DNA from: Geoalkalibacter subterraneus
Lineage (GTDB): Bacteria > Desulfobacterota > Desulfuromonadia > Desulfuromonadales > Geoalkalibacteraceae
NCBI RefSeq assembly: GCF_000827125.1
Contig: NZ_CP010311.1
Span: 682,001 to 746,000, forward strand
Length of the DNA stretch: 64,000 bases
Direction of reading: 5' to 3'
In this document: positions 1 through 64,000 of the stretch, piece after piece
How positions within the stretch are numbered: position 1 is the stretch's first letter
Layout: the number at the start of each line of letters is the position of its first letter
The notes under the pieces: model-generated
What the model was told of the DNA's origin: nothing
Database searches by the model: none
What the model saw: the letters and a program-made list of their open reading frames with translations, nothing else
Made by a program: the position numbers and the translations under genes

Positions 1-294
1 GCGGAAAACCATGGAAACGGAGCCGCGCTGCCGGAATACGTTGACGCGGAAGCGGCCCAGTCCCGGCACTCCGTAGGCCAGGTCGACCTCATGCACCTCT
101 TCGAAATGTGCCTTCTGAGATGCGTTCATCACGCCGTCGGCCATCTTGGCGATCTGCTCGGAGATCATGCGCGGCGCGTTGGGCAGCGGCTTGAGCGCAC
201 CGTCGATGCGGTAGACGGGGGGCAGCCCCGCCTTGATGTGAATGTCCGAGGCGCGCGCCCGCAATCCCAGTTTCAGGACTTCGTTGAGGTCCAT
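1..294 (-). CDS. pilT: Type IV pilus retraction ATPase PilT (N-terminal 98 residues, runs off the window)
   Basis: The visible part begins MDLNEVLKLGLRARASDIH and continues through the PAS-like N-terminal domain typical of PilT/GspE secretion ATPases (ASDIHIKAG, VYRIDG, FRVNVFRQRG). PilT powers retraction of type IV pili from the cytoplasmic face of the inner membrane. The Walker A ATPase core lies outside the window, so activity cannot be judged. The gene starts 5 bp after the recA stop, which implies co-transcription; recA-pilT adjacency is familiar in Geobacter relatives (recalled, not checked). A PilT paralogue is possible, but the family assignment is firm. Confidence 0.92.
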   Translation of the reverse strand, partial: MDLNEVLKLGLRARASDIHIKAGLPPVYRIDGALKPLPNAPRMISEQIAKMADGVMNASQKAHFEEVHEVDLAYGVPGLGRFRVNVFRQRGSVSMVFR

Positions 295-299
295 GGTGA

Positions 300-1319
300 T
301 TATTCCTCAGTTTTTTCCGCGGGAGGATTCAGCCCGTAGTGCTCACGCAGACGATCTTCAATGGCCTGGGCCACATCCGGGTGCTCACGCAGGAATGTCT
401 TGGCGTTTTCGCGGCCCTGCCCGATACGCTCGCCGGCGAAGGAATACCAGGAGCCGCTTTTTTCGACGATATCGACATTGGCGCCCAGGTCAACGAGATC
501 CCCCTCGCGGCTGATGCCGGTACCGTACATGATATCGAATTCGGCTTCCTTGAAAGGCGGGGCCACCTTGTTTTTCACCACTTTGACGCGGGTACGGTTG
601 CCGATGGATTCCTGCCCCTGCTTCAGGGCCGCAATGCGGCGGATGTCGAGGCGCACCGAGGAGTAGAACTTGAGCGCATTGCCGCCGGTAGTCGTTTCGG
701 GGTTGCCGAACATGACGCCGATCTTCATGCGGATCTGGTTGATGAAGATGACGCAGGTCTTCGATTTGCTGATCGTGCCGGTGAGTTTGCGCAGGGCCTG
801 CGACATGAGGCGCGCCTGCAGGCCGACGTGGGAATCTCCCATCTCCCCCTCGATTTCGGCGCGCGGAGTCAGCGCCGCGACCGAGTCGACCACCAGGATA
901 TCGATAGCGCCGCTGCGCACCATCACTTCGGCGATCTCCAGCGCCTGCTCGCCGGTATCGGGCTGGGACACGAGAATATCGTCGGTCTTGACGCCGAGTT
1001 TTTTCGCGTACTGAATGTCGAGAGCGTGCTCGGCATCGACGAAGGCGGCGATGCCCCCTTTTTTCTGGGCCTCGGCGACAATGTGCAGCGCCAGGGTGGT
1101 TTTGCCCGATGATTCAGGGCCGTAGATTTCGATAATCCGTCCGCGCGGCACGCCGCCCACCCCCAGGGCGATATCGAGAGAGAGCGCTCCGGTGGGGATC
1201 GCTTCGACGCCGGGCAGAGCGACATCTTCGCCAAGGCGCATGATGCTGCCTTTGCCGAATTGTTTTTCGATCTGACCAATGGCCAGGTCAATGGCACGGT
1301 TGCGGTTGTCGTCGGCCAT
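300..1319 (-). CDS. recA: Recombinase RecA
   Basis: A full-length RecA of 339 residues. The Walker A motif GPESSGKT lies near residue 66, followed by the conserved FVDAEHALD and [10 protein letters not shown] segments, and the protein ends in the usual acidic tail. RecA forms the ATP-dependent filament for homologous recombination and stimulates LexA self-cleavage. The start codon has a GGAGG ribosome site about 9 nt upstream. Only about 30 bp separate it from thpR, so it is probably read from upstream promoters, though a local SOS promoter inside thpR is possible. I could not recognise a LexA box. Confidence 0.98.
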
Positions 1320-1351
1320 ATTGGAAAACCTCCAGGTTCATAGCTGTATGT

Positions 1352-1942
1352 TTATGTGTGATGTTCTTTTTGCGATGAAGTGCCGTTCAGGCCGACCCGG
1401 TACAGGGGGGTATGAACGGCCCCTTGCGGGTTCAGGCGGCTATGGTAGAGAATTATTTCGTTGACGTCCAGCGAGCCGCCGCACCAGCTGCGCCCCCAGG
1501 CCGGCGGTTTGATTTCTTCCCCGCCCCGCCGTCGGGCGCGAGCGAGAGTGACATGGGGGGTAAACGGCCGCTCTTCCGGCGCGAAACCCTCCCGTCGAAG
1601 AGCGCCCTCCAGCCTGCGATGAAGTGCAACGAGAGGTGCCGACGGCTCGAGCCCCAGCCAGAGTACGCGAGGTCGATTCAGTCGCGGAAAGCCGCCCAGC
1701 CCCCGAATCTTCACGCTGAACGGGGCATTTAAATCTCCTACCGATAGCATGGATTCGTGAATCCGATCAAGGTCTTCTTCCGGCAGCGCGGCGAAAAAGC
1801 GCAGGGTCAGATGGATCTGGTCGTCGGTGCGTACCCAGCGCATTTGCGGGTAGCGGGGTTCGATCCTGCGGCGCAGGTCGCGGATGGCCGCCAGGTTTTT
1901 CTCAGAAAGGGGAACCGCGATAAAGGCACGGATCTCAGCCAT
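1352..1942 (-). CDS. thpR: RNA 2',3'-cyclic phosphodiesterase (2'-5' RNA ligase family)
   Basis: A 196-residue protein with the two HxTx catalytic motifs of the 2H phosphoesterase family: HLTL at residue 44 and HVTL at residue 130. Family members open 2',3'-cyclic phosphate RNA ends and can ligate 2'-5' bonds in vitro. The length is normal. It overlaps the end of the upstream histidine kinase gene by 8 bp and is followed by recA, the common cinA-thpR-recA neighbourhood. Its cellular role in bacteria is not settled. Confidence 0.93.
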   Translation of the reverse strand: MAEIRAFIAVPLSEKNLAAIRDLRRRIEPRYPQMRWVRTDDQIHLTLRFFAALPEEDLDRIHESMLSVGDLNAPFSVKIRGLGGFPRLNRPRVLWLGLEPSAPLVALHRRLEGALRREGFAPEERPFTPHVTLARARRRGGEEIKPPAWGRSWCGGSLDVNEIILYHSRLNPQGAVHTPLYRVGLNGTSSQKEHHT

Positions 1943-3813
1943 AGGCTGCGCCCATCACAGAATCAAGACTGACAGGCAGCAGGAGGTGAAATGCGCTGCC
2001 GGGCTGCTGCCCGGTGCAGCTTTCCAGCCACACCATGCCGCCATGGGCCTCGACCATCCCCTTGACCAGCGTCAGGCCCAGCCCGACGCCCTTGCCCCCG
2101 AAGCGGGTTCTGGAGGTGGAATGGGCGTCGATTTCCCCGATTTCATAAAATTTGTCGAACACGCGAAGATGCTCTCCCGGCTGGATGCCGATGCCGGTGT
2201 CGCGCACCGTGATCTGCACCAGGGGCCCGCCGATGGTGTCGCGAAAGAAGTTGGGGGAGAAGGGGGCCAGGGCCGATCTTTCGGCCTGGACTTCGGCAAA
2301 GCAGCGCAAGCGACTGTGCACGGCAATCTCACCGCCGGACGGTGTGTATTTGACGGCATTTTCCATCAGTCGGCTCAGGGTTCGCTTGAGATGGAACGCG
2401 TCGCCGGTGAGTTCAAGGGGATGGGGCGGGGGCTGTAAATCAAAGGAGAGCTGCCGTTGAGAAAGAACAGAGCTGAATTCATCCCCCAGGTTGCGCAGCA
2501 AAACGGCCAGATCCACCTTTTCGCGGGCCAGGTAAAGGGAGTTGGTCTCCAGGCGGGCGGCTTCCAGCATGTCGCGTACAATGGTGTCGAGGCGCTGCGC
2601 GCCCTGCAGCACGGCATCGAAGAGCTGAACCTCGTCGGGCGGCAGGCGGCCGGCGAGGTTGTCACGCAGAAACTGGGTGCCTGAAATCACGCAGGTCAGC
2701 GGGGTGCGCAGCTCGTGGGACGCCAACGCCATGAAATTGCTCTTCATCCGCTCCAGGCGTTTAAGTTCCCGGTTGTGGTCCTGGACCCGGGTCAGATTGT
2801 CGCTTAGCTTGCGGCGTGAGCGTTGCAGTTCACGGTTGCTGGCTTTGGTCAGCCGGTTCTGCCATTTGAGGGCTTCGAAAAGCTCGGCTCCCTGAATCGC
2901 CGTGCCGACCTGGTGGCCGATCGCCATCAGCAGACTGCGCTCATCGTGATTGAGAACGCGTCGATCATGGTTGAATAAAAACAGGACCCCGACAGTCTGC
3001 TCCTGGGCTGTCAACGGAATGGCCTGAAAGCCGCGCCAGCCGGCATTACGAATGGCGTGGCTGCGCAGGCGCAGATCGGTTTGGACATCGGCGGAACCCT
3101 GCGGGTGTCCGCTGGCCGCCACCCGGCCGGCCAGCCCGAGCCCCGGCGGCACGTTGCGGATATCAGTCAGAACATCGGAGCTGATATTGCGATGGACCGC
3201 CAGCTGTAAAGTGGTGCCTTCGTCGCGGACCAGGAAGATGCCACCGCCATGGGCCTCAAGGACGGCAATGACGTCCTCCAGAATGGTCTGCAACAGCTCG
3301 TCGAGGCCGCTGCGTCCGGCAATGTTGCGGGCGATCTCATTGAGCAGCACCAGCTCGCGGTTTCTGCGGCGCAGCGCGTTTTCCGCCTGCCGAAAGCGGG
3401 TGACATCGCGGATGACGCCGTGCACGATCTGATGCTCACCCAGTTGGCCGAGGCGGGCATGCACCGCGCCGATCAGTTTTTCCCCATCTTTGCGCCGCAG
3501 CTGCAACGCAGGCTCCTCGCCGTAGCCGTCACGCATGACGCGGCGCACCAGCCGCAGGTAGCGACGCATCTGGCGGCCGGGAAAAAGAACCGAAAGGGAC
3601 TGCCTGCGAATCTCCTCCTGGCTGTAGCCCAGCATTCTTTCCCCTTGGGGGTTGACCTGTAAAAGTCTGCCGTCAGTGGGGTCGATGAAAAACAGGGCAT
3701 CGCCGGCATGGTCGAAGATGTGCTGAAAACGCTTCTGCGCCGCTTCGATCTGCCGCCGCAGATCTTCGTGCTCTTTCTGCAGTTTTTCCGTTTGGGTCTG
3801 GAGGTGTTTTTTA
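1935..3813 (-). pseudogene. Membrane-anchored PAS-GAF histidine kinase, C-terminal part, cut off by the IS insertion
   Basis: This fragment holds a coiled coil, a PAS domain (from about FDHAGDALFFIDP), a GAF domain (NEIARNIAGRSGLDELL onward), a second coiled coil, a HisKA domain with the phospho-acceptor in ASHELRTPLT, and a HATPase_c domain (NAVKYTPSGG, GVGLGLTLVKGMV). It ends 8 bp inside thpR. Its original 5' end lies on the other side of the tandem IS at 7682-7854. Removing the insertion and one target duplicate rejoins the frame exactly, giving a 683-residue kinase. A TTG inside the IS end could start translation of the soluble remainder, so residual cytosolic kinase is conceivable. The ligand and partner regulator are unknown. 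Confidence 0.88.
3804..3813. repeat. Left 10-bp target-site duplication of the compound ISAs1 insertion
   Basis: The sequence gtgtttttta directly precedes the left terminal inverted repeat of IS copy 1. It recurs immediately after IS copy 2 at 7672-7681. The 10-bp size fits the 8-10 bp duplications recalled for the ISAs1 family. Confidence 0.9.
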
Positions 3814-3828
3814 CAAGGCAAATTTGTT

Positions 3829-5618
3829 CTAATTGCATCCAGCAGCCGAGCGCCTGCTCCTTGTATTATCGGTCATTCGCAGGTAGTCGAAGACGGCGCG
3901 GGGGTTCATGGCGAGCATCCTCATTTTCTGCGCAACGCTGCCGACGCTTTTTGATTTAATCAGACCGACCGCGAAGCGTCGGAGCCGGGTGATGTTTTCC
4001 GGCCCATGGCCGGTGCGTATCCGGCTTCGGTCTTCGTCGTAATTCCAGTCAATGATGTAGTGGCAGCTGTTTTCTATGCACCAGTGGTTGCGATTAGTCT
4101 TGAGGATGCGCTGGGCGTCGGCCTGCTGCGGTGTGTGGCTGGTGATTCCGTAAACGGTTTCGGTTGAGACTTTCCCGCTCTTTTTGTTGACCCTTTCGCG
4201 TTCGACCATGAAAGCCTGACCGACGTGAGGAAAGTCGAGATAGTCGTTGAGCTCGGCGGTGACCCAGATCCTCCGCGTCTCGATCCGGCCATGGTCGGAG
4301 TCGACGGTGACAGCGTGAGGTTCTTGGCGGCCATGAAAATACAGGGTGAGGTCTTCGAGAAGCCGGGGCTGATTGCCTTTGACGGTGAAATGGTAATGGG
4401 CCTGCCTGTCTTCGACCAGGTAGCGGGCCAATCGGCGTTGCGTCAATAGGGCGTCGGCGCTGATGGTCTTGCCTTCGATGCTGATCGCCTCGAGCAAGGG
4501 GATGGCCATTTTGATTTCGTTCGTTTGCTTGACCTCGTCGCTGCCATCGTCTATCGGCAGGAGGCCGACTTTTTTTGGGTGTGGCAGGTTTTGGTCTCGT
4601 GGCCGATCGCGCTCATGATATGCGTCTTGCGGCCTTGCTCGTCGGTGGCGTTGCACATGGTCTTGCCGTCAATGGCGAGGCTTTCATCCGCGCCTGCGTA
4701 AGCCTCGTTCCAACGTTGAAAGCTGCGGTCGAGATGATCCGGATCGACCCTGATGAGGATATCGCGGATGATGTATTCGCTCGGGACAAGGTACTGCCCT
4801 TGTTTTTTACGGCATCCGAAGCGCTCGCGCGCCTTGGGGCCAAGACTTTTGGCCCAATCGGAAATCGCCTTGTACCCGCGCATCCCGCAAAGCGTCGCCC
4901 CGGCGGCAATGGCCAAAACGGTGGACAGCCGGTGGCGTTTCCCTGCGGCGCGGCGCGGGTCGGGGATGTCGGTGAAAAACTCTGGCAAGGATCGCATTTG
5001 ATTGGCTGTCAACAACATTTTCACGTCTCCTGGACAATAGGGCGCCCCAAGCAGGGGGCGGGACAAGAGCGATTGGGCATTGGACTGCAGCGCACGAACA
5101 AACACCATCTTCGGGGACTGTGCGAGGTTGCTATAACCTTGACGGGTTCGGCGAAATCCCTTGGTCTGACCCAGGCATAGCCAATTGGCCGCCTTGTAAA
5201 CCGTGCCTTGATAGCGCTGCGGATCGACAAAGGTCTCCATCAGCACAAGCGGATGGCCAAAGCGCTCCAGCCAGTCGCGCTGGATTCTTTGTTCGCACAG
5301 CGCCAAGACGCGCGAGCCCAGATTGGGCAAATGCCACTGCGGCAGGATCAGAAAACGGCTATTGTTGGCAACCAGCTTCAAGCGGTCATATTGGCGCCGA
5401 TGATCCCAGCCAATCCACTGGTCGCGAACGGCGCACTTCAAGGCCGCAGCGGAAAAGCTCAGCAAAGCGACCCACTGCTGGCGCAATATGGCAACGTACC
5501 AGAGGGTTTCGCCGATCTTGGGCAGATCTCCCAGATAATGATGCGCTTGCATTGTCTCCCGATATCGGTCCTCCTCGAGGGCTGAAACGGGTCGTACATG
5601 GATTTCTTTCAGATTCAC
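3829..5618 (-). CDS. DruA-domain / ISAs1 transposase fusion, copy 1, read through a -1 frameshift
   Basis: Two overlapping frames encode one protein of about 596 residues if a -1 shift occurs after residue 350. Residues 1 to about 190 match DUF4338, the DruA domain of Druantia defence systems (AHHYLG, RDQWIGW, NNSRFLILP, METFVDP, YKAANWLCLGQTKG). From about residue 208 an ISAs1 transposase begins: the N-terminal associated domain (SLPEFFTDIPDPRR), then the DDE-type catalytic domain with LAIDGKTM, SADALLTQ and the C-terminal DEDRSRIRTGHGPENI segment. The ATG at 5618 was chosen because it begins the DruA homology and lies behind a plausible promoter. Without the shift, a 350-residue DruA plus N-terminal product would be made with an 11-residue tail. 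Confidence 0.85.
4569..4575 (-). other. Putative programmed -1 frameshift heptamer A_AAA_AAG, copy 1
   Basis: On the coding strand the zero frame reads CAA AAA AAG, so the canonical slippery heptamer A_AAA_AAG is in the correct phase. A 5-bp stem (TCGGC/GCCGA, loop CTCCT) follows at once and ends next to the zero-frame TAG. Slipping back one base enters the frame that continues KKVGLLPIDDGSDEVKQ, the expected next part of the transposase. The identical site in copy 2 is at 6503-6509. Confidence 0.65.
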
Positions 5619-5649
5619 GACAGGGTCTCCAAGGGCAAAGGACGAACCC

Positions 5650-5678
5650 TTTATACCCCATCGGAGAACAAATGACCA
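5650..5678 (-). promoter_or_regulatory. Putative sigma-70 promoter of transposase copy 1
   Basis: On the minus strand TGGTCA, a 17-bp spacer and TATAAA lie about 32 bp upstream of the fusion ATG, between the right terminal repeat and the gene. The same site in copy 2 is at 7584-7612. Confidence 0.5.
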
Positions 5679-5737
5679 GAACTTTATGCTGGGGCAAGGC
5701 TTAGAGCGTGTTCCCGGGAGGGAACAAATTCGCCCTG

Positions 5738-5747
5738 GCCCTGATTG
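5738..5747. other. 10-bp bridge between the two tandem IS copies
   Basis: The sequence gccctgattg separates the right end of copy 1 from the left end of copy 2. It does not match the outer target duplication. It has the length of a target duplication and may be one carried over from the donor site. Confidence 0.8.
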
Positions 5748-7671
5748 CAAGGCAAATTTGTTCTAATTGCATCCAGCAGCCGAGCGCCTGCTCCTTGTAT
5801 TATCGGTCATTCGCAGGTAGTCGAAGACGGCGCGGGGGTTCATGGCGAGCATCCTCATTTTCTGCGCAACGCTGCCGACGCTTTTTGATTTAATCAGACC
5901 GACCGCGAAGCGTCGGAGCCGGGTGATGTTTTCCGGCCCATGGCCGGTGCGTATCCGGCTTCGGTCTTCGTCGTAATTCCAGTCAATGATGTAGTGGCAG
6001 CTGTTTTCTATGCACCAGTGGTTGCGATTAGTCTTGAGGATGCGCTGGGCGTCGGCCTGCTGCGGTGTGTGGCTGGTGATTCCGTAAACGGTTTCGGTTG
6101 AGACTTTCCCGCTCTTTTTGTTGACCCTTTCGCGTTCGACCATGAAAGCCTGACCGACGTGAGGAAAGTCGAGATAGTCGTTGAGCTCGGCGGTGACCCA
6201 GATCCTCCGCGTCTCGATCCGGCCATGGTCGGAGTCGACGGTGACAGCGTGAGGTTCTTGGCGGCCATGAAAATACAGGGTGAGGTCTTCGAGAAGCCGG
6301 GGCTGATTGCCTTTGACGGTGAAATGGTAATGGGCCTGCCTGTCTTCGACCAGGTAGCGGGCCAATCGGCGTTGCGTCAATAGGGCGTCGGCGCTGATGG
6401 TCTTGCCTTCGATGCTGATCGCCTCGAGCAAGGGGATGGCCATTTTGATTTCGTTCGTTTGCTTGACCTCGTCGCTGCCATCGTCTATCGGCAGGAGGCC
6501 GACTTTTTTTGGGTGTGGCAGGTTTTGGTCTCGTGGCCGATCGCGCTCATGATATGCGTCTTGCGGCCTTGCTCGTCGGTGGCGTTGCACATGGTCTTGC
6601 CGTCGATGGCGAGGCTTTCATCCGCGCCTGCGTAAGCCTCGTTCCAACGTTGAAAGCTGCGGTCGAGATGATCCGGATCGACCCTGATGAGGATATCGCG
6701 GATGATGTATTCGCTCGGGACAAGGTACTGCCCTTGTTTTTTACGGCATCCGAAGCGCTCGCGCGCCTTGGGGCCAAGACTTTTGGCCCAATCGGAAATC
6801 GCCTTGTACCCGCGCATCCCGCAAAGCGTCGCCCCGGCGGCAATGGCCAAAACGGTGGACAGCCGGTGGCGTTTCCCTGCGGCGCGGCGCGGGTCGGGGA
6901 TGTCGGTGAAAAACTCTGGCAAGGATCGCATTTGATTGGCTGTCAACAACATTTTCACGTCTCCTGGACAATAGGGCGCCCCAAGCAGGGGGCGGGACAA
7001 GAGCGATTGGGCATTGGACTGCAGCGCACGAACAAACACCATCTTCGGGGACTGTGCGAGGTTGCTATAACCTTGACGGGTTCGGCGAAATCCCTTGGTC
7101 TGACCCAGGCATAGCCAATTGGCCGCCTTGTAAACCGTGCCTTGATAGCGCTGCGGATCGACAAAGGTCTCCATCAGCACAAGCGGATGGCCAAAGCGCT
7201 CCAGCCAGTCGCGCTGGATTCTTTGTTCGCACAGCGCCAAGACGCGCGAGCCCAGATTGGGCAAATGCCACTGCGGCAGGATCAAAAAACGGCTATTGTT
7301 GGCAACCAGCTTCAAGCGGTCATATTGGCGCCGATGATCCCAGCCAATCCACTGGTCGCGAACGGCGCACTTCAAGGCCGCAGCGGAAAAGCTCAGCAAA
7401 GCGACCCACTGCTGGCGCAATATGGCAACGTACCAGAGGGTTTCGCCGATCTTGGGCAGATCTCCCAGATAATGATGCGCTTGCATTGTCTCCCGATATC
7501 GGTCCTCCTCGAGGGCTGAAACGGGTCGTACATGGATTTCTTTCAGATTCACGACAGGGTCTCCAAGGGCAAAGGACGAACCCTTTATACCCCATCGGAG
7601 AACAAATGACCAGAACTTTATGCTGGGGCAAGGCTTAGAGCGTGTTCCCGGGAGGGAACAAATTCGCCCTG
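5748..7671 (-). mobile_element. ISAs1-family insertion sequence, copy 2 (1924 bp)
   Basis: The same length, orientation and 16-bp terminal repeats as copy 1. It is flanked on the left by the 10-bp bridge and on the right by the outer target duplicate, showing that the two copies entered this locus as one unit. Confidence 0.93.
5763..7552 (-). CDS. DruA-domain / ISAs1 transposase fusion, copy 2, read through a -1 frameshift
   Basis: Protein-identical to copy 1 as far as can be read; the two nucleotide differences are silent (Ile codon ATC versus ATT in the IDGK motif, Leu codon TTG versus CTG in RFLILP). The zero frame is a DruA domain followed by the transposase N-terminal region, and the -1 frame carries the rest of the catalytic domain. 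The slippery site is at 6503-6509. The zero-frame ORF begins at the ATG at 7552. Confidence 0.85.
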
Positions 7672-7681
7672 GTGTTTTTTA
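7672..7681. repeat. Right 10-bp target-site duplication of the compound ISAs1 insertion
   Basis: An exact copy of gtgtttttta from the left boundary. It lies inside the interrupted histidine kinase gene, where it encodes part of HKKH at the junction. Confidence 0.9.
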
Positions 7682-7854
7682 TGTCTGATATTGATCAGCA
7701 GGAGGCCGCCAAGAGCCGCACTCAGCAGAAACCCTCGGTCATGGGTGACGTCATAAAAGGCGCACAACAGCAGAATGAGGGCTACCGCGGCGGCAGCACC
7801 CATGCGGCTGACGTTTTTTCTGTTGAACAAGCCGGCCATGGGTCTGATCTCCAT
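7682..7854 (-). pseudogene. Membrane-anchored histidine kinase, N-terminal membrane segment separated by the IS insertion
   Basis: It starts MEIRPMAGLFNRKNV and encodes two hydrophobic stretches (AAAVALILLLCAF and GFLLSAALGGLLLINI) that would anchor the kinase in the inner membrane, then RHKK, where the target site lies. The frame continues exactly into HLQTQTEKLQ of the C-terminal part once the IS pair is removed. As it stands the frame runs into IS sequence (QGEFVPSREHA) and stops, so only a membrane stub can be made. The cinA stop is 88 bp upstream. Confidence 0.85.
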
Positions 7855-7942
7855 GGAATGGATGAAGACTGATCTGCGAGAACCGCTTCCGCCAAGTCTT
7901 CAGGGAGGACAGCGGTTTTAGGTTAAAATGAGAGAGCCATAT

Positions 7943-9193
7943 TCATCGTCTCTGATGTTCGATCAGGTAGCGGCGCAGCCACTCCAGCGCCATGCAGGCG
8001 CTGGCACGCCGGACCTGGTCCCGGGTTCCGCCGAAGGTGTAGCGTTTGGCCTGTTCCGCGTCGCCTGCCGACAGGGCAATGAAGACCGTTCCGACGGGCT
8101 TGTCCTCGGTGCCGCCGTCAGGGCCGGCGATGCCGGTGATGGCCAGGGTAATGTCCGTGCGGGTGGCCTGCCGCAGACCGGTCGCCATGGCGCGGGCGCA
8201 GAATTCGCTGACTGCGCCATGTTCATGCAGAATTCGCTTTGAAACTCCCAGCCAGTCGTTCTTGGCCTGGTTGGAGTAGGTCACCGCGGCGCGGTCGAGG
8301 TAGGTCGAGGCGCCCGGAATGGCCGTGAGCCACTCGGCCACCATTCCGCCGGTACAGGATTCGGCCAGCGCCAGGGTAAGGCCGCTCTGTTTCATCATGG
8401 CGGCGACATTCTGTGCCAGCGTTTCCCGCTCTCGGGCCACAATGAAGTCGCCCAGCTTTTTGCGCATTGAAACTTCCGTCTGATCGAGGCGCTCTTCCCA
8501 GTCATCCCCTGCCGCGCGCAGCTTGAGGTGAACAAAGGGATGGTCGACGCCGAAGGCAATCGTAACCCCTTCGGGCAAGGGCTGGGATTCGATCATGCTT
8601 TCGGTTTTCGGTTCCGAGAGGCCGAAGATCTTGAGCACCCTTTCCCCCATAGGGGGGCGGTCGCCGAACCATTCGTCGAGCAGGGGCGGAAGATGGCATT
8701 CAAGCATCGCTTCCAGCTCGGCGGGCACGCCGGGAAAGAAAAGAAGGCGGCAGCTGTTCTGTGTCAAGACAAAACCGGGGGCGGTGCCGGCGGGATTGGC
8801 CAGGGGGATAGCTTTCTGGGGCAGCAGGGCCTGCTTTTCATTGCGCGGGTCCATCTCCAGGCGCTGCTCCTGGAAAAATGTGCGGATCGATTCGAGGGCC
8901 TCATCATTGAGGACCAACCGCTGCTCGAAAGCGCGGCCCGCGGCGCGTGCGGTCAGGTCGTCGCGGGTGGGGCCAAGCCCGCCGGCAACCAGGACGACCT
9001 GGTAGCGGGAGGCCAGCTCCTGCAGTGTGGCGCTGATGCTCTCCTCGCTGTCTGCAATGGTGCGCCCTTCAAGAGCCCGGCAGCCGAGTTTCCCCAGCGC
9101 CCTCCCCATGGCGGCCGTATTGGTATCGGAGATCTCGCCGTTGAGAAGCTCGTCTCCCACGACAAGTGTCGCGATCCGGATCTGTTCTTCCAT
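7943..9193 (-). CDS. cinA: CinA: nicotinamide-nucleotide amidase / damage-inducible protein
   Basis: A two-domain CinA of 416 residues. The N-terminal molybdopterin-binding-like domain (VVGDELLNGEISDTN, VAGGLGPTRDD) is the ADP-ribose/NAD pyrophosphatase-type COG1058 domain. The C-terminal domain (LALAESCTGGMVAEWLT, ITGIAGPDGG) is the NMN deamidase, with the catalytic Ser in ESCTGG. It recycles NMN to NaMN in NAD salvage. The length is normal. It lies between pgpA and the broken kinase in the minus-strand run toward recA. Confidence 0.95.
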   Translation of the reverse strand: MEEQIRIATLVVGDELLNGEISDTNTAAMGRALGKLGCRALEGRTIADSEESISATLQELASRYQVVLVAGGLGPTRDDLTARAAGRAFEQRLVLNDEALESIRTFFQEQRLEMDPRNEKQALLPQKAIPLANPAGTAPGFVLTQNSCRLLFFPGVPAELEAMLECHLPPLLDEWFGDRPPMGERVLKIFGLSEPKTESMIESQPLPEGVTIAFGVDHPFVHLKLRAAGDDWEERLDQTEVSMRKKLGDFIVARERETLAQNVAAMMKQSGLTLALAESCTGGMVAEWLTAIPGASTYLDRAAVTYSNQAKNDWLGVSKRILHEHGAVSEFCARAMATGLRQATRTDITLAITGIAGPDGGTEDKPVGTVFIALSAGDAEQAKRYTFGGTRDQVRRASACMALEWLRRYLIEHQRR

Positions 9194-9243
9194 GTTGCCT
9201 CCGTCGAGCGAATCCCCTCCTGCCCGACACCTGGTTGATGGCG

Positions 9244-9702
9244 TCAGGACAGGTTCCGGAAATAGAGAAGAAGATGTAGGACAAATGCGGCATAAATCCC
9301 CGCCGCCACGTCATCGAGCACCACTCCGACTCCGTTTTTCATGCGGCGATCGAACCAGGACGCCGGCCAAATCTTTGCAATATCGAAAAAACGGAACAGA
9401 AAAAAACCGGCAATTGCCGCAGTCCAGGAAAAGGGTACAAAGACTACTGCCACAAGATAACCGACAAGTTCATCGATGACAATGCGGCGATCGTCGATGA
9501 CGCCGAAAATACGCCCTGCATGGGTTGCCGTCCAGCAGGCCAGCGCCAGCAGCGCCAGCCAGGTCAGCAGGTAAAGGGGCGTGGACAGGCGCGAGAGCAG
9601 GGCATAAACGGGAATCCCGGCCAGGGTGCCGATGGTGCCCGGCGCGCGGGGAAAATAACCGAGGCCGCCATTGGTTGCCAGCAGCAGAATGAAACGTTTC
9701 AT
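9244..9702 (-). CDS. pgpA: Phosphatidylglycerophosphatase A
   Basis: 152 residues with the PgpA pattern: GGLGYFPRAPGTIGTLAG at the N-terminus, the acidic IVIDELVGY segment, FFLFRFFDIAKIWPASW and a final DDVAAGIYA motif. PgpA dephosphorylates phosphatidylglycerol phosphate to phosphatidylglycerol in the inner membrane, and several hydrophobic helices are visible. The start overlaps the larC stop by 4 bp, indicating translational coupling, and cinA follows after about 50 bp. Confidence 0.95.
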   Translation of the reverse strand: MKRFILLLATNGGLGYFPRAPGTIGTLAGIPVYALLSRLSTPLYLLTWLALLALACWTATHAGRIFGVIDDRRIVIDELVGYLVAVVFVPFSWTAAIAGFFLFRFFDIAKIWPASWFDRRMKNGVGVVLDDVAAGIYAAFVLHLLLYFRNLS

Positions 9703-10907
9703 TGAACCTCTCCTGAAGTGGCCCCTTGGTCCCTTTCAGCTGAAAAAAGGCCGTCCGCGGCACGCTCCACCAGCCGATAGATTTCGGGCAGCGGGCGACC
9801 GGTGGATTGCGACAGCGTCCGACAGCTTTCAAACTCTGGAGTGATGCGCAGCAGTTTCCTGCCGTCTCGTAGCAGCTTGACCTGCGCCGGACCCAGCTCG
9901 GTGTCGATCGTGCGGGACTCGCGCGCCAGGGTGAAGCGGTCCCAGAACTGCCGGCGAACCCCCGCGGCGCTGCTTTCATGCAGCAATCGGCGGGCGCACT
10001 CTGCGCCCTGTCCCAGCGGGGCCAGGACGGTGACCCTGATGCCGGGGCGGTTTTTTTTCATCTGCAACGGGGAATAGGCGACATCGAGGGCGCCCTGGTG
10101 CAGAAGATCTTCCATCAGTGCGCCGAGCCATTCGGGGTTGACGTCATCAAGGTGCGTTTCCAGAACCTCAACGCGCTGTGCAGTCCTTTCACTGTTGAGT
10201 TCTCCGAGGAAACCGCGCAGCAGGTTGGGGCGATCGGGGAGGTCGCGGCCGCCGACGCCATACCCGGTGCGCGACAGGGTCATACCCGGCAGCGGGGAAA
10301 AGGTGGCCATTTCCACGGCAATCGCGGCTCCGGTCGGCGTTACCAGTTCCTGTCCGGCGTCATCGTAGGTGACCGGGCTTCCGGCCAGAATCTCGGCGGT
10401 CGCCGGTGCCGGCAGGGGCAGGTTGCCGTGAGCGCACCTGATGAAACCGCGGGTCAGGGGCAGGGGGGCGCACAGCACTTCCGGCTCCCCCAGCAGGTGC
10501 CAGCCCAGTGCGGCGCCGACCACATCGAGGATGGAATCCACCGCGCCCACTTCATGAAAGTGAACTTTGTCGAGTGTTGTATCGTGGATATGGGCCTCGG
10601 CGTGCCCGATGCGCAGGAAAATGCGCCGTGCCAGCTCTTTTGCTGCGTGGGGCAGGTCGGCCGCGGCCAGCATGGCGTCGATGTCGTGCCAGCTGCGGTG
10701 GGGCTGGGCGGCCGTAGTACGGATCAGGCAGCGGCTGCCGGCGATCCCTGAACGGCTCTCCTTTGTCCACTCGATTTCGTAGTCTGCTAGCGACAGTTTT
10801 TTCAGGAGGCTTTTGAGTTCCTGTTCATCGACGCCGAGATCGACCATGAGGCCCAGCGTCATGTCACCGGAGATGCCGCTGAAGGTGTCGAGAAACAGCG
10901 TCTTCAT
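9699..10907 (-). CDS. larC: Nickel-pincer cofactor synthesis protein LarC
   Basis: 402 residues, beginning MKTLFLDTFSGISGDM as LarC/UPF0272 proteins do, with VHFHEVGAVDSILDV, AELVTPTGAA-like (ELVTPTGAAI) and ETHLDDVNPEWLG motifs. LarC inserts nickel into the pyridinium bis-thiocarboxylate precursor to complete the cofactor of lactate racemase-type enzymes. Here it is one uninterrupted frame, unlike the frameshifted larC1/larC2 of Lactobacillus plantarum. It overlaps larB by 4 bp. LarE and any LarA client are not in the window. Confidence 0.93.
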   Translation of the reverse strand: MKTLFLDTFSGISGDMTLGLMVDLGVDEQELKSLLKKLSLADYEIEWTKESRSGIAGSRCLIRTTAAQPHRSWHDIDAMLAAADLPHAAKELARRIFLRIGHAEAHIHDTTLDKVHFHEVGAVDSILDVVGAALGWHLLGEPEVLCAPLPLTRGFIRCAHGNLPLPAPATAEILAGSPVTYDDAGQELVTPTGAAIAVEMATFSPLPGMTLSRTGYGVGGRDLPDRPNLLRGFLGELNSERTAQRVEVLETHLDDVNPEWLGALMEDLLHQGALDVAYSPLQMKKNRPGIRVTVLAPLGQGAECARRLLHESSAAGVRRQFWDRFTLARESRTIDTELGPAQVKLLRDGRKLLRITPEFESCRTLSQSTGRPLPEIYRLVERAADGLFSAERDQGATSGEVQ

Positions 10908-11662
10908 GAATTCTCCTGCAGGTTGATGCGATGGGCGGCGAATGCGGCGCCGAAGCCGTTGTCGATATTGACCACCGTCAGGCCGGATGCGCAGGAATTG
11001 AGCATGCCGAGCAGAGCGGCGATGCCGTTGAAGGCGGCGCCGTAGCCGATGGAGGTGGGTACGGCGATGACCGGTGCTGACACCAGCCCCCCGACCACGG
11101 AAGGGAGCGCGCCCTCCATCCCCGCCACCACGATCACCACCGCGGCGCGTTGCAGGCTTTCGGTGCGGGCCAGCAGGCGGTGCAGTCCGGCGACGCCCAC
11201 GTCGACGATTTCTTCAACCTGGTGCCCCAGCATTCGCGCGGTAACGGTGGCTTCGCGCGCGACCGGCAGGTCGGAGGTGCCGGCAGCGACAATGGCGATG
11301 CTGCCGCGCCCGCGGGGGACGATGGGGGACTGCAGCAGGGTAAAAGTGCGTCCGTCGGTATCGTATTCGCCCGCCGGGAACAGGGCCAGAAGGTCTTCCG
11401 CTTTTTCGCTGTTCAGGCGGGTCACCAGGATGTTGCTGTCGCGCTGCTGCATGCGGGTGACGATATTGATCAGCTGGGAAACGGATTTCCCTTCGCCGAA
11501 GATGACTTCAGCGGCACCCTGGCGCAGGCTGCGGTGATGATCGATCATGGCGATGCCGATATCCTCGAAGGGAAGGTGTTTCAGGCGCTCGATGCTTTGC
11601 TCGACGCTGAGGCGGCCGTCACGCAGATCGGTGAGCATTTCTTTGAGTTTATCTGGATTCAT
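10904..11662 (-). CDS. larB: Nickel-pincer cofactor synthesis protein LarB
   Basis: 252 residues of the PurE-like LarB family: SDLPVAREATVTARMLG, VVAGMEGALPSVVGGLV, AVPTSIGYGA and a C-terminal NIDNGFGAAFAA. LarB carboxylates and hydrolyses nicotinic acid adenine dinucleotide to start pincer-cofactor synthesis. It overlaps the upstream wHTH gene by 14 bp and larC by 4 bp, so the three are very likely one transcript. Confidence 0.93.
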   Translation of the reverse strand: MNPDKLKEMLTDLRDGRLSVEQSIERLKHLPFEDIGIAMIDHHRSLRQGAAEVIFGEGKSVSQLINIVTRMQQRDSNILVTRLNSEKAEDLLALFPAGEYDTDGRTFTLLQSPIVPRGRGSIAIVAAGTSDLPVAREATVTARMLGHQVEEIVDVGVAGLHRLLARTESLQRAAVVIVVAGMEGALPSVVGGLVSAPVIAVPTSIGYGAAFNGIAALLGMLNSCASGLTVVNIDNGFGAAFAAHRINLQENS

Positions 11663-12737
11663 GGGTGGCGTCCTGAGATCGATGTGTTGAGCGTGGTGAC
11701 AAGTGGCGCGCCAGGTAGCGCTGATAAATCTGCTGCGCCAACTCGTCGGCGTGGTTGCCGCCGCCGGTGGTTTCGGCGTGGAGCAGAAGCGGATCGGCCA
11801 GCGTCAGGCGCGCATTTTTTGGATCTTTGCCCAGTCGCGGATCAAGGGCCCGCAGCAGGGAAATGTTGCCGTCGGCATCCGGCACCAGGCGCAGGCGCAG
11901 CATCAGGGCGAGCGGATCGTCCTGAATGTGCAAGGTCGCCCGCTGAGGACGTGTGCCCTGCAGCACCAGCGCCGCTCCAAGTTCACCGCCGACCTGCAGT
12001 TGCCCCTGCAGTCCCTGTTTGACGATCAGGTCGGGCAGCGCGGTGAGCGCCAGGTCTGCGGCGGGGCGGCAGATGTCAAGCAGCAGTTTGGGGCGCAGCC
12101 GCTCGAGATAGCCGATCTCCCAGCGGTGGAAAAGCTCGGTGCGGTTGCACAGGTGCAGCCGTCCGTTGTCGTCGGGCTGGGCGAAGCCGCGCTGCTGAAG
12201 CTCTTTCAGTACCGGCCCAACGGCGCCGAGGGCGAGACCGGCCTCGTTGCTCAGGCGCCGGTAGGTCCAGTTAAGGGCCTCGGGCTTTCGCAGCAGCAGG
12301 TGGATCAGGCGCAGTCCGGTCGGCTGAAAGCCGCGCCCTGCCTTGGGGGTGCGGGAGGCTTTTTTGCGACCGCTGATTTCAACCAGCAGGCCGGGCTGGC
12401 GCAAAAAAGCGTTGCCGGCGGTGTCGATGTATTCGATCCCTTCCTGACGCAGGGTCTCGCCACAGCCGGCAGAGACGTAGTCCGTCATGACCATCTGAGG
12501 AATCGACGGCGGATCAAGCCGGTGACGATGAACGATCAGTTCGGCTGTCTGTGGCGTCATGCGGGTCACCGCAACGACCCGGTAGCGGCAGCAGCCCCAG
12601 GGGCCGTGCATCTCGAGCGTGCCGCCGGCTTCAGGTTCCGGCGCGGGAATGAACTCCGGCCGGCAGTCCGGCAGGGCATGCAGGGAGGCCAGGCACAGGT
12701 CGAGAACCTGTCGTTCACGTGCTGTCGATTGAGCCAT
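11649..12737 (-). CDS. AbiEi-like winged-helix / nucleotidyltransferase-fold protein
   Basis: 362 residues resembling the COG4861-type proteins annotated as type IV toxin-antitoxin AbiEi-family antitoxins. An N-terminal endonuclease- or NTase-like region contains GIEYIDTAGNAFL and LLVEISGRKK. It is followed by a winged-helix segment (RLIHLLLRKPEALNWTYRRLSNEAGLALGAVGPVLKEL) and a C-terminal region with GGELGAALV. No AbiEii partner is adjacent; instead the gene overlaps larB. It may be a regulator rather than an antitoxin. A GGAGG site lies about 11 nt before the ATG. Confidence 0.55.
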   Translation of the reverse strand: MAQSTARERQVLDLCLASLHALPDCRPEFIPAPEPEAGGTLEMHGPWGCCRYRVVAVTRMTPQTAELIVHRHRLDPPSIPQMVMTDYVSAGCGETLRQEGIEYIDTAGNAFLRQPGLLVEISGRKKASRTPKAGRGFQPTGLRLIHLLLRKPEALNWTYRRLSNEAGLALGAVGPVLKELQQRGFAQPDDNGRLHLCNRTELFHRWEIGYLERLRPKLLLDICRPAADLALTALPDLIVKQGLQGQLQVGGELGAALVLQGTRPQRATLHIQDDPLALMLRLRLVPDADGNISLLRALDPRLGKDPKNARLTLADPLLLHAETTGGGNHADELAQQIYQRYLARHLSPRSTHRSQDATHESR

Positions 12738-12791
12738 GGCTGTGAATTGACCTCCTTCTGATGCAGGCCGCGCAGCAGCAAAGACTTTTTC

Positions 12792-15083
12792 TTACTGCGG
12801 TTCGATGCGGTTGATGAAGACTTCGCGCGGCTTGCTGGTGCCGTCCGACGGCCCGACGATCCCTTCCTGCTCCATCTTTTCGATCATGCGTGCGGCGCGG
12901 TTGTAGCCGACCCGCAGGCGGCGCTGCAGCATGGAGATAGAGGCCTGCCGGGTGTCGGCCACCAGCGCGAGGGCTTCGTCCCACTTTTCGTCCTCTTCCT
13001 CGTCGTCGCTGCCGCCGCTCCCTTCACCGCCGGCGGGTGTTTCCAGAATCGATTTGTCGTATTCAGGCTCGCCCTGTTTCTTGAGAAATTCGACGACGCG
13101 CTGCACTTCCATCTCGCTGACAAAGGCGCCATGCACCCTCTGCAGGGCGCCGGTGCCGGGCGGAAGAAAGAGCATATCGCCCATGCCCAGCAGGGTTTCA
13201 GCCCCCATGGAGTCGAGGATGGTGCGCGAGTCGGTGCGCGAGAAGACCTTGAACGAGATCCGGGTCGGGAAGTTGGCCTTGATCAGGCCGGTGATGACGT
13301 CGACGGACGGCCGCTGGGTGGCCAGAATCAGGTGGATGCCGGCGGCGCGGGCCATCTGTGCCAGGCGCGCGATGGCTTCTTCGATCTCGCGCCCCGCCAC
13401 CATCATCAGGTCGGCCAGCTCGTCGACGATAACCACGATGTAGGGCAGGTGACCGTGTTCGAGTTCTTCGCCCTCGACCGGTTCGACCTCCGGCAGATCA
13501 TCCTCCATCATATCGACGGCTTCGTCCTCGCCGTTGGCCTGGTTTTTCCGCTCGGCGAGTTCCTTCTCCTCGCGGGCCAGCTTCTTGTTGTAGCCGTCGA
13601 TATTGCGCACCCCTTTGTCGGCCATCAGCCGATAGCGCCGTTCCATCTCGCGGACCGCCCAGTTGAGGGCGAGGGCGGCCTTCTTGGGATTGGTCACCAC
13701 CGGCAGCAGCAGATGGGGGATCCCCTCGTAGATGGAGAGTTCGAGCATTTTGGGGTCGACCATGATGATGCGCACGTCTTCCGGGGTGGCGCGGTAGAGC
13801 AGGGAGAGCACCATGGTGTTGATGGAGACCGACTTGCCGCTGCCGGTGGAGCCGGCCACCAGCAAGTGGGGCATTTTCGCCAGATCGGAGACCACCGTGC
13901 CGCCGAAAATGTCCTTGCCCAAGGCCATGGGCAGACGCCCGCCCGCTTTCTGGAAGACGTCCGACTCGAAAATGTCCTTGAGCCATACTGTTTCACGCTC
14001 GCGGTTGGGGATCTCGATTCCCACTACGCCGCGGCCGGGAATAGGGGCGACGATGCGGATCGACATGGCACGCAGCGCCATGGAGAGATCGTCGGAGAGC
14101 CCTGCGATCTTGTTGACCTTGACGCCTGGGGCCGGCGCGAACTCGTACATGGTGACCACCGGTCCAGGCTTGACTTCCGCAACTTCCCCCTCGACGCCGA
14201 AATCTTTGAGCTTGTTCTCCAGCAGGCGGGCGTTGGCCATCAGCGATTCGCGATCAACCTCGGGAGGAGGGCCGCCGTCGTGATCGAGCAACGACAGGGA
14301 TGGGCGATGATAGGTCCCGGAAGGTTCCAGAAATTCAAAATGTTCCTGCAGGTCGGGATCGTCTTTTTTCTTCTTTTTTTTCTTTTTCGAAGAATAGTTC
14401 GCCGATGACTGCGGGTGCGGTACGGGCTGGGCGATGACAGGACCCTTCTCGAGTCGCTCCCCCTTCTCTTTGGCTTTCTGCTGCCTGCGCACAGCGCGTC
14501 GATCGCGGCGCTGTTCGATTCCACGCCCGAGCCGGTCAAGACGGTCGGAGAGAAAAAGGACCAGGGAAAAACGCGTGGAAAGCATCAGGGAGACGAGGAA
14601 GAAAACGCCCAGCACAATAGCGGTGCCGGTGATGTTGAGCAGGCTTGACAGGGAGTAGACCAGTATCCGGCCCGCGGCCCCGCCCGCCTCATCGAGGGTC
14701 GACCCGAACAGGGGGATCTCCTTGAAGCGCAGCGCCAGCAGCCCGGCCAGCGACAGCAGTAGGGCGAAAAAGGCCAGGGTGCGCTGCAGGCGAAACCGCA
14801 CCTCGCGCATGCGCAGCAGACGCCAGGCCACCAGGAAGCAGGCGAGGGGCAGCAGCAGGGCGGGCAGCCCCAAGGTCTGGAACAGGATATCTGCAAGGTA
14901 GGCGCCGACCACCCCGCCGAGATTGCTGATCTCATCGGGCCTGATGCTGGTGTTCCAGGAAGGGTCGCCCTGATTAAAAGACACCAGGCAGAGCAGCAGA
15001 AAAAGACCGAGAGCCAGCCAGATCAGGCCCGCTATCTCTTTGCGCAGGGTCACGCGGCGGGTTTTCGAAGTTTCGTCACTCAT
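12792..15083 (-). CDS. ftsK: DNA translocase FtsK/SpoIIIE
   Basis: 763 residues. Four hydrophobic segments occupy roughly the first 190 residues, then a charged linker with an eight-lysine run, then the RecA-like motor with Walker A AGSTGSGKSVSIN and Walker B IVVIVDELADLMM. The protein ends in the winged-helix gamma domain (SMLQRRLRVGYNRAARMIEKME) that reads KOPS-type sequences. FtsK moves chromosome termini through the closing septum and activates dif recombination. The lysine run is coded by A-rich DNA in an otherwise GC-rich gene and is prone to slippage. Confidence 0.96.
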   Translation of the reverse strand: MSDETSKTRRVTLRKEIAGLIWLALGLFLLLCLVSFNQGDPSWNTSIRPDEISNLGGVVGAYLADILFQTLGLPALLLPLACFLVAWRLLRMREVRFRLQRTLAFFALLLSLAGLLALRFKEIPLFGSTLDEAGGAAGRILVYSLSSLLNITGTAIVLGVFFLVSLMLSTRFSLVLFLSDRLDRLGRGIEQRRDRRAVRRQQKAKEKGERLEKGPVIAQPVPHPQSSANYSSKKKKKKKKDDPDLQEHFEFLEPSGTYHRPSLSLLDHDGGPPPEVDRESLMANARLLENKLKDFGVEGEVAEVKPGPVVTMYEFAPAPGVKVNKIAGLSDDLSMALRAMSIRIVAPIPGRGVVGIEIPNRERETVWLKDIFESDVFQKAGGRLPMALGKDIFGGTVVSDLAKMPHLLVAGSTGSGKSVSINTMVLSLLYRATPEDVRIIMVDPKMLELSIYEGIPHLLLPVVTNPKKAALALNWAVREMERRYRLMADKGVRNIDGYNKKLAREEKELAERKNQANGEDEAVDMMEDDLPEVEPVEGEELEHGHLPYIVVIVDELADLMMVAGREIEEAIARLAQMARAAGIHLILATQRPSVDVITGLIKANFPTRISFKVFSRTDSRTILDSMGAETLLGMGDMLFLPPGTGALQRVHGAFVSEMEVQRVVEFLKKQGEPEYDKSILETPAGGEGSGGSDDEEEDEKWDEALALVADTRQASISMLQRRLRVGYNRAARMIEKMEQEGIVGPSDGTSKPREVFINRIEPQ

Positions 15084-15098
15084 CCCTTATCCATCAAT

Positions 15099-15890
15099 TC
15101 AGAGTGAATAGTTGAGGAAAAAAGCGCCTGCGAGCCAACAGTAAATAGCAAAAGTATACAATCGGCGGCGGCGGATGATCGCCAGAAGAAAGCGAATTGA
15201 AAAATAACCCGCAACAAATGCAGCGGCAGTGCCTGCAAGGTACAGGGGCATCTGGTCAGTGGCCACATGGCGGATATCTCCCAGCGACAGGATGGCGGCA
15301 CCGAATACAGCCGGCAGCGCCAGCAGAAACGAAAAGCGCGCTGCAGTCTCTCCGTCCACCCCCTTGATCAACAGGCTGGCGATGGTGGAGCCGGAGCGGG
15401 AGATGCCGGGGATGATCGCCATGGCCTGCGCGGTGCCGGCCACCAGGGCATCAGCAATCGTCAACTGGCTCTCCTTGCGGGTGCCGCGACGAAACCGTTC
15501 GGAGATGAACAAAAGAGTGCCGGTCACCAGCAGCATGGAGGAAACCACGGTCAGGTTATCAAACAGATCTTGAAAGAAATCCTTGAACGTGAGGCCGATG
15601 ATGGCCGTTGGGATCGAACCGACCACCAGCAGGAGCAGGATTTTGCGATGCACGCCTGAATCTCCGCTGCGCCGGAATGGGGATTGAGCCAACATCCTGA
15701 TGTCAGTCCAGAAGTAGAGAATGACCGCGATCATGGTGCCGACATGCAGCATGATGTCGAACAAGACGCCGGGCTGCTCAAAACCGGGCAGGAAATGCTG
15801 GGCGATGGCCAGGTGTCCTGATGATGAAACAGGCAGAAATTCGGTGAGCCCCTGCAGGGTTCCAAGGAAAAGGGCTTGAAGCAGTGTCAT
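15099..15890 (-). CDS. uppP: Undecaprenyl-diphosphatase
   Basis: 263 residues, polytopic, with the two signature motifs of the BacA/UppP family: LTEFLPVSSSGHL near the N-terminus and PGISRSGSTIAS near the middle. It regenerates undecaprenyl phosphate for peptidoglycan and envelope glycan synthesis and confers basal bacitracin resistance. It lies 15 bp upstream of ftsK, in the same direction. Confidence 0.96.
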   Translation of the reverse strand: MTLLQALFLGTLQGLTEFLPVSSSGHLAIAQHFLPGFEQPGVLFDIMLHVGTMIAVILYFWTDIRMLAQSPFRRSGDSGVHRKILLLLVVGSIPTAIIGLTFKDFFQDLFDNLTVVSSMLLVTGTLLFISERFRRGTRKESQLTIADALVAGTAQAMAIIPGISRSGSTIASLLIKGVDGETAARFSFLLALPAVFGAAILSLGDIRHVATDQMPLYLAGTAAAFVAGYFSIRFLLAIIRRRRLYTFAIYCWLAGAFFLNYSL

Positions 15891-15945
15891 GTGGTTTGTC
15901 CCTGAAATGAGTCATTTAAAGGTGAATAGGTTGTGAACAGGATCG

Positions 15946-17628
15946 TCAAAGCTCCATGATGATCGGCACGATCAGCGGCCGTCGCTGGATGGTACGGTTA
16001 AAGAAGCGTCGCAGGGCCTTGCGCACTTCAACCCGCAGCTCTTCCCAGTCAGAGATGGCTTCCAGGCTGTGTTCCGTCAAGACCTCGCGCACGGCGGCGG
16101 CCGCCTGTTCAAGATAGTCGCGGCTGTCCTCCTCGGGAACGAATCCGCGTGTCAGCAGTTCGGGGCCGTAGACGATTTCTCCGCTCCTGCTGTTGACACC
16201 GAGCACTGCCGTGACCATGCCGTGATTGGCGAGATGACGTCGGTCGCGCAATTCAAGCGCTCCGACGTCGCCGATACCTTTGCCGTCCACCAGCACGCGC
16301 CCCGTTTCAACCTCATCGTCAAGGCGGACCCCCTCCCGGCTCAGAACAAGCGGCATGCCGTTGCCCATCACGAAGGCTTCGTTGACGCCCAGCCCCATCG
16401 TGCGAGCCAACTGGGCGTGCTTGACCAGGTGGCGGTACTCTCCATGGATCGGCACAAAGTGCCGTGGGCGGGTCAGCGCCAGCATGGTTTTGAGTTCATC
16501 CTGGGCGGCGTGTCCGGAGACGTGGATTTCGCTGGTCGTTTCATAGACCACCTCCGCGCCCCGACGGTAAAGGTTGTTGATCAGATTGGCAATGGCCTTT
16601 TCGTTGCCGGGGATAAACTTGGAGGACAGAATGACCGTGTCGCCATGTTCGAGCACGATCTGCTTGTGGTCGTTGTGCGAGATGCGCACCAGGGCGGACA
16701 GCGGTTCCCCCTGACTGCCGGTGGTGATGATGGCCACCTTTTCGCGATCGAGGTTTCGCAGATCCCGCAGCTCGCACAGGGCATCGTCGGGAACCTGAAG
16801 ATAGCCGAGTTGCCGGGCCACTGCGCAGTTCTGCTCCATGCTGCGGCCATGCAGGATGATGGAGCGGCCGCAGGCTCGCGCGGAGTCCATGGCCTGCTGG
16901 ATGCGGTGAATGTTGCTGCTGAAGGTTGAAACGAGAACCAGCCCTTTGCAGCGCGGCATGATTTCGTTGAACGCTTCTCCGACAACCTGCTCAGAAAGGG
17001 TGGTGCCGGCACGCTCCACATTGGTGGAGTCGGACAGCAGCAGGTCGACTCCCTCGTCCCCCAGGGCCGCCAGGCGGGAGAGGTCGGTGCGTTCGCCGTC
17101 GACCGGAGTGTTGTCGATTTTGAAATCGCCGGTATGCACGATGAGTCCCGCCGGTGAACGGATCGCCAGTCCGGCGCCGTCGACGATGGAATGGGCGGCG
17201 CGGAAGAATTCGACCTCGAAGGTGCCCAGGCGCACTGTTTCGCGCATTCTGACCGGGTGCAGATGGGCGCTGTCGATCAGATCATGCTCGCGCAGCTTGT
17301 TGCGAACCAGCCCGAGTGTCAGACCGCTGCCGTAAATGGGGGGAAATCCCAGTGCGGGCAGCAGATAGGGGATGGCGCCGATATGATCCTCGTGGCCATG
17401 GGTCAGCACCAGTGCGCGGATGCGGTCGACCTTGTCCGCAATGGCGCTGATATCGGGAAGCACCAGGTCGATGCCCAGCATGTAGCTCTCAGGGAACATG
17501 AGCCCGCAGTCGACCAGCAGCAGGTCTTCACCGCATTCAAGCACCATCATGTTCATGCCGATTTCGCCCAGGCCTCCCAGGGCGAACCAGCGCACCTCAT
17601 CTGTTGGCAAATGTTTGTTTTCCATCAT
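15946..17628 (-). CDS. rnj: Ribonuclease J
   Basis: 560 residues with the metallo-beta-lactamase/beta-CASP layout: THGHEDHIGAIPYLL metal motif, HTGDFKID, LLSDSTNVERAG, TTGSQGEP and HVSGHAAQDEL, then the RNase J C-terminal domain. It acts as a 5'-3' exo- and endoribonuclease in RNA decay and maturation. It overlaps plsC by 4 bp. An alternative beta-CASP hydrolase is unlikely, given full-length similarity and the C-terminal domain. Confidence 0.94.
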   Translation of the reverse strand: MMENKHLPTDEVRWFALGGLGEIGMNMMVLECGEDLLLVDCGLMFPESYMLGIDLVLPDISAIADKVDRIRALVLTHGHEDHIGAIPYLLPALGFPPIYGSGLTLGLVRNKLREHDLIDSAHLHPVRMRETVRLGTFEVEFFRAAHSIVDGAGLAIRSPAGLIVHTGDFKIDNTPVDGERTDLSRLAALGDEGVDLLLSDSTNVERAGTTLSEQVVGEAFNEIMPRCKGLVLVSTFSSNIHRIQQAMDSARACGRSIILHGRSMEQNCAVARQLGYLQVPDDALCELRDLRNLDREKVAIITTGSQGEPLSALVRISHNDHKQIVLEHGDTVILSSKFIPGNEKAIANLINNLYRRGAEVVYETTSEIHVSGHAAQDELKTMLALTRPRHFVPIHGEYRHLVKHAQLARTMGLGVNEAFVMGNGMPLVLSREGVRLDDEVETGRVLVDGKGIGDVGALELRDRRHLANHGMVTAVLGVNSRSGEIVYGPELLTRGFVPEEDSRDYLEQAAAAVREVLTEHSLEAISDWEELRVEVRKALRRFFNRTIQRRPLIVPIIMEL

Positions 17629-18374
17629 AGTGCACCTTTCTTGGAGGCCAGAGCGCCGACGAGATTAAGGCGCACCTTTTCCATGAGGTGTCCCCTGTCC
17701 TTGTCCGTCAATCCACGGGTGGACAGAGCTGGGAGAAACTGCACCTCGATCACCCCTGGATGGATGCGCATCCGGTGTTTGGACAATACGGCCGCGCTGC
17801 CGCGGATGGCGACCGGTATGATTGGAACCTGGGCGTGAACTGCGGTCATGAATCCCCCCTTTTTGAACGGCAGCAGCCGGCCGTCCGGCGAACGGGTCCC
17901 TTCAGGAAAAATCGTGAAGGATTCGCCGTCGCGCAATCGTTCTGCCGCCTGATTGAGGCTGGCGACGGCCTTTTCCCGGTGGCGGCGGTCAATGCAAACG
18001 GTTCCCGCCGCCCGCAGGGCCGTTGCAAAAAAAGGAATGCGAAACAGCTCCTTTTTGGCGACCCAGCGAAAGGGGTGGTCGATGCAGGTCATCAAAGCGG
18101 GGATATCGAAAAGACCGGTATGGTTGGGCATGTAAATCACAGCGCCCTCAGGGGAGGCTTCCGGGCATGTCCGGCAGATGACCTTGACTCCGGCCAGACG
18201 CAGGCAGCCCCGCGAATAGATCTGTCCGCACCGAAAGATGGCATCCGGCCCCCGAAACGAAAAAATAAAAGACGCTGCCAACATCAGCAGGGTCCACCAC
18301 GGAAATATCAAAAAGAAAAAAAGTGTGCGCACCATGCCAGGATATTCCGGGAGTTTTGATGATACGTAAATCAT
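17625..18374 (-). CDS. plsC: 1-acyl-sn-glycerol-3-phosphate acyltransferase
   Basis: 249 residues with an N-terminal membrane helix (MVRTLFFFLIFPWWTLLML) and the four PlsC blocks, including MPNHTGLFDIP (the NHxxxxD catalytic site) and FPEGTRSPDG. It acylates lysophosphatidic acid in phospholipid synthesis. The ATG at 18374 is preferred because AAGGTG stands just before it; upstream TTG and downstream ATG starts are also possible. The family includes acyltransferases with other acceptors, so substrate identity is inferred. Confidence 0.88.
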   Translation of the reverse strand: MIYVSSKLPEYPGMVRTLFFFLIFPWWTLLMLAASFIFSFRGPDAIFRCGQIYSRGCLRLAGVKVICRTCPEASPEGAVIYMPNHTGLFDIPALMTCIDHPFRWVAKKELFRIPFFATALRAAGTVCIDRRHREKAVASLNQAAERLRDGESFTIFPEGTRSPDGRLLPFKKGGFMTAVHAQVPIIPVAIRGSAAVLSKHRMRIHPGVIEVQFLPALSTRGLTDKDRGHLMEKVRLNLVGALASKKGAL

Positions 18375-18398
18375 CGACACCTTGGTGCCTCTGGTCAA

Positions 18399-18683
18399 AA
18401 GATCAGTTTAGAAGAGTTGCCGCAGGCAGTCAAACCATTTTCAGATTGAGGATTTAGCCTATCTTGTCGGTGTTTTTTAAAAGCATCTGAGTGGTCGGCA
18501 AGGCAATCGCTTTGCGTAAAGGGGGCGGCTGTTGCTGTATCTGCGGTTGGTTAAGTGCTGAATTGTTTTTTCAGCAGCGCGTTGCCGGCCTGGAAGTGTC
18601 ATGGTCGATGAGTGGTTTAATAAATGTTCTGTCGGGATTATGTGCTGGAAAACGAGAGGCAAATCATTTATCATCAAAAACTG
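18399..18683. other. Non-coding stretch between plsC and the putative RNA
   Basis: About 285 bp of mixed composition separating divergent plsC and ssb transcription. I see no convincing gene here. It should hold the promoters for plsC and for the downstream structured RNA or ssb, but no strong -35/-10 pair stands out. Confidence 0.5.
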
Positions 18684-18812
18684 TTGAACCCGGTCGGGTT
18701 GCGTCGCGTGCGGCACTGCCTCAGCGACCGGCGGGAAAGGGAAGATGGGATGACCTCCTGCTTCCCTTTTGCCGTCTTTGAACCGACGATGACCCGACCC
18801 GGTCGGTTTTTT
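18684..18812 (+). ncRNA. Putative structured RNA or leader upstream of ssb
   Basis: About 130 nt with strong nested pairing. A closing stem of TCGGGT and CGTCG (5' side) pairs with CGACG and ACCCGA (3' side). It encloses a hairpin whose arms AAAGGGAAG and CTTCCCTTT are extended by GGC/GCC and GAC/GTC. The 3' arm of the closing stem overlaps the 5' half of a terminator hairpin, so the two folds exclude each other, as in attenuators and riboswitches. It does not match SRP RNA, tmRNA, RNase P or GEMM signatures that I know. It could be an independent small RNA or an ssb leader. Confidence 0.4.
18794..18812 (+). terminator. Intrinsic terminator at the end of the putative RNA
   Basis: Hairpin CCGAC-ccg-GTCGG followed by six T residues, about 80 bp before the ssb start. 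Confidence 0.65.
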
Positions 18813-18893
18813 GTTTCCTCCGCGCTCGAACTGCCCGCCCCGACCGCGGAGGACCGATGATGCGCGGCGGTCATTGTTGACGCAGGAGGCGTT

Positions 18894-19382
18894 ATGTCGA
18901 TCAATAAAGTGATACTGGTGGGAAATCTCGGCAAGGATCCCGAGTTGCGTTATACTCCGTCCGGTGTTCCCGTGGCGACTTTTCCCATCGCCACCAGCGA
19001 ACGCTTCAAGGACCGCAACGGCCAGCAGCAGGAACGCACCGAGTGGCACAACATCGTGGCCTGGCGGCAGCTGGCCGAGATCTGCGGCAAATACCTGCAT
19101 AAAGGCAAGCAGGTTTATCTGGAAGGCAAGATTCAGACCCGCAAATACCAGGATCGCGACGGAAACGATCGCTACATCACCGAGATCGTGGCGGATCAGA
19201 TGCAGATGCTCGGCTCCCGCGGAGATGAAGGCGGATTTTCCCCGCAGCGCGGCGGCGGAGATTATGGCAGCGGCCGTACAGGTGAATCCCGCGATACGTC
19301 AGGCGGCGAGAGCAAGAAAGACGCCGGATACGGCGATAGGGAAGAGCCGCCCTTCAATCCTGATGACGACATTCCGTTCTGA
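18894..19382 (+). CDS. ssb: Single-stranded DNA-binding protein
   Basis: 162 residues. An N-terminal OB fold ([61 protein letters not shown]) is followed by a Gly/Ser-rich linker and the partner-binding acidic tip PDDDIPF. SSB coats single-stranded DNA and recruits replication and repair proteins through that tip. AGGAGG precedes the start by about 6 nt. The HEAT-repeat gene follows after 20 bp. Confidence 0.97.
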
Positions 19383-19402
19383 TTGCCTGTCGGGGATCGA
19401 TT

Positions 19403-19990
19403 ATGCTTGAACAGCGCAGAAAAGCCTTGAGTGAAGCCCTCTCGGATCCCGAAGAGGGTGTGCGCAAGGCTGCCGCCGAAGCCCTTGCAGCCCTGGAGCC
19501 GACTTTGCATCTCAGTATGCTGGTGCAGGGGCTGCAGTCGCCGAAACGTGCCGAGCGTATCCGCTGCCTGTATGCGCTTGAATCTGTGCGTTCTCCCCGC
19601 GTGTTGCCATCAATGCTGAACTGCCTGACCGATACGGACGCCGATGTGCGGGCCACCGCCGTTCAGGTGATCGGCACCCGGGGCGAGCCGCGCGCCCTGC
19701 CCGAACTGGCAAAGCGGTTGCGCGACGAGGTCGCGGCGGTGCGCATGTACGCGGCCGAAGCGCTCGGGGGGTTCCGGGACGCCCGTCTGGTGCCCCACCT
19801 GGCTTCCGTTCTGCGCGATGAGGACAGCGGGGTGGTGACTGCTGCGGTTGGTTCCCTTGGAAAGATCGGGAGTGCTGCGGCGGAGAAATATCTTCTGGCC
19901 ATGCTGCGCGACAGGCGCCCGGCGGTGCGGGCCGAAGCGGCCAGAGCCCTGGCGTTGCTTGAATGGGGGGACGCGTCGGATACACTCTGA
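19403..19990 (+). CDS. HEAT-repeat protein
   Basis: 195 residues made almost entirely of HEAT/PBS-lyase-type helical repeats (for example LPSMLNCLTDTDADVRATAV, LPELAKRLRDEVAAVRMYAA, VPHLASVLRDEDSGVVTAAV). There is no catalytic motif and no signal peptide. Such solenoids are protein-interaction scaffolds. It is convergent with the HD-GYP/HEAT pair on the other strand, with only 24 bp between stops, and may be functionally related to the larger HEAT protein there. Confidence 0.75.
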   Translation: MLEQRRKALSEALSDPEEGVRKAAAEALAALEPTLHLSMLVQGLQSPKRAERIRCLYALESVRSPRVLPSMLNCLTDTDADVRATAVQVIGTRGEPRALPELAKRLRDEVAAVRMYAAEALGGFRDARLVPHLASVLRDEDSGVVTAAVGSLGKIGSAAAEKYLLAMLRDRRPAVRAEAARALALLEWGDASDTL

Positions 19991-20014
19991 TGCTCGCGGC
20001 GAAGCATCCTCCTG

Positions 20015-21334
20015 CTACAAAAGACTGCCGAGATCGATGCCTGCCAGAAAGGGATCGACTTCCCCGACGATCCGCTCCGATTCACCCGCCGACAATTCCA
20101 CGAAGCGCTCCTTTTCCGGCTGCGTTCCTTCCTTGTTGAACAGTATCTTCAGGCGCAACTCACAACGACCTTCCGTGTCCGCTTTGGTGACGAGGGCGGT
20201 TTCTCCCTGGCTAAGGCGCACGACCGTGCCGACCGGATAGGCGCCGAGGTATGTGAGAAAGTGCGCCAGGTATTCAGGGTGCAGCAGGATGCCGGAGGTT
20301 GTGTTCATTTCACGCATGGCCTGGCGGGGGCTGACCGGCCGGCGATAGGAGCGCATGGTGGTCATGGCGTCGTAGCTGTCGGCGATGGCGACCATATCGG
20401 TCAGCGGTGACAAAGGGCGGCCGGCGAGATCATCAGGGTAGCCCTGTCGGTTGTAATGCAGATGGTGGCCGATCACGATATCGATCACCTCCCGTGACAC
20501 CCCCTCCATCTGTTCGACGATCCCCGCACCGTGAACCGGGTGCTTTTTAATTTTTTCGAACTCTTCGAGGGTCAGTCGCCCCGGTTTGTTGATGATCCCC
20601 ACATCGATTTTGAGTTTGCCGAGATCGTGCAGCAGCCCGCCCAGACCCAATGTGCGCATCTGCGCTTCGTTCAGACCGCAGGCGCGTCCCACCGCAATCG
20701 CGATCACCGCCACGTTGACCGAATGGTGAAATGTGTAGTTGTCGTAATCCTTGATCAGGGACAGGGCTGTCAGCGCGTGGGGGTTTTCCAGGGTGCTTGC
20801 GACCATCTCTGCCACCGTTTCACGGGCCTGCCGGCTTGAAGGTACTCTGCCGAGTCGCACGTCGTCGAAAACGTTTCTCACTACATTTAGAGCCCGTTGG
20901 TAGATTTCGTGCGGGTCTTTTTCTCCGGCGTTTTTTTCCAGCGGCAGAATGTGATAGATTTCGCGCCTGACCAGCGCGGCTTCCAGTCCTGTTGCCTGCC
21001 AACCGCCTTCATGGGCAAGGAAAATGAATTCTTCAAGTTCCGTCGTGTTGATGCCGGCCTGGAACTCGATCCCCTCAACGTGCAGATTTTCAAGAAGCTG
21101 GATGAGTTCCTGCAATGCAGGATTTGGGGTGGTGAACAGGTACTCGTCACAGAAAAGAGTGCTGTCGGTCACTCCCAGGCGCAGGCTTTTCTGCCGGGCG
21201 AGAATATCGCTCAGGCAACTGCTGCAGGCTTTGACCTGGCGGCCGATCAGCGGGTGGGTGCGAGGGTAGAGGCGCAGGCTCTGCATGGCGCCTGCCAGCA
21301 ATTGAACAAAATTTTTCAGTGGTTCAACCGTCAT
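20015..21334 (-). CDS. HD-GYP domain protein (putative cyclic-di-GMP phosphodiesterase)
   Basis: 439 residues. An N-terminal region of about 170 residues has no clear domain. It is followed by an HD-GYP domain: HHSVNVAVIAIAVG, LLHDLGKLKIDVGI, IKKHPVHGAGIVE, VIGHHLHYNRQGYPDDL, and DMVAIADSYDAMTTMRSYR. HD, HH and GYP residues are all present, so phosphodiesterase activity on c-di-GMP is plausible. It overlaps the upstream HEAT gene by 4 bp. Alternatively it may be a degenerate signalling scaffold. Confidence 0.85.
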   Translation of the reverse strand: MTVEPLKNFVQLLAGAMQSLRLYPRTHPLIGRQVKACSSCLSDILARQKSLRLGVTDSTLFCDEYLFTTPNPALQELIQLLENLHVEGIEFQAGINTTELEEFIFLAHEGGWQATGLEAALVRREIYHILPLEKNAGEKDPHEIYQRALNVVRNVFDDVRLGRVPSSRQARETVAEMVASTLENPHALTALSLIKDYDNYTFHHSVNVAVIAIAVGRACGLNEAQMRTLGLGGLLHDLGKLKIDVGIINKPGRLTLEEFEKIKKHPVHGAGIVEQMEGVSREVIDIVIGHHLHYNRQGYPDDLAGRPLSPLTDMVAIADSYDAMTTMRSYRRPVSPRQAMREMNTTSGILLHPEYLAHFLTYLGAYPVGTVVRLSQGETALVTKADTEGRCELRLKILFNKEGTQPEKERFVELSAGESERIVGEVDPFLAGIDLGSLL

Positions 21335-22962
21335 GACTTCTCCGCGCGGGCAATTTCCCGCAGTGCACGGGATGCACTGCGGGAAACCGGACCATGCCCG
21401 CGTTGTGTGGTGATCTCAAGTATCCGACGGCATTCGTCGGTGCCGATCCGCGCCAGTGCCAGGCAACAGGCTATCTGAATCTCCTGAAAACGCCGGGGAA
21501 AGAAAAACTTGCGCTGCTGGAGCAGCGCCCTCAACGCGGGAACGGCTTCAGCCGCCCCCATGTCACCCAATGCGCGAACTGCGCCGCGCTTAAGTTCAAG
21601 GGCGCGCACAAAAGGGTCGCTGCGTTCAAGGAAGCGCAGCAGGTAAGGGATTGCTTTTGTCTGCTTCATGGCGCCGAGAAACAACAAGGCCTGGCGTTGC
21701 AGATCGGGGTCTCCTTCTTCGACTGCAACCAGCAGTACGTCCATGGCTTCGGTGGTGCCAAGGCGGGTCAGGGCGCGAATGGCTTCGCGGCGCACCCGCT
21801 CGTCCTCGTGCCCCAGAAGAGCCGCCAGGTGCCCGGCGGTTTCGGGGTCGCGAATCTCTCCCAGGATAGTGGCAGCGTTACGCACCACATACCAGCGACT
21901 GTCGCCCAGCAGGCGATCGAGCGTGGCAAGGGCGCTGCGCCCGAACGCGGTCAGCGCTTGGGCTAGAATTTTACGCCTTTTGGCCTCTTTTTCCTCGGCC
22001 AGCCGCTCTCCTAGCCGCATGGCGCCCTGTTCTCCCGATTTTCTAAGCAAAAAATGGGCCTTTTCACGACTGCTTTCGTTCAGGCCCGGCTCGCAAAGAG
22101 AGTCGATGATCTGCTCGGTTCGCTCGGAAGTCATCAGGGTTTCAAAACCTTTGCGGCACAGGGTGCGTTCGCTCTCCTCGTAAGCTTTCTCTTCGGTGCA
22201 ACGCGCCAGAAAAAGCATGGCATTCAGGAGACCGGTCGACAGGGAGGAGGGCTCTTCTGCGTGGATCGCTTCGGTCAATTCATTGACCAGGCGGCGGAAG
22301 CGAGCCTCGGAACCCTTTTCGGCTAGATCGGCCAGTATCTCTTCCAGTGTGCGCCGCTGATCTGCAAAAGACGAATTCTCGCTGGGTGGCGGCTGCCGTT
22401 GATCCTTCTCCTGTATTGCCCCGTCATCGTTCTGCTCTTTGTCCGTGAAAGTTTCATTCTGGTCGGCCTGGGAACGGGTGTCGCTTTTCCTCTCTTGCAG
22501 CATTTCGCGCCGGGAGAGGATTTTAGTTAAATCGGTTTCGTTGACCCAGAGAGTTTGGATGCCGGCCGAACTGAAAATTTTAGCGATGCCTCCGCGGTGG
22601 ATGATCTCTTCGGGTTCTAAAGCCAGCGCACAGGCCGCGCTTTCCAGATCCTCGGTAGAAATATCGGCAAGAATCATCAACTGGAATATGCGGCGGGCGA
22701 ACAGGTGGTGCGCAAGAGCCTTGATAGCGGGATTTGAGTCGCGCAATCTGCTGCCGTTTTCGATCGAAAGATGGTCCCGGCGAACCGTGAGCGCCACATG
22801 ATCAAGGTCGCCCAGGGCGAGACGCAAGGCGGAGACTCCTCGCTCGATCGCATCAATCCGTGCGGGATGGTTTTCGGGATAAAACCTGACGGCTTTTATG
22901 GCAAGGCCGAGTCCGCGCAGGGCGTTTTCCATGTGTAGATGCTGCGGACTCTGTTTTTTCAC
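21331..22962 (-). CDS. Large HEAT-repeat protein
   Basis: 543 residues. The N-terminal 160 residues resemble the start of the downstream HD-GYP protein (an ALRGLGLAIKAVRFYPENHPARIDA-type opening compared with LAGAMQSLRLYPRTHPLIGRQV), suggesting a shared module. A low-complexity acidic/polar linker (DKEQNDDGAIQEKDQRQPP) follows, and then C-terminal HEAT repeats (WYVVRNAATILGEI, DERVRREAIRALTRLG, ALRALLQQ). It is probably an interaction scaffold for the HD-GYP enzyme translated after it with a 4-bp overlap. Its direct function is not known. Confidence 0.75.
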   Translation of the reverse strand: MKKQSPQHLHMENALRGLGLAIKAVRFYPENHPARIDAIERGVSALRLALGDLDHVALTVRRDHLSIENGSRLRDSNPAIKALAHHLFARRIFQLMILADISTEDLESAACALALEPEEIIHRGGIAKIFSSAGIQTLWVNETDLTKILSRREMLQERKSDTRSQADQNETFTDKEQNDDGAIQEKDQRQPPPSENSSFADQRRTLEEILADLAEKGSEARFRRLVNELTEAIHAEEPSSLSTGLLNAMLFLARCTEEKAYEESERTLCRKGFETLMTSERTEQIIDSLCEPGLNESSREKAHFLLRKSGEQGAMRLGERLAEEKEAKRRKILAQALTAFGRSALATLDRLLGDSRWYVVRNAATILGEIRDPETAGHLAALLGHEDERVRREAIRALTRLGTTEAMDVLLVAVEEGDPDLQRQALLFLGAMKQTKAIPYLLRFLERSDPFVRALELKRGAVRALGDMGAAEAVPALRALLQQRKFFFPRRFQEIQIACCLALARIGTDECRRILEITTQRGHGPVSRSASRALREIARAEKS

Positions 22963-23206
22963 GGCAAGAGTGACTCCTTGAAAAGTGGGCGAACTCAGCT
23001 AAAAGATAGCGGCTGGAGTATTTTTTGTAAAGGCGTGTCGACTCGAGTTTGAAAGCAAACCCGGCTTTCCTGCAACATTGGATTCGATGGTGTTGCTGAG
23101 GGTGCTCCCCTGTGTTAAATCGGTACAGTTGTGTTTTTGCCTATCGGGGAGTGAATGGATGGGAGAAATTAATAGGGTGGATTGTCAGACCGGAGAGGAA
23201 AAAAAA

Positions 23207-23815
23207 ATGGTTCTTGGAATTACGGGTGGAATTGCTTCGGGGAAAAGCTTTGTTGCAGATCTCTTCCGCCGCCTCGGTGCCGCCGTAATCAGCGCAGATG
23301 ATCTGGCGCGCGATGTTGTACGTCCCGGCGGAAAAGTATTGGAGGGCCTCGTTGAGCATTTCGGCCGTTCAATTCTGGCTGATGACGGCACTCTCGACCG
23401 CAATGCGTTGGGGAGGAGAATTTTTGCCGATGAAAAACAGCGCCAGGCTCTCAACTCTCTGATTCACCCGGCGATAGCATCGTTGGCGGAGCAGCGTCTG
23501 GCCGAGGCGCGCAGGGCTGACCATCCCCTGGTCGTCTATGAAGCGCCGCTGCTGTTTGAAGCCGGTGCCCAGAACCGGGTCGACGCTGTCCTGGTTGTCA
23601 AGGTGGACCCGCAGACCCAGTTGAAACGCCTGATGGAACGCGACGGTATTGATGAAAAGAGTGCCCGCCGTAAAATCGCCGCACAGATGCCGCAGGCCGA
23701 AAAGCTTGCCCGCGCCGATTTCGTCATTGACAATTCCTACGATCGGGATCAAACCCGTCTGCAGGCCGAGCAGCTGTTTGAACGCCTGGCCGGCCGCAAT
23801 AAAAACGCCCCCTGA
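23207..23815 (+). CDS. coaE: Dephospho-CoA kinase
   Basis: 202 residues. The P-loop GITGGIASGKS is followed by ISADDLARDVV, the LIHPAI lid region and VYEAPLLFEAG. CoaE phosphorylates dephospho-CoA, the last step of CoA synthesis. The ATG at 23207 follows a GAGAGG ribosome site and starts the homology; a longer reading from 23078 would add 43 unrelated residues and was not used. The stop lies within a hairpin that serves the convergent iclR-type gene as a terminator. Confidence 0.94.
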   Translation: MVLGITGGIASGKSFVADLFRRLGAAVISADDLARDVVRPGGKVLEGLVEHFGRSILADDGTLDRNALGRRIFADEKQRQALNSLIHPAIASLAEQRLAEARRADHPLVVYEAPLLFEAGAQNRVDAVLVVKVDPQTQLKRLMERDGIDEKSARRKIAAQMPQAEKLARADFVIDNSYDRDQTRLQAEQLFERLAGRNKNAP

Positions 23816-23829
23816 AAATCAGGGGGCGT
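23801..23829 (-). terminator. Intrinsic terminator of the IclR-type gene, overlapping the coaE stop
   Basis: An 11-bp perfect stem (ACGCCCCCTGA/TCAGGGGGCGT) with a 3-nt loop, followed on the minus strand by five T residues. The plus-strand side lacks a T-run. Confidence 0.8.
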
Positions 23830-23861
23830 CGGGAAAAATCCGGTCGGGCTGCCTTGCAATC

Positions 23862-24644
23862 CTATTTGTGAAAGCCGAGTCGGGTAGAGAGTTCTTCGGC
23901 CGATTCCAGAACCAGCGGCACGATTTCTTTTTCGATGCGTTCGTCGTTGATTCTCATGGAGGGACCGGAAACGCTGATCGCTCCTACGATGCGCCGTGTG
24001 TAATCACGGATGGGCGCGGCGACGCAACGCACGCCAAGGTCGAGTTCTTCGTCGTCGATGGCATATCCCCTTTCCTCGACGGTCCGAAGTTCTTTGCGCA
24101 ACGCCTCACGGTCGGTGATGGTGTTGTCCGTGAATTTTTTGAATTCGCGGTTCGGCAGGATGGAGTCGATTTCCTCGTCCGACATGAACGCCAGATGCAC
24201 CTTGCCGGCGGCGGTGCAGTAGGCGGGCATCCGGGAACCGACGCGCGACACGACCCGCACTGTCAGGTTGGTCTCGACGACGTCCAGGTAGACGATGAAG
24301 CCTTCTTTGAAGATGGCGACGTAGGCCGTTTCGTTGCACTGCTCGACAATTTTTTCCAGGATCGGCTTGGCCTGGCGCAGCAGCCCCATCTGTTTGATGA
24401 AGGTCTGTCCCAGTTCCAGGGCTTTGAGGCCCAGCCGGTAGTTTTCGGTCGCCTTGTTCTGCTCGATGTAGCCGCGCGACTCGAGGGTCGCGAGCAGCCG
24501 AAAGACGTTGTTCTTGTGAAGCTTCAGGCGTTTGCTGAGTTCAGTAACGCCGAGTTCGTCGACATCGTCGTGAAATTGCTCGAGCAGGTCGAGGGCATGT
24601 GAAACCGCCTGAATGATATATTCGGATTTTTCTTTTCTGGCCAT
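23862..24644 (-). CDS. IclR-family transcriptional regulator
   Basis: 260 residues. An N-terminal winged helix (AVSHALDLLEQFHDDVDELG, LSKRLKLHKNNVFRLLATLE) precedes an IclR effector-binding domain (YCTAAGKVHLAFM, EERGYAIDDEELDLGVRCVA, ISVSGPSMRIND). These regulators bind small carboxylates or aromatics. The start MARKEKSEY was chosen over an in-frame ATG 11 codons earlier. The effector and target are unknown; the symporter pair nearby is a candidate but is not adjacent. Confidence 0.92.
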   Translation of the reverse strand: MARKEKSEYIIQAVSHALDLLEQFHDDVDELGVTELSKRLKLHKNNVFRLLATLESRGYIEQNKATENYRLGLKALELGQTFIKQMGLLRQAKPILEKIVEQCNETAYVAIFKEGFIVYLDVVETNLTVRVVSRVGSRMPAYCTAAGKVHLAFMSDEEIDSILPNREFKKFTDNTITDREALRKELRTVEERGYAIDDEELDLGVRCVAAPIRDYTRRIVGAISVSGPSMRINDERIEKEIVPLVLESAEELSTRLGFHK

Positions 24645-24713
24645 GAGAGGATCTGTTCCTTTTCCGAATTCACGCAAGATTAAATATATTAAATGTCTCT
24701 ATAATAGCCTACC

Positions 24714-24741
24714 ATCTTAGATAAATAGGACCATATGTCAA
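24714..24741 (-). promoter_or_regulatory. Putative sigma-70 promoter of the IclR-type gene
   Basis: On the minus strand TTGACA, a 16-bp spacer and TAAGAT (4 of 6 to consensus), about 70 bp upstream of the chosen start. Confidence 0.55.
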
Positions 24742-25005
24742 GCAGGAAAGGCACCCACCGTTGATTGATTTTTTCGCCGCGTTGGCTGTCGCCAGTTATT
24801 GATGCGCCGTCTGGCAATTTAAAACAGTCAAGAGAAATATAGAATGATGTTTTACTAAAGTCAACATGAACCGGCACAAAGAGGTAAGAATGGGCCGGAG
24901 AGTGTGGTTTTGAGCCTGTTTTAAAGTGGTCGTGCATTGACTTTAAAGCGCCCCATCCGGCATGATGAAAAAATACTCTGAATTCGTGCGTGAAGGAGAA
25001 AGCAG
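24742..25005. other. Non-coding stretch upstream of uspA
   Basis: Together with the iclR leader this is about 360 bp without a gene. It should carry the uspA promoter. I recognise no repeat, RNA or strong promoter in it apart from the iclR promoter next to it. Confidence 0.5.
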
Positions 25006-25458
25006 ATGCTGAATCTGAGCAAGAAGATCCTGGTGGCCATCGACGGTTCCCCCCAGTCCGACAAGGCCGCGGAAGAGGCGGTGCGGTTGGCGACCGCATC
25101 GGGCAAGCGCTTTAAAAGCCGGGTTTTCGCCATCCTGGTTCTGCCCGGCAATCGCGCGCCCTCCTTCACCGATTTCATGCCTTCGCCGCCGCCGACGGAA
25201 CGCCCCGACTGGGAGGAGAAGCGAAAGCGCATTTTTTATGTGGTGGAAAAATCCGCGGCGGAAGCCGATGTGCCGCTTGAGAATGTGGTGGTCTATGGCG
25301 ACCCTGCAGAGGAGATCATGGCTTTTGCCGAGCAGGAAGAGATCTCCGTGATTGTCATCGGCTCCTCCGGTGCGGGACGCGTACGCCGCACTCTGCTCGG
25401 CAGCGTCTCTACCAAGGTTGCCCTGCACGCCAAATGTTCAGTCTATGTCGTGCGTTGA
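25006..25458 (+). CDS. Universal stress protein (UspA family)
   Basis: 150 residues. It starts NLSKKILVAIDGSPQSDKAAEEA and ends with the ATP-binding pattern VIGSSGAGRVRRTLLGSVS-TKVALHAKCSVYVVR, so it is probably an ATP-binding USP. A GAAGGAG site precedes the start. The last 50 bp overlap the convergent sugar-isomerase-like gene. Confidence 0.93.
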   Translation: MLNLSKKILVAIDGSPQSDKAAEEAVRLATASGKRFKSRVFAILVLPGNRAPSFTDFMPSPPPTERPDWEEKRKRIFYVVEKSAAEADVPLENVVVYGDPAEEIMAFAEQEEISVIVIGSSGAGRVRRTLLGSVSTKVALHAKCSVYVVR

Positions 25459-26293
25459 GTGTTTCAGTCCCTGTCACTCTCTCCCGATACCTGCCTCCGC
25501 CCAGGAAAGCTGTGTCGTGTTTCCTGGCATAAATATTCAAAATCTCCGCCAGACTTTCCCTGATCAACTCTTCTTCTTCCGGAAACTCATGGGGCGATAG
25601 CTCCAGCACCAGGCTCTCGTTGTATCCCGTTTCACGCAGATGGTTCAGAAAGCGGGTCAGAGGCAGCACGCCATGCCCGGGGAGCAAATGTTCTTTTCCG
25701 TAGCCGTAGTCGGAAAAATGAATATTGCGCATGGTGCCGGAATCGTAGAACAGGTGAAAGTCAACGAGAAAGTTGGCTTTTGACGTTCCCATGTGGGCGG
25801 TATCGAAGGTCAGGAAAAGATTGTGCTGATGGAGAAAATCGATCATCTTATGGGTTTGCCCCAGGTAGTAGGGATTGGTCTTGAATGCGCCGGTGCAGGG
25901 CATGTTCTCCATGGTGATAATCACCTGGTTTTTGCCGATCTCCTCCTGAAAATCCCTGACACGCTTAAGCCAGCGCCAGAATTTGAATTCAAAAGCCATC
26001 CAGGCCGGCGGATGAAAGTTGATCAGGGGAATGTCGCACTCCATGGCGAGATTGGCCGTGCGCCTGAGCTGATCTGTTTTGTTGCCCCACCCGTCGAGCT
26101 GGAAAAAAGGTGCATGGAGTGATGCTACGGGTAATATCTGCCCGAGATCAGTCAATAAGGCGACATTGTCCTGATACTGGAAGTCGTAATTGATGATGAC
26201 TTCCATCGCGTCGAACCCCGTATCCCTGGCCAACTCGAAAATCTTTTCCAGTTCAAGGGTATAGAGGCTGCCTGCCGACAGGACAAGCTTCAT
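25409..26293 (-). CDS. Sugar phosphate isomerase/epimerase-like TIM-barrel protein
   Basis: 294 residues of the xylose isomerase-like/AP endonuclease 2 family: ELARDTGFDAMEVIINYDFQ, LHAPFF, MENMPCTGAF, TFDTAHMGTSK, IHFSDYG and LVLELSPHEF carry the metal-ligand Glu, His and Asp positions expected. The substrate is unknown. The C-terminal 16 residues lie antisense to the end of uspA and may be non-conserved. The gene follows the symporter pair in the same direction, after an 80-bp gap. Confidence 0.75.
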   Translation of the reverse strand: MKLVLSAGSLYTLELEKIFELARDTGFDAMEVIINYDFQYQDNVALLTDLGQILPVASLHAPFFQLDGWGNKTDQLRRTANLAMECDIPLINFHPPAWMAFEFKFWRWLKRVRDFQEEIGKNQVIITMENMPCTGAFKTNPYYLGQTHKMIDFLHQHNLFLTFDTAHMGTSKANFLVDFHLFYDSGTMRNIHFSDYGYGKEHLLPGHGVLPLTRFLNHLRETGYNESLVLELSPHEFPEEEELIRESLAEILNIYARKHDTAFLGGGRYRERVTGTETLNARHRLNIWRAGQPW

Positions 26294-26371
26294 TGCAGAA
26301 CCCCAGGATAAAATAAAGCAATCAAAGTCATCTCCCGCACCCAGGCAGGGTTTGTCCGTAAACGGCCATTT

Positions 26372-27913
26372 TTAGGGCGTGTGAACTTCCCGTGCGAGGA
26401 AGCGGCGGATTTTCTCGGGCGGTGGAGGCGTCAGCAAAGACACGCCGATCATCATCAACATCACCAGGGGTACACCGATCAGAGCGCTGGAGGTCGGATG
26501 AATAATCCCATCCAAGGCCGGGAAAAGCTCCGGCAGGAAGAAGGCTGAAAAGGTCACGGCCAGACCGGTGAGCATGCCCGCAATGGCACCGTATTTGTTG
26601 GTGCGGTCCCACCAGATGCCGAGCACGAACACAGGAAACAGGGTGTTGCCCGCCAGGGCAAAGGCTACGGCGGTGATTTCGGCAATCAAGCCCGGCGGAT
26701 TGACCGCCAGCAGCACAACGATGATGGCCAGCACCAGGGTGGTGCCTTTGGCAACGCGGACACATTGGCTCTGGCTGGCGGTGGGGTTGAGCAGGCGGAA
26801 ATAGATGTCATAGCTGAAGGCGCTCGCGCCGGTCATAAGCAGGCCGGTGACCGTGGAAAAAGCCGCGACGATAGCCGCCGTTGCAAGGATTCCGGACAGC
26901 CAGGGAGAAAGATTGGCCCATTCCACCGCGCGCAGGATGATGATGTCGGCATTCTGAATGGCGGCATCGGGATCAAGAACAACTTTTCCTCGTGATTCTA
27001 GCAGCTTGGCAAAAATGGCGTAGGCCGGCGCGCTCCAATAGAGAAGGCCGATGAAAAAGATGCCCCACAACACACTCCAGCGCGCGTCGCGCAGATTGGG
27101 GGCGGTGTAGAAGCGCGACAGAACATGGGGCAGGCCGGCAGTGCCGACCATCAGGGTAAAACACAGGGCGCTCCATTGCCAGGGGCTTGCGTTGCTCCAG
27201 GGCAGGGTGAACTGTCCCTGCGTATTCTGAGAGAGTTCCTGCAGAGCCGGACCGTAGCCGAACTGGGGGACCACCCAGGAAAACCCGAGCTGCTTTGCCA
27301 GGGCCATGAGCGGAACGATGAAAAAGATGATCAGCACCGTGTAGTGCAGCTGCTGGTTGCGGGTCGCGCCGAGGGCGCCGGAAATCACCATGTAGGCGAT
27401 CACAACGGCGGTCCCCAGCATGACCGAACGGGTGTAGTCGTAGCCGAAAACCCAGGAAAAAATCAGCCCGATCCCTTTGTATTGGGCCAGGCAGTAGATC
27501 AGGGAGATGATGATGGCGATCGCCGCCGACAACAACCGGGCCGCGGGAGAATCGTAGCGCGCATCGACAAACTCGGGAGCGGTGAACTTGCCGAAGCGTC
27601 TTATCTGGCCTGCCAGCAGGATCAGCAGCAGTACATAGCCGCCTGTCCAGCCGATGACAAAAGCCAGGGCGAAATAACCGCTGAGGTAAAAGACGCCGGC
27701 GATCCCCAGCAGCGAGGCGGCGCTCATCCAGTTCGAAGCAATCGCGGCGCCGGCGCCGATGCGGCCAATGGGGCGAATGGAGGTCGGATAATATTCGGTG
27801 CTGGAACGCACGCGGCTGAACAGCCCCACGATGAGAAAAAAAGCCAGCGTGGCGAAGATGATCAGGGCGGGGCCCCACTTGATCCCCTGTTCGAATATCT
27901 CCGGTTCAGGCAT
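26372..27913 (-). CDS. Sodium:solute symporter (SSS family)
   Basis: 513 residues with about 13 hydrophobic helices. Family motifs include GRIGAGAAIASNWMSAASLLG, GWTGGYVLLLILLAGQIRRFGKFTAPEF and TAGLPHVLSRFYTAPNLRDA. It is closest in style to the acetate/cation symporters paired with a small DUF4212 subunit. It would import a carboxylate or amino acid with Na+ across the inner membrane. The partner gene ends 9 bp upstream. The substrate is inferred only. Confidence 0.88.
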   Translation of the reverse strand: MPEPEIFEQGIKWGPALIIFATLAFFLIVGLFSRVRSSTEYYPTSIRPIGRIGAGAAIASNWMSAASLLGIAGVFYLSGYFALAFVIGWTGGYVLLLILLAGQIRRFGKFTAPEFVDARYDSPAARLLSAAIAIIISLIYCLAQYKGIGLIFSWVFGYDYTRSVMLGTAVVIAYMVISGALGATRNQQLHYTVLIIFFIVPLMALAKQLGFSWVVPQFGYGPALQELSQNTQGQFTLPWSNASPWQWSALCFTLMVGTAGLPHVLSRFYTAPNLRDARWSVLWGIFFIGLLYWSAPAYAIFAKLLESRGKVVLDPDAAIQNADIIILRAVEWANLSPWLSGILATAAIVAAFSTVTGLLMTGASAFSYDIYFRLLNPTASQSQCVRVAKGTTLVLAIIVVLLAVNPPGLIAEITAVAFALAGNTLFPVFVLGIWWDRTNKYGAIAGMLTGLAVTFSAFFLPELFPALDGIIHPTSSALIGVPLVMLMMIGVSLLTPPPPEKIRRFLAREVHTP

Positions 27914-27921
27914 GGCGGCTC

Positions 27922-28257
27922 CTATTTGCGCCTGCGATGAGTCTGGGTCAGGCGGTCAACAAAGGTGTTGAAGAGAAAACAGAGAAAGATAAACCAGACG
28001 ATCAGAAAATGCCCTGAAAACCAGAAGTGAAACGGGAAACCGAATACGGTCATATCGGTCAGGAAGCTGGCGCCGTTGGGATGGCGCTCAACCAGGTAGA
28101 GAAGCCACTGGAAGCCAAAGGTGAAAAAGGCCCAGCTGGTCAGCATAACCCAGATGTAAACAACTTTCTGCCGCATGTAGCCGGGGCGCGGCCGAAAGAA
28201 GTTCACACGGTAATCATCATTCAGCGGTTCGGATGCTGGGGGGCGGCGGGTGTTCAT
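27922..28257 (-). CDS. DUF4212 small subunit of the sodium:solute symporter
   Basis: 111 residues with two membrane helices (VYIWVMLTSWAFFTFGFQWLLY and FHFWFSGHFLIVWFIFLCFLFN), the DUF4212 pattern found directly before SSS permeases. The start at 28257 follows GGAGGAG closely. The 9-bp spacing to the symporter implies coupled expression. Confidence 0.88.
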   Translation of the reverse strand: MNTRRPPASEPLNDDYRVNFFRPRPGYMRQKVVYIWVMLTSWAFFTFGFQWLLYLVERHPNGASFLTDMTVFGFPFHFWFSGHFLIVWFIFLCFLFNTFVDRLTQTHRRRK

Positions 28258-28339
28258 AAACTCCTCCGAAGCGCGGTTGGCATTTCCTCTGGTATCTGGA
28301 AACGCCATCAACTCATGATGCACTCGCAACAATTGAGAG

Positions 28340-28466
28340 GATGGCTAAGCAAAAATTTCGTCCTACAAGGGCTGGCGGTTTTTCAGGGGCGAAGGCATAC
28401 ATCAGGTATGTCGAGGTCCTGAAAAAGAGCTGTAACGCCGTAGGGCGGACTTTTTGCGCCGCCATC
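28340..28466 (+). repeat. 127-bp palindromic dispersed repeat, copy A
   Basis: An inverted partner lies at 30431-30557; by eye the two are roughly 85-90 percent identical. The ends form imperfect inverted repeats (gatggctaagcaaaaa.. and gatggcggcgcaaaaa.. on opposite strands). Inner arms tttttcag/ctgaaaaa and catac/gtatg let almost the whole unit fold into one hairpin. It has no coding capacity and resembles a MITE or REP-like element. Confidence 0.75.
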
Positions 28467-28506
28467 AATCTTAACAGAAAAAAACAGGTTGAGAGAAGGG
28501 GTTTAA

Positions 28507-29724
28507 TCAAACCCCGTTTTGCGGATCCGCTTCAACTGGTTTCATGATCTCCCGCAGAACGCTGGTGGCATAGCTGCCGCGGGGCAGAGCAAAGGATACG
28601 ATCAGATCCTCTCCCTCGGCATTGACCTCTGTTTCTGTCAGCGGCACCCGCAGTGGGCGACGTTCGCCTTCCATCGACAGTCCTTTTGACAGGCGAAACG
28701 ATTCCAGGGAGATCCCCTCGTGATCCAGCAGCGCCTGCTCGATCACGCCGGCCTGCCCCTGCGCCAGGGTGCTTTTGTAGCCGAACAGCGGGCCGGATGG
28801 GCTGATCTCAAAACGGTCGGCGCGCGGCTGTTCCGTGGTCGCATCCTCTACGAGGAAGCAGGCCCCTTTGCCGTGAATGTAGGCCAGGTCGCCCGGCCAC
28901 AAGGTTTCGAGGCTCTCCATGCGCATGGCGACAATGCGGTCGAACAGCCAGGATTGGCAGGCCGACAGAAACAGCCGCAGCTTGCGGCGCGGAAAGGCAA
29001 GAACGGCGGCGCGTTCGTCGTGCCCCTGCAGCAGCATGTCGAGCAGGCGGCGCTCATCGCGCATGGCGGGCGGCAACGCAGTTCGTGCCTCGGCCAAATT
29101 GCCGGCGCGATAGGCTTCAGCTGCCTGTCGCCAGCGTGGATCCCGGATCAGGGTGGGGTCACCTATGATCTGGGAAAGGGCTTCGCTGAAATTGCCTTCC
29201 AGGATCGCGCGGCCGATAAGGTGGGAATTGTTGAGCAGTCCGTAGCGTTGACTGCCAAACAGGTTGGGGACGCCGACCTGCTCGAGGATATCAACGATGT
29301 CCCGGGCGCGGTCCAGGGCCTGTTCTTCCACCTGGCGGATTCGGATGCGAAAACGGTTGCCGGTCAGGTGCCCGGGGCGCAGCTTGTTGCGATGGTACTG
29401 GGCACTGATAATGCGGGTGCCGGGCAGCTCCAGACCTTCAAGCTGTTCCGGGCGCACCCCGGGAAGGCTCAGGGTCTGGCGGGTCAGGGCGCGGGCGTCC
29501 TTGAGCCCGGCATAGCCCATGTCGCGCTCCTTGAGGTTGAGTGCGCGAGCCAGTCGCCGCATGAGGTCGAGGGTGGTCATCCCCCGTTTTTCAACTTCGA
29601 TATAGAGGTGCTCGCCGCTGCCGCAGGGCAGGTAAAGGGGGATTTCCTCGACCTGGAAATCCTCCGGTACCTCCTTGATGTGGCCGCCGATGCCGTCAAA
29701 ATGTGCGCTCAGGTAAGGGATCAT
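28507..29724 (-). CDS. truD: tRNA pseudouridine(13) synthase TruD
   Basis: 405 residues. The TruD signatures are IKEVPEDFQVEEIP, the catalytic-Asp loop YAGLKDARALTRQ, NRFRIRIR and PNLFGSQRYG, and the TRUD insertion domain is present. It isomerises U13 of tRNA-Glu. The ATG at 29724 was chosen because it overlaps the trmB stop as ATGA. A short GGGGTTT/AAACCCC inverted repeat at its stop codon may act as a weak terminator. Confidence 0.94.
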   Translation of the reverse strand: MIPYLSAHFDGIGGHIKEVPEDFQVEEIPLYLPCGSGEHLYIEVEKRGMTTLDLMRRLARALNLKERDMGYAGLKDARALTRQTLSLPGVRPEQLEGLELPGTRIISAQYHRNKLRPGHLTGNRFRIRIRQVEEQALDRARDIVDILEQVGVPNLFGSQRYGLLNNSHLIGRAILEGNFSEALSQIIGDPTLIRDPRWRQAAEAYRAGNLAEARTALPPAMRDERRLLDMLLQGHDERAAVLAFPRRKLRLFLSACQSWLFDRIVAMRMESLETLWPGDLAYIHGKGACFLVEDATTEQPRADRFEISPSGPLFGYKSTLAQGQAGVIEQALLDHEGISLESFRLSKGLSMEGERRPLRVPLTETEVNAEGEDLIVSFALPRGSYATSVLREIMKPVEADPQNGV

Positions 29725-30419
29725 AAATCGCTCGCTACCGCCCACAGCAGCCGGAAGCCGGGTTCCATCGGAGGCGGAGGCAGAACCGCTCCTTCAGGCT
29801 TGTCGCAGTGAAAGTGCACGAAGTAAATTGGTTCGTTGCGATCGAGGAAGCGCCTCATGTATTTGGAGCGCGGATATTCTTCGATGTCGAGAGTGACCGG
29901 GGCCGGGCGGGCCTGGCAGAAATGAGGGTGTTCCGTGGCCCGCATGGCCACTTCTACGGCATAATCCTCGAAATCGGAGGTGAAGTAAAGGTCGCCCTCG
30001 CGTTTCAGAACGTAGCGCGCCAGGTCGAGAAAAGTCTCGTTGACCAGGCGCCGCCGCCGGTGGCGTTTTTTGGGCCAGGGATCGGGGCAGTTGATGAAGA
30101 TCTGCGACAGGGAGTCCGGCGGCAGAAAGTGAGCCATCAGAAAGCGCGCTTCCGCTCGGGCCACCCGCACATTGGTCAATCCGGCCTGTTCGACACGGTT
30201 GCAGGTCTTGAAGCAGCCGCGATTGAAGATGTCGATCGCCAGGTAGTTGCGCTCCGGATTGCGCCTGGCGCATTCCACCACGAAATGGCCGGTGCCGCAG
30301 CCGATCTCCAGCGACAGGGGGCGGTCGTTGCCGAACACTGAAGACCAGTCGTCGACTTTGTGCAGATTTTCTTCGGAGATGAAGTAGGGCGAATTGATCA
30401 GAATCATCCGCTGGGTCAT
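29721..30419 (-). CDS. trmB: tRNA (guanine(46)-N7)-methyltransferase
   Basis: 232 residues of the TrmB fold: LEIGCGTGHFVVECARRNPERNYLAID SAM-binding region, INCPDPWPKKRHRRRRL motif and a C-terminal T-E-type substrate segment. It methylates G46 in the variable loop. The start at 30419 follows AAGGA. A longer reading would run into the 127-bp repeat copy B, which ends 12 bp upstream, so the repeat lies in the leader of this truD-trmB operon. Confidence 0.94.
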   Translation of the reverse strand: MTQRMILINSPYFISEENLHKVDDWSSVFGNDRPLSLEIGCGTGHFVVECARRNPERNYLAIDIFNRGCFKTCNRVEQAGLTNVRVARAEARFLMAHFLPPDSLSQIFINCPDPWPKKRHRRRRLVNETFLDLARYVLKREGDLYFTSDFEDYAVEVAMRATEHPHFCQARPAPVTLDIEEYPRSKYMRRFLDRNEPIYFVHFHCDKPEGAVLPPPPMEPGFRLLWAVASDL

Positions 30420-30430
30420 GGTCCATCCTT

Positions 30431-30557
30431 GATGGCGTCGCAAAAAAGTCCGTCCTACGGCGTTACGGCGTTTTTTCAGAACCTCGACATACCTGATGTA
30501 TGCCTTCGCCCCTGAAAACCACCAGGCCTTGTAGGACGAAATTTTTGCTTAGCCCTC
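30431..30557 (-). repeat. 127-bp palindromic dispersed repeat, copy B
   Basis: An inverted copy of the element at 28340-28466, of the same length. Together they bracket trmB-truD. It is transcribed into the trmB leader and would form a long hairpin next to the ribosome site. Confidence 0.75.
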
Positions 30558-30670
30558 CGCTGAGTGTTTGCGATGACGGCAATTTTTACGACAAAAAAGG
30601 TCGAAACAGCAGGGCGTTATTAACACAATGGGATCACTTTTGCAATCGGGTCTCGCTGCGGCAGGGAGGG

Positions 30671-31564
30671 TCAGGCGACCTGGGCGCGCAACTGCTCGAT
30701 GAAAAGTTCCGCTACCGGGGACAGGCGCCGTCCGCGCCGGGTCAGCAGGTGAAAGCGCCGCCGCAGATCGACTCCTTCGACCCGCAGCGTTTTAAGCGTT
30801 CCCCGTTCCGCATCCTCCGCCACGGCCAGTGCCGACATGAACCCACAGCCGATGCCGGCCTTGATGCTTTCGCGCACCGCTTCGCAGCTGCCGAATTCGG
30901 CGACGATCCGGGCCTGTTCCAGGTCGAATCCCCGGGTGCGCAATCCCTCCATCGTCACGGTGCGTGTACCGGAGTCGGGCTCCCGCAGGATGAAATCCTC
31001 ATTCGCCAGCTCCTCCGGGGTGACGCGGGTTCGTTGGGCAAAAGGATGGTCAGGAGGAACCACCAGCAGGATTTCATCGGTAAACAGGGGCTCGTCGGTC
31101 AACCTGCCGTCGCGCTGCTCGGAACCGACGATGCCGATTTCGAGGTCACCGGCGATAACATCCTGTGCAATGCGGTTCGTGCCGCTGATGCGCAGGTTGA
31201 AATGGATGCCGGGATGCTCTTTCTTGAGCGCCGCAATCTGGCGCGGCAGCAGGTAAGCGCCAGGAATGGAACTGGCCCCCAGCGCGAGCGTTCCGCTCAG
31301 TCGTCCGCCAAAGGCTTCGATCTCGGCCAGCGCCTCGGATTTCAGGCGCAGCATCTTCAGCGCGTGATCGTAGAGAATCCGCCCCGCGGGAGTCGCAACC
31401 ACCTCGCGGCCGAAACGGTCCAGCAGCTTTTCCCCTACAACCTGTTCGAGGTGCCGGATATGCTCGCTGACCGTCGGCTGGGACAGGTGGAGATGCTTCG
31501 CCGCTTTGGTAAAGCTTTTCAATTCGACGGTCCGGCAGAATACTTCAAGCCGTTTAAGATCCAT
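30671..31564 (-). CDS. LysR-family transcriptional regulator (possibly selenium-metabolism associated)
   Basis: 297 residues. The N-terminal helix-turn-helix (VFCRTVELKSFTKAAKHLHLSQPTVSEHIRHLEQ) is followed by a LysR substrate-binding domain (LALGASSIPGAYLLPRQIA, DLEIGIVGSEQ, FILREPDSGTRT, GIGCGFMSALA). It resembles the CysB/CbbR-like set annotated in anaerobes as selenium-metabolism-associated LysR regulators (recalled, not tested). It lies 43 bp after the threonine aldolase gene in the same direction. Confidence 0.88.
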   Translation of the reverse strand: MDLKRLEVFCRTVELKSFTKAAKHLHLSQPTVSEHIRHLEQVVGEKLLDRFGREVVATPAGRILYDHALKMLRLKSEALAEIEAFGGRLSGTLALGASSIPGAYLLPRQIAALKKEHPGIHFNLRISGTNRIAQDVIAGDLEIGIVGSEQRDGRLTDEPLFTDEILLVVPPDHPFAQRTRVTPEELANEDFILREPDSGTRTVTMEGLRTRGFDLEQARIVAEFGSCEAVRESIKAGIGCGFMSALAVAEDAERGTLKTLRVEGVDLRRRFHLLTRRGRRLSPVAELFIEQLRAQVA

Positions 31565-31607
31565 TTGCGAATCCCTTGATTGATAAGAACAGGTGACACC
31601 GGCGGTG

Positions 31608-32669
31608 TCAGGCTTCGGTACTCAGGGAGCGGATTTCCGCCGCCAGTGCGTCAATATCCGCTTCACAGGTCTGCCAGGAGCACATGAAACGGGCTTGCCC
31701 CAGGCCGATGAAGGTGTAAAAGCGCCATCCCCGTCGTTCCAGCTCCTGGCTGACGCGGGGCGGCAGGGAGACGAACACGGCGTTGGCCTGGCGGGGATAG
31801 CAGATATCAATGCCGGGGATCTGCCGCAACCGCTCTTCCAGCAGGGCGGCGCAGCGGTTGGCGTGCGCGGCGTTGCGCAGGTAGGCGCCGCTTTCCAGCA
31901 TGCCGATCCACGGCGCGGCAAGAAAGCGCATTTTGGAGGCCAGCTGCCCCGCCTGCTTGCAGCGGTAATCGAATTCTTCAGCCAGTGCCGGGTCGAAGAA
32001 CACCACCGCCTCGCCCACGGCCATGCCGTTTTTGGTGCCGCCCAGGGTCAGGACGTCCACCCCGGCGCGCCAGGTCAGGTCGGCGGGAGTTCGATCGAGG
32101 TGAGCCAGCGCGTTGCCAAGGCGGGCGCCGTCCATGTGCAGGCGCATGCCGAACTCGTGGGCGCAGGCGCCGATGGCCTGCAGTTCCGAGGGGCTGTAGA
32201 CCGTTCCCAACTCCGTCGCCTGGGTGATGGAGAGCACCTTGGGCTTGGGATAATGGATGTCGGCGCGGCGGGTGACGGTGTGCGCGACGGCATCCAGGTC
32301 GATTTTGCCGTTTTCCCCCGGGACCAGCAGGATCTTGGTGCCGTTGCTGAAAAACTCCGCCGCGCCGCACTCGTCCGTTTCCACGTGCGCAATCTCATGG
32401 CAGATGACGCTGTGGTAGGAGTTGCACAGCGAGGCCAGCGCCAGCGAGTTGCCGGCGGTGCCGTTGAACACGAAATAGACCTGGCAGTCCGTTTCAAAAA
32501 AGTCCCGCAGCAGATCGCAGGCCCGCGCCGTCCACCGGTCCTCGCCGTAGGCGTTGGCGAATCCCTGGTTGGCTTCGGCCATGGCCTGCCAGGCTTCAGG
32601 GCAGATCCCGGCGTAGTTGTCGCTGGCAAACTGATTTTTGAGATGGGCGGCACCGTGCGATGATCTCAT
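31608..32669 (-). CDS. ltaE: Low-specificity L-threonine aldolase-like PLP enzyme
   Basis: 353 residues of the beta-eliminating lyase/threonine aldolase family. It shows FASDNYAG at the start, FNGTAGNSLAL, HVETDECGA, RLHMDGARLGNAL and the PLP-lysine motif LGGTKNG. It cleaves threonine or allo-threonine to glycine and acetaldehyde. It shares a direction with the LysR gene and could be its target. Other beta-hydroxy amino acid lyases in this family cannot be excluded. Confidence 0.88.
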   Translation of the reverse strand: MRSSHGAAHLKNQFASDNYAGICPEAWQAMAEANQGFANAYGEDRWTARACDLLRDFFETDCQVYFVFNGTAGNSLALASLCNSYHSVICHEIAHVETDECGAAEFFSNGTKILLVPGENGKIDLDAVAHTVTRRADIHYPKPKVLSITQATELGTVYSPSELQAIGACAHEFGMRLHMDGARLGNALAHLDRTPADLTWRAGVDVLTLGGTKNGMAVGEAVVFFDPALAEEFDYRCKQAGQLASKMRFLAAPWIGMLESGAYLRNAAHANRCAALLEERLRQIPGIDICYPRQANAVFVSLPPRVSQELERRGWRFYTFIGLGQARFMCSWQTCEADIDALAAEIRSLSTEA

Positions 32670-32775
32670 GGGAGTGCATCTCCGGGGTATTATTTGAAAT
32701 CAGGCCCTGTTTTCTTTAAGAGAGGGAAAGTGTAGCGCTGTTTTTTGCGCAGGGCAAACGTTTGCAGAGACGGTG

Positions 32776-32818
32776 CAAAAAGAAAACGGGGATCCGGCCT
32801 TCAGCCTGAACCCCCGTT
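32776..32818 (-). terminator. Intrinsic terminator after tRNA-Thr
   Basis: On the minus strand AACGGGG pairs with CCCCGTT around a 20-nt inner segment, followed by TTCTTTTT, just 9 nt after the tRNA 3' end. Confidence 0.6.
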
Positions 32819-32826
32819 ATCCAATC

Positions 32827-32902
<76 letters not shown>

Positions 32903-32985
32903 GCGCAATATTTGCCTGCGAGACCTCGTCTTTTACCGTAAATTCGTTTTCGAGTCAACGGCTTTGCGCGCCTCGCCGCTTTGGA

Positions 32986-34095
32986 TCATTTTGACGAGCG
33001 GCTGAACAGCTCGGTGATCTTTTCGAAATCGAGGCGGTTTTCGGCCATCTGGCGGATCAAGTCGATTTTTTCCGTGTCCTCGGCGGTGGTTTTTGAGACG
33101 TCATCGAGCAGCGCCTGGTAGATGTCGGTGGTATGGAACCCCGTTGTACGGATATACGGGATGTTGCTGGTGTCGAGAATCTGCTGGGTGACCTTGGTGA
33201 TCGGGGCGACGCCGGGTATGACGAGGGCGACGATTTTTTCTCGGTATTCGGGGATCTGGTATAGATTGGCCATGGTGACGAGCAGCTCGTCGCGGCTGCT
33301 GGTCACCACCAGCAGGGTGGAATCCTGCAGCGCTTCCACCACGCGCTGGGTGGAGGCCGCCCCGATGTGAATATGGTGTACAATGCGTGAAGCCGCGGCC
33401 TGGTTGCCGTGCAGAGGGAAGTCGAGCAGCTTGGCAACCCGTCGCAGCGTGGGGTTGGCCAGTACGGGCTGGTAATTGAAGCCGCCGATGATCTCGAACG
33501 GCTGTCCGGTAAAAGCCTTCTGCAGGTAGCTCAGGGTCGCCTCGCGTTTTTCCGGCAAGATCTTGTTGACGAGGATCGCGCGCACATCGGCCTGCTCTTT
33601 TTCAAACAGGGCCAGGTTGAGATGTACCGAGTCCACCACGTTGCCGATGCCGCCGCCGGTCACCATCAGGACGGGCGCGTTGAGCAGGCTGGCGATGCGG
33701 GCATTGGAAAGCCCGAATACCGAACCGACGCCGGGGTGGCCGGAGCCTTCCACGATGATGAAATCACACTCCTTCTCCAGCGCAGCGCAGGACTCGAGGA
33801 CCTTTTTGCTCAGCTGCTCGACAGGAAGCTCGCCGTTAAGCGCGCGACGGGTGTCGCCGGGCTTGACCACCACCGGGCACATCAGCGGCAGATGCTTTTC
33901 CAGCCCGAAAAGTTCCGCCATCAGTGCAGGATCCTTGTCGATATCGATTCCGCGAAATACAATGGGTTTGGGACCCAGCGGTTTGATAAAGCCGATGCGT
34001 TCGAATTTTTTGGATGCCAGGTGCATCAGCGACAGGCTGGTGGTGGTTTTACCGCTGTGCTGACCGGTGGCGGCGATGAATATTTTGAGTGCCAT
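32986..34095 (-). CDS. BioD-like / DRTGG-domain protein (phosphotransacetylase N-terminal-domain family)
   Basis: 369 residues. The N-terminal P-loop domain (FIAATGQHSGKTTTSLSLMH, IIVEGSGHPGVGSV) is like dethiobiotin synthetase. A C-terminal DRTGG-type region follows (SRIVHHIHIGAAS, LLVVTSSRDELLVTMAN). This is the free-standing form of the regulatory half of long phosphotransacetylases; the Pta catalytic domain is absent. The role is unproven, perhaps sensing related to acetyl-phosphate metabolism. The ATG at 34095 follows GGGAGC; upstream codons would be antisense to guaC and were rejected. Confidence 0.8.
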   Translation of the reverse strand: MALKIFIAATGQHSGKTTTSLSLMHLASKKFERIGFIKPLGPKPIVFRGIDIDKDPALMAELFGLEKHLPLMCPVVVKPGDTRRALNGELPVEQLSKKVLESCAALEKECDFIIVEGSGHPGVGSVFGLSNARIASLLNAPVLMVTGGGIGNVVDSVHLNLALFEKEQADVRAILVNKILPEKREATLSYLQKAFTGQPFEIIGGFNYQPVLANPTLRRVAKLLDFPLHGNQAAASRIVHHIHIGAASTQRVVEALQDSTLLVVTSSRDELLVTMANLYQIPEYREKIVALVIPGVAPITKVTQQILDTSNIPYIRTTGFHTTDIYQALLDDVSKTTAEDTEKIDLIRQMAENRLDFEKITELFSRSSK

Positions 34096-34177
34096 GGCAT
34101 TGCTCCCGCGGGAAATCGTGGCAAGGTGGATGCTGAATATCTCAAAGACTAACAGGAATATAGAGGGCTTGCCACCA

Positions 34178-34200
34178 GTATACGCATGTGAAGGGTATAC
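34178..34200. promoter_or_regulatory. Paired GTATAC palindromes in the guaC upstream region
   Basis: Two perfect GTATAC hexamers are separated by 11 bp, lying 33 bp before the guaC start. The spacing resembles an operator dyad. No regulator can be named. Confidence 0.3.
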
Positions 34201-34233
34201 GGGAGATGACGTACCTATAAAGGAGAACGGACG

Positions 34234-35271
34234 ATGAGACTGGAAAACGATGTCAAGCTGGGATTCAAGGATGTGCTGATCCGCCCCAAGCGCAGTACTC
34301 TCAGAAGCCGCGCCCAGGTGGCGCTGGAACGTACCTACCGGTTTATGCACAGCGGGCGCGAATGGAGCGGTGTCCCGGTCATTGCCGCCAACATGGATAC
34401 GGTCGGCACATTTGAAGTCGCCCGCGTGTTGGCGCGGCATGGTATGCTGACCGCGGTGCACAAGCATTATTCGCCGAAGGAGTGGTCGGATTTTCTGCAG
34501 GGGCAGGATAGGGATACCTATCAGCGCATCATGGTCAGCACAGGAACCGCGGAGCAGGACTTTGCCTGCATGGAGCAGATTCTGGAGGAGAATCCTGAAC
34601 TTTGCTTTATCTGTATTGATGTCGCCAACGGTTATGCCGAATCCTTCGTGGAGTTCGTCGTGCGGGTGCGGCGCGCCTATCCCGACAAGACCATTATCGC
34701 CGGCAACGTAGTGACCGGCGAGATGGTGGAGGAGCTGCTGCTCAGCGGTGCCGACGTGGTCAAGGTGGGGATCGGTCCGGGGTCTGTGTGCACTACCCGT
34801 GTCAAGACCGGGGTCGGCTATCCGCAGCTTTCGGCGGTGATCGAATGTGCCGACGCCGCCCATGGCCTGGGCGGCCGCATCATCTCCGACGGTGGTTGCG
34901 CCTGTGCCGGCGATGTCGCCAAGGCGTTCGGCGCGGGGGCGGATTTCGTCATGCTCGGCGGCATGCTGGCCGGTCACGATGAGAGCGGTGGCGAAATCGT
35001 GCATCGCGACGGGCAGATGTACAAGCTGTTTTACGGCATGAGTTCGGCCACCGCCATGGAAATTCACGCCGGCGGGGTGGCCGAGTACCGCTCATCGGAA
35101 GGCAAGACGGTGGAGGTCCCCTACCGTGGCCCTATCGAAGGCACGGTCAAGGATGTGCTGGGTGGTCTGCGTTCGGCCTGTACCTATGTGGGCGCGGGTG
35201 CCCTCAAGGAGTTGACCAAACGGACCACGTTCATCAGGGTTCTGGAGCAGGAGAGCCAGGTTTTCTCCTGA
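34234..35271 (+). CDS. guaC: GMP reductase
   Basis: 345 residues of the IMPDH/GMPR family: [44 protein letters not shown], the catalytic loop [20 protein letters not shown], and [27 protein letters not shown]. Lack of a CBS insertion and the opening match GuaC rather than GuaB. It deaminates GMP to IMP with NADPH. It has a strong AAGGAGA site, no obvious operon partner, and a possible dyad operator upstream. Confidence 0.94.
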
Positions 35272-35410
35272 CAGACTGCAGAGTGCTTGTTTTCCTTTTC
35301 TACCGGAAATTGCGCATGTTCGACTGGAATGCCTGTGTCGCGGATTCGAACAGGGCGGCGGCCTGGTCGGCGGGCAGAGATTAAATCGCGAAACCACCTT
35401 GAAAATGTCC

Positions 35411-35537
35411 GTGAGGTGTGAGGTGTGAGGTGTGAAGTGTGAGGTGTGAGGTGTGAGGTGTGAGGTGTGAGGTGTGAGGTGTGAGGTGTGAGGTGTGAGG
35501 TGTGAGGTGTGAGGTGTGAGGTGTGAGGTGTGAGGTG
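35411..35537 (+). repeat. Heptanucleotide tandem repeat (GTGAGGT), about 18 units
   Basis: 127 bp of near-perfect 7-bp units, with one visible substitution (gtgaagt). It lies in the 333-bp gap between guaC and a membrane-protein gene, which otherwise holds nothing recognisable. Reading frames through it give only THTSHLTP-type repeats, so it is treated as a variable-number tandem repeat. Confidence 0.95.
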
Positions 35538-35604
35538 GCGGGCCCCGCCATGTCGGGGGGGCATGGGCAAGGGGCCGCCGTTTGGTGAGGGATGCACTTC
35601 TCTC

Positions 35605-36180
35605 TCAATGTTTGGAAAGGAGGCGGATGCGTCTTATCTTGCGGGAATGCTCTTCGTACTCGTGGCGCAGCAACTCTCGGCACAGAAGGTTGAGACGCAG
35701 GTGTTCCAGCAGCAGCAGCAAAACACTGATGGCGGTCAGGTGGGGAAAGTTCAGAGTGAGAATGTCGGCATACCAGTAGAAAAAATAGAAGGGGAGCATG
35801 AAGCCGATCTGGCTCCATCCCGCATATCTTTCAGTTTTCCGGGTATGGCGCGAGCCCGTCAGAACCAGCGCTGAAATGACGTAGACCAGCAGGGCCGCGT
35901 GAATCATCTCCGCTGTCGGCGAAGCGCCGAGCAGTGCGCGCGAATGCGGGGGGCATGTCGGCCATATGACGGTCGCCTGCCAGAGGGCAATGGCCGACGC
36001 CGTGAAAATAAGCACCCCCCACAGGCCCAGCCGGGACAACGCATGCAGCTTGCGGCTGCGCTGGAGGGTGATCAGCTCGAGGCCGGCAATGACCTGGTCC
36101 GTAGAATCACAAACCCGGGTTGTGCTGTTGTCGGCTTCGTGATGACGGGGGCTGGGGTAATAGTCGTGATCGTTTTGCAT
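35605..36180 (-). CDS. Hypothetical four-helix membrane protein
   Basis: 191 residues. A polar N-terminal 55 residues (MQNDHDYYPSPRHHEADNS) precede four hydrophobic segments (LGLWGVLIFTASAIALW, MIHAALLVYVISALVLTG, IGFMLPFYFFYWYADIL, ISVLLLLLEHLRLNLL) and a basic C-terminal tail rich in Arg. I do not recognise a family. The start follows GGGAGG; an in-frame ATG 19 codons upstream is less well placed. It may be co-oriented with glgP but is separated from it by 163 bp. Confidence 0.6.
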   Translation of the reverse strand: MQNDHDYYPSPRHHEADNSTTRVCDSTDQVIAGLELITLQRSRKLHALSRLGLWGVLIFTASAIALWQATVIWPTCPPHSRALLGASPTAEMIHAALLVYVISALVLTGSRHTRKTERYAGWSQIGFMLPFYFFYWYADILTLNFPHLTAISVLLLLLEHLRLNLLCRELLRHEYEEHSRKIRRIRLLSKH

Positions 36181-36343
36181 GACGCCTCCCTTCGTGCAAG
36201 CGGTCCTCCCTTGAATGGGAAAAACCGCTGTTGTCACGAAGATTGGCGTGCACTAACAGTGCCAGGAATGAAAATCCCTTTAATTTCGAGGTCTTTTCGG
36301 CCAGGAGCCTCTTTCGGGCCGGCTGTATTACAAAAGCATCCGG

Positions 36344-38851
36344 TTATTTCGCGGACAAAGATGGTGTCGGGCGTAGTTTCCAGATCTCGTCGTTGTATTC
36401 GGAGATGGTGCGGTCGGTGGAAAAGCGTCCGCTGCATGCCGTATTGAGGATACTCATCTTCGCCCATTTCTCCTGATCGCGATAAGCCTGCGAAACCGCA
36501 CGCTGAGCCTTGAGGTAGTCAGCGAAGTCGGCCACCGTCAGCCAGGGATCGTTGCGACTGGTCAGTGCCCGCAGAATGGGGTCGAAGATGCCGGGTTCAA
36601 ACTGGTTGAAATGTCCGCTTTCAAGCAGCTGCAGCACCCGCGCAAGGTTTTCGTCGGCTGCGATGATGGCGGCCGGGTCGTAGTTTTCGCGCATGCCGGC
36701 GACCTCTTCGGCATTCAAGCCGAACAGGAAAAAATTCTCCTCGCCCACTTCTTCGCGGATTTCAATGTTGGCGCCATCAAGTGTGCCGATCGTAAGAGCG
36801 CCGTTCATCATGAATTTCATGTTGCCGGTGCCCGAGGCTTCCTTGCCGGCGGTAGATATCTGTTCCGACAGATCCGTGCCGGGGCAGATCACCTCCATGG
36901 CGCTGACGCCGTAGTTAGGGAAAAATGCCACCTTGAGCAGGTCGCCCACCGCAGGGTCGTTGTTCACTACATGGGCGACATTGTTGACCAGTTTTACAAT
37001 CCGCTTGGCCATAGCGTAACCGGGTGCGGCCTTGCCGCCGATCAATACGCATCGCGGAGTCCAGTTTTGGATATCCCCGCGTTTGATGCGATCGTAGAGA
37101 TGAATCACGTGTAAGACATTGAGAAGCTGACGCTTGTATTCATGGATGCGCTTGACCTGCACGTCAAAAAGGGCATCGGGGTCGAAGTGCACTTCGCAGC
37201 GCTGCCGGACCAGGTCGGCAAGGCGCACTTTGTTGTCGCGTTTGACAGTCAGCCAGCGCTGCTGAAAATCCTTGTCTCCGGCCAGGGGAATCAACTTGCG
37301 CAGCTGTGAGAGATCGTCAATCCATCCGTCTCCGATCTGCTCGCTGATCAGTTCGGTCAACATCGGGTTGGCGGCCGCCACCCAACGGCGCGGTGTCACA
37401 CCATTGGTTTTATTGTTGAATTTTTGCGGCCACATTTCGAAGAAATCTTTGAACATCCCCCGCTGCAGCAACCTGGAGTGCAGCGCCGCCACGCCGTTGA
37501 CGGAAAAACTGCCGACAATGGCCAGAAATGCCATGCGCACCATGGGTTCCGGACCCTCTTCGATGATCGACATACGGCGAATGCGGTCCCTGTCGCCCGG
37601 CCACCGGCTGCTGACTTCGGCGAGAAAACGGGCGTTGATTTCATAGATGATGTCGAGCAGTCGCGGCAGCAGCCGCTGGAACATGCGCACCGGCCACTTT
37701 TCAAGAGCTTCCGGGAGCAGGGTGTGGTTGGTGTAGGCCATGGTGTTTGAGGTGATCTCCCAGGCCTCGTCCCAGCTCAGGCAATGTTCGTCGAGCAGCA
37801 GACGCATCAGTTCGGGAACGCAGATCGCGGGGTGGGTGTCGTTGAGCTGAAAGACGTTCTTTTCGGCAAAACGATCCATGTCGATCCCTTCAATGCCGAC
37901 CCATTGCTGCAACACGTCCTGCAGGCTGGCGGAGGCCAGGAAATACTGCTGGCGCAAACGCAGCTCCTTGCCGTTCTCCGAGGCATCATTGGGGTAGAGC
38001 ACCATGGTGATTTTTTCGGCATCGTTTTTGGCGGAGACCGATTCGGGATAGGCGCCCGAGTTGAATTCGCCCAGATCGAACTCATCCGTGGCGGCGGCGC
38101 TCCACAGCCGCAGGGTGTTGACCGTGCCGTTGCGGAAGCCGGGGATCGGCACGTCGTAGGGGATCGCCAGGACATCGTGTGTTTCAACCCAGCGTCCGCT
38201 CAATCTGCCGTCTGCCTCGCGTTTGACTTCGCTGCGTCCGCCGAAGCGAATCCGCTGGGCGTACTCGGGGCGCTCGATCTCCCACGGGTATCCGTCGCGA
38301 AGCCAGTGGTCGGGTTCTTCCACCTGTTCTCCATTGCGGATGTGCTGGCGGAACATGCCGTAGCGGTAGCGGATGCCGTACCCGCACACCGGCAGCTGCA
38401 GGGTTGCACAGCTGTCGAGAAAGCAGGCGGCCAGTCGCCCCAGGCCCCCGTTGCCGAGTCCGGCATCGGATTCACAGGCTTCAAGTTCCTCCATGTCGAG
38501 GCTGAACATGGACAGCGCCTGGTCGATCTCCTCTTCCAGCCCGAGGTTGAGCAGGGCGTTGCCGAGCGCGCGTCCCATCAGGTACTCCAGGGACATGTAG
38601 TAGGCACGCCGGCCGTTATTGTCCTGGTAGGCATATCGTGTGTTCTTCCAGCGTTCCATCAGCCGGTCACGCAGGGTCAGCACCAGCGCTTTGTAGATGT
38701 AGTGAGTGGTGCGGCAGTTGCGGTCGCGCCCGAGGTGGTGGGTGTAGTAGCCCTGGAGATCCTGTGCCAGGGTCTGCGGATCGTTGGACAGCGGCGGGAC
38801 TTCAGTCAGGGAAGCGTGGGGCAGACTGCGATCGTGGGTGCGGTGGTGCAT
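36344..38851 (-). CDS. glgP: Glycogen/starch (maltodextrin) phosphorylase
   Basis: 835 residues, normal for the family. It shows MSLEYLMGRALGNAL, GLGNGGLGRLAACFLDS, QLNDTHPAI, KRIHEYKRQLLNVL, GKAAPGYAMAK and the PLP-site segment EASGTGNMKFMMNGALTIG. It releases glucose-1-phosphate from storage glucan. A strong GGAGG site precedes the ATG. No other glycogen genes are adjacent. Confidence 0.95.
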   Translation of the reverse strand: MHHRTHDRSLPHASLTEVPPLSNDPQTLAQDLQGYYTHHLGRDRNCRTTHYIYKALVLTLRDRLMERWKNTRYAYQDNNGRRAYYMSLEYLMGRALGNALLNLGLEEEIDQALSMFSLDMEELEACESDAGLGNGGLGRLAACFLDSCATLQLPVCGYGIRYRYGMFRQHIRNGEQVEEPDHWLRDGYPWEIERPEYAQRIRFGGRSEVKREADGRLSGRWVETHDVLAIPYDVPIPGFRNGTVNTLRLWSAAATDEFDLGEFNSGAYPESVSAKNDAEKITMVLYPNDASENGKELRLRQQYFLASASLQDVLQQWVGIEGIDMDRFAEKNVFQLNDTHPAICVPELMRLLLDEHCLSWDEAWEITSNTMAYTNHTLLPEALEKWPVRMFQRLLPRLLDIIYEINARFLAEVSSRWPGDRDRIRRMSIIEEGPEPMVRMAFLAIVGSFSVNGVAALHSRLLQRGMFKDFFEMWPQKFNNKTNGVTPRRWVAAANPMLTELISEQIGDGWIDDLSQLRKLIPLAGDKDFQQRWLTVKRDNKVRLADLVRQRCEVHFDPDALFDVQVKRIHEYKRQLLNVLHVIHLYDRIKRGDIQNWTPRCVLIGGKAAPGYAMAKRIVKLVNNVAHVVNNDPAVGDLLKVAFFPNYGVSAMEVICPGTDLSEQISTAGKEASGTGNMKFMMNGALTIGTLDGANIEIREEVGEENFFLFGLNAEEVAGMRENYDPAAIIAADENLARVLQLLESGHFNQFEPGIFDPILRALTSRNDPWLTVADFADYLKAQRAVSQAYRDQEKWAKMSILNTACSGRFSTDRTISEYNDEIWKLRPTPSLSAK

Positions 38852-39196
38852 AATGTAAACCTCCTGCCGATACCTGGCAAAGATGCGTTAAGTTCAAAAC
38901 AGAGGATAATAAATTATCTGATTCAATCGCCGGGTCAAGGAAGAATTTCGCACCTGCGTCGATGATTTTTGCGGGTGCATCATCATTATGTGTAAAAAAA
39001 ACCGACAGAATCCGACGAGAGATGGAAAAAAATGATGAAATATGCCTCCACTGGCTTCGTGGAGAAGCGGATTTTCCCGTATCCAGGTATGAAAATAACT
39101 AAAATTGGGGTTAAAAGTCTTCTGGCCTGTTTTTTGCTGAATTATCTTTCATTGAGGAGGGGTGTTTGGCGATGGATTTATCTGGGGAGGCCTCCG
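38852..39196. other. Divergent intergenic region glgP / small membrane protein
   Basis: About 345 bp with AT-rich stretches such as gataataaattatctgattcaa, compatible with promoters for glgP. No RNA, repeat or confident promoter pair was identified. Confidence 0.45.
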
Positions 39197-39481
39197 ATGA
39201 ATATGTCCAGCGATAAAAAAGTGGGGACAGGCCGTCCAATGAGATTGCCGCGTATGGTTCGGTTGTCTTTGATCGCTCTGCTGGTCGCCGTACCTGGTGC
39301 CGCTCTGTTGATCTGGGGAGCTGAGGTCGGTTTAGTGGTGCTCGCAGTCTTCCTGATGGGCTGCCTCGGGCCTTTGTTGGTGATGGCGGGCCTGACGCGG
39401 GATCAGGGTGCGCTCTACTGCCGTTGGCCGAAGCGTGACGAGAGAGCGCGCCCGGAGACGGACGTCTCTTCGGATATCTGA
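39197..39481 (+). CDS. Hypothetical small membrane protein
   Basis: 94 residues with two adjacent membrane helices (RLSLIALLVAVPGAALLIWG and VGLVVLAVFLMGCLGPLLVMAGL) and polar ends. The ATG at 39197 follows GGGGAGG; an upstream reading from 39032 lacks a ribosome site and was rejected. No family is recognised. It is convergent with the AI-2E-type transporter, with 7 bp between stops. Confidence 0.5.
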   Translation: MNMSSDKKVGTGRPMRLPRMVRLSLIALLVAVPGAALLIWGAEVGLVVLAVFLMGCLGPLLVMAGLTRDQGALYCRWPKRDERARPETDVSSDI

Positions 39482-39488
39482 AATCAAG

Positions 39489-40547
39489 TTATTCTTTCTG
39501 GGGAGCTTCCATTTTTGGCTGCTCTCCCAGCAGGATGGCGATCCAATGGGTGTCGGGGCTGCTTTCAAGGGCAATTTTGACCGTCATGGTCAGCGGCACC
39601 GAAAGCAGCATTCCGACCGGCCCCAGTACCCACCCCCAGAACACCAATGAAACAAACACCACCAATGTTGAGATTCCCAACCCCCGCCCCATGACCCGCG
39701 GCTCGATCATGTTGCCGAACAGAACATTGACCACGACATAGCCCGCCGCGACGACCAGTGCCCGCAGGCCACCAAATTGAATGAACGCCATCATCACGGC
39801 CGGCAGCGCGGCGATGATGGAGCCGATGTTGGGAACGTAATTGAGCAGAAAGGCCAGCAGCCCCCACAGGATGGGGAAATCCACCCCGAGCGCCCAGACC
39901 CATGTGGCAACCACTGCGCCGGTGCCGAGGCTGACCAGGGTTTTCATCGCCAGGTAGTGCTTGACGCCATCGGCCACGCGGGCCAGGTAACCGTAGGATT
40001 TTTCGGCGTCTTCTTCCTTGAGCGCAACGCGCAGTTTGGCCGGGAAACTGGCCGCCTCCAGCAGCATGAAAATGACCGTAATCAGGATCAGGAACATATT
40101 GGTCAACATACCGCCGAAGCCGGTCAGCATGTTGGCCGCCAGGCGCATGATCGCGCCCGGGTCGACGAATTCCATGAAACGCTGGCGGGGAATTTCGATG
40201 CCGTAATTGTTTAAAAGGGTCAGCAGCAAAGATGTTTCGTCCTTGAGGCGCTGCTGGTAAACGGGGACATTGTTGATAAAAGTGTCGATGGAGGTTCCCA
40301 CAAAGGCCGCCAGCAGTAACTCCACGCCCAGTATGCCCAGTATGACAACCCCGATCGCCGCCACCGGCGGCAGTCCGCGGCGTTTCAGCCAGAAAAAAAT
40401 GGGTCCGCAGACGATGGCCAGGAAAAGCGCCAGCAGAAAAGGGACGATAATCTGAGAGGCCTGGCGCATTCCGGCGATGACGATAATGGTCGAGGCCAGG
40501 GTCAGCATCAAGCGGGCGCTTGGCCCGCCCGTCTTCAAATCGGACAT
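39489..40547 (-). CDS. AI-2E family transporter
   Basis: 352 residues with about eight hydrophobic segments. It shows the PF01594 hallmarks: an IIVPFLLALFLAIVCGPIFFWL opening, a FLLNYVPNIGSIIAALPAVMMAF core and a VLFGNMIEPRVMGRGLGIS-TLVVFVSLVFWGWVLG-PVGMLLSVPLT end. Members are secondary exporters; some move AI-2 and others Na+/Li+ against H+. The substrate is not predictable here. Confidence 0.9.
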   Translation of the reverse strand: MSDLKTGGPSARLMLTLASTIIVIAGMRQASQIIVPFLLALFLAIVCGPIFFWLKRRGLPPVAAIGVVILGILGVELLLAAFVGTSIDTFINNVPVYQQRLKDETSLLLTLLNNYGIEIPRQRFMEFVDPGAIMRLAANMLTGFGGMLTNMFLILITVIFMLLEAASFPAKLRVALKEEDAEKSYGYLARVADGVKHYLAMKTLVSLGTGAVVATWVWALGVDFPILWGLLAFLLNYVPNIGSIIAALPAVMMAFIQFGGLRALVVAAGYVVVNVLFGNMIEPRVMGRGLGISTLVVFVSLVFWGWVLGPVGMLLSVPLTMTVKIALESSPDTHWIAILLGEQPKMEAPQKE

Positions 40548-40660
40548 GGTGAGGGCTTCCGTGAGCAGGGTTGAAAGTCGGTGGATCCACTCGTTGCATT
40601 GGACCTCAAAAAAGAGGCAACGTCAATGTGGACCGATAAATGCCTTTGCCTTGTCGCTTT

Positions 40661-40903
40661 TTAAAGCGGAGGAATTATCTCCGGCGGTGGGATCTGGTGC
40701 AGGGCGACTTCTTCTTGCAGAGCCGCGAGCAACTGCTGGGCGTCGGCGCGCTGTGAGGCGGGCCAGGCCACTTCGAGCACCCCGGAGCGGTTGTCGAGAG
40801 TGCGCATGAAGCACAGCCCGTCATAGCTCTCCAGGATAAAGCGCAGATAGGCAATGTCCTGTGGCGGCAATGAGAAATATCGGTATTCAAAAGTTTTTTT
40901 CAT
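40661..40903 (-). CDS. DUF4911 family protein
   Basis: 80 residues, beginning KKTFEYRYFSLPPQDIAYLRF and containing SYDGLCFMRTLDNRSGVLEV, which fits DUF4911, a small family I associate with deltaproteobacteria. The function is unknown. The start MKKTFEY was preferred over an upstream in-frame ATG because homology begins there. It is divergent from ald, with 79 bp between them. Confidence 0.65.
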   Translation of the reverse strand: MKKTFEYRYFSLPPQDIAYLRFILESYDGLCFMRTLDNRSGVLEVAWPASQRADAQQLLAALQEEVALHQIPPPEIIPPL

Positions 40904-40982
40904 CGGGGGTCGGCTCCGAAAAGCTCTTGACGGCAACGGTCAGGAGCGTTATTTTTGCTGAAAAATTTTATCGAGATTGAAA

Positions 40983-42089
40983 ATGATTATAGGTGTACCG
41001 ACTGAAATCAAAACCCGTGAATATCGCGTCGCGCTGACGCCGGTCGGTGCCCGTGCCCTGGTGGAAGACGGTCACGAGGTCCGGGTGCAGAGCGGCGCCG
41101 GCCTTGGCAGCGGCATCGACGATCAGGCCTACCGTGAGGTTGGTGCAGAAATCGTGGATGAGGCTGCCGATATCTTCGCCGCATCTGAGCTTCTGGTCAA
41201 GGTAAAGGAGCCATTGGAGAAAGAGTGTGCGCGTCTGCGCCGCGGGCAGATCCTGATGACCTTTCTGCATCTGGCCCCCGCGCCTGAATTGACCCGAGCC
41301 CTTCTGGATGCCGGTGTCACGGCAGTGGCCTACGAGACCATTGAGCCGGCAGACGGCTCTTTGCCGCTGCTGCGCCCCATGAGCGAGGTGGCCGGTCGCA
41401 TGGCGGTGCAGGTGGGGGCGCATTATCTGCAAAAGGAAAACGGCGGACGCGGCGTTCTGCTCTCTGGCGCGCCCGGTGTGCCGCCGGGACGGGTTCTGAT
41501 TCTCGGGGCTGGAGTCGTGGGCAGCAATGCGGTGCGTATTGCCGTCGGCATGGGAGCCGATGTCACGGTGATGGATATCGACCCGGCGCGCATGGCGCGG
41601 CTCGACGATCATTACGGTAACCGGGTGCGTACCCTGATGTCGAGTACCCACGCACTTGAGGAAGAGGTGCCGCATTGTGACCTGTTGATCGGCGCCGTTC
41701 TCGTGCCCGGCGCCCGAGCGCCACGTCTGGTGGGACGCGATCTGGTCAGGCGCATGATCCCCGGCAGCGTGGTGGTCGATGTGGCGGTGGATCAGGGGGG
41801 ATGCGTAGAGACCACTCACCCAACGACCCATGACCAGCCCGTATACCGGGTCGGCGACGTGTTGCATTACGGCGTGGCCAACATGCCCGGCGCGGTAAGC
41901 CGCACCAGCACCTATGCCCTGACCAACAGCACCCTGCCTTACGTGCGCGCCATCGCCTCTCAGGGGCTCGCCGCTGCCTGCCAAAAGGACGAAGCGCTGC
42001 GGCGTGGAGTCAATATTCACGACGGTCAGCTGTGCAACCGCCCAGTGGCCGAAGCCCTGAACCTCGAATATAAAGAGTACCGCCCGTAA
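40983..42089 (+). CDS. ald: Alanine dehydrogenase
   Basis: 368 residues. It shows [20 protein letters not shown], the substrate Lys in [23 protein letters not shown], the NAD-binding [22 protein letters not shown] and [23 protein letters not shown]. It interconverts alanine with pyruvate and ammonia. The ATG at 40983 was chosen over a TTG two codons earlier. A hairpin and a strong terminator follow the gene. Confidence 0.96.
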
Positions 42090-42102
42090 CCCGCGGCTTC
42101 CC

Positions 42103-42123
42103 CCCTCTCCCAGCGGGAGAGGG
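42103..42123. repeat. REP-like hairpin downstream of ald
   Basis: A 9-bp perfect stem CCCTCTCCC/GGGAGAGGG with loop AGC, followed by ccggggtgaggg. This motif is widespread in proteobacterial intergenic regions. There is no T-run, so it is not a classical terminator. Confidence 0.6.
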
Positions 42124-42217
42124 CCGGGGTGAGGGAGAAAAACAGCATATCTCTTATATTTGCCAACGACCCTCCTTCAAACGGCAATTCCCCAAGCAGA
42201 GGTATCATTTTTGCGAC

Positions 42218-42245
42218 CCCCGGGCTCCCCACCCGGGGTTTTTTT
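42218..42245 (+). terminator. Intrinsic terminator downstream of ald
   Basis: Stem CCCCGGG/CCCGGGG with a 7-nt loop, followed by seven T residues, about 130 bp after the ald stop. Confidence 0.85.
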
Positions 42246-42329
42246 GGCTGGAAATAACAAGGTATTTATCCTATTGTTTCAAGTCGACTTCTGTTTGTAG
42301 TTTCTGGCCGGGATCCAGGAGATAATGTG

Positions 42330-42986
42330 ATGAAGAAAGACAATGGGAATTATGAGAAAGATGTGAGCCCTGGGAGCGCCAGACAGGAGCCTTTTCATGA
42401 TTCCCATAATTCTCAGAACTCCCAGCCTTCGATTCTAACCCCAAGAGGCGATTATCGGACCCTGCTTTCCTATCAGAAGTCTGAAGTGGTCTATCAGATA
42501 ACCTACCGTTTTTGCCGACGCTTTTTGCACCGGGGCGACCGCACCATTGATCAGATGGTGCAGGCGGCCCGTTCGGGCAAGCAGAATATCATCGAAGGGA
42601 GCAAAGCCGCGCCCACCTCCAAAGAGATGGAGATTAAACTGACCAACGTAGCTCGTGCCAGCCTCGAAGAACTGCTCGAAGACTACCGCGACTTTCTCAA
42701 AGTGCGTGACCTGATCATCTGGGACAAAAACTCAAGGCAGGCCCGCTACGTCCGCAGAATTGGGCAGAATCCCGAAATCTCCTATGAAACCTACCGCGAA
42801 TTCGTCGACACCCGCTCTGCCGAAGTGGTGGCGAACATCGCCATCTGCCTGATACATCAAGCCAATTACCTTCTCGACCAACAGTTGAAACGCCTGGAAA
42901 AAGATTTTCTGCAGGACGGCGGTCTGCGCGAGCGCATGACGCGGTTGCGCTTGCAGGAACGGGATCGGCAGCGCCTGAAGCGATGA
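42330..42986 (+). CDS. Four-helix-bundle suffix-domain protein
   Basis: 218 residues. The core from YRTLLSYQKSEVVYQITYRFC matches the four-helix-bundle proteins related to the 23S rRNA intervening-sequence protein (RTIDQMVQAARSGKQNIIEGSKAA, SLEELLEDYRDFLK, NIAICLIHQANYLLDQQ). The function is unknown, though family members often sit near repeats. The N-terminal 40 residues are low-complexity and are encoded by the same ATGGGA(G/A)-type repeat seen downstream of the gene. An AGGAGAT site precedes the ATG. Confidence 0.8.
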   Translation: MKKDNGNYEKDVSPGSARQEPFHDSHNSQNSQPSILTPRGDYRTLLSYQKSEVVYQITYRFCRRFLHRGDRTIDQMVQAARSGKQNIIEGSKAAPTSKEMEIKLTNVARASLEELLEDYRDFLKVRDLIIWDKNSRQARYVRRIGQNPEISYETYREFVDTRSAEVVANIAICLIHQANYLLDQQLKRLEKDFLQDGGLRERMTRLRLQERDRQRLKR

Positions 42987-43027
42987 AAAAACGGAACCCA
43001 TGAGAAGAGCAGCAAATTATGCAAGTG

Positions 43028-43086
43028 ATGGGAGCTATGAGAAATATGGGAGTTATGATTCTCATGCTTCCCATGGCTCCCATAAA
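43028..43086 (+). repeat. TGGGAG-TATGAGAA repeat cluster after the four-helix gene
   Basis: Units such as tgggagctatgagaaat and atgggagttatgattctcatg are followed by inverted forms (cttcccatggctcccata), giving a foldable palindrome. Related units, direct at 42343-42358 and inverted at 42401-42423, lie inside the gene's 5' end. Confidence 0.6.
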
Positions 43087-43118
43087 ATAAAGATCGAAAA
43101 CCGCGAATAGCCTTGCTT

Positions 43119-44024
43119 TTAAGGTTTCCGCGACCCGCGTCCCGCGTCTCGCGTCCCTGCTTCTGCCCCTGCCCCATCAATCAAATAACGCGCAATGCTG
43201 CGTTTCGGCGGCAGGTCGGGGAGGGCGTTGATGGGAAACCAGCGTGCGTCCTCCAGTTCTTTCTCTTCAACAACCACTTCTCCACCGGCATAATCCGCGG
43301 TGAATCCGGTCATGACCTGGCTGGGGAAGGGCCAGCACTGGCTGCCGACGTAGCGGATGTTTTTCACCCGAAGGCCGGTTTCCTCCTGCACCTCGCGGGC
43401 TACGGCCTCCTCCAGGCATTCGCCGGGGTCAAGAAACCCCGCCACCAGGCTGTAGCGGTTCGGCGCCCATTCCCGCTTGCGGGTCAGGAGAATTTCACCG
43501 GGTCGCCGCACTGCGACGATCACGCAGGGATGTATATGCGGAAAGTGCAGATAATGACACCCTTCGCACTTTTTCCCCCATTCTCCCGGCAGTCGCTGCA
43601 GCGCCGCGCCGCAGCGCGAGCAGAAGCAACTGTTGGCTTCCCAATGAAGAAGCTGGCTTGCAAGCCCGCCCAGTGACAGATGCGCGGGCTGCATACGGGG
43701 GTTAGCGCTCAGCAGGCTTTCGAGGACAAAGCCGCTTGGAACATCCTCTTCCTGGTTCATCGCCATAACCCGAACGGGTCTGCCCTGCCAGGTCCCGATA
43801 AAAATCGATTTACTGTCTGAAGTATCCGCTGGGCAGGGGCCATAAGGCAGGTCGATGATGGAACCCTTCTCGGACAGCAGTAGCGCATTGCTGCGGAGGG
43901 CCAGCCACCAACCGTCGGTCCCGGGCGGCTCAAGGTCCGGCGGAAGCAGAGTGAATCCGTCCATGCTTGTCGAGTTGAACGGCAGATGCAGCGGGGATTC
44001 GAAAAAGTCGGGAAGGGGTGTCAT
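43119..44024 (-). CDS. nudC: NAD(+) diphosphatase / deNADding-type Nudix hydrolase NudC
   Basis: 301 residues. The zinc ribbon CSRCG...CEGC is followed by the Nudix box GFLDPGECLEEAVAREVQEE and the NudC-specific tail motif read here as SQCWPFPS, where Cys replaces the usual second-position Pro of SQPWPF. It hydrolyses NAD(H) and NAD-capped RNA. The last 15 or so residues (GTRDAGRGSRKP) are encoded by a short heptamer repeat, so the true ancestral stop may lie earlier. Confidence 0.9.
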   Translation of the reverse strand: MTPLPDFFESPLHLPFNSTSMDGFTLLPPDLEPPGTDGWWLALRSNALLLSEKGSIIDLPYGPCPADTSDSKSIFIGTWQGRPVRVMAMNQEEDVPSGFVLESLLSANPRMQPAHLSLGGLASQLLHWEANSCFCSRCGAALQRLPGEWGKKCEGCHYLHFPHIHPCVIVAVRRPGEILLTRKREWAPNRYSLVAGFLDPGECLEEAVAREVQEETGLRVKNIRYVGSQCWPFPSQVMTGFTADYAGGEVVVEEKELEDARWFPINALPDLPPKRSIARYLIDGAGAEAGTRDAGRGSRKP

Positions 44025-44046
44025 AGAAGGCTTTTCTCCATGTCGG

Positions 44047-44568
44047 TCAGATGTGCCCCAGGCGTTTTGCCATCAACAGTGCCAGTTGGGTTTTGCCGTC
44101 GCTGATTTCGCCACGGTCAACCATCTTAAGTGCTTCTTCAGCAGGTATTGGGACGATCTCGATATATTCATCCGGCTCAAGAGCCTGTTCCGTCTCGTTT
44201 AAATCCTTGGCCAGAAAGAGGTGAAGAATTTCGTCGCAGAAACCCACCGCGGTCAGCATTTCGCCGATCTTTTCCCATTTTCCCGCCTGATAACCGATCT
44301 CCTCCTGGATCTCCCGCTCGATACACTGCTCAGGGCTTTCTCCGGGGTCGAGCTTGCCGGCGGGGATTTCCCACACCATGCCGCCGCCGGCCGGCCGGAA
44401 TTGACGGATCAGGATGACGCGGCCGTCATCGAGAAGGGGGAGCACCGCTGCCCCGCCCGGATGGCGCACCATCTCGTAGACGGCCCGGCGACCGTCGGGA
44501 AGTTCAAACTCCTCCCGTCGCACGGAAATGATGCGGCCGTGAAAGATGTCTTCAACAATTCGAGTCAT
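44047..44568 (-). CDS. Nudix hydrolase, ADP-ribose pyrophosphatase type
   Basis: 173 residues with the Nudix box GKLDPGESPEQCIEREIQEE preceded by MVWEIPA, and the ILIRQFRPA-type upstream strand of NudF-like ADP-ribose pyrophosphatases. It probably hydrolyses ADP-ribose to AMP and ribose-5-phosphate. It is followed by nudC after 22 bp, so two nucleotide-hydrolysing enzymes are co-oriented. Confidence 0.88.
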   Translation of the reverse strand: MTRIVEDIFHGRIISVRREEFELPDGRRAVYEMVRHPGGAAVLPLLDDGRVILIRQFRPAGGGMVWEIPAGKLDPGESPEQCIEREIQEEIGYQAGKWEKIGEMLTAVGFCDEILHLFLAKDLNETEQALEPDEYIEIVPIPAEEALKMVDRGEISDGKTQLALLMAKRLGHI

Positions 44569-44594
44569 GATGCGTTATCGATCCTTTTAAATAG

Positions 44595-45470
44595 TTATTG
44601 AGATGGAAAGACCAGCGTGATTTCACCGAAGCTCGTGGTGAAATGCAGGGGGAGGAACCCGAAAAAGTCACCATCGAGCTGAACGGAGACAGAGTCGCCG
44701 GAAAGGGTCACCTCGCGTGTCCGGATAATTTCGCCGAGAGCGGGGCTCACCGGGCGGCGCAGCAGCATGCGCAGGCTGAGTTTTAAAAGAGCCGACAGCC
44801 CCGCATTTCGCAGGATGAAAACTTCGAGGCTCTCCTCGGTCAGGCACGCCTTGGGAGTGATCTGGAATGTCCCTCCATAGCAGCGGGCGTTGCTGATGAT
44901 TGCGCCATAGCCGGTCAAAATTTGACCCTTCGGCATGCGGGCCTGGACCGCTTGCGAGCGGTGCCTGAGCGCTTGGGCCAAAGCCCCCACCACGTAAGCC
45001 CCTTTCCCCAACAGCTTTTTCAGGCGAGCGTTCACGCCGGCCACAACCTGTGCATCAAAGCCGACGCCTGCCATCAGTAGAAAGCGGGTTTCACCGGCCA
45101 GGCCAAGGCTTATAGGGCGAGGATTTCCTTCCAGCGCGACCTGGCAGGCCTGCTCCACAGTTCTCGGCAGACCGATCTCCAGCGAAAGCACATTAGTGGT
45201 GCCCAGCGGCACGAATGCCAGGGGCGTTGTGCAGGGTGCCAGTCCATTGACCACTTCATTCAGGGTGCCGTCGCCGCCTGCGACGATGATACGATGGTAG
45301 CTCTTCCCGCGTGCCTGCGCGGCGAAGCGTTGCGCGTCGCCGCGCGCCTGGGTCAGGGCGGTCTCCACCTGATAGCCGCGGTCGCGCAGATATTTTTCGG
45401 CCCGTTGGATTGCGGGGCGCGCATTGCCGCCGGCGATGGGGTTGCAGATGAGCAGGATGGGGGAGGGCAT
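44595..45470 (-). CDS. Diacylglycerol kinase-family lipid kinase (YegS/BmrU type)
   Basis: 291 residues. It shows LLICNPIAGGNARP, IIVAGGDGTLNEVVNGL, AFVPLGTTNVLSLEIGLP and a C-terminal EVFILRNAG..VQLDGDFFG pattern, the DAGK catalytic domain plus beta-sandwich. It phosphorylates diacylglycerol or a related lipid alcohol. It is in line with the hydrolase and Nudix genes, but no specific pathway is implied. Confidence 0.88.
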   Translation of the reverse strand: MPSPILLICNPIAGGNARPAIQRAEKYLRDRGYQVETALTQARGDAQRFAAQARGKSYHRIIVAGGDGTLNEVVNGLAPCTTPLAFVPLGTTNVLSLEIGLPRTVEQACQVALEGNPRPISLGLAGETRFLLMAGVGFDAQVVAGVNARLKKLLGKGAYVVGALAQALRHRSQAVQARMPKGQILTGYGAIISNARCYGGTFQITPKACLTEESLEVFILRNAGLSALLKLSLRMLLRRPVSPALGEIIRTREVTLSGDSVSVQLDGDFFGFLPLHFTTSFGEITLVFPSQ

Positions 45471-45496
45471 GGCTTATATTTTTGGCCGAATGTGGG

Positions 45497-46288
45497 TCAG
45501 AACAACTTTAAAAAATCAAGCAGGCATTGATTGAAGGCCTCGGGCTGTTCAAGGTTCGCCATGTGCCCGGCGCCATCGATCATACAGGAACGTCCGGCCG
45601 GCAGACCTTTTGTGAAGGCCGGAATGGTCTCCGGCGGCACGGCGCGATCTTCCGTCGCACCGACAACCAGTGCCGGCACAGGAAAGTCACCCAGGCGGCT
45701 GCTGTAGTCGGGACGGTCGCGCATGGCGTGCAGGGCACCGATGAGCCCTTCATCAGAGGATTGCTCCATAATTCCTCTGACCTGATCCACCAGGGTTGGA
45801 TTCTGCTCCAGGGTGCTCGGTGCGAAAACCAGTTGGATAAATGCGTCGATCACATCATGACGACGCCCCTGGCGCACGGCTTGCGCCATGCTGTTGCGCT
45901 TCTCCCGCCCCGCATCGTCGTCGGCGGTGCAGCGGGTCACCAGGAAGGCGGCGCCGGCGATCCTTTTCGGATGCCGCTCCAGCAGGTTCAGCAGAACATA
46001 GCCGCCCATCGACATGCCGCCCACCACCGCACGCCCGATGCCGAGATGCAGCATCAGTTGAGCGACATCGTCCGCCAATCGATCCATCGAATAAGGTTCA
46101 TCGCCGCATTCACTTTCGCCGAAACCAGCCAGGTCCGGGGCAACCACCCGGTAGCCTGCGGAAGCCAACGCCTCGATCTGCGGTGTCCACATGGCGCGAC
46201 TCAGAGGAAAGCCATGGATCAGCACAATCGCCGGTCCCTGCCCCTCGTCGCTGTAAGCAATCTGGCGCCCATTGATACAAGCCTTCAT
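45497..46288 (-). CDS. Alpha/beta hydrolase
   Basis: 263 residues. HGFPLSRAMWTPQ carries the oxyanion region, GGMSMGGYVLLNLL the nucleophile elbow with Ser, GATEDRAVPPE the acid and DGAGHMANLEQPEAF the catalytic His. The fold is that of small esterases, lactonases and peroxidases. The substrate is unknown. It is transcribed toward the lipid kinase, 26 bp away. Confidence 0.9.
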   Translation of the reverse strand: MKACINGRQIAYSDEGQGPAIVLIHGFPLSRAMWTPQIEALASAGYRVVAPDLAGFGESECGDEPYSMDRLADDVAQLMLHLGIGRAVVGGMSMGGYVLLNLLERHPKRIAGAAFLVTRCTADDDAGREKRNSMAQAVRQGRRHDVIDAFIQLVFAPSTLEQNPTLVDQVRGIMEQSSDEGLIGALHAMRDRPDYSSRLGDFPVPALVVGATEDRAVPPETIPAFTKGLPAGRSCMIDGAGHMANLEQPEAFNQCLLDFLKLF

Positions 46289-46358
46289 CGATATATTCTC
46301 TCCTGTATGTTTGGCTTAAGGGGGGCGGCTTAAGGCTTTAGGCGTGAGGCTGAAGGCG

Positions 46359-46411
46359 CCCAAAGCCCAAAGCCCAAAGCCCAAAGCATTTCGCGTCCCT
46401 CGTCCCGCGTC
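46359..46411. repeat. Short heptamer repeats (CCCAAAG)x4 and (YCGCGTC)-type x3
   Basis: Four exact CCCAAAG units are followed after 4 bp by TCGCGTC, CCTCGTC and CCGCGTC. A related CCGCGTC, CCGCGTC, TCGCGTC triplet lies in the nudC 3' end at 43135-43155. Confidence 0.75.
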
Positions 46412-46416
46412 CCTCT

Positions 46417-46692
46417 CTACCCCTTCCCGAACAGTCCGAACAACCCCTTCTTCTTTTTCTCCGGTTCCGGCTCCTCAACATGATCCACAACCGGGAAGCG
46501 TTCCACCACCGCGCGCACATGGGGGGCGCTGCCGAGTTCTTCAGTCAGGTCGGCTCCCGCCTGATGTTGACCTTGGTGGTCACCATTCTGCCACAATTCG
46601 CTTTCACTCACGTCATAAACTTTGCCGCTCACGGCGACATAGGCGTTGTTGCCGCCGCGTCCATCAAAGTTGCTCAGTTCCGATAATTTCAT
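46417..46692 (-). CDS. Cytochrome b5-like heme/steroid-binding domain protein
   Basis: 91 residues. It shows LSNFDGRGGNNAYVAVSGKVYDVSESELWQNGDHQGQHQAGADLTEEL, the short b5-like form found in anaerobes, with candidate His ligands in HQAGAD and APHVRAV. A charged, Lys-rich tail ends KKKKKGLFGLFGKG-like. It is predicted to be soluble. Heme binding is plausible but unproven, because the classical HPGG is altered. Confidence 0.72.
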   Translation of the reverse strand: MKLSELSNFDGRGGNNAYVAVSGKVYDVSESELWQNGDHQGQHQAGADLTEELGSAPHVRAVVERFPVVDHVEEPEPEKKKKGLFGLFGKG

Positions 46693-46772
46693 CCGGTAAA
46701 CCTCCCATCATGAAAACGTCTTTCATTTTGTTGCAAGTTCATTGCTGCTTGGTACGCTCGTGAAAATTGGAA

Positions 46773-46794
46773 GGACTGTGTAGTTACACAGTCC
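46773..46794. promoter_or_regulatory. 8-bp-arm palindrome GGACTGTG / CACAGTCC
   Basis: A perfect inverted repeat with a 6-bp centre (TAGTTA), about 200 bp upstream of the promoter. It has no T-run, so an operator or small hairpin is more likely than a terminator. Confidence 0.45.
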
Positions 46795-46992
46795 AAATTC
46801 TCCGGGATCCCTTTTGCCTCACAGCATAGGAGATCATAGCATTAAAAGGCCGTTTTTACTATTGTCTCTGGCTATTTCCGAAATGAAAACCTGAAATATT
46901 GCCTCTTGGTAGCTCTTTAAATATAGGGAAAAGTCAATAAATAGAAATAGAAATTACTGAATTAATGTTTAGTTGGGGGGGCAAGATTTGCT

Positions 46993-47020
46993 TTGACAAT
47001 TAAGGTGTGTTGTGTTTAAT
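46993..47020 (+). promoter_or_regulatory. Putative sigma-70 promoter of the porin-cytochrome operon
   Basis: Perfect TTGACA, a 16-bp spacer and TTTAAT (5 of 6 to consensus). Confidence 0.65.
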
Positions 47021-47211
47021 TGTTGCCAATTCATTCTGTCGGTTTCATTCGATCGTTTGCATTGTTTTAGGTGAAACCCTGATGGCAAGTTAATGTTTTT
47101 ATTCGTTTTAAGCGGTTTTGTTGAGTTTGTACAGGCGTTTCGCATTTCAGTGTGTTGATTGAATTAATGCTGATTTCGGAGCAGATTGAAGTGTTTTGGT
47201 CGGGAGGTTTC

Positions 47212-48450
47212 ATGGGGGTTAAGAAGGGGCTTCTTTTCGGCTTGGTTTCAGCCGTTTTGGTTCTTGGCCCTTTTTTTGACGCCTCGGGCGCCAGGATTTC
47301 CGGTCGCACCAGTACGGTGGTTGAGTGGTTTGATGACGCCAACGGAAAAACCATTGTTCCGGCATATCAGTATGTTCAGTTCAACGCCTATGACCTCGCC
47401 GATAAAGGATATGATTTCCGCATATACGGACGAATCGGAGATGATCTTGCTGGCGAGCGCAGTTCTTCCGCGAAGAGTCGGTTGTATTATGCCTATATCG
47501 ATAAGCAGGACTTTGGGGTTGATTCCCTTGACCTGAGATTGGGGCGTCAGTTCGTCACATCCGCTGCCGGTGCCTCGGTCATGGACGGTTTGCGGCTCGA
47601 TTATGATTTCCTGGACAATTACAGCCTGACCATTTTTGGTGGCGGCGATGTGGCTTACTACGAAGGTTACAATGCCAAGGATGCCGTTGCCGGAGCCGAG
47701 ATCACAGGAACTTTTTTCAAGACGCTCAATCTGGGATTGTCATATCTCGCCCGGTTTGACGGCGGGTTGCTGGCCCAGGAGTTATACGGACTCGATGTCG
47801 AATATGATATCAACGACCTGCTCTATTTCTACAGCGAGACCCAGTATGACTATCTTTCCGATCGTGTCAGCTACTTTCTGGCTGGGATCAGGTATTATCA
47901 GTTCTCCCAGTGGAAAGCGCGCCTTGAGTATCTTTACTCCTTGCCGGTGTTTTCATCTACGTCCATCTATTCTGTCTTCGCTGTTGATGAATACGAAGAA
48001 ATCCTGGCTGAACTCACTTACGACATTGCACCGGGCTGGCGTGTTTTTGGTCGTTACACGCGTGAAATATATCCTGAATTTTCCGACGCTAATGTATTCG
48101 AGGCCGGCCTTGAAAAGCTGCGCACCGACCGTTGGGGCGGTTATCTCTCGGGGGTGTACCGCGACGATGAGGATGGACAGGATCTGAAAGGGTTCAAGTT
48201 TCGCTGTTCGTATCTGTTCAACAAGCACGTACTTGCCGGTGCCGGAGTGGAAGTCGATGTCTTTGACAGGCAGATCGATTATTTCGACATCGATTCATCC
48301 AGTGATGAGACCACCAGTAAGCGCTACTGGGTAGATGCAACCTTATTCGTAACCAAGGCGATCAATCTGCAGGCGAAGGTCGAACGTATCGAAAGTGATC
48401 TGTGGGATTATTACAATCGCGGACGGGTACGTCTGAACTTCATTTTCTGA
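47212..48450 (+). CDS. Outer-membrane beta-barrel protein of a porin-cytochrome conduit
   Basis: 412 residues. A signal peptide (KKGLLFGLVSAVLVLGPFFDASGA) is followed by many amphipathic strands rich in Tyr/Phe and a terminal aromatic strand ending VRLNFIF, the outer-membrane barrel signature. It stands directly before two multiheme cytochromes with 17 bp to the next start, the order of Geobacter porin-cytochrome (Pcc/Ext) operons, in which such barrels house the cytochrome wire. A GGGAGG site precedes the ATG. The sequence itself did not identify a named family member. Confidence 0.8.
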   Translation: MGVKKGLLFGLVSAVLVLGPFFDASGARISGRTSTVVEWFDDANGKTIVPAYQYVQFNAYDLADKGYDFRIYGRIGDDLAGERSSSAKSRLYYAYIDKQDFGVDSLDLRLGRQFVTSAAGASVMDGLRLDYDFLDNYSLTIFGGGDVAYYEGYNAKDAVAGAEITGTFFKTLNLGLSYLARFDGGLLAQELYGLDVEYDINDLLYFYSETQYDYLSDRVSYFLAGIRYYQFSQWKARLEYLYSLPVFSSTSIYSVFAVDEYEEILAELTYDIAPGWRVFGRYTREIYPEFSDANVFEAGLEKLRTDRWGGYLSGVYRDDEDGQDLKGFKFRCSYLFNKHVLAGAGVEVDVFDRQIDYFDIDSSSDETTSKRYWVDATLFVTKAINLQAKVERIESDLWDYYNRGRVRLNFIF

Positions 48451-48467
48451 CGGCAGGGAGTTTCCTT

Positions 48468-49322
48468 ATGATGCGCAAAGTTTTATTAACTCTTGCCCTG
48501 GTGGCGCTTTCAGCGTCGGTGGGATGGAGTGTGGACTTTGATCATCGCGATCATCTCGAAGAATATTTTCCGGGGCTCTCCTGCCATGTCTGCCATGTGC
48601 CTGATGCGAAGAGCATCGTGCCGGACAAGGAGGTCTGCCTTTTCTGCCATGACAAACCCCTGGTCGATGCAAGCCGGCTTGGTACCACCAAAACCCACGG
48701 AGTGACATGGGCGCTCAACCATCGCACGCAGGCGAAAAGTGACGATATGGAATGCACCGCCTGCCATCGCCAGAGTGATTGCTTTGACTGCCACGCAGCC
48801 GGTTTTGCCGACGAGCAGGGCGATTTCGGCAATGCCATGATCAATGTGCATAAAAGCGATTTCCATGTGACGCACCCGGTTGCAGCGCGAACCGATCAAC
48901 AGCTCTGCGCCAGCTGCCATGAATCGCGGTTTTGCAGTGACTGCCACGACAGCTTCCGCGGGCGTACCGGGCGTGCAGGAGGCCCGTCTCATGCCCGCTT
49001 TTTCGGGATTGACGGTATCGGAGATATTGAAACGGTTCATGCCGGCATGACTCCTGAGACCAACTGCGATGACTGCCACCTACAGGGTTCCGTTGCACCA
49101 GGTTTTCACGACTGGTCAACAGGCCATGCCCGGGATGCGCGGCGCAATTTGACGACCTGCCAGGCTTGTCATCCTGGCGGCGACGTCTGTATGAACTGCC
49201 ATAGCGCAAAAGGCGGCGTGGTGGGCTTCAGCCCGCATGGAAAAAACTGGGGCGACCGCGCCGGTCGTCTCAAGGACGCAAGCAACGGCAAAACCTGCAG
49301 GCGCTGTCATGACCAATATTGA
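48468..49322 (+). CDS. Periplasmic decaheme c-type cytochrome
   Basis: 284 residues. A cleavable signal peptide (MMRKVLLTLALVALSASVGWS) precedes ten CxxCH motifs (CHVCH, CLFCH, CTACH, CFDCH, CASCH, CSDCH, CDDCH, CQACH, CMNCH, CRRCH) packed into about 260 residues, with additional His residues for bis-His ligation. By position it would be the periplasmic electron wire that inserts into the barrel, as MtrA or OmaB do. No lipobox is present. Confidence 0.87.
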   Translation: MMRKVLLTLALVALSASVGWSVDFDHRDHLEEYFPGLSCHVCHVPDAKSIVPDKEVCLFCHDKPLVDASRLGTTKTHGVTWALNHRTQAKSDDMECTACHRQSDCFDCHAAGFADEQGDFGNAMINVHKSDFHVTHPVAARTDQQLCASCHESRFCSDCHDSFRGRTGRAGGPSHARFFGIDGIGDIETVHAGMTPETNCDDCHLQGSVAPGFHDWSTGHARDARRNLTTCQACHPGGDVCMNCHSAKGGVVGFSPHGKNWGDRAGRLKDASNGKTCRRCHDQY

Positions 49323-49372
49323 AGCCCTCGCGACCTGTGACTCTGCATCGTAATAAGGTGATGATCGTTCGT

Positions 49373-50836
49373 ATGGCCCAATTGAGATCGTTCCTGAAAT
49401 TTATGCCCTTTGCCGCCGCACTTCTCGGCTTTATGTTGCTGGGAGGATGTGGAAGCAATAGCGGCAGTGGCGATGCCCCGCAGGCGGAGGCGCCAGTGGG
49501 CAGCTACGGGGTGGATGAGAACGGTATCCGTTATACGGGGAGCAGCGGTTGCGTGGCCTGTCATCAGCTGTTGACTTTCGGTGAACTCGATCCCGAGGCC
49601 AGTGCGGAGATCGTTGCAGACTACCTGCGCGGCCGCCACGCCCAGGGCAGCCTTGATGCAGCGGCGCCCCAGGCGTGTCTTGATTGCCATGATCCGATTG
49701 GCGACGGATCGACAATTGAGTCCTTTCTGCCTGCCGGCGCCTCAATCCCTGAAGCGGGGCTGGCGGCCGTTGGTTGTGAAAACTGCCACGGCGCCGGAGG
49801 CGACCATTTTGGCGACGGGCCGCTCCCCCGCAGTGTGCCTGGTTTTGAAACCTGTGGGAACTGTCATGACCTTCTGGCTCCGGCCAGCCCCCATGTCGGG
49901 GCAGAAGACAGCCTCCTTGCAAACTATCAGGACAGTCGCCACGCAACCTCGGTGCGGGCCCCGGGCAACGCCCTTTGCGGTCGGTGTCACAGCGATGAAC
50001 TATTCCGCAATTATCATGAAAAGACGGTTGATCTTGAAGCGGCTCAATGGGAAACTTTTTTCTCCGGAGTGACTCCTCCCTCCGATCCGAGCCCGGTGCA
50101 ATGCCGTACCTGTCACAACCCCCACAGTGGCGCACTGAGAACTTCGTCGATTGTCGACAATGATCGAGAGGTTTTCTCCGGAGAATTCAACCTTTGCACT
50201 GCTTGCCATCAGGTTAATCTCGAGTATGATTTCGATAGTGAAAGCGGTACCTACAGCTTTCAGCTCGATGAGAGCCGGGACACCTATCTGGCGACGGGCC
50301 ACCCCGCGACCGATGCCCTCATCGAGGATAGCCACTTTAAATCGGGGGCGGATATTTTCGGTTACAACATCAACGCTTCTGCCCGCAACGCCTGCACCCA
50401 GTGTCACAGCCCGCATGCGGCTTCTCGGTTTGTTGCCGAGGATTCCATGGCTATTGCCGAGGCGTGGGCCCGTTCCGGACATGCAGATTATCAGGGGGGC
50501 GCGTTTACTCACCAATTCGATCCCGATAGCGACGGCGCCTGCCTCAAATGTCATAACGGGGTGGAATTCGTTCGCTATGTGAACGGGGTGCCCCCCGTCG
50601 ACCTGGATGCTGCCAGGCAGGGCGGCGTTGTCGCCTGCGTCGCCTGCCATGATCTTGATGATTCCAATAACGCCGATGGCGCACTGAGGCAGATTGATGA
50701 AGTTGCATTCCCCTCCGGCGCGATTGTCAGTCTGAACCAGGCCAATAATCTCTGCCTCGAGTGTCACCAGGGGCGGTCGTCGACACGCCAGGTTGATGAA
50801 CGCATCGCCGACAAGGGGAGTAGGGGACGGGAGTAG
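49373..50836 (+). CDS. Multiheme lipoprotein cytochrome (11 CxxCH), probably 3'-truncated by a RAYT element
   Basis: 487 residues. The lipobox LLGGC lies near residue 24, followed by 11 CxxCH motifs from CVACH to CLECH. By position it is the outer-surface partner of the barrel/decaheme pair. The last motif sits in CLECHQGRSSTRQVD, which in related proteins (recalled) is followed by a long further section with more hemes. Here the frame runs into the left end of a RAYT element and stops within 20 codons at KGSRGRE. The ATG at 49373 follows AAGGTG at good spacing. The gene is co-transcribed with the two upstream genes. Confidence 0.8.
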   Translation: MAQLRSFLKFMPFAAALLGFMLLGGCGSNSGSGDAPQAEAPVGSYGVDENGIRYTGSSGCVACHQLLTFGELDPEASAEIVADYLRGRHAQGSLDAAAPQACLDCHDPIGDGSTIESFLPAGASIPEAGLAAVGCENCHGAGGDHFGDGPLPRSVPGFETCGNCHDLLAPASPHVGAEDSLLANYQDSRHATSVRAPGNALCGRCHSDELFRNYHEKTVDLEAAQWETFFSGVTPPSDPSPVQCRTCHNPHSGALRTSSIVDNDREVFSGEFNLCTACHQVNLEYDFDSESGTYSFQLDESRDTYLATGHPATDALIEDSHFKSGADIFGYNINASARNACTQCHSPHAASRFVAEDSMAIAEAWARSGHADYQGGAFTHQFDPDSDGACLKCHNGVEFVRYVNGVPPVDLDAARQGGVVACVACHDLDDSNNADGALRQIDEVAFPSGAIVSLNQANNLCLECHQGRSSTRQVDERIADKGSRGRE

Positions 50837-51856
50837 GGGACGTTGTTTACCTGTTGCCTAAGTTTCACTTTCATGCTACTTAAAGCTTATGCCACGAACA
50901 GCACGCCTCGACATCCCAGGTCTTACTTATCACGTCATCGCTCGCGGGGTGAATCGCTGCGACCTGTTTCTTGATGACAACGACCGGCGCAAATTTCTCA
51001 GCCGTTTCTCCGATCTTCTCACGGAAACTCAGACTCAGTGTTTTGCCTGGACGCTGATGTCCAACCATTTTCACCTGCTGCTGCGCCCTCAGCAAACAGG
51101 GCTTGCCCACCTGATGCGCCGGCTTCTCACCGCTTATGCCATCTACTTCAATCGTCGTTATGACCGTAGCGGACATCTTTTCCAGAACCGGTATCGATCC
51201 ATCGTGTGTGATGAAGATACCTATCTGCATGAACTTGTTCGCTATATCCATCTCAACCCTCTGCGGGCCGGGGCGGTGAAAGAGTTGAACGAGTTGGATG
51301 AATATCCCTGGTGCGGACATGCGGTCGTCATGGGGAAGAAAGCCTTGCCTGGGCAAGCAGTCAATGAGGTTCTGGAGTTGTTTGCGAACAATGGGGCGCA
51401 GGGACGAATCAGGTATCGCTCATTTATTGCTGATGGTCTTGATTTGGATGCGCAGGAGAAAATCACCAGGAGGGGGGCTGCTCGTGAAGGAGAACCGTTT
51501 CCCGATCCCCATATCTTTGGCGACGAAGGATTTGCCGAAAGGCTTCAGGCCCTGCAACAGCGCGAGCGGAGATCCAAAAAGGGGATGCCGGTCGATGAAA
51601 TTGTCAAGCGTGTCTGTGGTGAGTATAAAATTGAAGCCGGAGAACTGGTTCGCAATACGCGAACTGCGAAAATTGCAGAGGTGCGGGCCGTTATCTGCTA
51701 CCTTGCTGTTCGTATCGTTGGTTACAGTGGTGTTGTGGTCGGAAGGTACGTCAATCTCGAACGAGCGGGTGTAAGTCGCGCGGCTGCGCGAGGCGAGCTG
51801 GTTGTCAAAAATTGTCCGCAATTGTTGAAGTTGGTTGACGAGTAAACAACGTCCGT
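50836..51856 (+). mobile_element. RAYT-type element, copy A
   Basis: The ends carry matching inverted termini GGACGTTGTTTAC and GTAAACAACGTCC around a Y1 transposase gene. It lies between the truncated cytochrome and the convergent OmcA-like gene. Just before the left end, a 13-bp sequence (ggagtaggggacg) occurs twice in a row, with its second copy running into the left terminus. Confidence 0.75.
50889..51845 (+). CDS. REP-associated tyrosine transposase (RAYT), copy A
   Basis: 318 residues. The N-terminal Y1/HUH domain (TYHVIARGVNRCDLFL, the HxH motif in SNHFHLLLR, the tyrosine segment DEDTYLHELVRYIHLNPLRAG) is followed by a C-terminal DnaA-like helix-turn-helix (VDEIVKRVCGEYKIE, VVVGRYVNLERAGVSRAAARGEL). 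It would nick and rejoin single-stranded DNA at REP-like hairpins. It differs from copy B at only a handful of residues. Confidence 0.88.
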   Translation: MPRTARLDIPGLTYHVIARGVNRCDLFLDDNDRRKFLSRFSDLLTETQTQCFAWTLMSNHFHLLLRPQQTGLAHLMRRLLTAYAIYFNRRYDRSGHLFQNRYRSIVCDEDTYLHELVRYIHLNPLRAGAVKELNELDEYPWCGHAVVMGKKALPGQAVNEVLELFANNGAQGRIRYRSFIADGLDLDAQEKITRRGAAREGEPFPDPHIFGDEGFAERLQALQQRERRSKKGMPVDEIVKRVCGEYKIEAGELVRNTRTAKIAEVRAVICYLAVRIVGYSGVVVGRYVNLERAGVSRAAARGELVVKNCPQLLKLVDE

Positions 51857-51939
51857 CCCCGGGTTGACGGGTTGATGATAGCTGGCATTGGTTGACGAAA
51901 TTGAGATGGAGATAATCTGCCAGAGTTTACAGGGTCGAC

Positions 51940-51970
51940 AAAAAAAAGGAGGCAGCACAAAGCTGCCTCC
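51940..51970 (-). terminator. Terminator of the OmcA-like gene
   Basis: A 9-bp perfect stem GGAGGCAGC/GCTGCCTCC with a 5-nt loop. The minus strand has eight T residues after it; the plus strand has only CTTTCGCCTTTT. It therefore mainly serves the minus-strand gene. Confidence 0.85.
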
Positions 51971-51991
51971 CTTTCGCCTTTTAGAGACTTG

Positions 51992-54337
51992 CTACTCGTG
52001 GCAAACGGTGCAGGATTCTACAGGGAATCCGTCGAAATAATCAATATGATCATATCCGCCGAACATGTCACCCCCTTCAGCCGTCATGTGTCCACGCAGG
52101 ACGCGGTCTGCCAATTCATCATCGGTGATTTCGTGGCAGGAGTAGCACACGGAGGCTGTGGGGCCATTGACCCCCGATCCGTTCGCATATAGGTTCTTCA
52201 TCTCGTTGCCGATTACGCCGAGGCGCATTTTGGGGTCAACAGGAAATTTATGGCTGTCGTTTATGTGACAGGCGTTACAGTCCACCACGGTGTTGGGATA
52301 GGTGACATGGGTATATCCGCCGTCATAAACACCATCGACGATGTGGTCGCGCCGGCGATCGAACTTGCCGCGTTTCTCACCCACGCCATGGATTGCGTGC
52401 ATGATGTACATGAAATCGACGGTGCCTTGCACTGTACTGCCATCGCGACTCAGAGAGCCGGCGTTGTGGCAGGTGACACAGGCCATGATGTCGTTGTCGG
52501 CCGTAGTGCCGTGTCGGCCGATCGTATTATGACAGCTCAGACAATTTTCGGTGCTGACGATCTGGCGACGCTCTCCAAATTCTTCAACCAGGCCGGAGCC
52601 GAGAGTGAACGTTCTGACGACGCTGCTGGCATTGATGCCAGCAGGGCCGCGTTCAATTACTACGAATCCGTTGCGGCCTTCCATGGCACCGTCAGGAAGG
52701 ACCGCGAAGGTTGTGACCGCTGTTGTGTTGTCACCATCGACAGGGGCTGTGTTTCCGCTATCAGCCTCGACCTGGAAGGGGCGGCCGGCGTCACCGTTGC
52801 TTGAAACGCCGGAACCATCGTTCGTCCAGTCATCGCCATACCCCCAGCCGATCCCGAGACGCACGGATTTTTCGAGATAGATGTCCTCGCCTTCGAAGAT
52901 GTCCTGATATACTCCATCCTTCAGTACACGCCAGGTGACTTTTGCTTCTGAGCCGGTAACGGCACCTTCAATGCTCAGGATTTCCATCTGATAGCTTCTT
53001 GCAGCAGCCAATTGATCAAGCGTGGCGCCTACCTGGTGAAACTCCTCTGCGCTGGGAATATCACCCTCTGAATGGCAGGAAGTGCAATCACTATCCTGGT
53101 AATGAAATGCATTTGTCCCGCTTTCCCTGTCCGTGTGGCAGGAGGTGCAAGCGCTGAGCTTAACTTTGTTCCATAATTGATTGGCAGTGGGAATCCTTCC
53201 TTTGTGGCAGGAAACACAATTCGCGACCCCAGGGTTGCCGGGGTAGGGGGTCTCGTCACTGGGATGAGGAGTCCTGCCGAAAGTCCAATCGGGATAGCGC
53301 ACCTGCTGGAAGGGTTTGCCGTCAAGTTGGAAGTCTTCGATGCCGGCATGAATTCCATGGATCATGTTGGTCATGCTCAGGGTAAACCAGCCATCGACTT
53401 CCGCAACGGATTCATTGCGATCAAAGGTAAAGTCGTTATGGCAGTTTGCGCAGACATTGGGATCATGGCGCTGTGAACCATGTGCGTTGAAAGCTGTTGC
53501 AGCGGTGCCATGGCAGGAAGCGCAGGATGCTATATCCATAATCTTATGGGGATTGCCGACGAGGGTCACATTGCCGTCGTCGTCAAACTGGAAATGGGCC
53601 AGTGCATTGAAGCGGTAGTCCCCGTTGCGGCTGTCGCCGGTGCGACTGGTCACGGCGACGCGATATGTTGCCCCCGCCTCCCAGGTGCTGAAGGTGTTGA
53701 TGTCTGCTAGAATGCCCGCAACGAAGTTGCAGTAGTCAGGGCTGATGTCACTGCATCCGAACGCTTCTGCATCTGGAGCCGAACCGTCGGATGTGGGGCT
53801 GGTCCAGTAGGCGCCGTTGCTGAAGTCGATGACCGTATCACCATCGGTGTATGTGTACTGGAACGTTTTTTCTTCAATGGGTGAAAGTGCGCTGTCATTT
53901 TCCTTGCGCAGGTTCCCGGCGCGAATAACCCTGGGATTGTCACCCGTTTGGCGATCTCTTTGAAGCATGCTTACCCATGTGCCCGCTTCGGGAACCCATT
54001 TGGCAATGGTGAATTCGGCATGCATCCGATCTCCCTCAAACCCGGGAGTTTTAAAAGTCAGTGAAACCTGCCCATTGTTGAGAGAAACCTCCTTAATTTC
54101 TGCATTTTGGTCAAAAGGTTTGACTGGAAGAGCGTGCGCGTCTTCAAATGATAATGTGAGACCTTCTCCGGGTGTGCCGGGTGGCCCGGGAGGGCCCTGT
54201 TCGCCTGGTGCGCCATCTTCACCTGGTGCCCCCGGTGCGCCATCTTTTCCATCGTCGCCGGAACAGCCGGCTAGAATCAGGCTGAGCGCGAAAAAGGGGA
54301 TCAGGAGATAACGATTAAACATGCAAAACCGCTTCAT
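51992..54337 (-). CDS. OmcA/MtrC-family decaheme lipoprotein cytochrome with collagen-like stalk
   Basis: 781 residues. The signal peptide has the lipobox LILAGC. About 30 residues of Gly-X-Y repeats follow (GAPGAPGEDGAPGEQGPPG), then the OmcA/MtrC layout: an N-terminal beta domain, a first pentaheme domain (CASCH, CANCH, CVSCH, CTSCH, CTSCH), a second beta domain and a second pentaheme domain (CLSCH, CVTCH, CNACH, CYSCH, CTVCH). It is expected on the outer surface as a terminal reductase for metals or an electrode. A GGAGG site precedes the ATG. A consensus sigma-54 promoter lies about 170 bp upstream. Confidence 0.92.
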   Translation of the reverse strand: MKRFCMFNRYLLIPFFALSLILAGCSGDDGKDGAPGAPGEDGAPGEQGPPGPPGTPGEGLTLSFEDAHALPVKPFDQNAEIKEVSLNNGQVSLTFKTPGFEGDRMHAEFTIAKWVPEAGTWVSMLQRDRQTGDNPRVIRAGNLRKENDSALSPIEEKTFQYTYTDGDTVIDFSNGAYWTSPTSDGSAPDAEAFGCSDISPDYCNFVAGILADINTFSTWEAGATYRVAVTSRTGDSRNGDYRFNALAHFQFDDDGNVTLVGNPHKIMDIASCASCHGTAATAFNAHGSQRHDPNVCANCHNDFTFDRNESVAEVDGWFTLSMTNMIHGIHAGIEDFQLDGKPFQQVRYPDWTFGRTPHPSDETPYPGNPGVANCVSCHKGRIPTANQLWNKVKLSACTSCHTDRESGTNAFHYQDSDCTSCHSEGDIPSAEEFHQVGATLDQLAAARSYQMEILSIEGAVTGSEAKVTWRVLKDGVYQDIFEGEDIYLEKSVRLGIGWGYGDDWTNDGSGVSSNGDAGRPFQVEADSGNTAPVDGDNTTAVTTFAVLPDGAMEGRNGFVVIERGPAGINASSVVRTFTLGSGLVEEFGERRQIVSTENCLSCHNTIGRHGTTADNDIMACVTCHNAGSLSRDGSTVQGTVDFMYIMHAIHGVGEKRGKFDRRRDHIVDGVYDGGYTHVTYPNTVVDCNACHINDSHKFPVDPKMRLGVIGNEMKNLYANGSGVNGPTASVCYSCHEITDDELADRVLRGHMTAEGGDMFGGYDHIDYFDGFPVESCTVCHE

Positions 54338-54765
54338 GCAATAAGCCTCCGTTCATTGTTTGTTGAATTTTCGCAGTTGTTCTGTAAAACAAATTTTCCT
54401 TCTCTGGTCGTTTGATGACACCTCCTTTAGTTGGCTTTTAAAAATATTTTCCTGAAAAGGCCAAGGCTTGGCATCTGGATTTAGGCTTAACTAATCTGAA
54501 GTTAGCAAACGCAGTGCCAACAGAGAAATGTAATAAAAACGACATATTGGGCTTGGCGTCCTGAAGGGTGAAGATTAAAATGTTCAAGATCCGGCGGCGC
54601 TGGGGGGAGGCGAAGATCAAAACTCGCGGAAGGCCGTGTGCTTCAGTGGGAATTGTGAATAGCTTTATTTGTTCAAAAACCGGCGGACACGGGCGAGGTG
54701 TAAGGGCGATCGAGGTTTGTTGATGGGCGAGTGTGTCCAAAATCGGGCGGTGGTTGTGGTTTTTT
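54338..54765. other. Leader and upstream region of the OmcA-like gene
   Basis: About 430 bp holding a leader of roughly 155 nt, the sigma-54 promoter and an upstream stretch where activator sites are expected. A loose GGACAC...GTGTCC pair (54685 and 54733) is visible. No gene was found. Confidence 0.55.
54504..54520 (-). promoter_or_regulatory. Consensus sigma-54 (RpoN) promoter of the OmcA-like gene
   Basis: On the minus strand TTGGCAC-N5-TTGCT matches the -24/-12 consensus at every key position. It points at the OmcA-like gene and lies immediately downstream of a gene for an NtrC-type activator. Confidence 0.8.
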
Positions 54766-56147
54766 TCAGGCGGGTTTGCGAATCCCGAGCTTTTCCATCT
54801 TGCTATAAAGCGTACCACGCGCGATACCCAAGGCCTCGGCTGCGTGGGAGAGATGCCAGCCTTTTTGTTCAAGTACCTCTCGGATGAGGGCTGCTTCTGC
54901 TGCAGCAAGAGAACTGTTCTTCAGCGTCAGGTTGAAGTTTTGGTCCGCAGCGTTGCCAACCGACTCGGGAAGGTGCCCAGGAAGGATTTTTGACCCTTGG
55001 CAGAAAACGACGGCATGCTCAATGGTGTTGGCCAGCTCACGGACATTTCCCGGCCAGTCGTGCTCACAAAGTAAAGCCATGGCTGATTTGGCGATACCGT
55101 CAATATTCTTCCCTGTTTGACGCCGGTACTTCTTGAGAAAAAAATTTGCCAGCAGGGGGATGTCGGATTTACGCGATCGCAAGGGGGGGCAGTCAGAGAA
55201 ACCACATTGATGCGGTAGTACAGGTCTTCACGAAAGGTCTTTTCCTTGATGGCGGCCGTCAGGTCGCGGTTGGTGGCGCAGATGATGCGGGTGTCGACCT
55301 GAATGGTTTCGGTGCCTCCCACCCGCTGAAAATTGCCGAGTTCCAGAACCCGCAGCAGGGTGACCTGGGTCTGGATCGGGATGTCGCCAATCTCGTCGAG
55401 AAAGATCGTTCCTCCGGAGGCCGCTTCAAAGAGACCGCATTTGCGCGACGTGGCGCCAGTGAAGGCTCCTTTTTCATGCCCGAAAAGGGCGCTGCTGATC
55501 AGGGCTTCGTTGAGTGCAGCGCAGTTCACAGGGATAAAAGGCTGCTCTCGGCGCGTGCTGCGAGCATGGATGGCTTCAGCGATCAATTCCTTGCCGGCGC
55601 CACTTTCTCCATGGATCAGGACAGTTGTATCCGTTTGGGCTACTTGGCGGATTTTCTCGTAAATTTCGAACATGGTGGCATCTTTGCCTACCAGGTTTTC
55701 GAAGCGAAAACCTGTTCCGGGAGTGGGCGCGGAATCTTGCAGCAATTCCTTATGCTGGATAATCTTGTCCAGCTGCCGGCGGATCATGTCCATGTCGAGG
55801 GGTTTGAGAATGTAGTCATAAGCCCCGGCTTTGATCGCCTTGACTGCCTCTGCCGTCGAATCGACACCTGTGAGCATCAGCACGAATGTGTCGGGGAAAT
55901 TTTTTCGGACCTGTCGAAGTAGTTCCATCCCATCCATGCGCGGCATGAGCAGGTCGGTAAAGACGATATCTACGGTGGTTTCGTTCATCAGGCGCAGCGC
56001 CTCTTCGCCGCTTTGCGCGGTGGTTATGACGAAGCGTTCCTCGTCGACCATTGCCCGTTGGAAGAGTCGGCAGTATGCGGCTTCATCATCGACGTAAAGG
56101 ATATGAATTTTAATCGGTGCCGAGGAGTTATGATCGAATGAAGTCAT
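54766..56147 (-). pseudogene. NtrC-type sigma-54-dependent response regulator with a one-base frameshift
   Basis: The domains, in order, are a receiver (VDDEAAYCRLF, phospho-Asp in FTDLLMPRMDG, K in LKPLD), an AAA+ domain (Walker A GESGAGKE, sigma-54 contact GAFTGA, GGTIFLDEIGD) and, in a different frame, the rest of the AAA+ domain (SRKSDIPLLANFF, WPGNVRELANTIEHAVVF) plus a Fis-type helix-turn-helix (AAEALGIARGTLYSKM). The shift sits in a run of seven G (55183-55189). An eighth G would restore the usual LPPLR-like AAPPLRSRKSDIPLL. Real mutation, phase variation or assembly error are all possible. The start overlaps the receiver gene by 4 bp. Confidence 0.85.
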
Positions 56148-56560
56148 GATTCGCCTGTTGTCGGGGATTCCGTAAGGTCGGTTTTTGGAAGGGACATGGC
56201 CTGGGCTATCGCCTTCTGCAGATCTTTTGCACTCCAGGGTTTGCGCAGGAATGCGTGTATTTTTCTATCCTCCAGGGATTGTTTTGCCGTGTTGATGTCG
56301 GCATACCCGGAAAGGATAATACAGAAAGCAGAAGGGTTGATCTCGGCGGCTTCTTCTAAAAAATCAATACCGTTCATCCCTGGCATGCGGTAATCCGACA
56401 GGATGATTTGCACGGGCCGCAGGGAAGGTAACAGGGCCAGTCCTTCTTTGGCCGACAGTGCGGTATAAATTTCAATATCGATGTCGAAAAGTTGCCTTCT
56501 GATGACATTGAGAATGTGAACTTCGTCATCTACGCACAGCATACTCAGGGGCTCAGGCAT
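56144..56560 (-). CDS. Single-domain response regulator
   Basis: 138 residues: a receiver only (MLCVDDEVHILNVIRRQLF, phospho-Asp in ILSDYRMPGMNG, T/S switch in ILSGYAD, Lys in FLRKPW), with a short Ser/Thr tail. It lacks an output domain and may relay or sink phosphate from the kinase. It overlaps the kinase gene by 8 bp and the NtrC-type gene by 4 bp, forming a three-gene operon. Confidence 0.93.
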   Translation of the reverse strand: MPEPLSMLCVDDEVHILNVIRRQLFDIDIEIYTALSAKEGLALLPSLRPVQIILSDYRMPGMNGIDFLEEAAEINPSAFCIILSGYADINTAKQSLEDRKIHAFLRKPWSAKDLQKAIAQAMSLPKTDLTESPTTGES

Positions 56561-58586
56561 GAGATGCCTCCAGCCTGTTTTGAAAGGGGAGGCGAATGGT
56601 AAAAACGGTGCCGCTTCCGGGTACGCTCTCGGCTGAAATCTTGCCCCCGTGTTTTTGGACGATGTCGTAGACGATGCTCAGGCCCAGGCCTGTTCCAACG
56701 CCAACTTCTTTAGTGGTGAAAAACGGTTCGAAAATTTTCGAGAGGTTTTCTTCGGGAATCCCTTTGCCTGTGTCTTTAATGGCAATATAGAGGTCGGTGT
56801 CGTCCGCCCAGGTTTTGATCCCGATTTCCCCCCATTGGTCAATGGCATGCGAGGCGTTGATCAGAAGATTCATGAACACCTGGTTGAGTTGCTGAGGAAA
56901 GCAGAAAATTTTTGGGGTTTGTCCGTAATCTCTTGTTATTGTGGCCTTATAGCGGAGCTCATTCCAGATAATGCTGATTGTACTTTCCAGGCATTCGTGG
57001 ATATCGGTTAATTGGGCTTCAGGTTCATCGAAACGAGAAAAACCCTTGAGGTTGAGGACGATTTTGTTGACTCGGTCTGTTCCCTCGAGACATTCCTCCA
57101 GCACTGCCGGGAGTTCCTCAAGGATATAATCAATTTGAAGAGTGCGACGGCTGCTGCCGGTTTTCTCATACGCTTCTGCCGGTCCTGATTTTTTTAACGC
57201 CTGATCTTGAATCGCGATAAATTGGGAAATTTTTTCCCAGAAACCGCCCAGAACCTCGATGTTTCCCTTCACAAAGCCGATGGGGTTGTTGATGTCGTGG
57301 GCGATGCCTGCCGCAAGCTGGCCGATGCAAGCCATTTTGTCCTGCTGCAGGATAGTCGCCTGCTGCTCCTGAAGGTTCTTGTATGCTTCTTCGAGCGCTG
57401 TGCGCCCTGCTTCGATTTCTCTATTTTTAGCGCGCAGCTCACTGGTTCTTTCGTAAACACGCTGTTCAAGGTTTTCATTCAGGCGGGTCAATTCCTTTTC
57501 GGCGTGGCGGCGCTCAGCGATCTCGATTTCCAGCTTCTGGTTGGTATGAGCCTGTTTGTCGAGTTCTCTGTGAAGGCGGCGGCGGTTTTCAGCCAGGCGT
57601 CGGTCGACGTGCCCGAGAACCCGGTAGGAAAAAGCAAAAAGCCCAGAGCTCAAAAGCAGGCTGAAAAGAATGACCTGTGCGATAAAGACTCGGAAAGAGG
57701 CCATTTCCTGGGTAATGTCATTGAGGATAATGAAGTCGCCGACGGTGCGCCCAGCGGCATCTCTGAGCGGAAATGCACGGCCACGATAGGAGCGGCCCTC
57801 CGTATGAAGGACTGCCCCATGCTCATGGTAAATGACCTCCCCGGATAACAGTTCTGCCGCGACCTCAGGTGGCACGGAAACCGTTTGATCGATCAGGACC
57901 ATTCCCGGCAGCAGGTCCCAGTCGGCCTGGCGACCAAGCAGGGCCATCCCCTCCTCCCAGGACTGGCGATTCAGAAACTGTTTGTCGAGTGCGAGGATAA
58001 AATCAATGTCGGTAATGCTCTTGATCTCATGAAGTATGTGGTCGACCTCCTGGCCGAGCTCGATATACCCGGCCAATTTCCCCTCAACATGCCAGGGGTA
58101 GACGAGTCGGAGAGTGAATGTCCCGTTTGCTCCCAGTTCCAATCCTGCAGCCGGTTTTGCCTGTGTTATGGCGCGTCGCATTGTGACGCGCTGGGGCGTG
58201 TCGGCAGTGTTTTCCGGATGGTAGACTCGCAGGAAGTGGTGGCCATTGACATCATGAAAATAAAAATGAGTGATCTGCTGCTGGTGATAGAGGCGATCGA
58301 GCAGAGCCGAGCCGTGTTCCAGTAGAAGTTGGCGATCTTCGGCAATCATGGCATTCTGAAAGCGTTTTTGCTCGGCAATGAATTGAACCACTGAAAGCAT
58401 GGATTTTTCACGGCTGGCCACTAGACCGTCGAAAAGGTTCTGCACTCGCTCATAACGATGACTTAAATCATCGGCAGAATCCTGCATGCGGATACGGTAG
58501 CTTGCATAGAGAAAAGAGCTGATGAGAACGAGGAAGGTGAGCGTGAGTGGAACCAGAACCTGCCTTCTTATATTTTTCTCGTGCAT
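56553..58586 (-). CDS. Sensor histidine kinase with periplasmic dCache-type domain
   Basis: 677 residues. The parts, in order, are a membrane helix ([20 protein letters not shown]), a periplasmic sensor of about 280 residues like dCache_3 ([40 protein letters not shown]), a second helix ([17 protein letters not shown]), a long coiled coil, a HisKA domain with [11 protein letters not shown], and a HATPase_c domain ([37 protein letters not shown]). It probably senses an extracellular small molecule or redox cue and feeds both downstream regulators. Confidence 0.92.
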
Positions 58587-58719
58587 GAGTTAAAGCCTGT
58601 GTACAGGGCGTGGGGATGTTGGAATAATAACCAAATTTAGGTTACTTAAAAGAGCTTTGTCAAGGAAGCTTCTCGGGGACGTAGAAGGGTCCCGGGTTTG
58701 CGTGCCGCCCTCGGTGGCA

Positions 58720-58842
58720 TCAAAACTGCCGCAAAAAATCCGCAACCGTTTGCACAATGACACCCTGGGTCTTTTCGGGTTTGTTCATGTGCGCCCCGAA
58801 ATGCCTGGTGTCGCCGGTGAGGAAGTGAGTTGCCCGGTTGGC
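58720..58842 (-). pseudogene. C-terminal fragment of a PIN-domain toxin
   Basis: In one frame about 40 residues (ANRATHFLTGDTRHFGAHM and onward to FLRQF stop) match the end of PIN ribonucleases, including the conserved TGD acidic motif. The fragment starts abruptly at a RAYT-derived remnant. The matching N-terminal end lies about 2 kb away at 60856-61030. Roughly 50 middle residues are missing. Confidence 0.6.
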
Positions 58843-59000
58843 GGTTGCCTATCAAAAAACAGGGCAATCGCATAGAAAAAGATGGATGAGATTGTCAAGC
58901 GTGTCTTTGGTGAGTATAAACTTAAAGGGAGTGGTTGGAGCGCAAAAAAAACAATCGTCGCTTATGCAACTGATGGAGTTGGTTGACGAGTAAACAACGT
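58843..59000 (+). repeat. RAYT-derived remnant R1
   Basis: It shares its left edge (tgcct.tcaaaaaa.cagggcaatcg), middle (gatgagattgtcaag) and right end (ggttgacgagtaaacaacgtccccgggttga-type) with R2 at 61323. The middle encodes DEIVK..GEYKL, as in the RAYT C-terminus, and the end encodes LMELVDE stop. It is an internally deleted, non-autonomous relative of the RAYT copies. Confidence 0.7.
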
Positions 59001-59013
59001 CCCCGGGTTGAAG

Positions 59014-59346
59014 ATGGAAAATTTCTCGTTTATCCCTGCAAGGCTGAATTCGTTGATCTGCCGTTTGGCGGAGTTGCCCTATGTGGATAAAATCATTCTG
59101 TTCGGATCGCGGGCGCGTGGGGATGCACAGCCGCGATCCGACATCGATCTGGCTGTTTTCGCGCCGGGGGCGACCTCGCAGCAATGGGTGCAGCTTGTTG
59201 ATCTGGTGCAGGAGGCGCCGACGTTGCTCGCGATTGATCTGATCTGGTATGAAGAGGCTGGTGAAGAGTTGAAAACGAAAATCCGGCAGGAAGGGAAAGT
59301 TCTTTATGATCGATCAGAAAGCGGCGCAGAGTCTCGAAAATCTTGA
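59014..59346 (+). CDS. MNT-type nucleotidyltransferase antitoxin
   Basis: 110 residues. The nucleotidyltransferase motif is GSRARGDAQPRSDIDLAVF (GSx10DxD form). Such minimal nucleotidyltransferases pair with HEPN toxins and neutralise them by AMPylation. The gene starts only a few bases after R1, so the remnant may supply its upstream signals. It overlaps the HEPN gene by 41 bp. Confidence 0.85.
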   Translation: MENFSFIPARLNSLICRLAELPYVDKIILFGSRARGDAQPRSDIDLAVFAPGATSQQWVQLVDLVQEAPTLLAIDLIWYEEAGEELKTKIRQEGKVLYDRSESGAESRKS

Positions 59347-59701
59347 GCGTGCCTTGAAACGGCTGGAGGAGGCCCTTCGGGAGCCGGAAAGCAACTCCCT
59401 GGTGATTGACGGCACCATCCAGCGGTTTGAATTCGTCATTGAGCTGTATTGGAAGACATTCAAGCGATTGCTGGCGATCGAAGGCCTTGAGGCAAACACG
59501 CCGCGCGAAGCGTTGCAGAAAGCTTATGCCGCTCACTGGATCGATGACGAAGCCGGCTGGCTGCAGATGCTGCGCGATCGCAACGAAACCTCCCATATCT
59601 ACGATGAAGCGGCCGCCCGGCGCATTTATGCGCATATTCAGCAGAATTTTCCTGTGCTTAAAAAAACTTTCCTGTTTTTGAAGAAACGTTTTATCAACTG
59701 A
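59306..59701 (+). CDS. HEPN-type toxin (nucleotidyltransferase substrate-binding family)
   Basis: 131 residues, all-helical. It shows the HI0074-like opening LERALKRLEEALREPE, FEFVIELYWKTFKRLL and the Rx4H site RNETSHIYDE, which is the RNase active motif of HEPN toxins. It is translated overlapping the MNT gene, the standard toxin-antitoxin arrangement. Confidence 0.85.
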   Translation: MIDQKAAQSLENLERALKRLEEALREPESNSLVIDGTIQRFEFVIELYWKTFKRLLAIEGLEANTPREALQKAYAAHWIDDEAGWLQMLRDRNETSHIYDEAAARRIYAHIQQNFPVLKKTFLFLKKRFIN

Positions 59702-59725
59702 GATAACTTCTTACTCACCCGATGT

Positions 59726-59914
59726 GGCAATAATGGGGACGTTGTTTACCTGTTGCTTAACTATATTTTTCATGCTACATACGTTGCATGCCACGAACAG
59801 CACGACTCGATATTCCTGGTGGCAATAATGGGGACGTTGTTTACCTGTTGCTTAACTATATTTTTCATGCTACATACGTTGCATGCCACGAACAGCACGA
59901 CTCGATATTCCTGG
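59726..59914 (+). repeat. 95-bp-period tandem duplication of the RAYT copy B left end
   Basis: A 94-bp block (59726-59819) that includes the GGGGACGTTGTTTACC terminus, the leader and the first ten or so codons is repeated exactly at 59821-59914. Only the second copy leads into the intact transposase. Confidence 0.92.
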
Positions 59915-60850
59915 ACTTACCTATCACGTCATCGCTCGCGGGGTGAATCGCTGCGACCTGTTTCTTGATGACAACGACCGGCGCAAATTTCTCAGGCGGT
60001 TCTCCGATCTTCTCACGGAAACTCAGACTCAGTGCTTTGCCTGGACGTTGATGTCCAACCACTTTCACCTTCTACTGCGCCCCGGGCAATCCGGTCTTGC
60101 CCACCTGATGCGCCGGCTTCTCACCGCTTATGCCATCTACTTCAATCGTCGCTATGACCGTAGCGGACATCTTTTCCAGAACCGGTATCGATCCATCGTG
60201 TGTGATGAAGATACCTATCTGCATGAACTTGTTCGCTATATCCATCTCAACCCTCTGCGTGCCGGGGTGGTGAAAGAATTGAACGAGTTGGATGAATATC
60301 CCTGGTGCGGACATGCGGTCGTCATGGGGAAGAAAGCCTTGCCTGGGCAAGCAGTCAATGAGGTTCTGGAGTTGTTTGCGAACAATGGGGCGCAGGGACG
60401 AATCAGGTATCGCTCATTTATTGCTGATGGTCTTGATTTGGATGCGCAGGAGAAAATCACCAGGAGGGGGGCTGCTCGTGAAGGAGAACCGTTTCCCGAT
60501 CCCCATATCTTTGGCGACGAAGGATTTGCCGAAAGGCTTCAGACCCTGCAACAGCGCGAGCGGAGATCCAAAAAGGGGGTGCCGGTCGATGAAATTGTCA
60601 AGCGTGTCTGTGGTGAGTATAAAATTGAAGCCGGAGAACTGGTTCGCAATACGCGAACTGCGAAAATTGCAGAGGTGCGGGCCGTTATCTGCTACCTTGC
60701 TGTTCGTATCGTTGGTTACAGTGGTGTTGTGGTCGGAAGGTACGTCAATCTCGAACGAGCGGGTGTAAGTCGCGCGGCTGCGCGAGGCGAGCTGGTTGTC
60801 AAAAATTGTCCGCAATTGTTGAAGTTGGTTGACGAGTAAACAACGTCCCC
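59735..60850 (+). mobile_element. RAYT-type element, copy B
   Basis: Bounded by GGGGACGTTGTTTACC and GTAAACAACGTCCCC. It lies between the HEPN gene and the broken PIN gene, and its right end abuts PIN coding sequence. A cccgatcggcccgtcc-type direct repeat follows. Confidence 0.75.
59883..60839 (+). CDS. REP-associated tyrosine transposase (RAYT), copy B
   Basis: 318 residues, the same layout as copy A: HUH motif in SNHFHLLLR, tyrosine segment in DTYLHELVRYIHLNPLRAG, C-terminal helix-turn-helix. The few differences from copy A (RPGQSG versus RPQQTG, AGVV versus AGAV, GVPVD versus GMPVD) show recent spread. Confidence 0.88.
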   Translation: MPRTARLDIPGLTYHVIARGVNRCDLFLDDNDRRKFLRRFSDLLTETQTQCFAWTLMSNHFHLLLRPGQSGLAHLMRRLLTAYAIYFNRRYDRSGHLFQNRYRSIVCDEDTYLHELVRYIHLNPLRAGVVKELNELDEYPWCGHAVVMGKKALPGQAVNEVLELFANNGAQGRIRYRSFIADGLDLDAQEKITRRGAAREGEPFPDPHIFGDEGFAERLQTLQQRERRSKKGVPVDEIVKRVCGEYKIEAGELVRNTRTAKIAEVRAVICYLAVRIVGYSGVVVGRYVNLERAGVSRAAARGELVVKNCPQLLKLVDE

Positions 60851-60855
60851 CGATC

Positions 60856-61030
60856 GGCCCGTCCCCCGATCGGCCCGCTCGGTGTTGCGCCGAGCCTCTT
60901 CAACGGCTAGGCGGCAGGTGAGCGTGCGCCAGTGCCCGTCGGTAGATAGCTTGATAATCAGTGCTGATTTGCCGGAGGGGTTGTGCGCGGCGGTAAACAG
61001 GATGTTGGCGTCGAGGAATAATCGCATCAT
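60856..61030 (-). pseudogene. N-terminal fragment of a PIN-domain toxin
   Basis: MRLFLDANILFTAAHNPSGK is the PIN start with its first catalytic Asp, followed by LAVEEARRN. Coding then enters the right end of RAYT copy B. The start overlaps the AbrB stop as ATGA, the normal antitoxin-toxin coupling. The C-terminal catalytic residues are lost from this fragment, so the toxin is presumably dead. Confidence 0.75.
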
Positions 61031-61278
61031 TGCCTGCGCTTGAGCTTTTTCAGTATGGCTTCTTTCTCAGCGACAAGAAGCTGGTCATCCTTTTCCCACT
61101 GCGCGATATCCTGATCTGAATACATCTCGATTTCAAGCACTGCCGCGGGCCTTAAAACCACCTCTCCGTTCCGGTCCTCCGCGATAAGGACTCCGCCAGG
61201 CTGTATCCCCAGTTTTTTTCGCATTTCCGCAGGCAGGGTGATTTGCCCACGACTTGAAACGATAATGTTTTCCCGCAT
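61027..61278 (-). CDS. AbrB/MazE-type antitoxin
   Basis: 83 residues. The swapped-hairpin DNA-binding domain VSSRGQITLPAEMRKKLGIQPGG is followed by an acidic/basic tail (MYSDQDIAQWEKDD) for toxin binding. It is intact while its PIN partner is broken, so it is now an orphan antitoxin that may still bind DNA. Confidence 0.85.
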   Translation of the reverse strand: MRENIIVSSRGQITLPAEMRKKLGIQPGGVLIAEDRNGEVVLRPAAVLEIEMYSDQDIAQWEKDDQLLVAEKEAILKKLKRRQ

Positions 61279-61322
61279 GGTTTGTTCCTCCGTATGTATG
61301 AATTTCAGTATTGCAGCATTTC

Positions 61323-61498
61323 GGCTGCCTGTCAAAAAAACAGGGCAATCGTATAGAAAAAGATGGATTCCGGTGGATGAGATTGTCAAGTGTGTCGTTG
61401 GTGAGTATAAACTTGATGGAAGTGGGAGAATCCGTAAAATAGCAATTGTCGCTTTATGCAACTGATGGAGTTGGTTGACGAGTAAACAACGTCCCCGG
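61323..61498 (+). repeat. RAYT-derived remnant R2
   Basis: The longer relative of R1, with the hairpin cctgtcaaaaaaacagg at its left edge, PVDEIVKCVVGEYKLDGSG coding in the middle and the LMELVDE-stop/gtaaacaacgtcc end. It lies just upstream of the AbrB gene. Confidence 0.7.
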
Positions 61499-61536
61499 GT
61501 TGACTGGGTTGAACTCGATGAAGATTGGAGCCTGAT

Positions 61537-62349
61537 GTGAGATTGAAATGGATTCTTGCGCTTATGCTGTTGTTTGTCGCCGGATGCAGTGGCTTGCATA
61601 CCGGCGCTTCACCTGATTTCGACTGGTCGCGCGTCGAGAAGATTTCGGTGCAGGGGCCGTGGGAAAAATACCAGGAATTGCAGACGCCGACGCTGCAGGA
61701 AGTTGCGGCGATGGGATACGAGGTTGTGTCTTCATCTGCACCGGAGGCGGATGCCCGCCTGGAGCTGGAGGTCGTGGAGGCGCTCGACATCAACGAGGTG
61801 GGCGCGGTCTTCTCCCGTCCTAAAAGTCTGCATGTGCGTATTTACGATGCAGACAGTGGTACCCCGGTCGCGCTGGCGGATTATCACCTGTCATCCACAC
61901 AAAGTGCTGTGGACGGGGTGCATGAGCTGTTTGCAGGGGTGAGAAGAGAGCGGGGCAGTTCGAAGGGGGATCATAAATCGACTGCTGCAGCCCCGGAAAA
62001 AATTCCGTCGGCGAGCGATCCCCCCGCCCAGGCCGAAATTCCGGAAAAGAGCTCAGTGCCGGAATCCACGCCGTCGGAGGAGCAGTCGTCACAGTCAATG
62101 TCTGGAAACGTCAAGCCGGACGAAAAGCAGATGCCGCAGGCCGCGCAGGAAGCGCCGCGAGAGACGGCAACGGAAACGGTCAAGGAAGCGCCCCCGCCGG
62201 CGTCACAGAAACAGGAAGCTGAAACTTCTGAATGGGACCCGGCCGAAGCGAAAAAGCGCTCCCCCTGGGTTCCGCGCCTAGAAAGCTGGGGATTTGAAGA
62301 CTGGGGCAAGCCCCGCGAGGGCGATGGGCTGGAAGAGATGATGAAGTAG
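61537..62349 (+). CDS. Hypothetical lipoprotein with Pro/Glu-rich tail
   Basis: 270 residues. A signal peptide with lipobox LLFVAGC is followed by a compact domain of about 120 residues (VQGPWEKYQELQTPTLQEVAA, HVRIYDADSGTPVALADYH). The rest is a low-complexity Pro/Glu/Ser/Gln linker of about 100 residues and a short Trp-containing C-terminal segment (WGFEDWGKP). GTG at 61537 was chosen because GGAG lies 8 nt upstream. I do not recognise the family; an envelope spacer or anchor is likely. Confidence 0.65.
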   Translation: MRLKWILALMLLFVAGCSGLHTGASPDFDWSRVEKISVQGPWEKYQELQTPTLQEVAAMGYEVVSSSAPEADARLELEVVEALDINEVGAVFSRPKSLHVRIYDADSGTPVALADYHLSSTQSAVDGVHELFAGVRRERGSSKGDHKSTAAAPEKIPSASDPPAQAEIPEKSSVPESTPSEEQSSQSMSGNVKPDEKQMPQAAQEAPRETATETVKEAPPPASQKQEAETSEWDPAEAKKRSPWVPRLESWGFEDWGKPREGDGLEEMMK

Positions 62350-62360
62350 AGTCTGGCCAA

Positions 62361-64000
62361 TCAGCTTTCGTAATAGCTGTAGCCGCGCAATCCTGCTGCG
62401 AAGCAGTCGACGATCTCGCGTCGTTCGGCGACGGTGATGGTGCCGCGGCGCACGGCCTGTTCCGCCGTATCCCGGAAGCGCTCCAGCAGATCCTTGGGGT
62501 TGTACTGCACGTATCTGAGGATATCGGCGATGCTGTCGCCTTCGGTTTCGCGGGTGATATCGAAGCTGCCGTCGGCGTTGATCCGCACGCTGGCGACATC
62601 GGTGTCGCCGAACAGGTTGTGCAGGTCGCCCAGGGTTTCCTGATAGGCTCCGACCAGAAAGACGCCGACGAAATAGTCTTCCTTTTCGGGGTCGATGGGG
62701 TGCAGGGGCAGGGTTTTGCAGGTGCCGTGGGCGTCGATGAAGCTGTCGATGCGGCCGTCGCTGTCGCAGGTGATGTCGGCGATAATGGCGTCGCGGCTCG
62801 GTTTTTCATCGAGGCGGTGAATGGGCATGACCGGGAAGACCTGGTCGATGGCCCAGTGGTCGGGCAGGGATTGAAACACGCTGAGATTGCCGTAATAGAT
62901 GTCGGCCAACTGCTCGCGCAGATCGCGTAGCTCGGGGGGCGTTTCATCGCCCAGGTTGTCGAGCAGGTCGGCGATGCGGCGGAAAATCTGAAGCACCAGA
63001 TTCTCTGCCAGAGCCCGTGAGCGCAGGCTGATGCGGCCGCGCTTGAACAGTTCGCGCAGCTCGTCGCGATAGAATACGGTGTTGTTGTAGCACTGCTGAA
63101 CGCGATCGGCTTTGAGCTGCTGCAGGGTCTCGAAAAGGTTGCGGATCAGCGGCTCTTCTTCGGAAAGTTCGTCCGCCGCGGGCAGAGGGGTCGGCTCGAA
63201 CCGGGTCACATCAAAGATATTGAACAGCAGCAGAGAATAGTAGGCCACCGTCGGGCGTCCCGATTCGGTGACGATGGTCGGATGGGCGATGCCATGAGGC
63301 TCGAGTGTCTCCATGATGACTTCAACGATGTCGGCACAGTACTCGGCGACGGTGTAGTTCATGGACTGGGTATGGTTGGAGCGTGACCCGAGATAGTCGA
63401 CCGCCAGCCCGCCGCCGAAATCGAGAAAACCCATGGCGGCGCCTTCGCGCACCAGGTTGACGTAGAAGTGGCAGGCCTCCATGACGGCGGAACGGATATC
63501 GCGGATGTTGGGGATCTGCGAGCCGAGGTGGCAGTGCAGCAGCTGCAGGCAGTCAAGCATGTCGTGCGCCTTGAGGGCATCGACAATATCGATCATCTGA
63601 TGGGTGGAGAGACCGAAGATGCTGCGATCTCCGCTGGTTTTGTTCCAGTGTCCGCCGACGGTGGTGGCCAGCTTGGCGCGCATGCCGATTATCGGGCGCA
63701 CCCCCAGTTCACGGCTGCGCTCCAGAATGATGGGCAGCTCGGTGGGCGTCTCGATGACGAACACGCAGCGATAGCCGAGTTTGCGCGCCCGCAGGCCCAG
63801 GTCGATGAACTCGCGGTCCTTGTAGCCGTTGCAGATGATCAGGCCGTCATGGGCCGGCAGGTTCGATAATGCCACCACCAGTTCAGCCTTGCTGCCCGCC
63901 TCAAGACCATGCCCATAGCGTTCACCGAAACGGGCGATCTCTTCAATGACCTGGCGCTGCTGGTTGACCTTGATGGGAAAAACCCCCTGGTAACGCCCCT
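62361..64000 (-). CDS. speA: Biosynthetic arginine decarboxylase (5' end outside the window)
   Basis: About 545 C-terminal residues of SpeA are present. They show the PLP lysine in GVFPIKVNQQRQV, HGLEAGSKAELVVAL, LLHCHLGSQIPNI, DFGGGLAVDYLGSRSN, TESGRPTVAYYSLLLFN and a C-terminal domain with GDLHNLFGDTDVASV. The product is agmatine for polyamine synthesis. The stop is 11 bp from the convergent lipoprotein stop. Confidence 0.95.
   Translation of the reverse strand, partial: GRYQGVFPIKVNQQRQVIEEIARFGERYGHGLEAGSKAELVVALSNLPAHDGLIICNGYKDREFIDLGLRARKLGYRCVFVIETPTELPIILERSRELGVRPIIGMRAKLATTVGGHWNKTSGDRSIFGLSTHQMIDIVDALKAHDMLDCLQLLHCHLGSQIPNIRDIRSAVMEACHFYVNLVREGAAMGFLDFGGGLAVDYLGSRSNHTQSMNYTVAEYCADIVEVIMETLEPHGIAHPTIVTESGRPTVAYYSLLLFNIFDVTRFEPTPLPAADELSEEEPLIRNLFETLQQLKADRVQQCYNNTVFYRDELRELFKRGRISLRSRALAENLVLQIFRRIADLLDNLGDETPPELRDLREQLADIYYGNLSVFQSLPDHWAIDQVFPVMPIHRLDEKPSRDAIIADITCDSDGRIDSFIDAHGTCKTLPLHPIDPEKEDYFVGVFLVGAYQETLGDLHNLFGDTDVASVRINADGSFDITRETEGDSIADILRYVQYNPKDLLERFRDTAEQAVRRGTITVAERREIVDCFAAGLRGYSYYES

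Follow-up and report, generated by a model that had tools for sequence, protein, structure and literature searches.

The locus of interest lies at positions 46993–50836 of the window (the whole 64,000-nucleotide stretch of Geoalkalibacter subterraneus Red1 DNA that was analysed). It raises a question of class: does it encode a known type of porin-cytochrome (Pcc) conduit or, as the first-pass annotation suggested from its heme counts, a distinct one? A promoter-like site is followed by genes for an outer-membrane barrel, a 10-heme periplasmic cytochrome (the wire), and a cytochrome lipoprotein bearing 11 CXXCH motifs (Table 1). Sequence comparison makes it likely that the locus is a Pcc conduit of the OmbB-OmaB-OmcB family, of a subtype with a decaheme wire.

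The cluster itself, and the Pcc-type organisation ascribed to it by the first-pass annotation, hold up: a porin, a periplasmic multiheme cytochrome and an outer-membrane multiheme lipoprotein lie on the same strand, with intergenic gaps of 17 and 38 nt. This grouping is not a product of chance, since a porin homolog is present in 73 of the 79 named loci with a wire homolog; in the six loci without a porin match, the contig ends at the wire gene or close to it. A lipoprotein homolog is present somewhere in 60 of the 79. The putative promoter matches 11 of 12 consensus bases, and was passed over by our promoter scan of the window because the second base of the downstream hexamer must be an A for a site to be listed.

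Table 1. Features of the conduit locus and its surroundings (window positions).
Feature	Positions	Strand	Basis and remarks
Promoter-like site, TTGACA-16 nt-TTTAAT	46993–47020	+	Position checked; putative function
Outer-membrane barrel, OmbB-type, 412 aa incl. signal peptide	47212–48450	+	ORF (ATG 47212, stop 48450; GGGAGG just 5' of start), AlphaFold2 model, homologs
Periplasmic decaheme cytochrome (wire), OmaB-type plus two hemes, 284 or 283 aa	48468–49322	+	ATG 48468 or 48471, stop 49322; CXXCH count (10), alignment, tree
Truncated outer-membrane lipoprotein cytochrome, OmcB-type position, 491 aa, 11 CXXCH	49361–50836	+	Likely ATG 49361, stop 50836; lipobox LLGGC; ends at element junction
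Transposase element ending the lipoprotein gene	50836–51854		Second copy at 59830–60848, 96% identical
Y1 (IS200-like / REP-associated type) transposase, 318 aa, DnaA-type C-terminal domain	50889–51845	+	PF01797
Probable terminator of the OmcA/MtrC-type gene: 9-bp hairpin, then T run	51948–51970	-	Seen in sequence; not listed by scan of window
OmcA/MtrC-family decaheme lipoprotein cytochrome, 781 aa, 10 CXXCH, lipobox LAGC	51992–54337	-	TIGR03507
Sigma-54-dependent (NtrC-type) response regulator gene, split over two frames	54766–56147	-	Domain matches

Membership of the OmbB-OmaB-OmcB family is indicated because Geobacteraceae have porin/octaheme gene pairs that are homologous to the barrel and wire and lie in the same order. 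The barrel shares 27–31% identity with the Geobacteraceae porins (over about 400–437 aa), and the wire 31–39% with their octaheme partners (over 214–285 aa). The Geobacteraceae loci have the same gene order, with 8-heme wires and third proteins of 9 or 12 hemes; identity between the window lipoprotein and these third genes is low (22–26% where found), and the family's third proteins are very diverse. Clear orthology to a characterised Pcc or Ext operon is the finding that the first-pass annotation said would refute a distinct class; for Pcc, such a relationship is seen at the level of homology and via the Geobacteraceae loci, the named G. sulfurreducens proteins being likened by description. 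Against that description, the order of porin, periplasmic multiheme and outer-membrane multiheme cytochrome is the same, while the window wire has 10 hemes rather than 8, and the third protein is truncated at 11 rather than 12. Where G. sulfurreducens has the TetR-family orfR/orfS upstream, the window has a cytochrome b5-like gene, directly upstream and on the minus strand; no TetR-type orfR was identified in this position. Pcc clusters are reported to vary widely, with 5–14 hemes in the wire and 1–15 in the surface cytochrome (PMC4245776), and complete ombB-omaB-omcB clusters have been assigned to Desulfuromonas strains (PMC8235581). Pcc Group II, as outlined in PMC4245776, includes the Desulfuromonas acetoxidans, Desulfurivibrio alkaliphilus and Desulfurispirillum indicum clusters. 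Likened by taxa, the window conduit very probably belongs to this same group, because the taxa with 10-heme wires include Desulfuromonas and Desulfurivibrio.

Several other conduits share features with the window locus. MtrCAB of Shewanella works alike, with a barrel, a 10-heme wire and a surface cytochrome, and the OmcA/MtrC family is represented in the gene neighbouring the window conduit. However, in the comparison with MtrAB that the first-pass annotation proposed, neither the barrel nor the wire matched its model (TIGR03509, MtrB/PioB, and TIGR03508, MtrA/DmsE, respectively; E up to 1), and the window barrel has 22 predicted strands versus 26–28. Across the Red1 genome, TIGR03508 gave 22 partial matches, none over cut-off. 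The G. sulfurreducens conduits ExtABCD, ExtEFG and ExtHIJKL are of the same broad kind, but are set apart by their descriptions, in which gene order and the number of hemes in the wire differ (PMC6148476). OetABI of syntrophic sulfate reducers, also reported in Desulfuromonadales, is likewise described as a porin, a periplasmic cytochrome and an extracellular lipoprotein cytochrome (PMC10553843).

The 22-strand barrel is an AlphaFold2 prediction (mean pLDDT 92.9), and falls within the 18–22 transmembrane strands given for Pcc porins in PMC4245776. As a Foldseek search of the PDB with this model returned generic barrels (ushers, OprD-like) and no MtrB entry among the best 50 listed of 932 matches, the predicted fold neither supports nor refutes any family. 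PDB sequence searches gave weak matches only. The barrel alignment comprises the window and 62 of the 79 loci.

For the wire, the ten hemes in about 260 residues read by the first-pass annotation are indeed present (~263 aa once the predicted signal peptide is removed). The wire alignment comprises the window and 70 of the 79 loci; the other nine (L053, L055, L089, L102, L105, L107, L109, L112 and L116) are fragments, a duplicate, or were not chosen. Each of the ten window-wire heme positions has a counterpart in the 10-heme rows, and eight have one in the 8-heme rows as well: aligned with 8-, 9- and 10-heme relatives, the wire consists of eight OmaB-type hemes, one N-terminal heme and one internal heme. 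Both alignment and tree show a continuous 8-9-10 heme series, in which the 10-heme wires lie on one side of a branch (support 93/92). One long 10-heme row (L090) is set apart in the tree from the rest of the 10-heme wires. Since AlphaFold2 without hemes gave a poor wire model (pLDDT 62), a structural claim for the wire was dropped, and its placement inside the barrel is suggested by analogy. A seemingly enlarged wire of 487 aa in genome G003 was rejected as a scaffolding artefact: it contains X characters flanked by repeated stretches, and the barrel gene at the same locus is broken up likewise. G003 was therefore used for the third gene, the OmcA/MtrC gene and regulators only.

The third open reading frame is a truncated gene, cut after heme 11 by a transposase element, as its frame ends at the transposon junction (which falls somewhere from about 50815 to 50836). 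The two copies of the element share the ends GGGGACGTTGTTTAC and inverse. Its transposase scores 50 bits against PF01797 (cut-off 23) and 71 bits against NF047646, under the cut-off of 80 for that model. The "11 or more" hemes of the first-pass annotation are thus present as 11 CXXCH motifs, but the number reflects truncation and not a natural heme count. Among 35 complete third genes beside 10-heme wires, two of which are of the OmcA/MtrC type (L045, L051), 18 encode 13 hemes and none encodes 11; the count does not include L048, L058, L068, L073, L074, L080, L084, L090 and L116, where no third gene was picked up by the script, or L053, L061, L069, L102, L104 and L112, which its wire pattern missed. 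In the closest relative (L043), the third protein continues 175 residues beyond the window protein, which by comparison is short of some 170 residues and two hemes; the syntenic third gene of G. ferrihydriticus encodes 785 aa and 13 hemes. The missing tail is widely conserved, the tail query picking up 42 of 84 relatives' loci. The search for it in the Red1 genome lacked a like-for-like positive control.

Taken as a decaheme-wire Pcc conduit, the locus would work as follows: (i) the barrel would hold the wire across the outer membrane, (ii) the wire would receive electrons from small periplasmic cytochromes, and (iii) it would pass them to a lipid-anchored multiheme cytochrome at the cell surface. 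In Red1 both of the first two genes, for barrel and wire, are complete, whereas the gene for this surface terminal is the one cut short by the element.

What might then act at the surface? One candidate is the product of the adjacent OmcA/MtrC-family gene, a possible terminal reductase of the conduit. It scores 261.6 bits against TIGR03507 (cut-off 209.3) and, at 1.2 kb from the conduit, is the only match over cut-off in the genome. We tentatively entertain a hybrid arrangement, in which the shortened lipoprotein would serve as an adaptor and relay electrons from the barrel and wire to this neighbour. Such an arrangement extends the Pcc explanation and is compatible with it. The Red1 gene runs convergently to the operon and lies outside it, which argues against a partnership; on the other hand, no MtrB (TIGR03509) was found in the Red1 genome at E 0.01, and among 118 related genomes this model is over cut-off in two. 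Weak matches to it in 48 of the 118, and a report of mtrAB genes in Desulfobacterota (PMC12133095), count against the hybrid.

The distribution of the two genes cuts both ways. In related genomes with both an OmcA/MtrC gene and a 10-heme wire, the two lie within 4 kb of each other in 11 of 13 cases, which suggests hybrid Pcc and OmcA/MtrC conduits; this count takes wires at E 1e-30 or better, and leaves out weaker matches (about 160–200 aa, 30% identity). Some of these weaker matches are close to OmcA/MtrC genes (e.g., in G051 and G095). Mere co-presence of wire and OmcA/MtrC is not significantly associated (Fisher p 0.25), 11 of the 24 genomes carrying OmcA/MtrC are without the wire, and related genomes have common ancestry. 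Two further patterns favour the hybrid arrangement. Firstly, at two loci (L045 and L051) the wire is directly followed by a gene that itself belongs to the OmcA/MtrC family, over the TIGR03507 cut-off. Secondly, short 8-heme lipoproteins, aligning with about residues 1–358 of the window protein, occur naturally at eight loci (L047, L058, L059, L061, L085, L086, L087 and L089), and the next gene matches TIGR03507 in five of these (over cut-off at L058 only). OmcA/MtrC genes were called by family model, which replaced a blast label "mtr" (14 of 84 loci, E below 1e-15); 19 of 20 candidates match TIGR03507 at 1e-10, and the second cytochrome of L055 was dropped for want of an NCBIfam match at 1e-5. 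In addition, a D. alkaliphilus OmcA homolog is reported to be differentially transcribed on ferrihydrite (PMC12545173). It is conceivable, at a similarly tentative level, that decaheme-wire Pcc barrels and OmcA/MtrC reductases form hybrids more generally, some via an 8-heme adaptor, and that truncation pushed the Red1 conduit in that direction. In the literature within reach (few subscription papers, supplements excluded), we found no published statement of a linkage between Pcc and OmcA/MtrC genes or of the insertion in the Red1 third gene.

Alternatively, the locus may simply be decaying, with a non-functional truncated lipoprotein, no use in Red1, and electrons leaving via other conduits. 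Two lesions do lie less than 6 kb apart, namely the cut in the lipoprotein gene and the split of the sigma-54-type regulator, in which Response_reg and Sigma54_activat fall in one frame, and the AAA lid and HTH_8 in another (the G. ferrihydriticus counterpart is an uninterrupted frame of 521 aa). The wide conservation of the missing tail points the same way, as does the finding that deletion of omcB alone, where the omcC cluster is missing, cuts Fe(III)-citrate reduction by G. sulfurreducens by at least 89% (PMC4589669). We nevertheless regard decay as less likely than not, at about the level of the hybrid: the barrel, wire and OmcA/MtrC frames are open with all heme motifs kept, the regulator may control other genes, and the natural 8-heme lipoproteins show that a short form can exist.

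That the conduit runs inward, with Fe(II) or metallic iron as electron source, is improbable. G. ferrihydriticus has been proposed to draw electrons from steel via porin-cytochrome complexes (PMC12016550), but the same source ascribes uptake chiefly to MtoA-like genes and assigns an OmcB homolog to Fe(III) reduction, and Geoalkalibacter Red1 is described as metal-reducing and electrode-respiring (PMC4357744). A G. ferrihydriticus locus in which an OmcB homolog adjoins a putative terminal Fe(III) reductase (PMC12016550) may be the relative of the window locus.

Least credible, and largely refuted, is the distinct conduit class unrelated to Pcc raised by the first-pass annotation: the heme counts do differ from 8 and 12 and the 10-heme wires do share one side of a branch, but the class is unsupported because barrel and wire are homologous to Geobacteraceae porin/octaheme pairs in a continuous heme series, ten falls within the wire range published in PMC4245776, the 11 is transposon-caused, and Pcc Group II of that report already holds Desulfuromonas and Desulfurivibrio, a relative of the latter (L058) having the 10-heme form.

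No other conduit of the window's Pcc family was found in the Red1 genome; the sole one found in this type strain, which is used in anode and metal-reduction work, is damaged, which calls for caution. One barrel family paired with wires of 8, 9 and 10 hemes amounts to a natural experiment in wire length. Mtr and Pcc have been described as phylogenetically unrelated pathways, and OmcA/MtrC genes of Desulfobacterota have been interpreted as belonging to a full Mtr pathway (PMC12133095). The linkage seen here suggests that some of these genes may belong to Pcc barrels instead and, if the hybrid arrangement is real, many Desulfuromonadales OmcA/MtrC proteins would serve Pcc barrels rather than MtrAB.

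Three genes on the plus strand, encoding a barrel protein, a decaheme cytochrome (here, the wire) and a multiheme lipoprotein, follow a promoter-like TTGACA-16-TTTAAT site that starts at position 46993. The tight spacing noted in the first-pass annotation is borne out by intergenic gaps of 17 nt (barrel–wire) and 38 nt (wire–lipoprotein). The predicted heme counts (10, then 11 or more) match the CXXCH motifs in both reading frames, but the frame containing 11 motifs ends where a transposase element begins.

Features of the conduit locus and its neighbours
Feature	Position	Strand	Basis
Barrel protein, 412 aa	47212-48450	+	ORF reading
Decaheme cytochrome (wire), 10 CXXCH	48468-49322	+	ORF reading
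Lipoprotein cytochrome, 11 CXXCH	49361-50836	+	ORF reading
OmcA/MtrC-family cytochrome	51992-54337	-	261.6 bits (cut-off 209.3)
Response regulator (sigma-54 type), split over two frames	54766-56147	-	
Receiver protein	56144-56560	-	
Histidine kinase	56553-58586	-	

Neither Pfam nor NCBIfam gives a match for the barrel at E values up to 1, and the wire has generic matches only (Pfam cytochrome c7 and an MtrC-type domain). A search at E 1e-5 found wire relatives in 63 of the 118 related genomes (51 at E 1e-30 or better), and they occupy at least 79 named loci; of the 79 wire loci listed, 73 include a porin homolog and 60 include, somewhere, a lipoprotein homolog. Among 71 aligned wires, 50 carry ten hemes, 11 carry nine and 10 carry eight. 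Compared with the 10-heme form, the 9-heme wires lack the N-terminal CXXCH in the alignment, while the 8-heme Geobacteraceae wires lack one N-terminal and one internal motif. In the wire tree the 10-heme label can be placed on one side of a branch (support 93/92), with 8- and 9-heme rows intermingled.

Geobacteraceae loci encode a barrel (~405 aa), a wire with eight hemes (~231 aa) and a third protein with 9 or 12 hemes; this is the OmbB-OmaB-OmcB arrangement, as outlined in PMC4245776 and PMC4589669. The window locus has the same arrangement, and its wire is related to the 8-heme form, so the earlier suggestion of a possible distinct conduit class is not supported. A structure model of the barrel (pLDDT 92.9) predicts 22 strands, which is fewer than in MtrB and within the 18–22 reported for porin-cytochrome conduit (Pcc) porins in PMC4245776. 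Pcc Group II, as defined in that paper, includes Desulfuromonas acetoxidans and Desulfurivibrio alkaliphilus; since the locus of a Desulfurivibrio relative (L058) has the 10-heme form, the decaheme wire very probably corresponds, by taxa, to that published group. The locus is most likely a conduit of the Pcc family whose wire is longer and whose terminal cytochrome has been cut short by a transposon. Separately, three relatives' loci pair a distant barrel relative with a 5-heme wire relative near 10-heme conduits (L067:2432-4233, L071:5579-7395, L078:1754-3700), which suggests one barrel family with wires of 5 to 10 hemes.

The truncating element has a second, 96% identical copy at 59830-60848, and both copies carry the end GGGGACGTTGTTTAC as well as its inverse. 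The closest lipoprotein relative (at locus L043; a 13-heme protein in a 663-aa frame, 52% identical over residues 30-483) extends 175 residues further; the extension adds two hemes and a C-terminal stretch that relatives conserve. This missing tail matches 42 of 84 relatives' loci; it has no match in the genome of Geoalkalibacter subterraneus Red1 at E 1 (a search lacking its own control), and nothing significant in the window (best E 0.30). Complete third genes next to a 10-heme wire number 35; of these, 18 encode 13 hemes and none encodes 11. The syntenic Geoalkalibacter ferrihydriticus locus has a 785-aa, 13-heme third gene followed by a convergent OmcA/MtrC gene.

The OmcA/MtrC-family gene downstream is the sole above-cut-off match to that family in the Red1 genome. 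No MtrB was detected in Red1, with a model whose cut-off is exceeded in 2 of 118 relatives, and no Red1 match reaches the MtrA/DmsE (TIGR03508) cut-off (best 99.7 of 192.2 bits). As a separate observation, the main replicon carries very large frames (1346, 3279, 1956 and 1869 aa) that give cytochrome c3-type matches, near 473400-477600, 611800-617500, 646000 and 1088300.

One reading is that the Pcc barrel and wire use the OmcA/MtrC-family cytochrome as terminal reductase. OmcA/MtrC matches at E 1e-20 occur in 24 of 118 related genomes, 13 of which also have the wire; the two genes lie <4 kb apart in 11 of these, 6.2 kb apart in one and on separate contigs in one. Chance would give ~0.07 linked genomes, although these genomes are related by descent. 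In two relatives' loci (L045 and L051) the gene directly after the wire is itself an above-cut-off OmcA/MtrC family member, and in five of eight loci with natural 8-heme lipoproteins the next gene matches the OmcA/MtrC model TIGR03507. Against this reading, the wire is absent from the other 11 OmcA/MtrC genomes, and the two are not associated by presence (p 0.25). Weak MtrB matches are also seen in 48 of 118 genomes. Four genomes have strong ones (below 1e-20), and one of the four carries an OmcA/MtrC gene, which lies on a different contig. PMC12545173 describes differential transcription of an extracellular OmcA homolog on ferrihydrite in D. alkaliphilus; in a figure legend it marks cytochromes of a putative Pcc cluster. 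These data fit co-function of OmcA and Pcc without proving it.

Past the OmcA/MtrC gene lies a two-component cluster that is conserved in G. ferrihydriticus, where the response regulator is an unbroken 521-aa frame; in Red1 its domains are split over two frames. The region 58985-61497 is a cluster of whole and decayed element copies, with extra element ends at 58990, 59735 and 61482 besides the whole copy. Adjoining these are a nucleotidyltransferase/HepT-like pair (PF18765, PF08780; about 59020-59700, plus strand) and a MazE-type antitoxin domain gene (PF04014; about 61030-61278, minus strand). Elsewhere, two 275-aa frames (3829-4656 and 5763-6590) are identical over their first 45 residues and probably represent the duplication of a mobile element.

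On the model of MtrAB and Pcc systems, the wire would sit in the barrel and connect carriers in the periplasm with the protein at the surface. The additional N-terminal heme would most simply extend the periplasmic end, an orientation that we infer; the structure model of the wire was too poor for use. Three outcomes are conceivable for the shortened terminal protein: it may still function with 11 hemes; it may serve OmcA/MtrC as an adaptor, a role that the natural 8-heme lipoproteins may also play; or the cell may not use the locus. The OmcA/MtrC linkage is the part of the locus that we single out as worth testing. PMC6148476 describes a pattern in these clusters whereby non-orthologous proteins replace the surface lipoprotein; a Pcc conduit ending in an OmcA/MtrC-family cytochrome would therefore follow a known tendency, though with a partner that was not expected.
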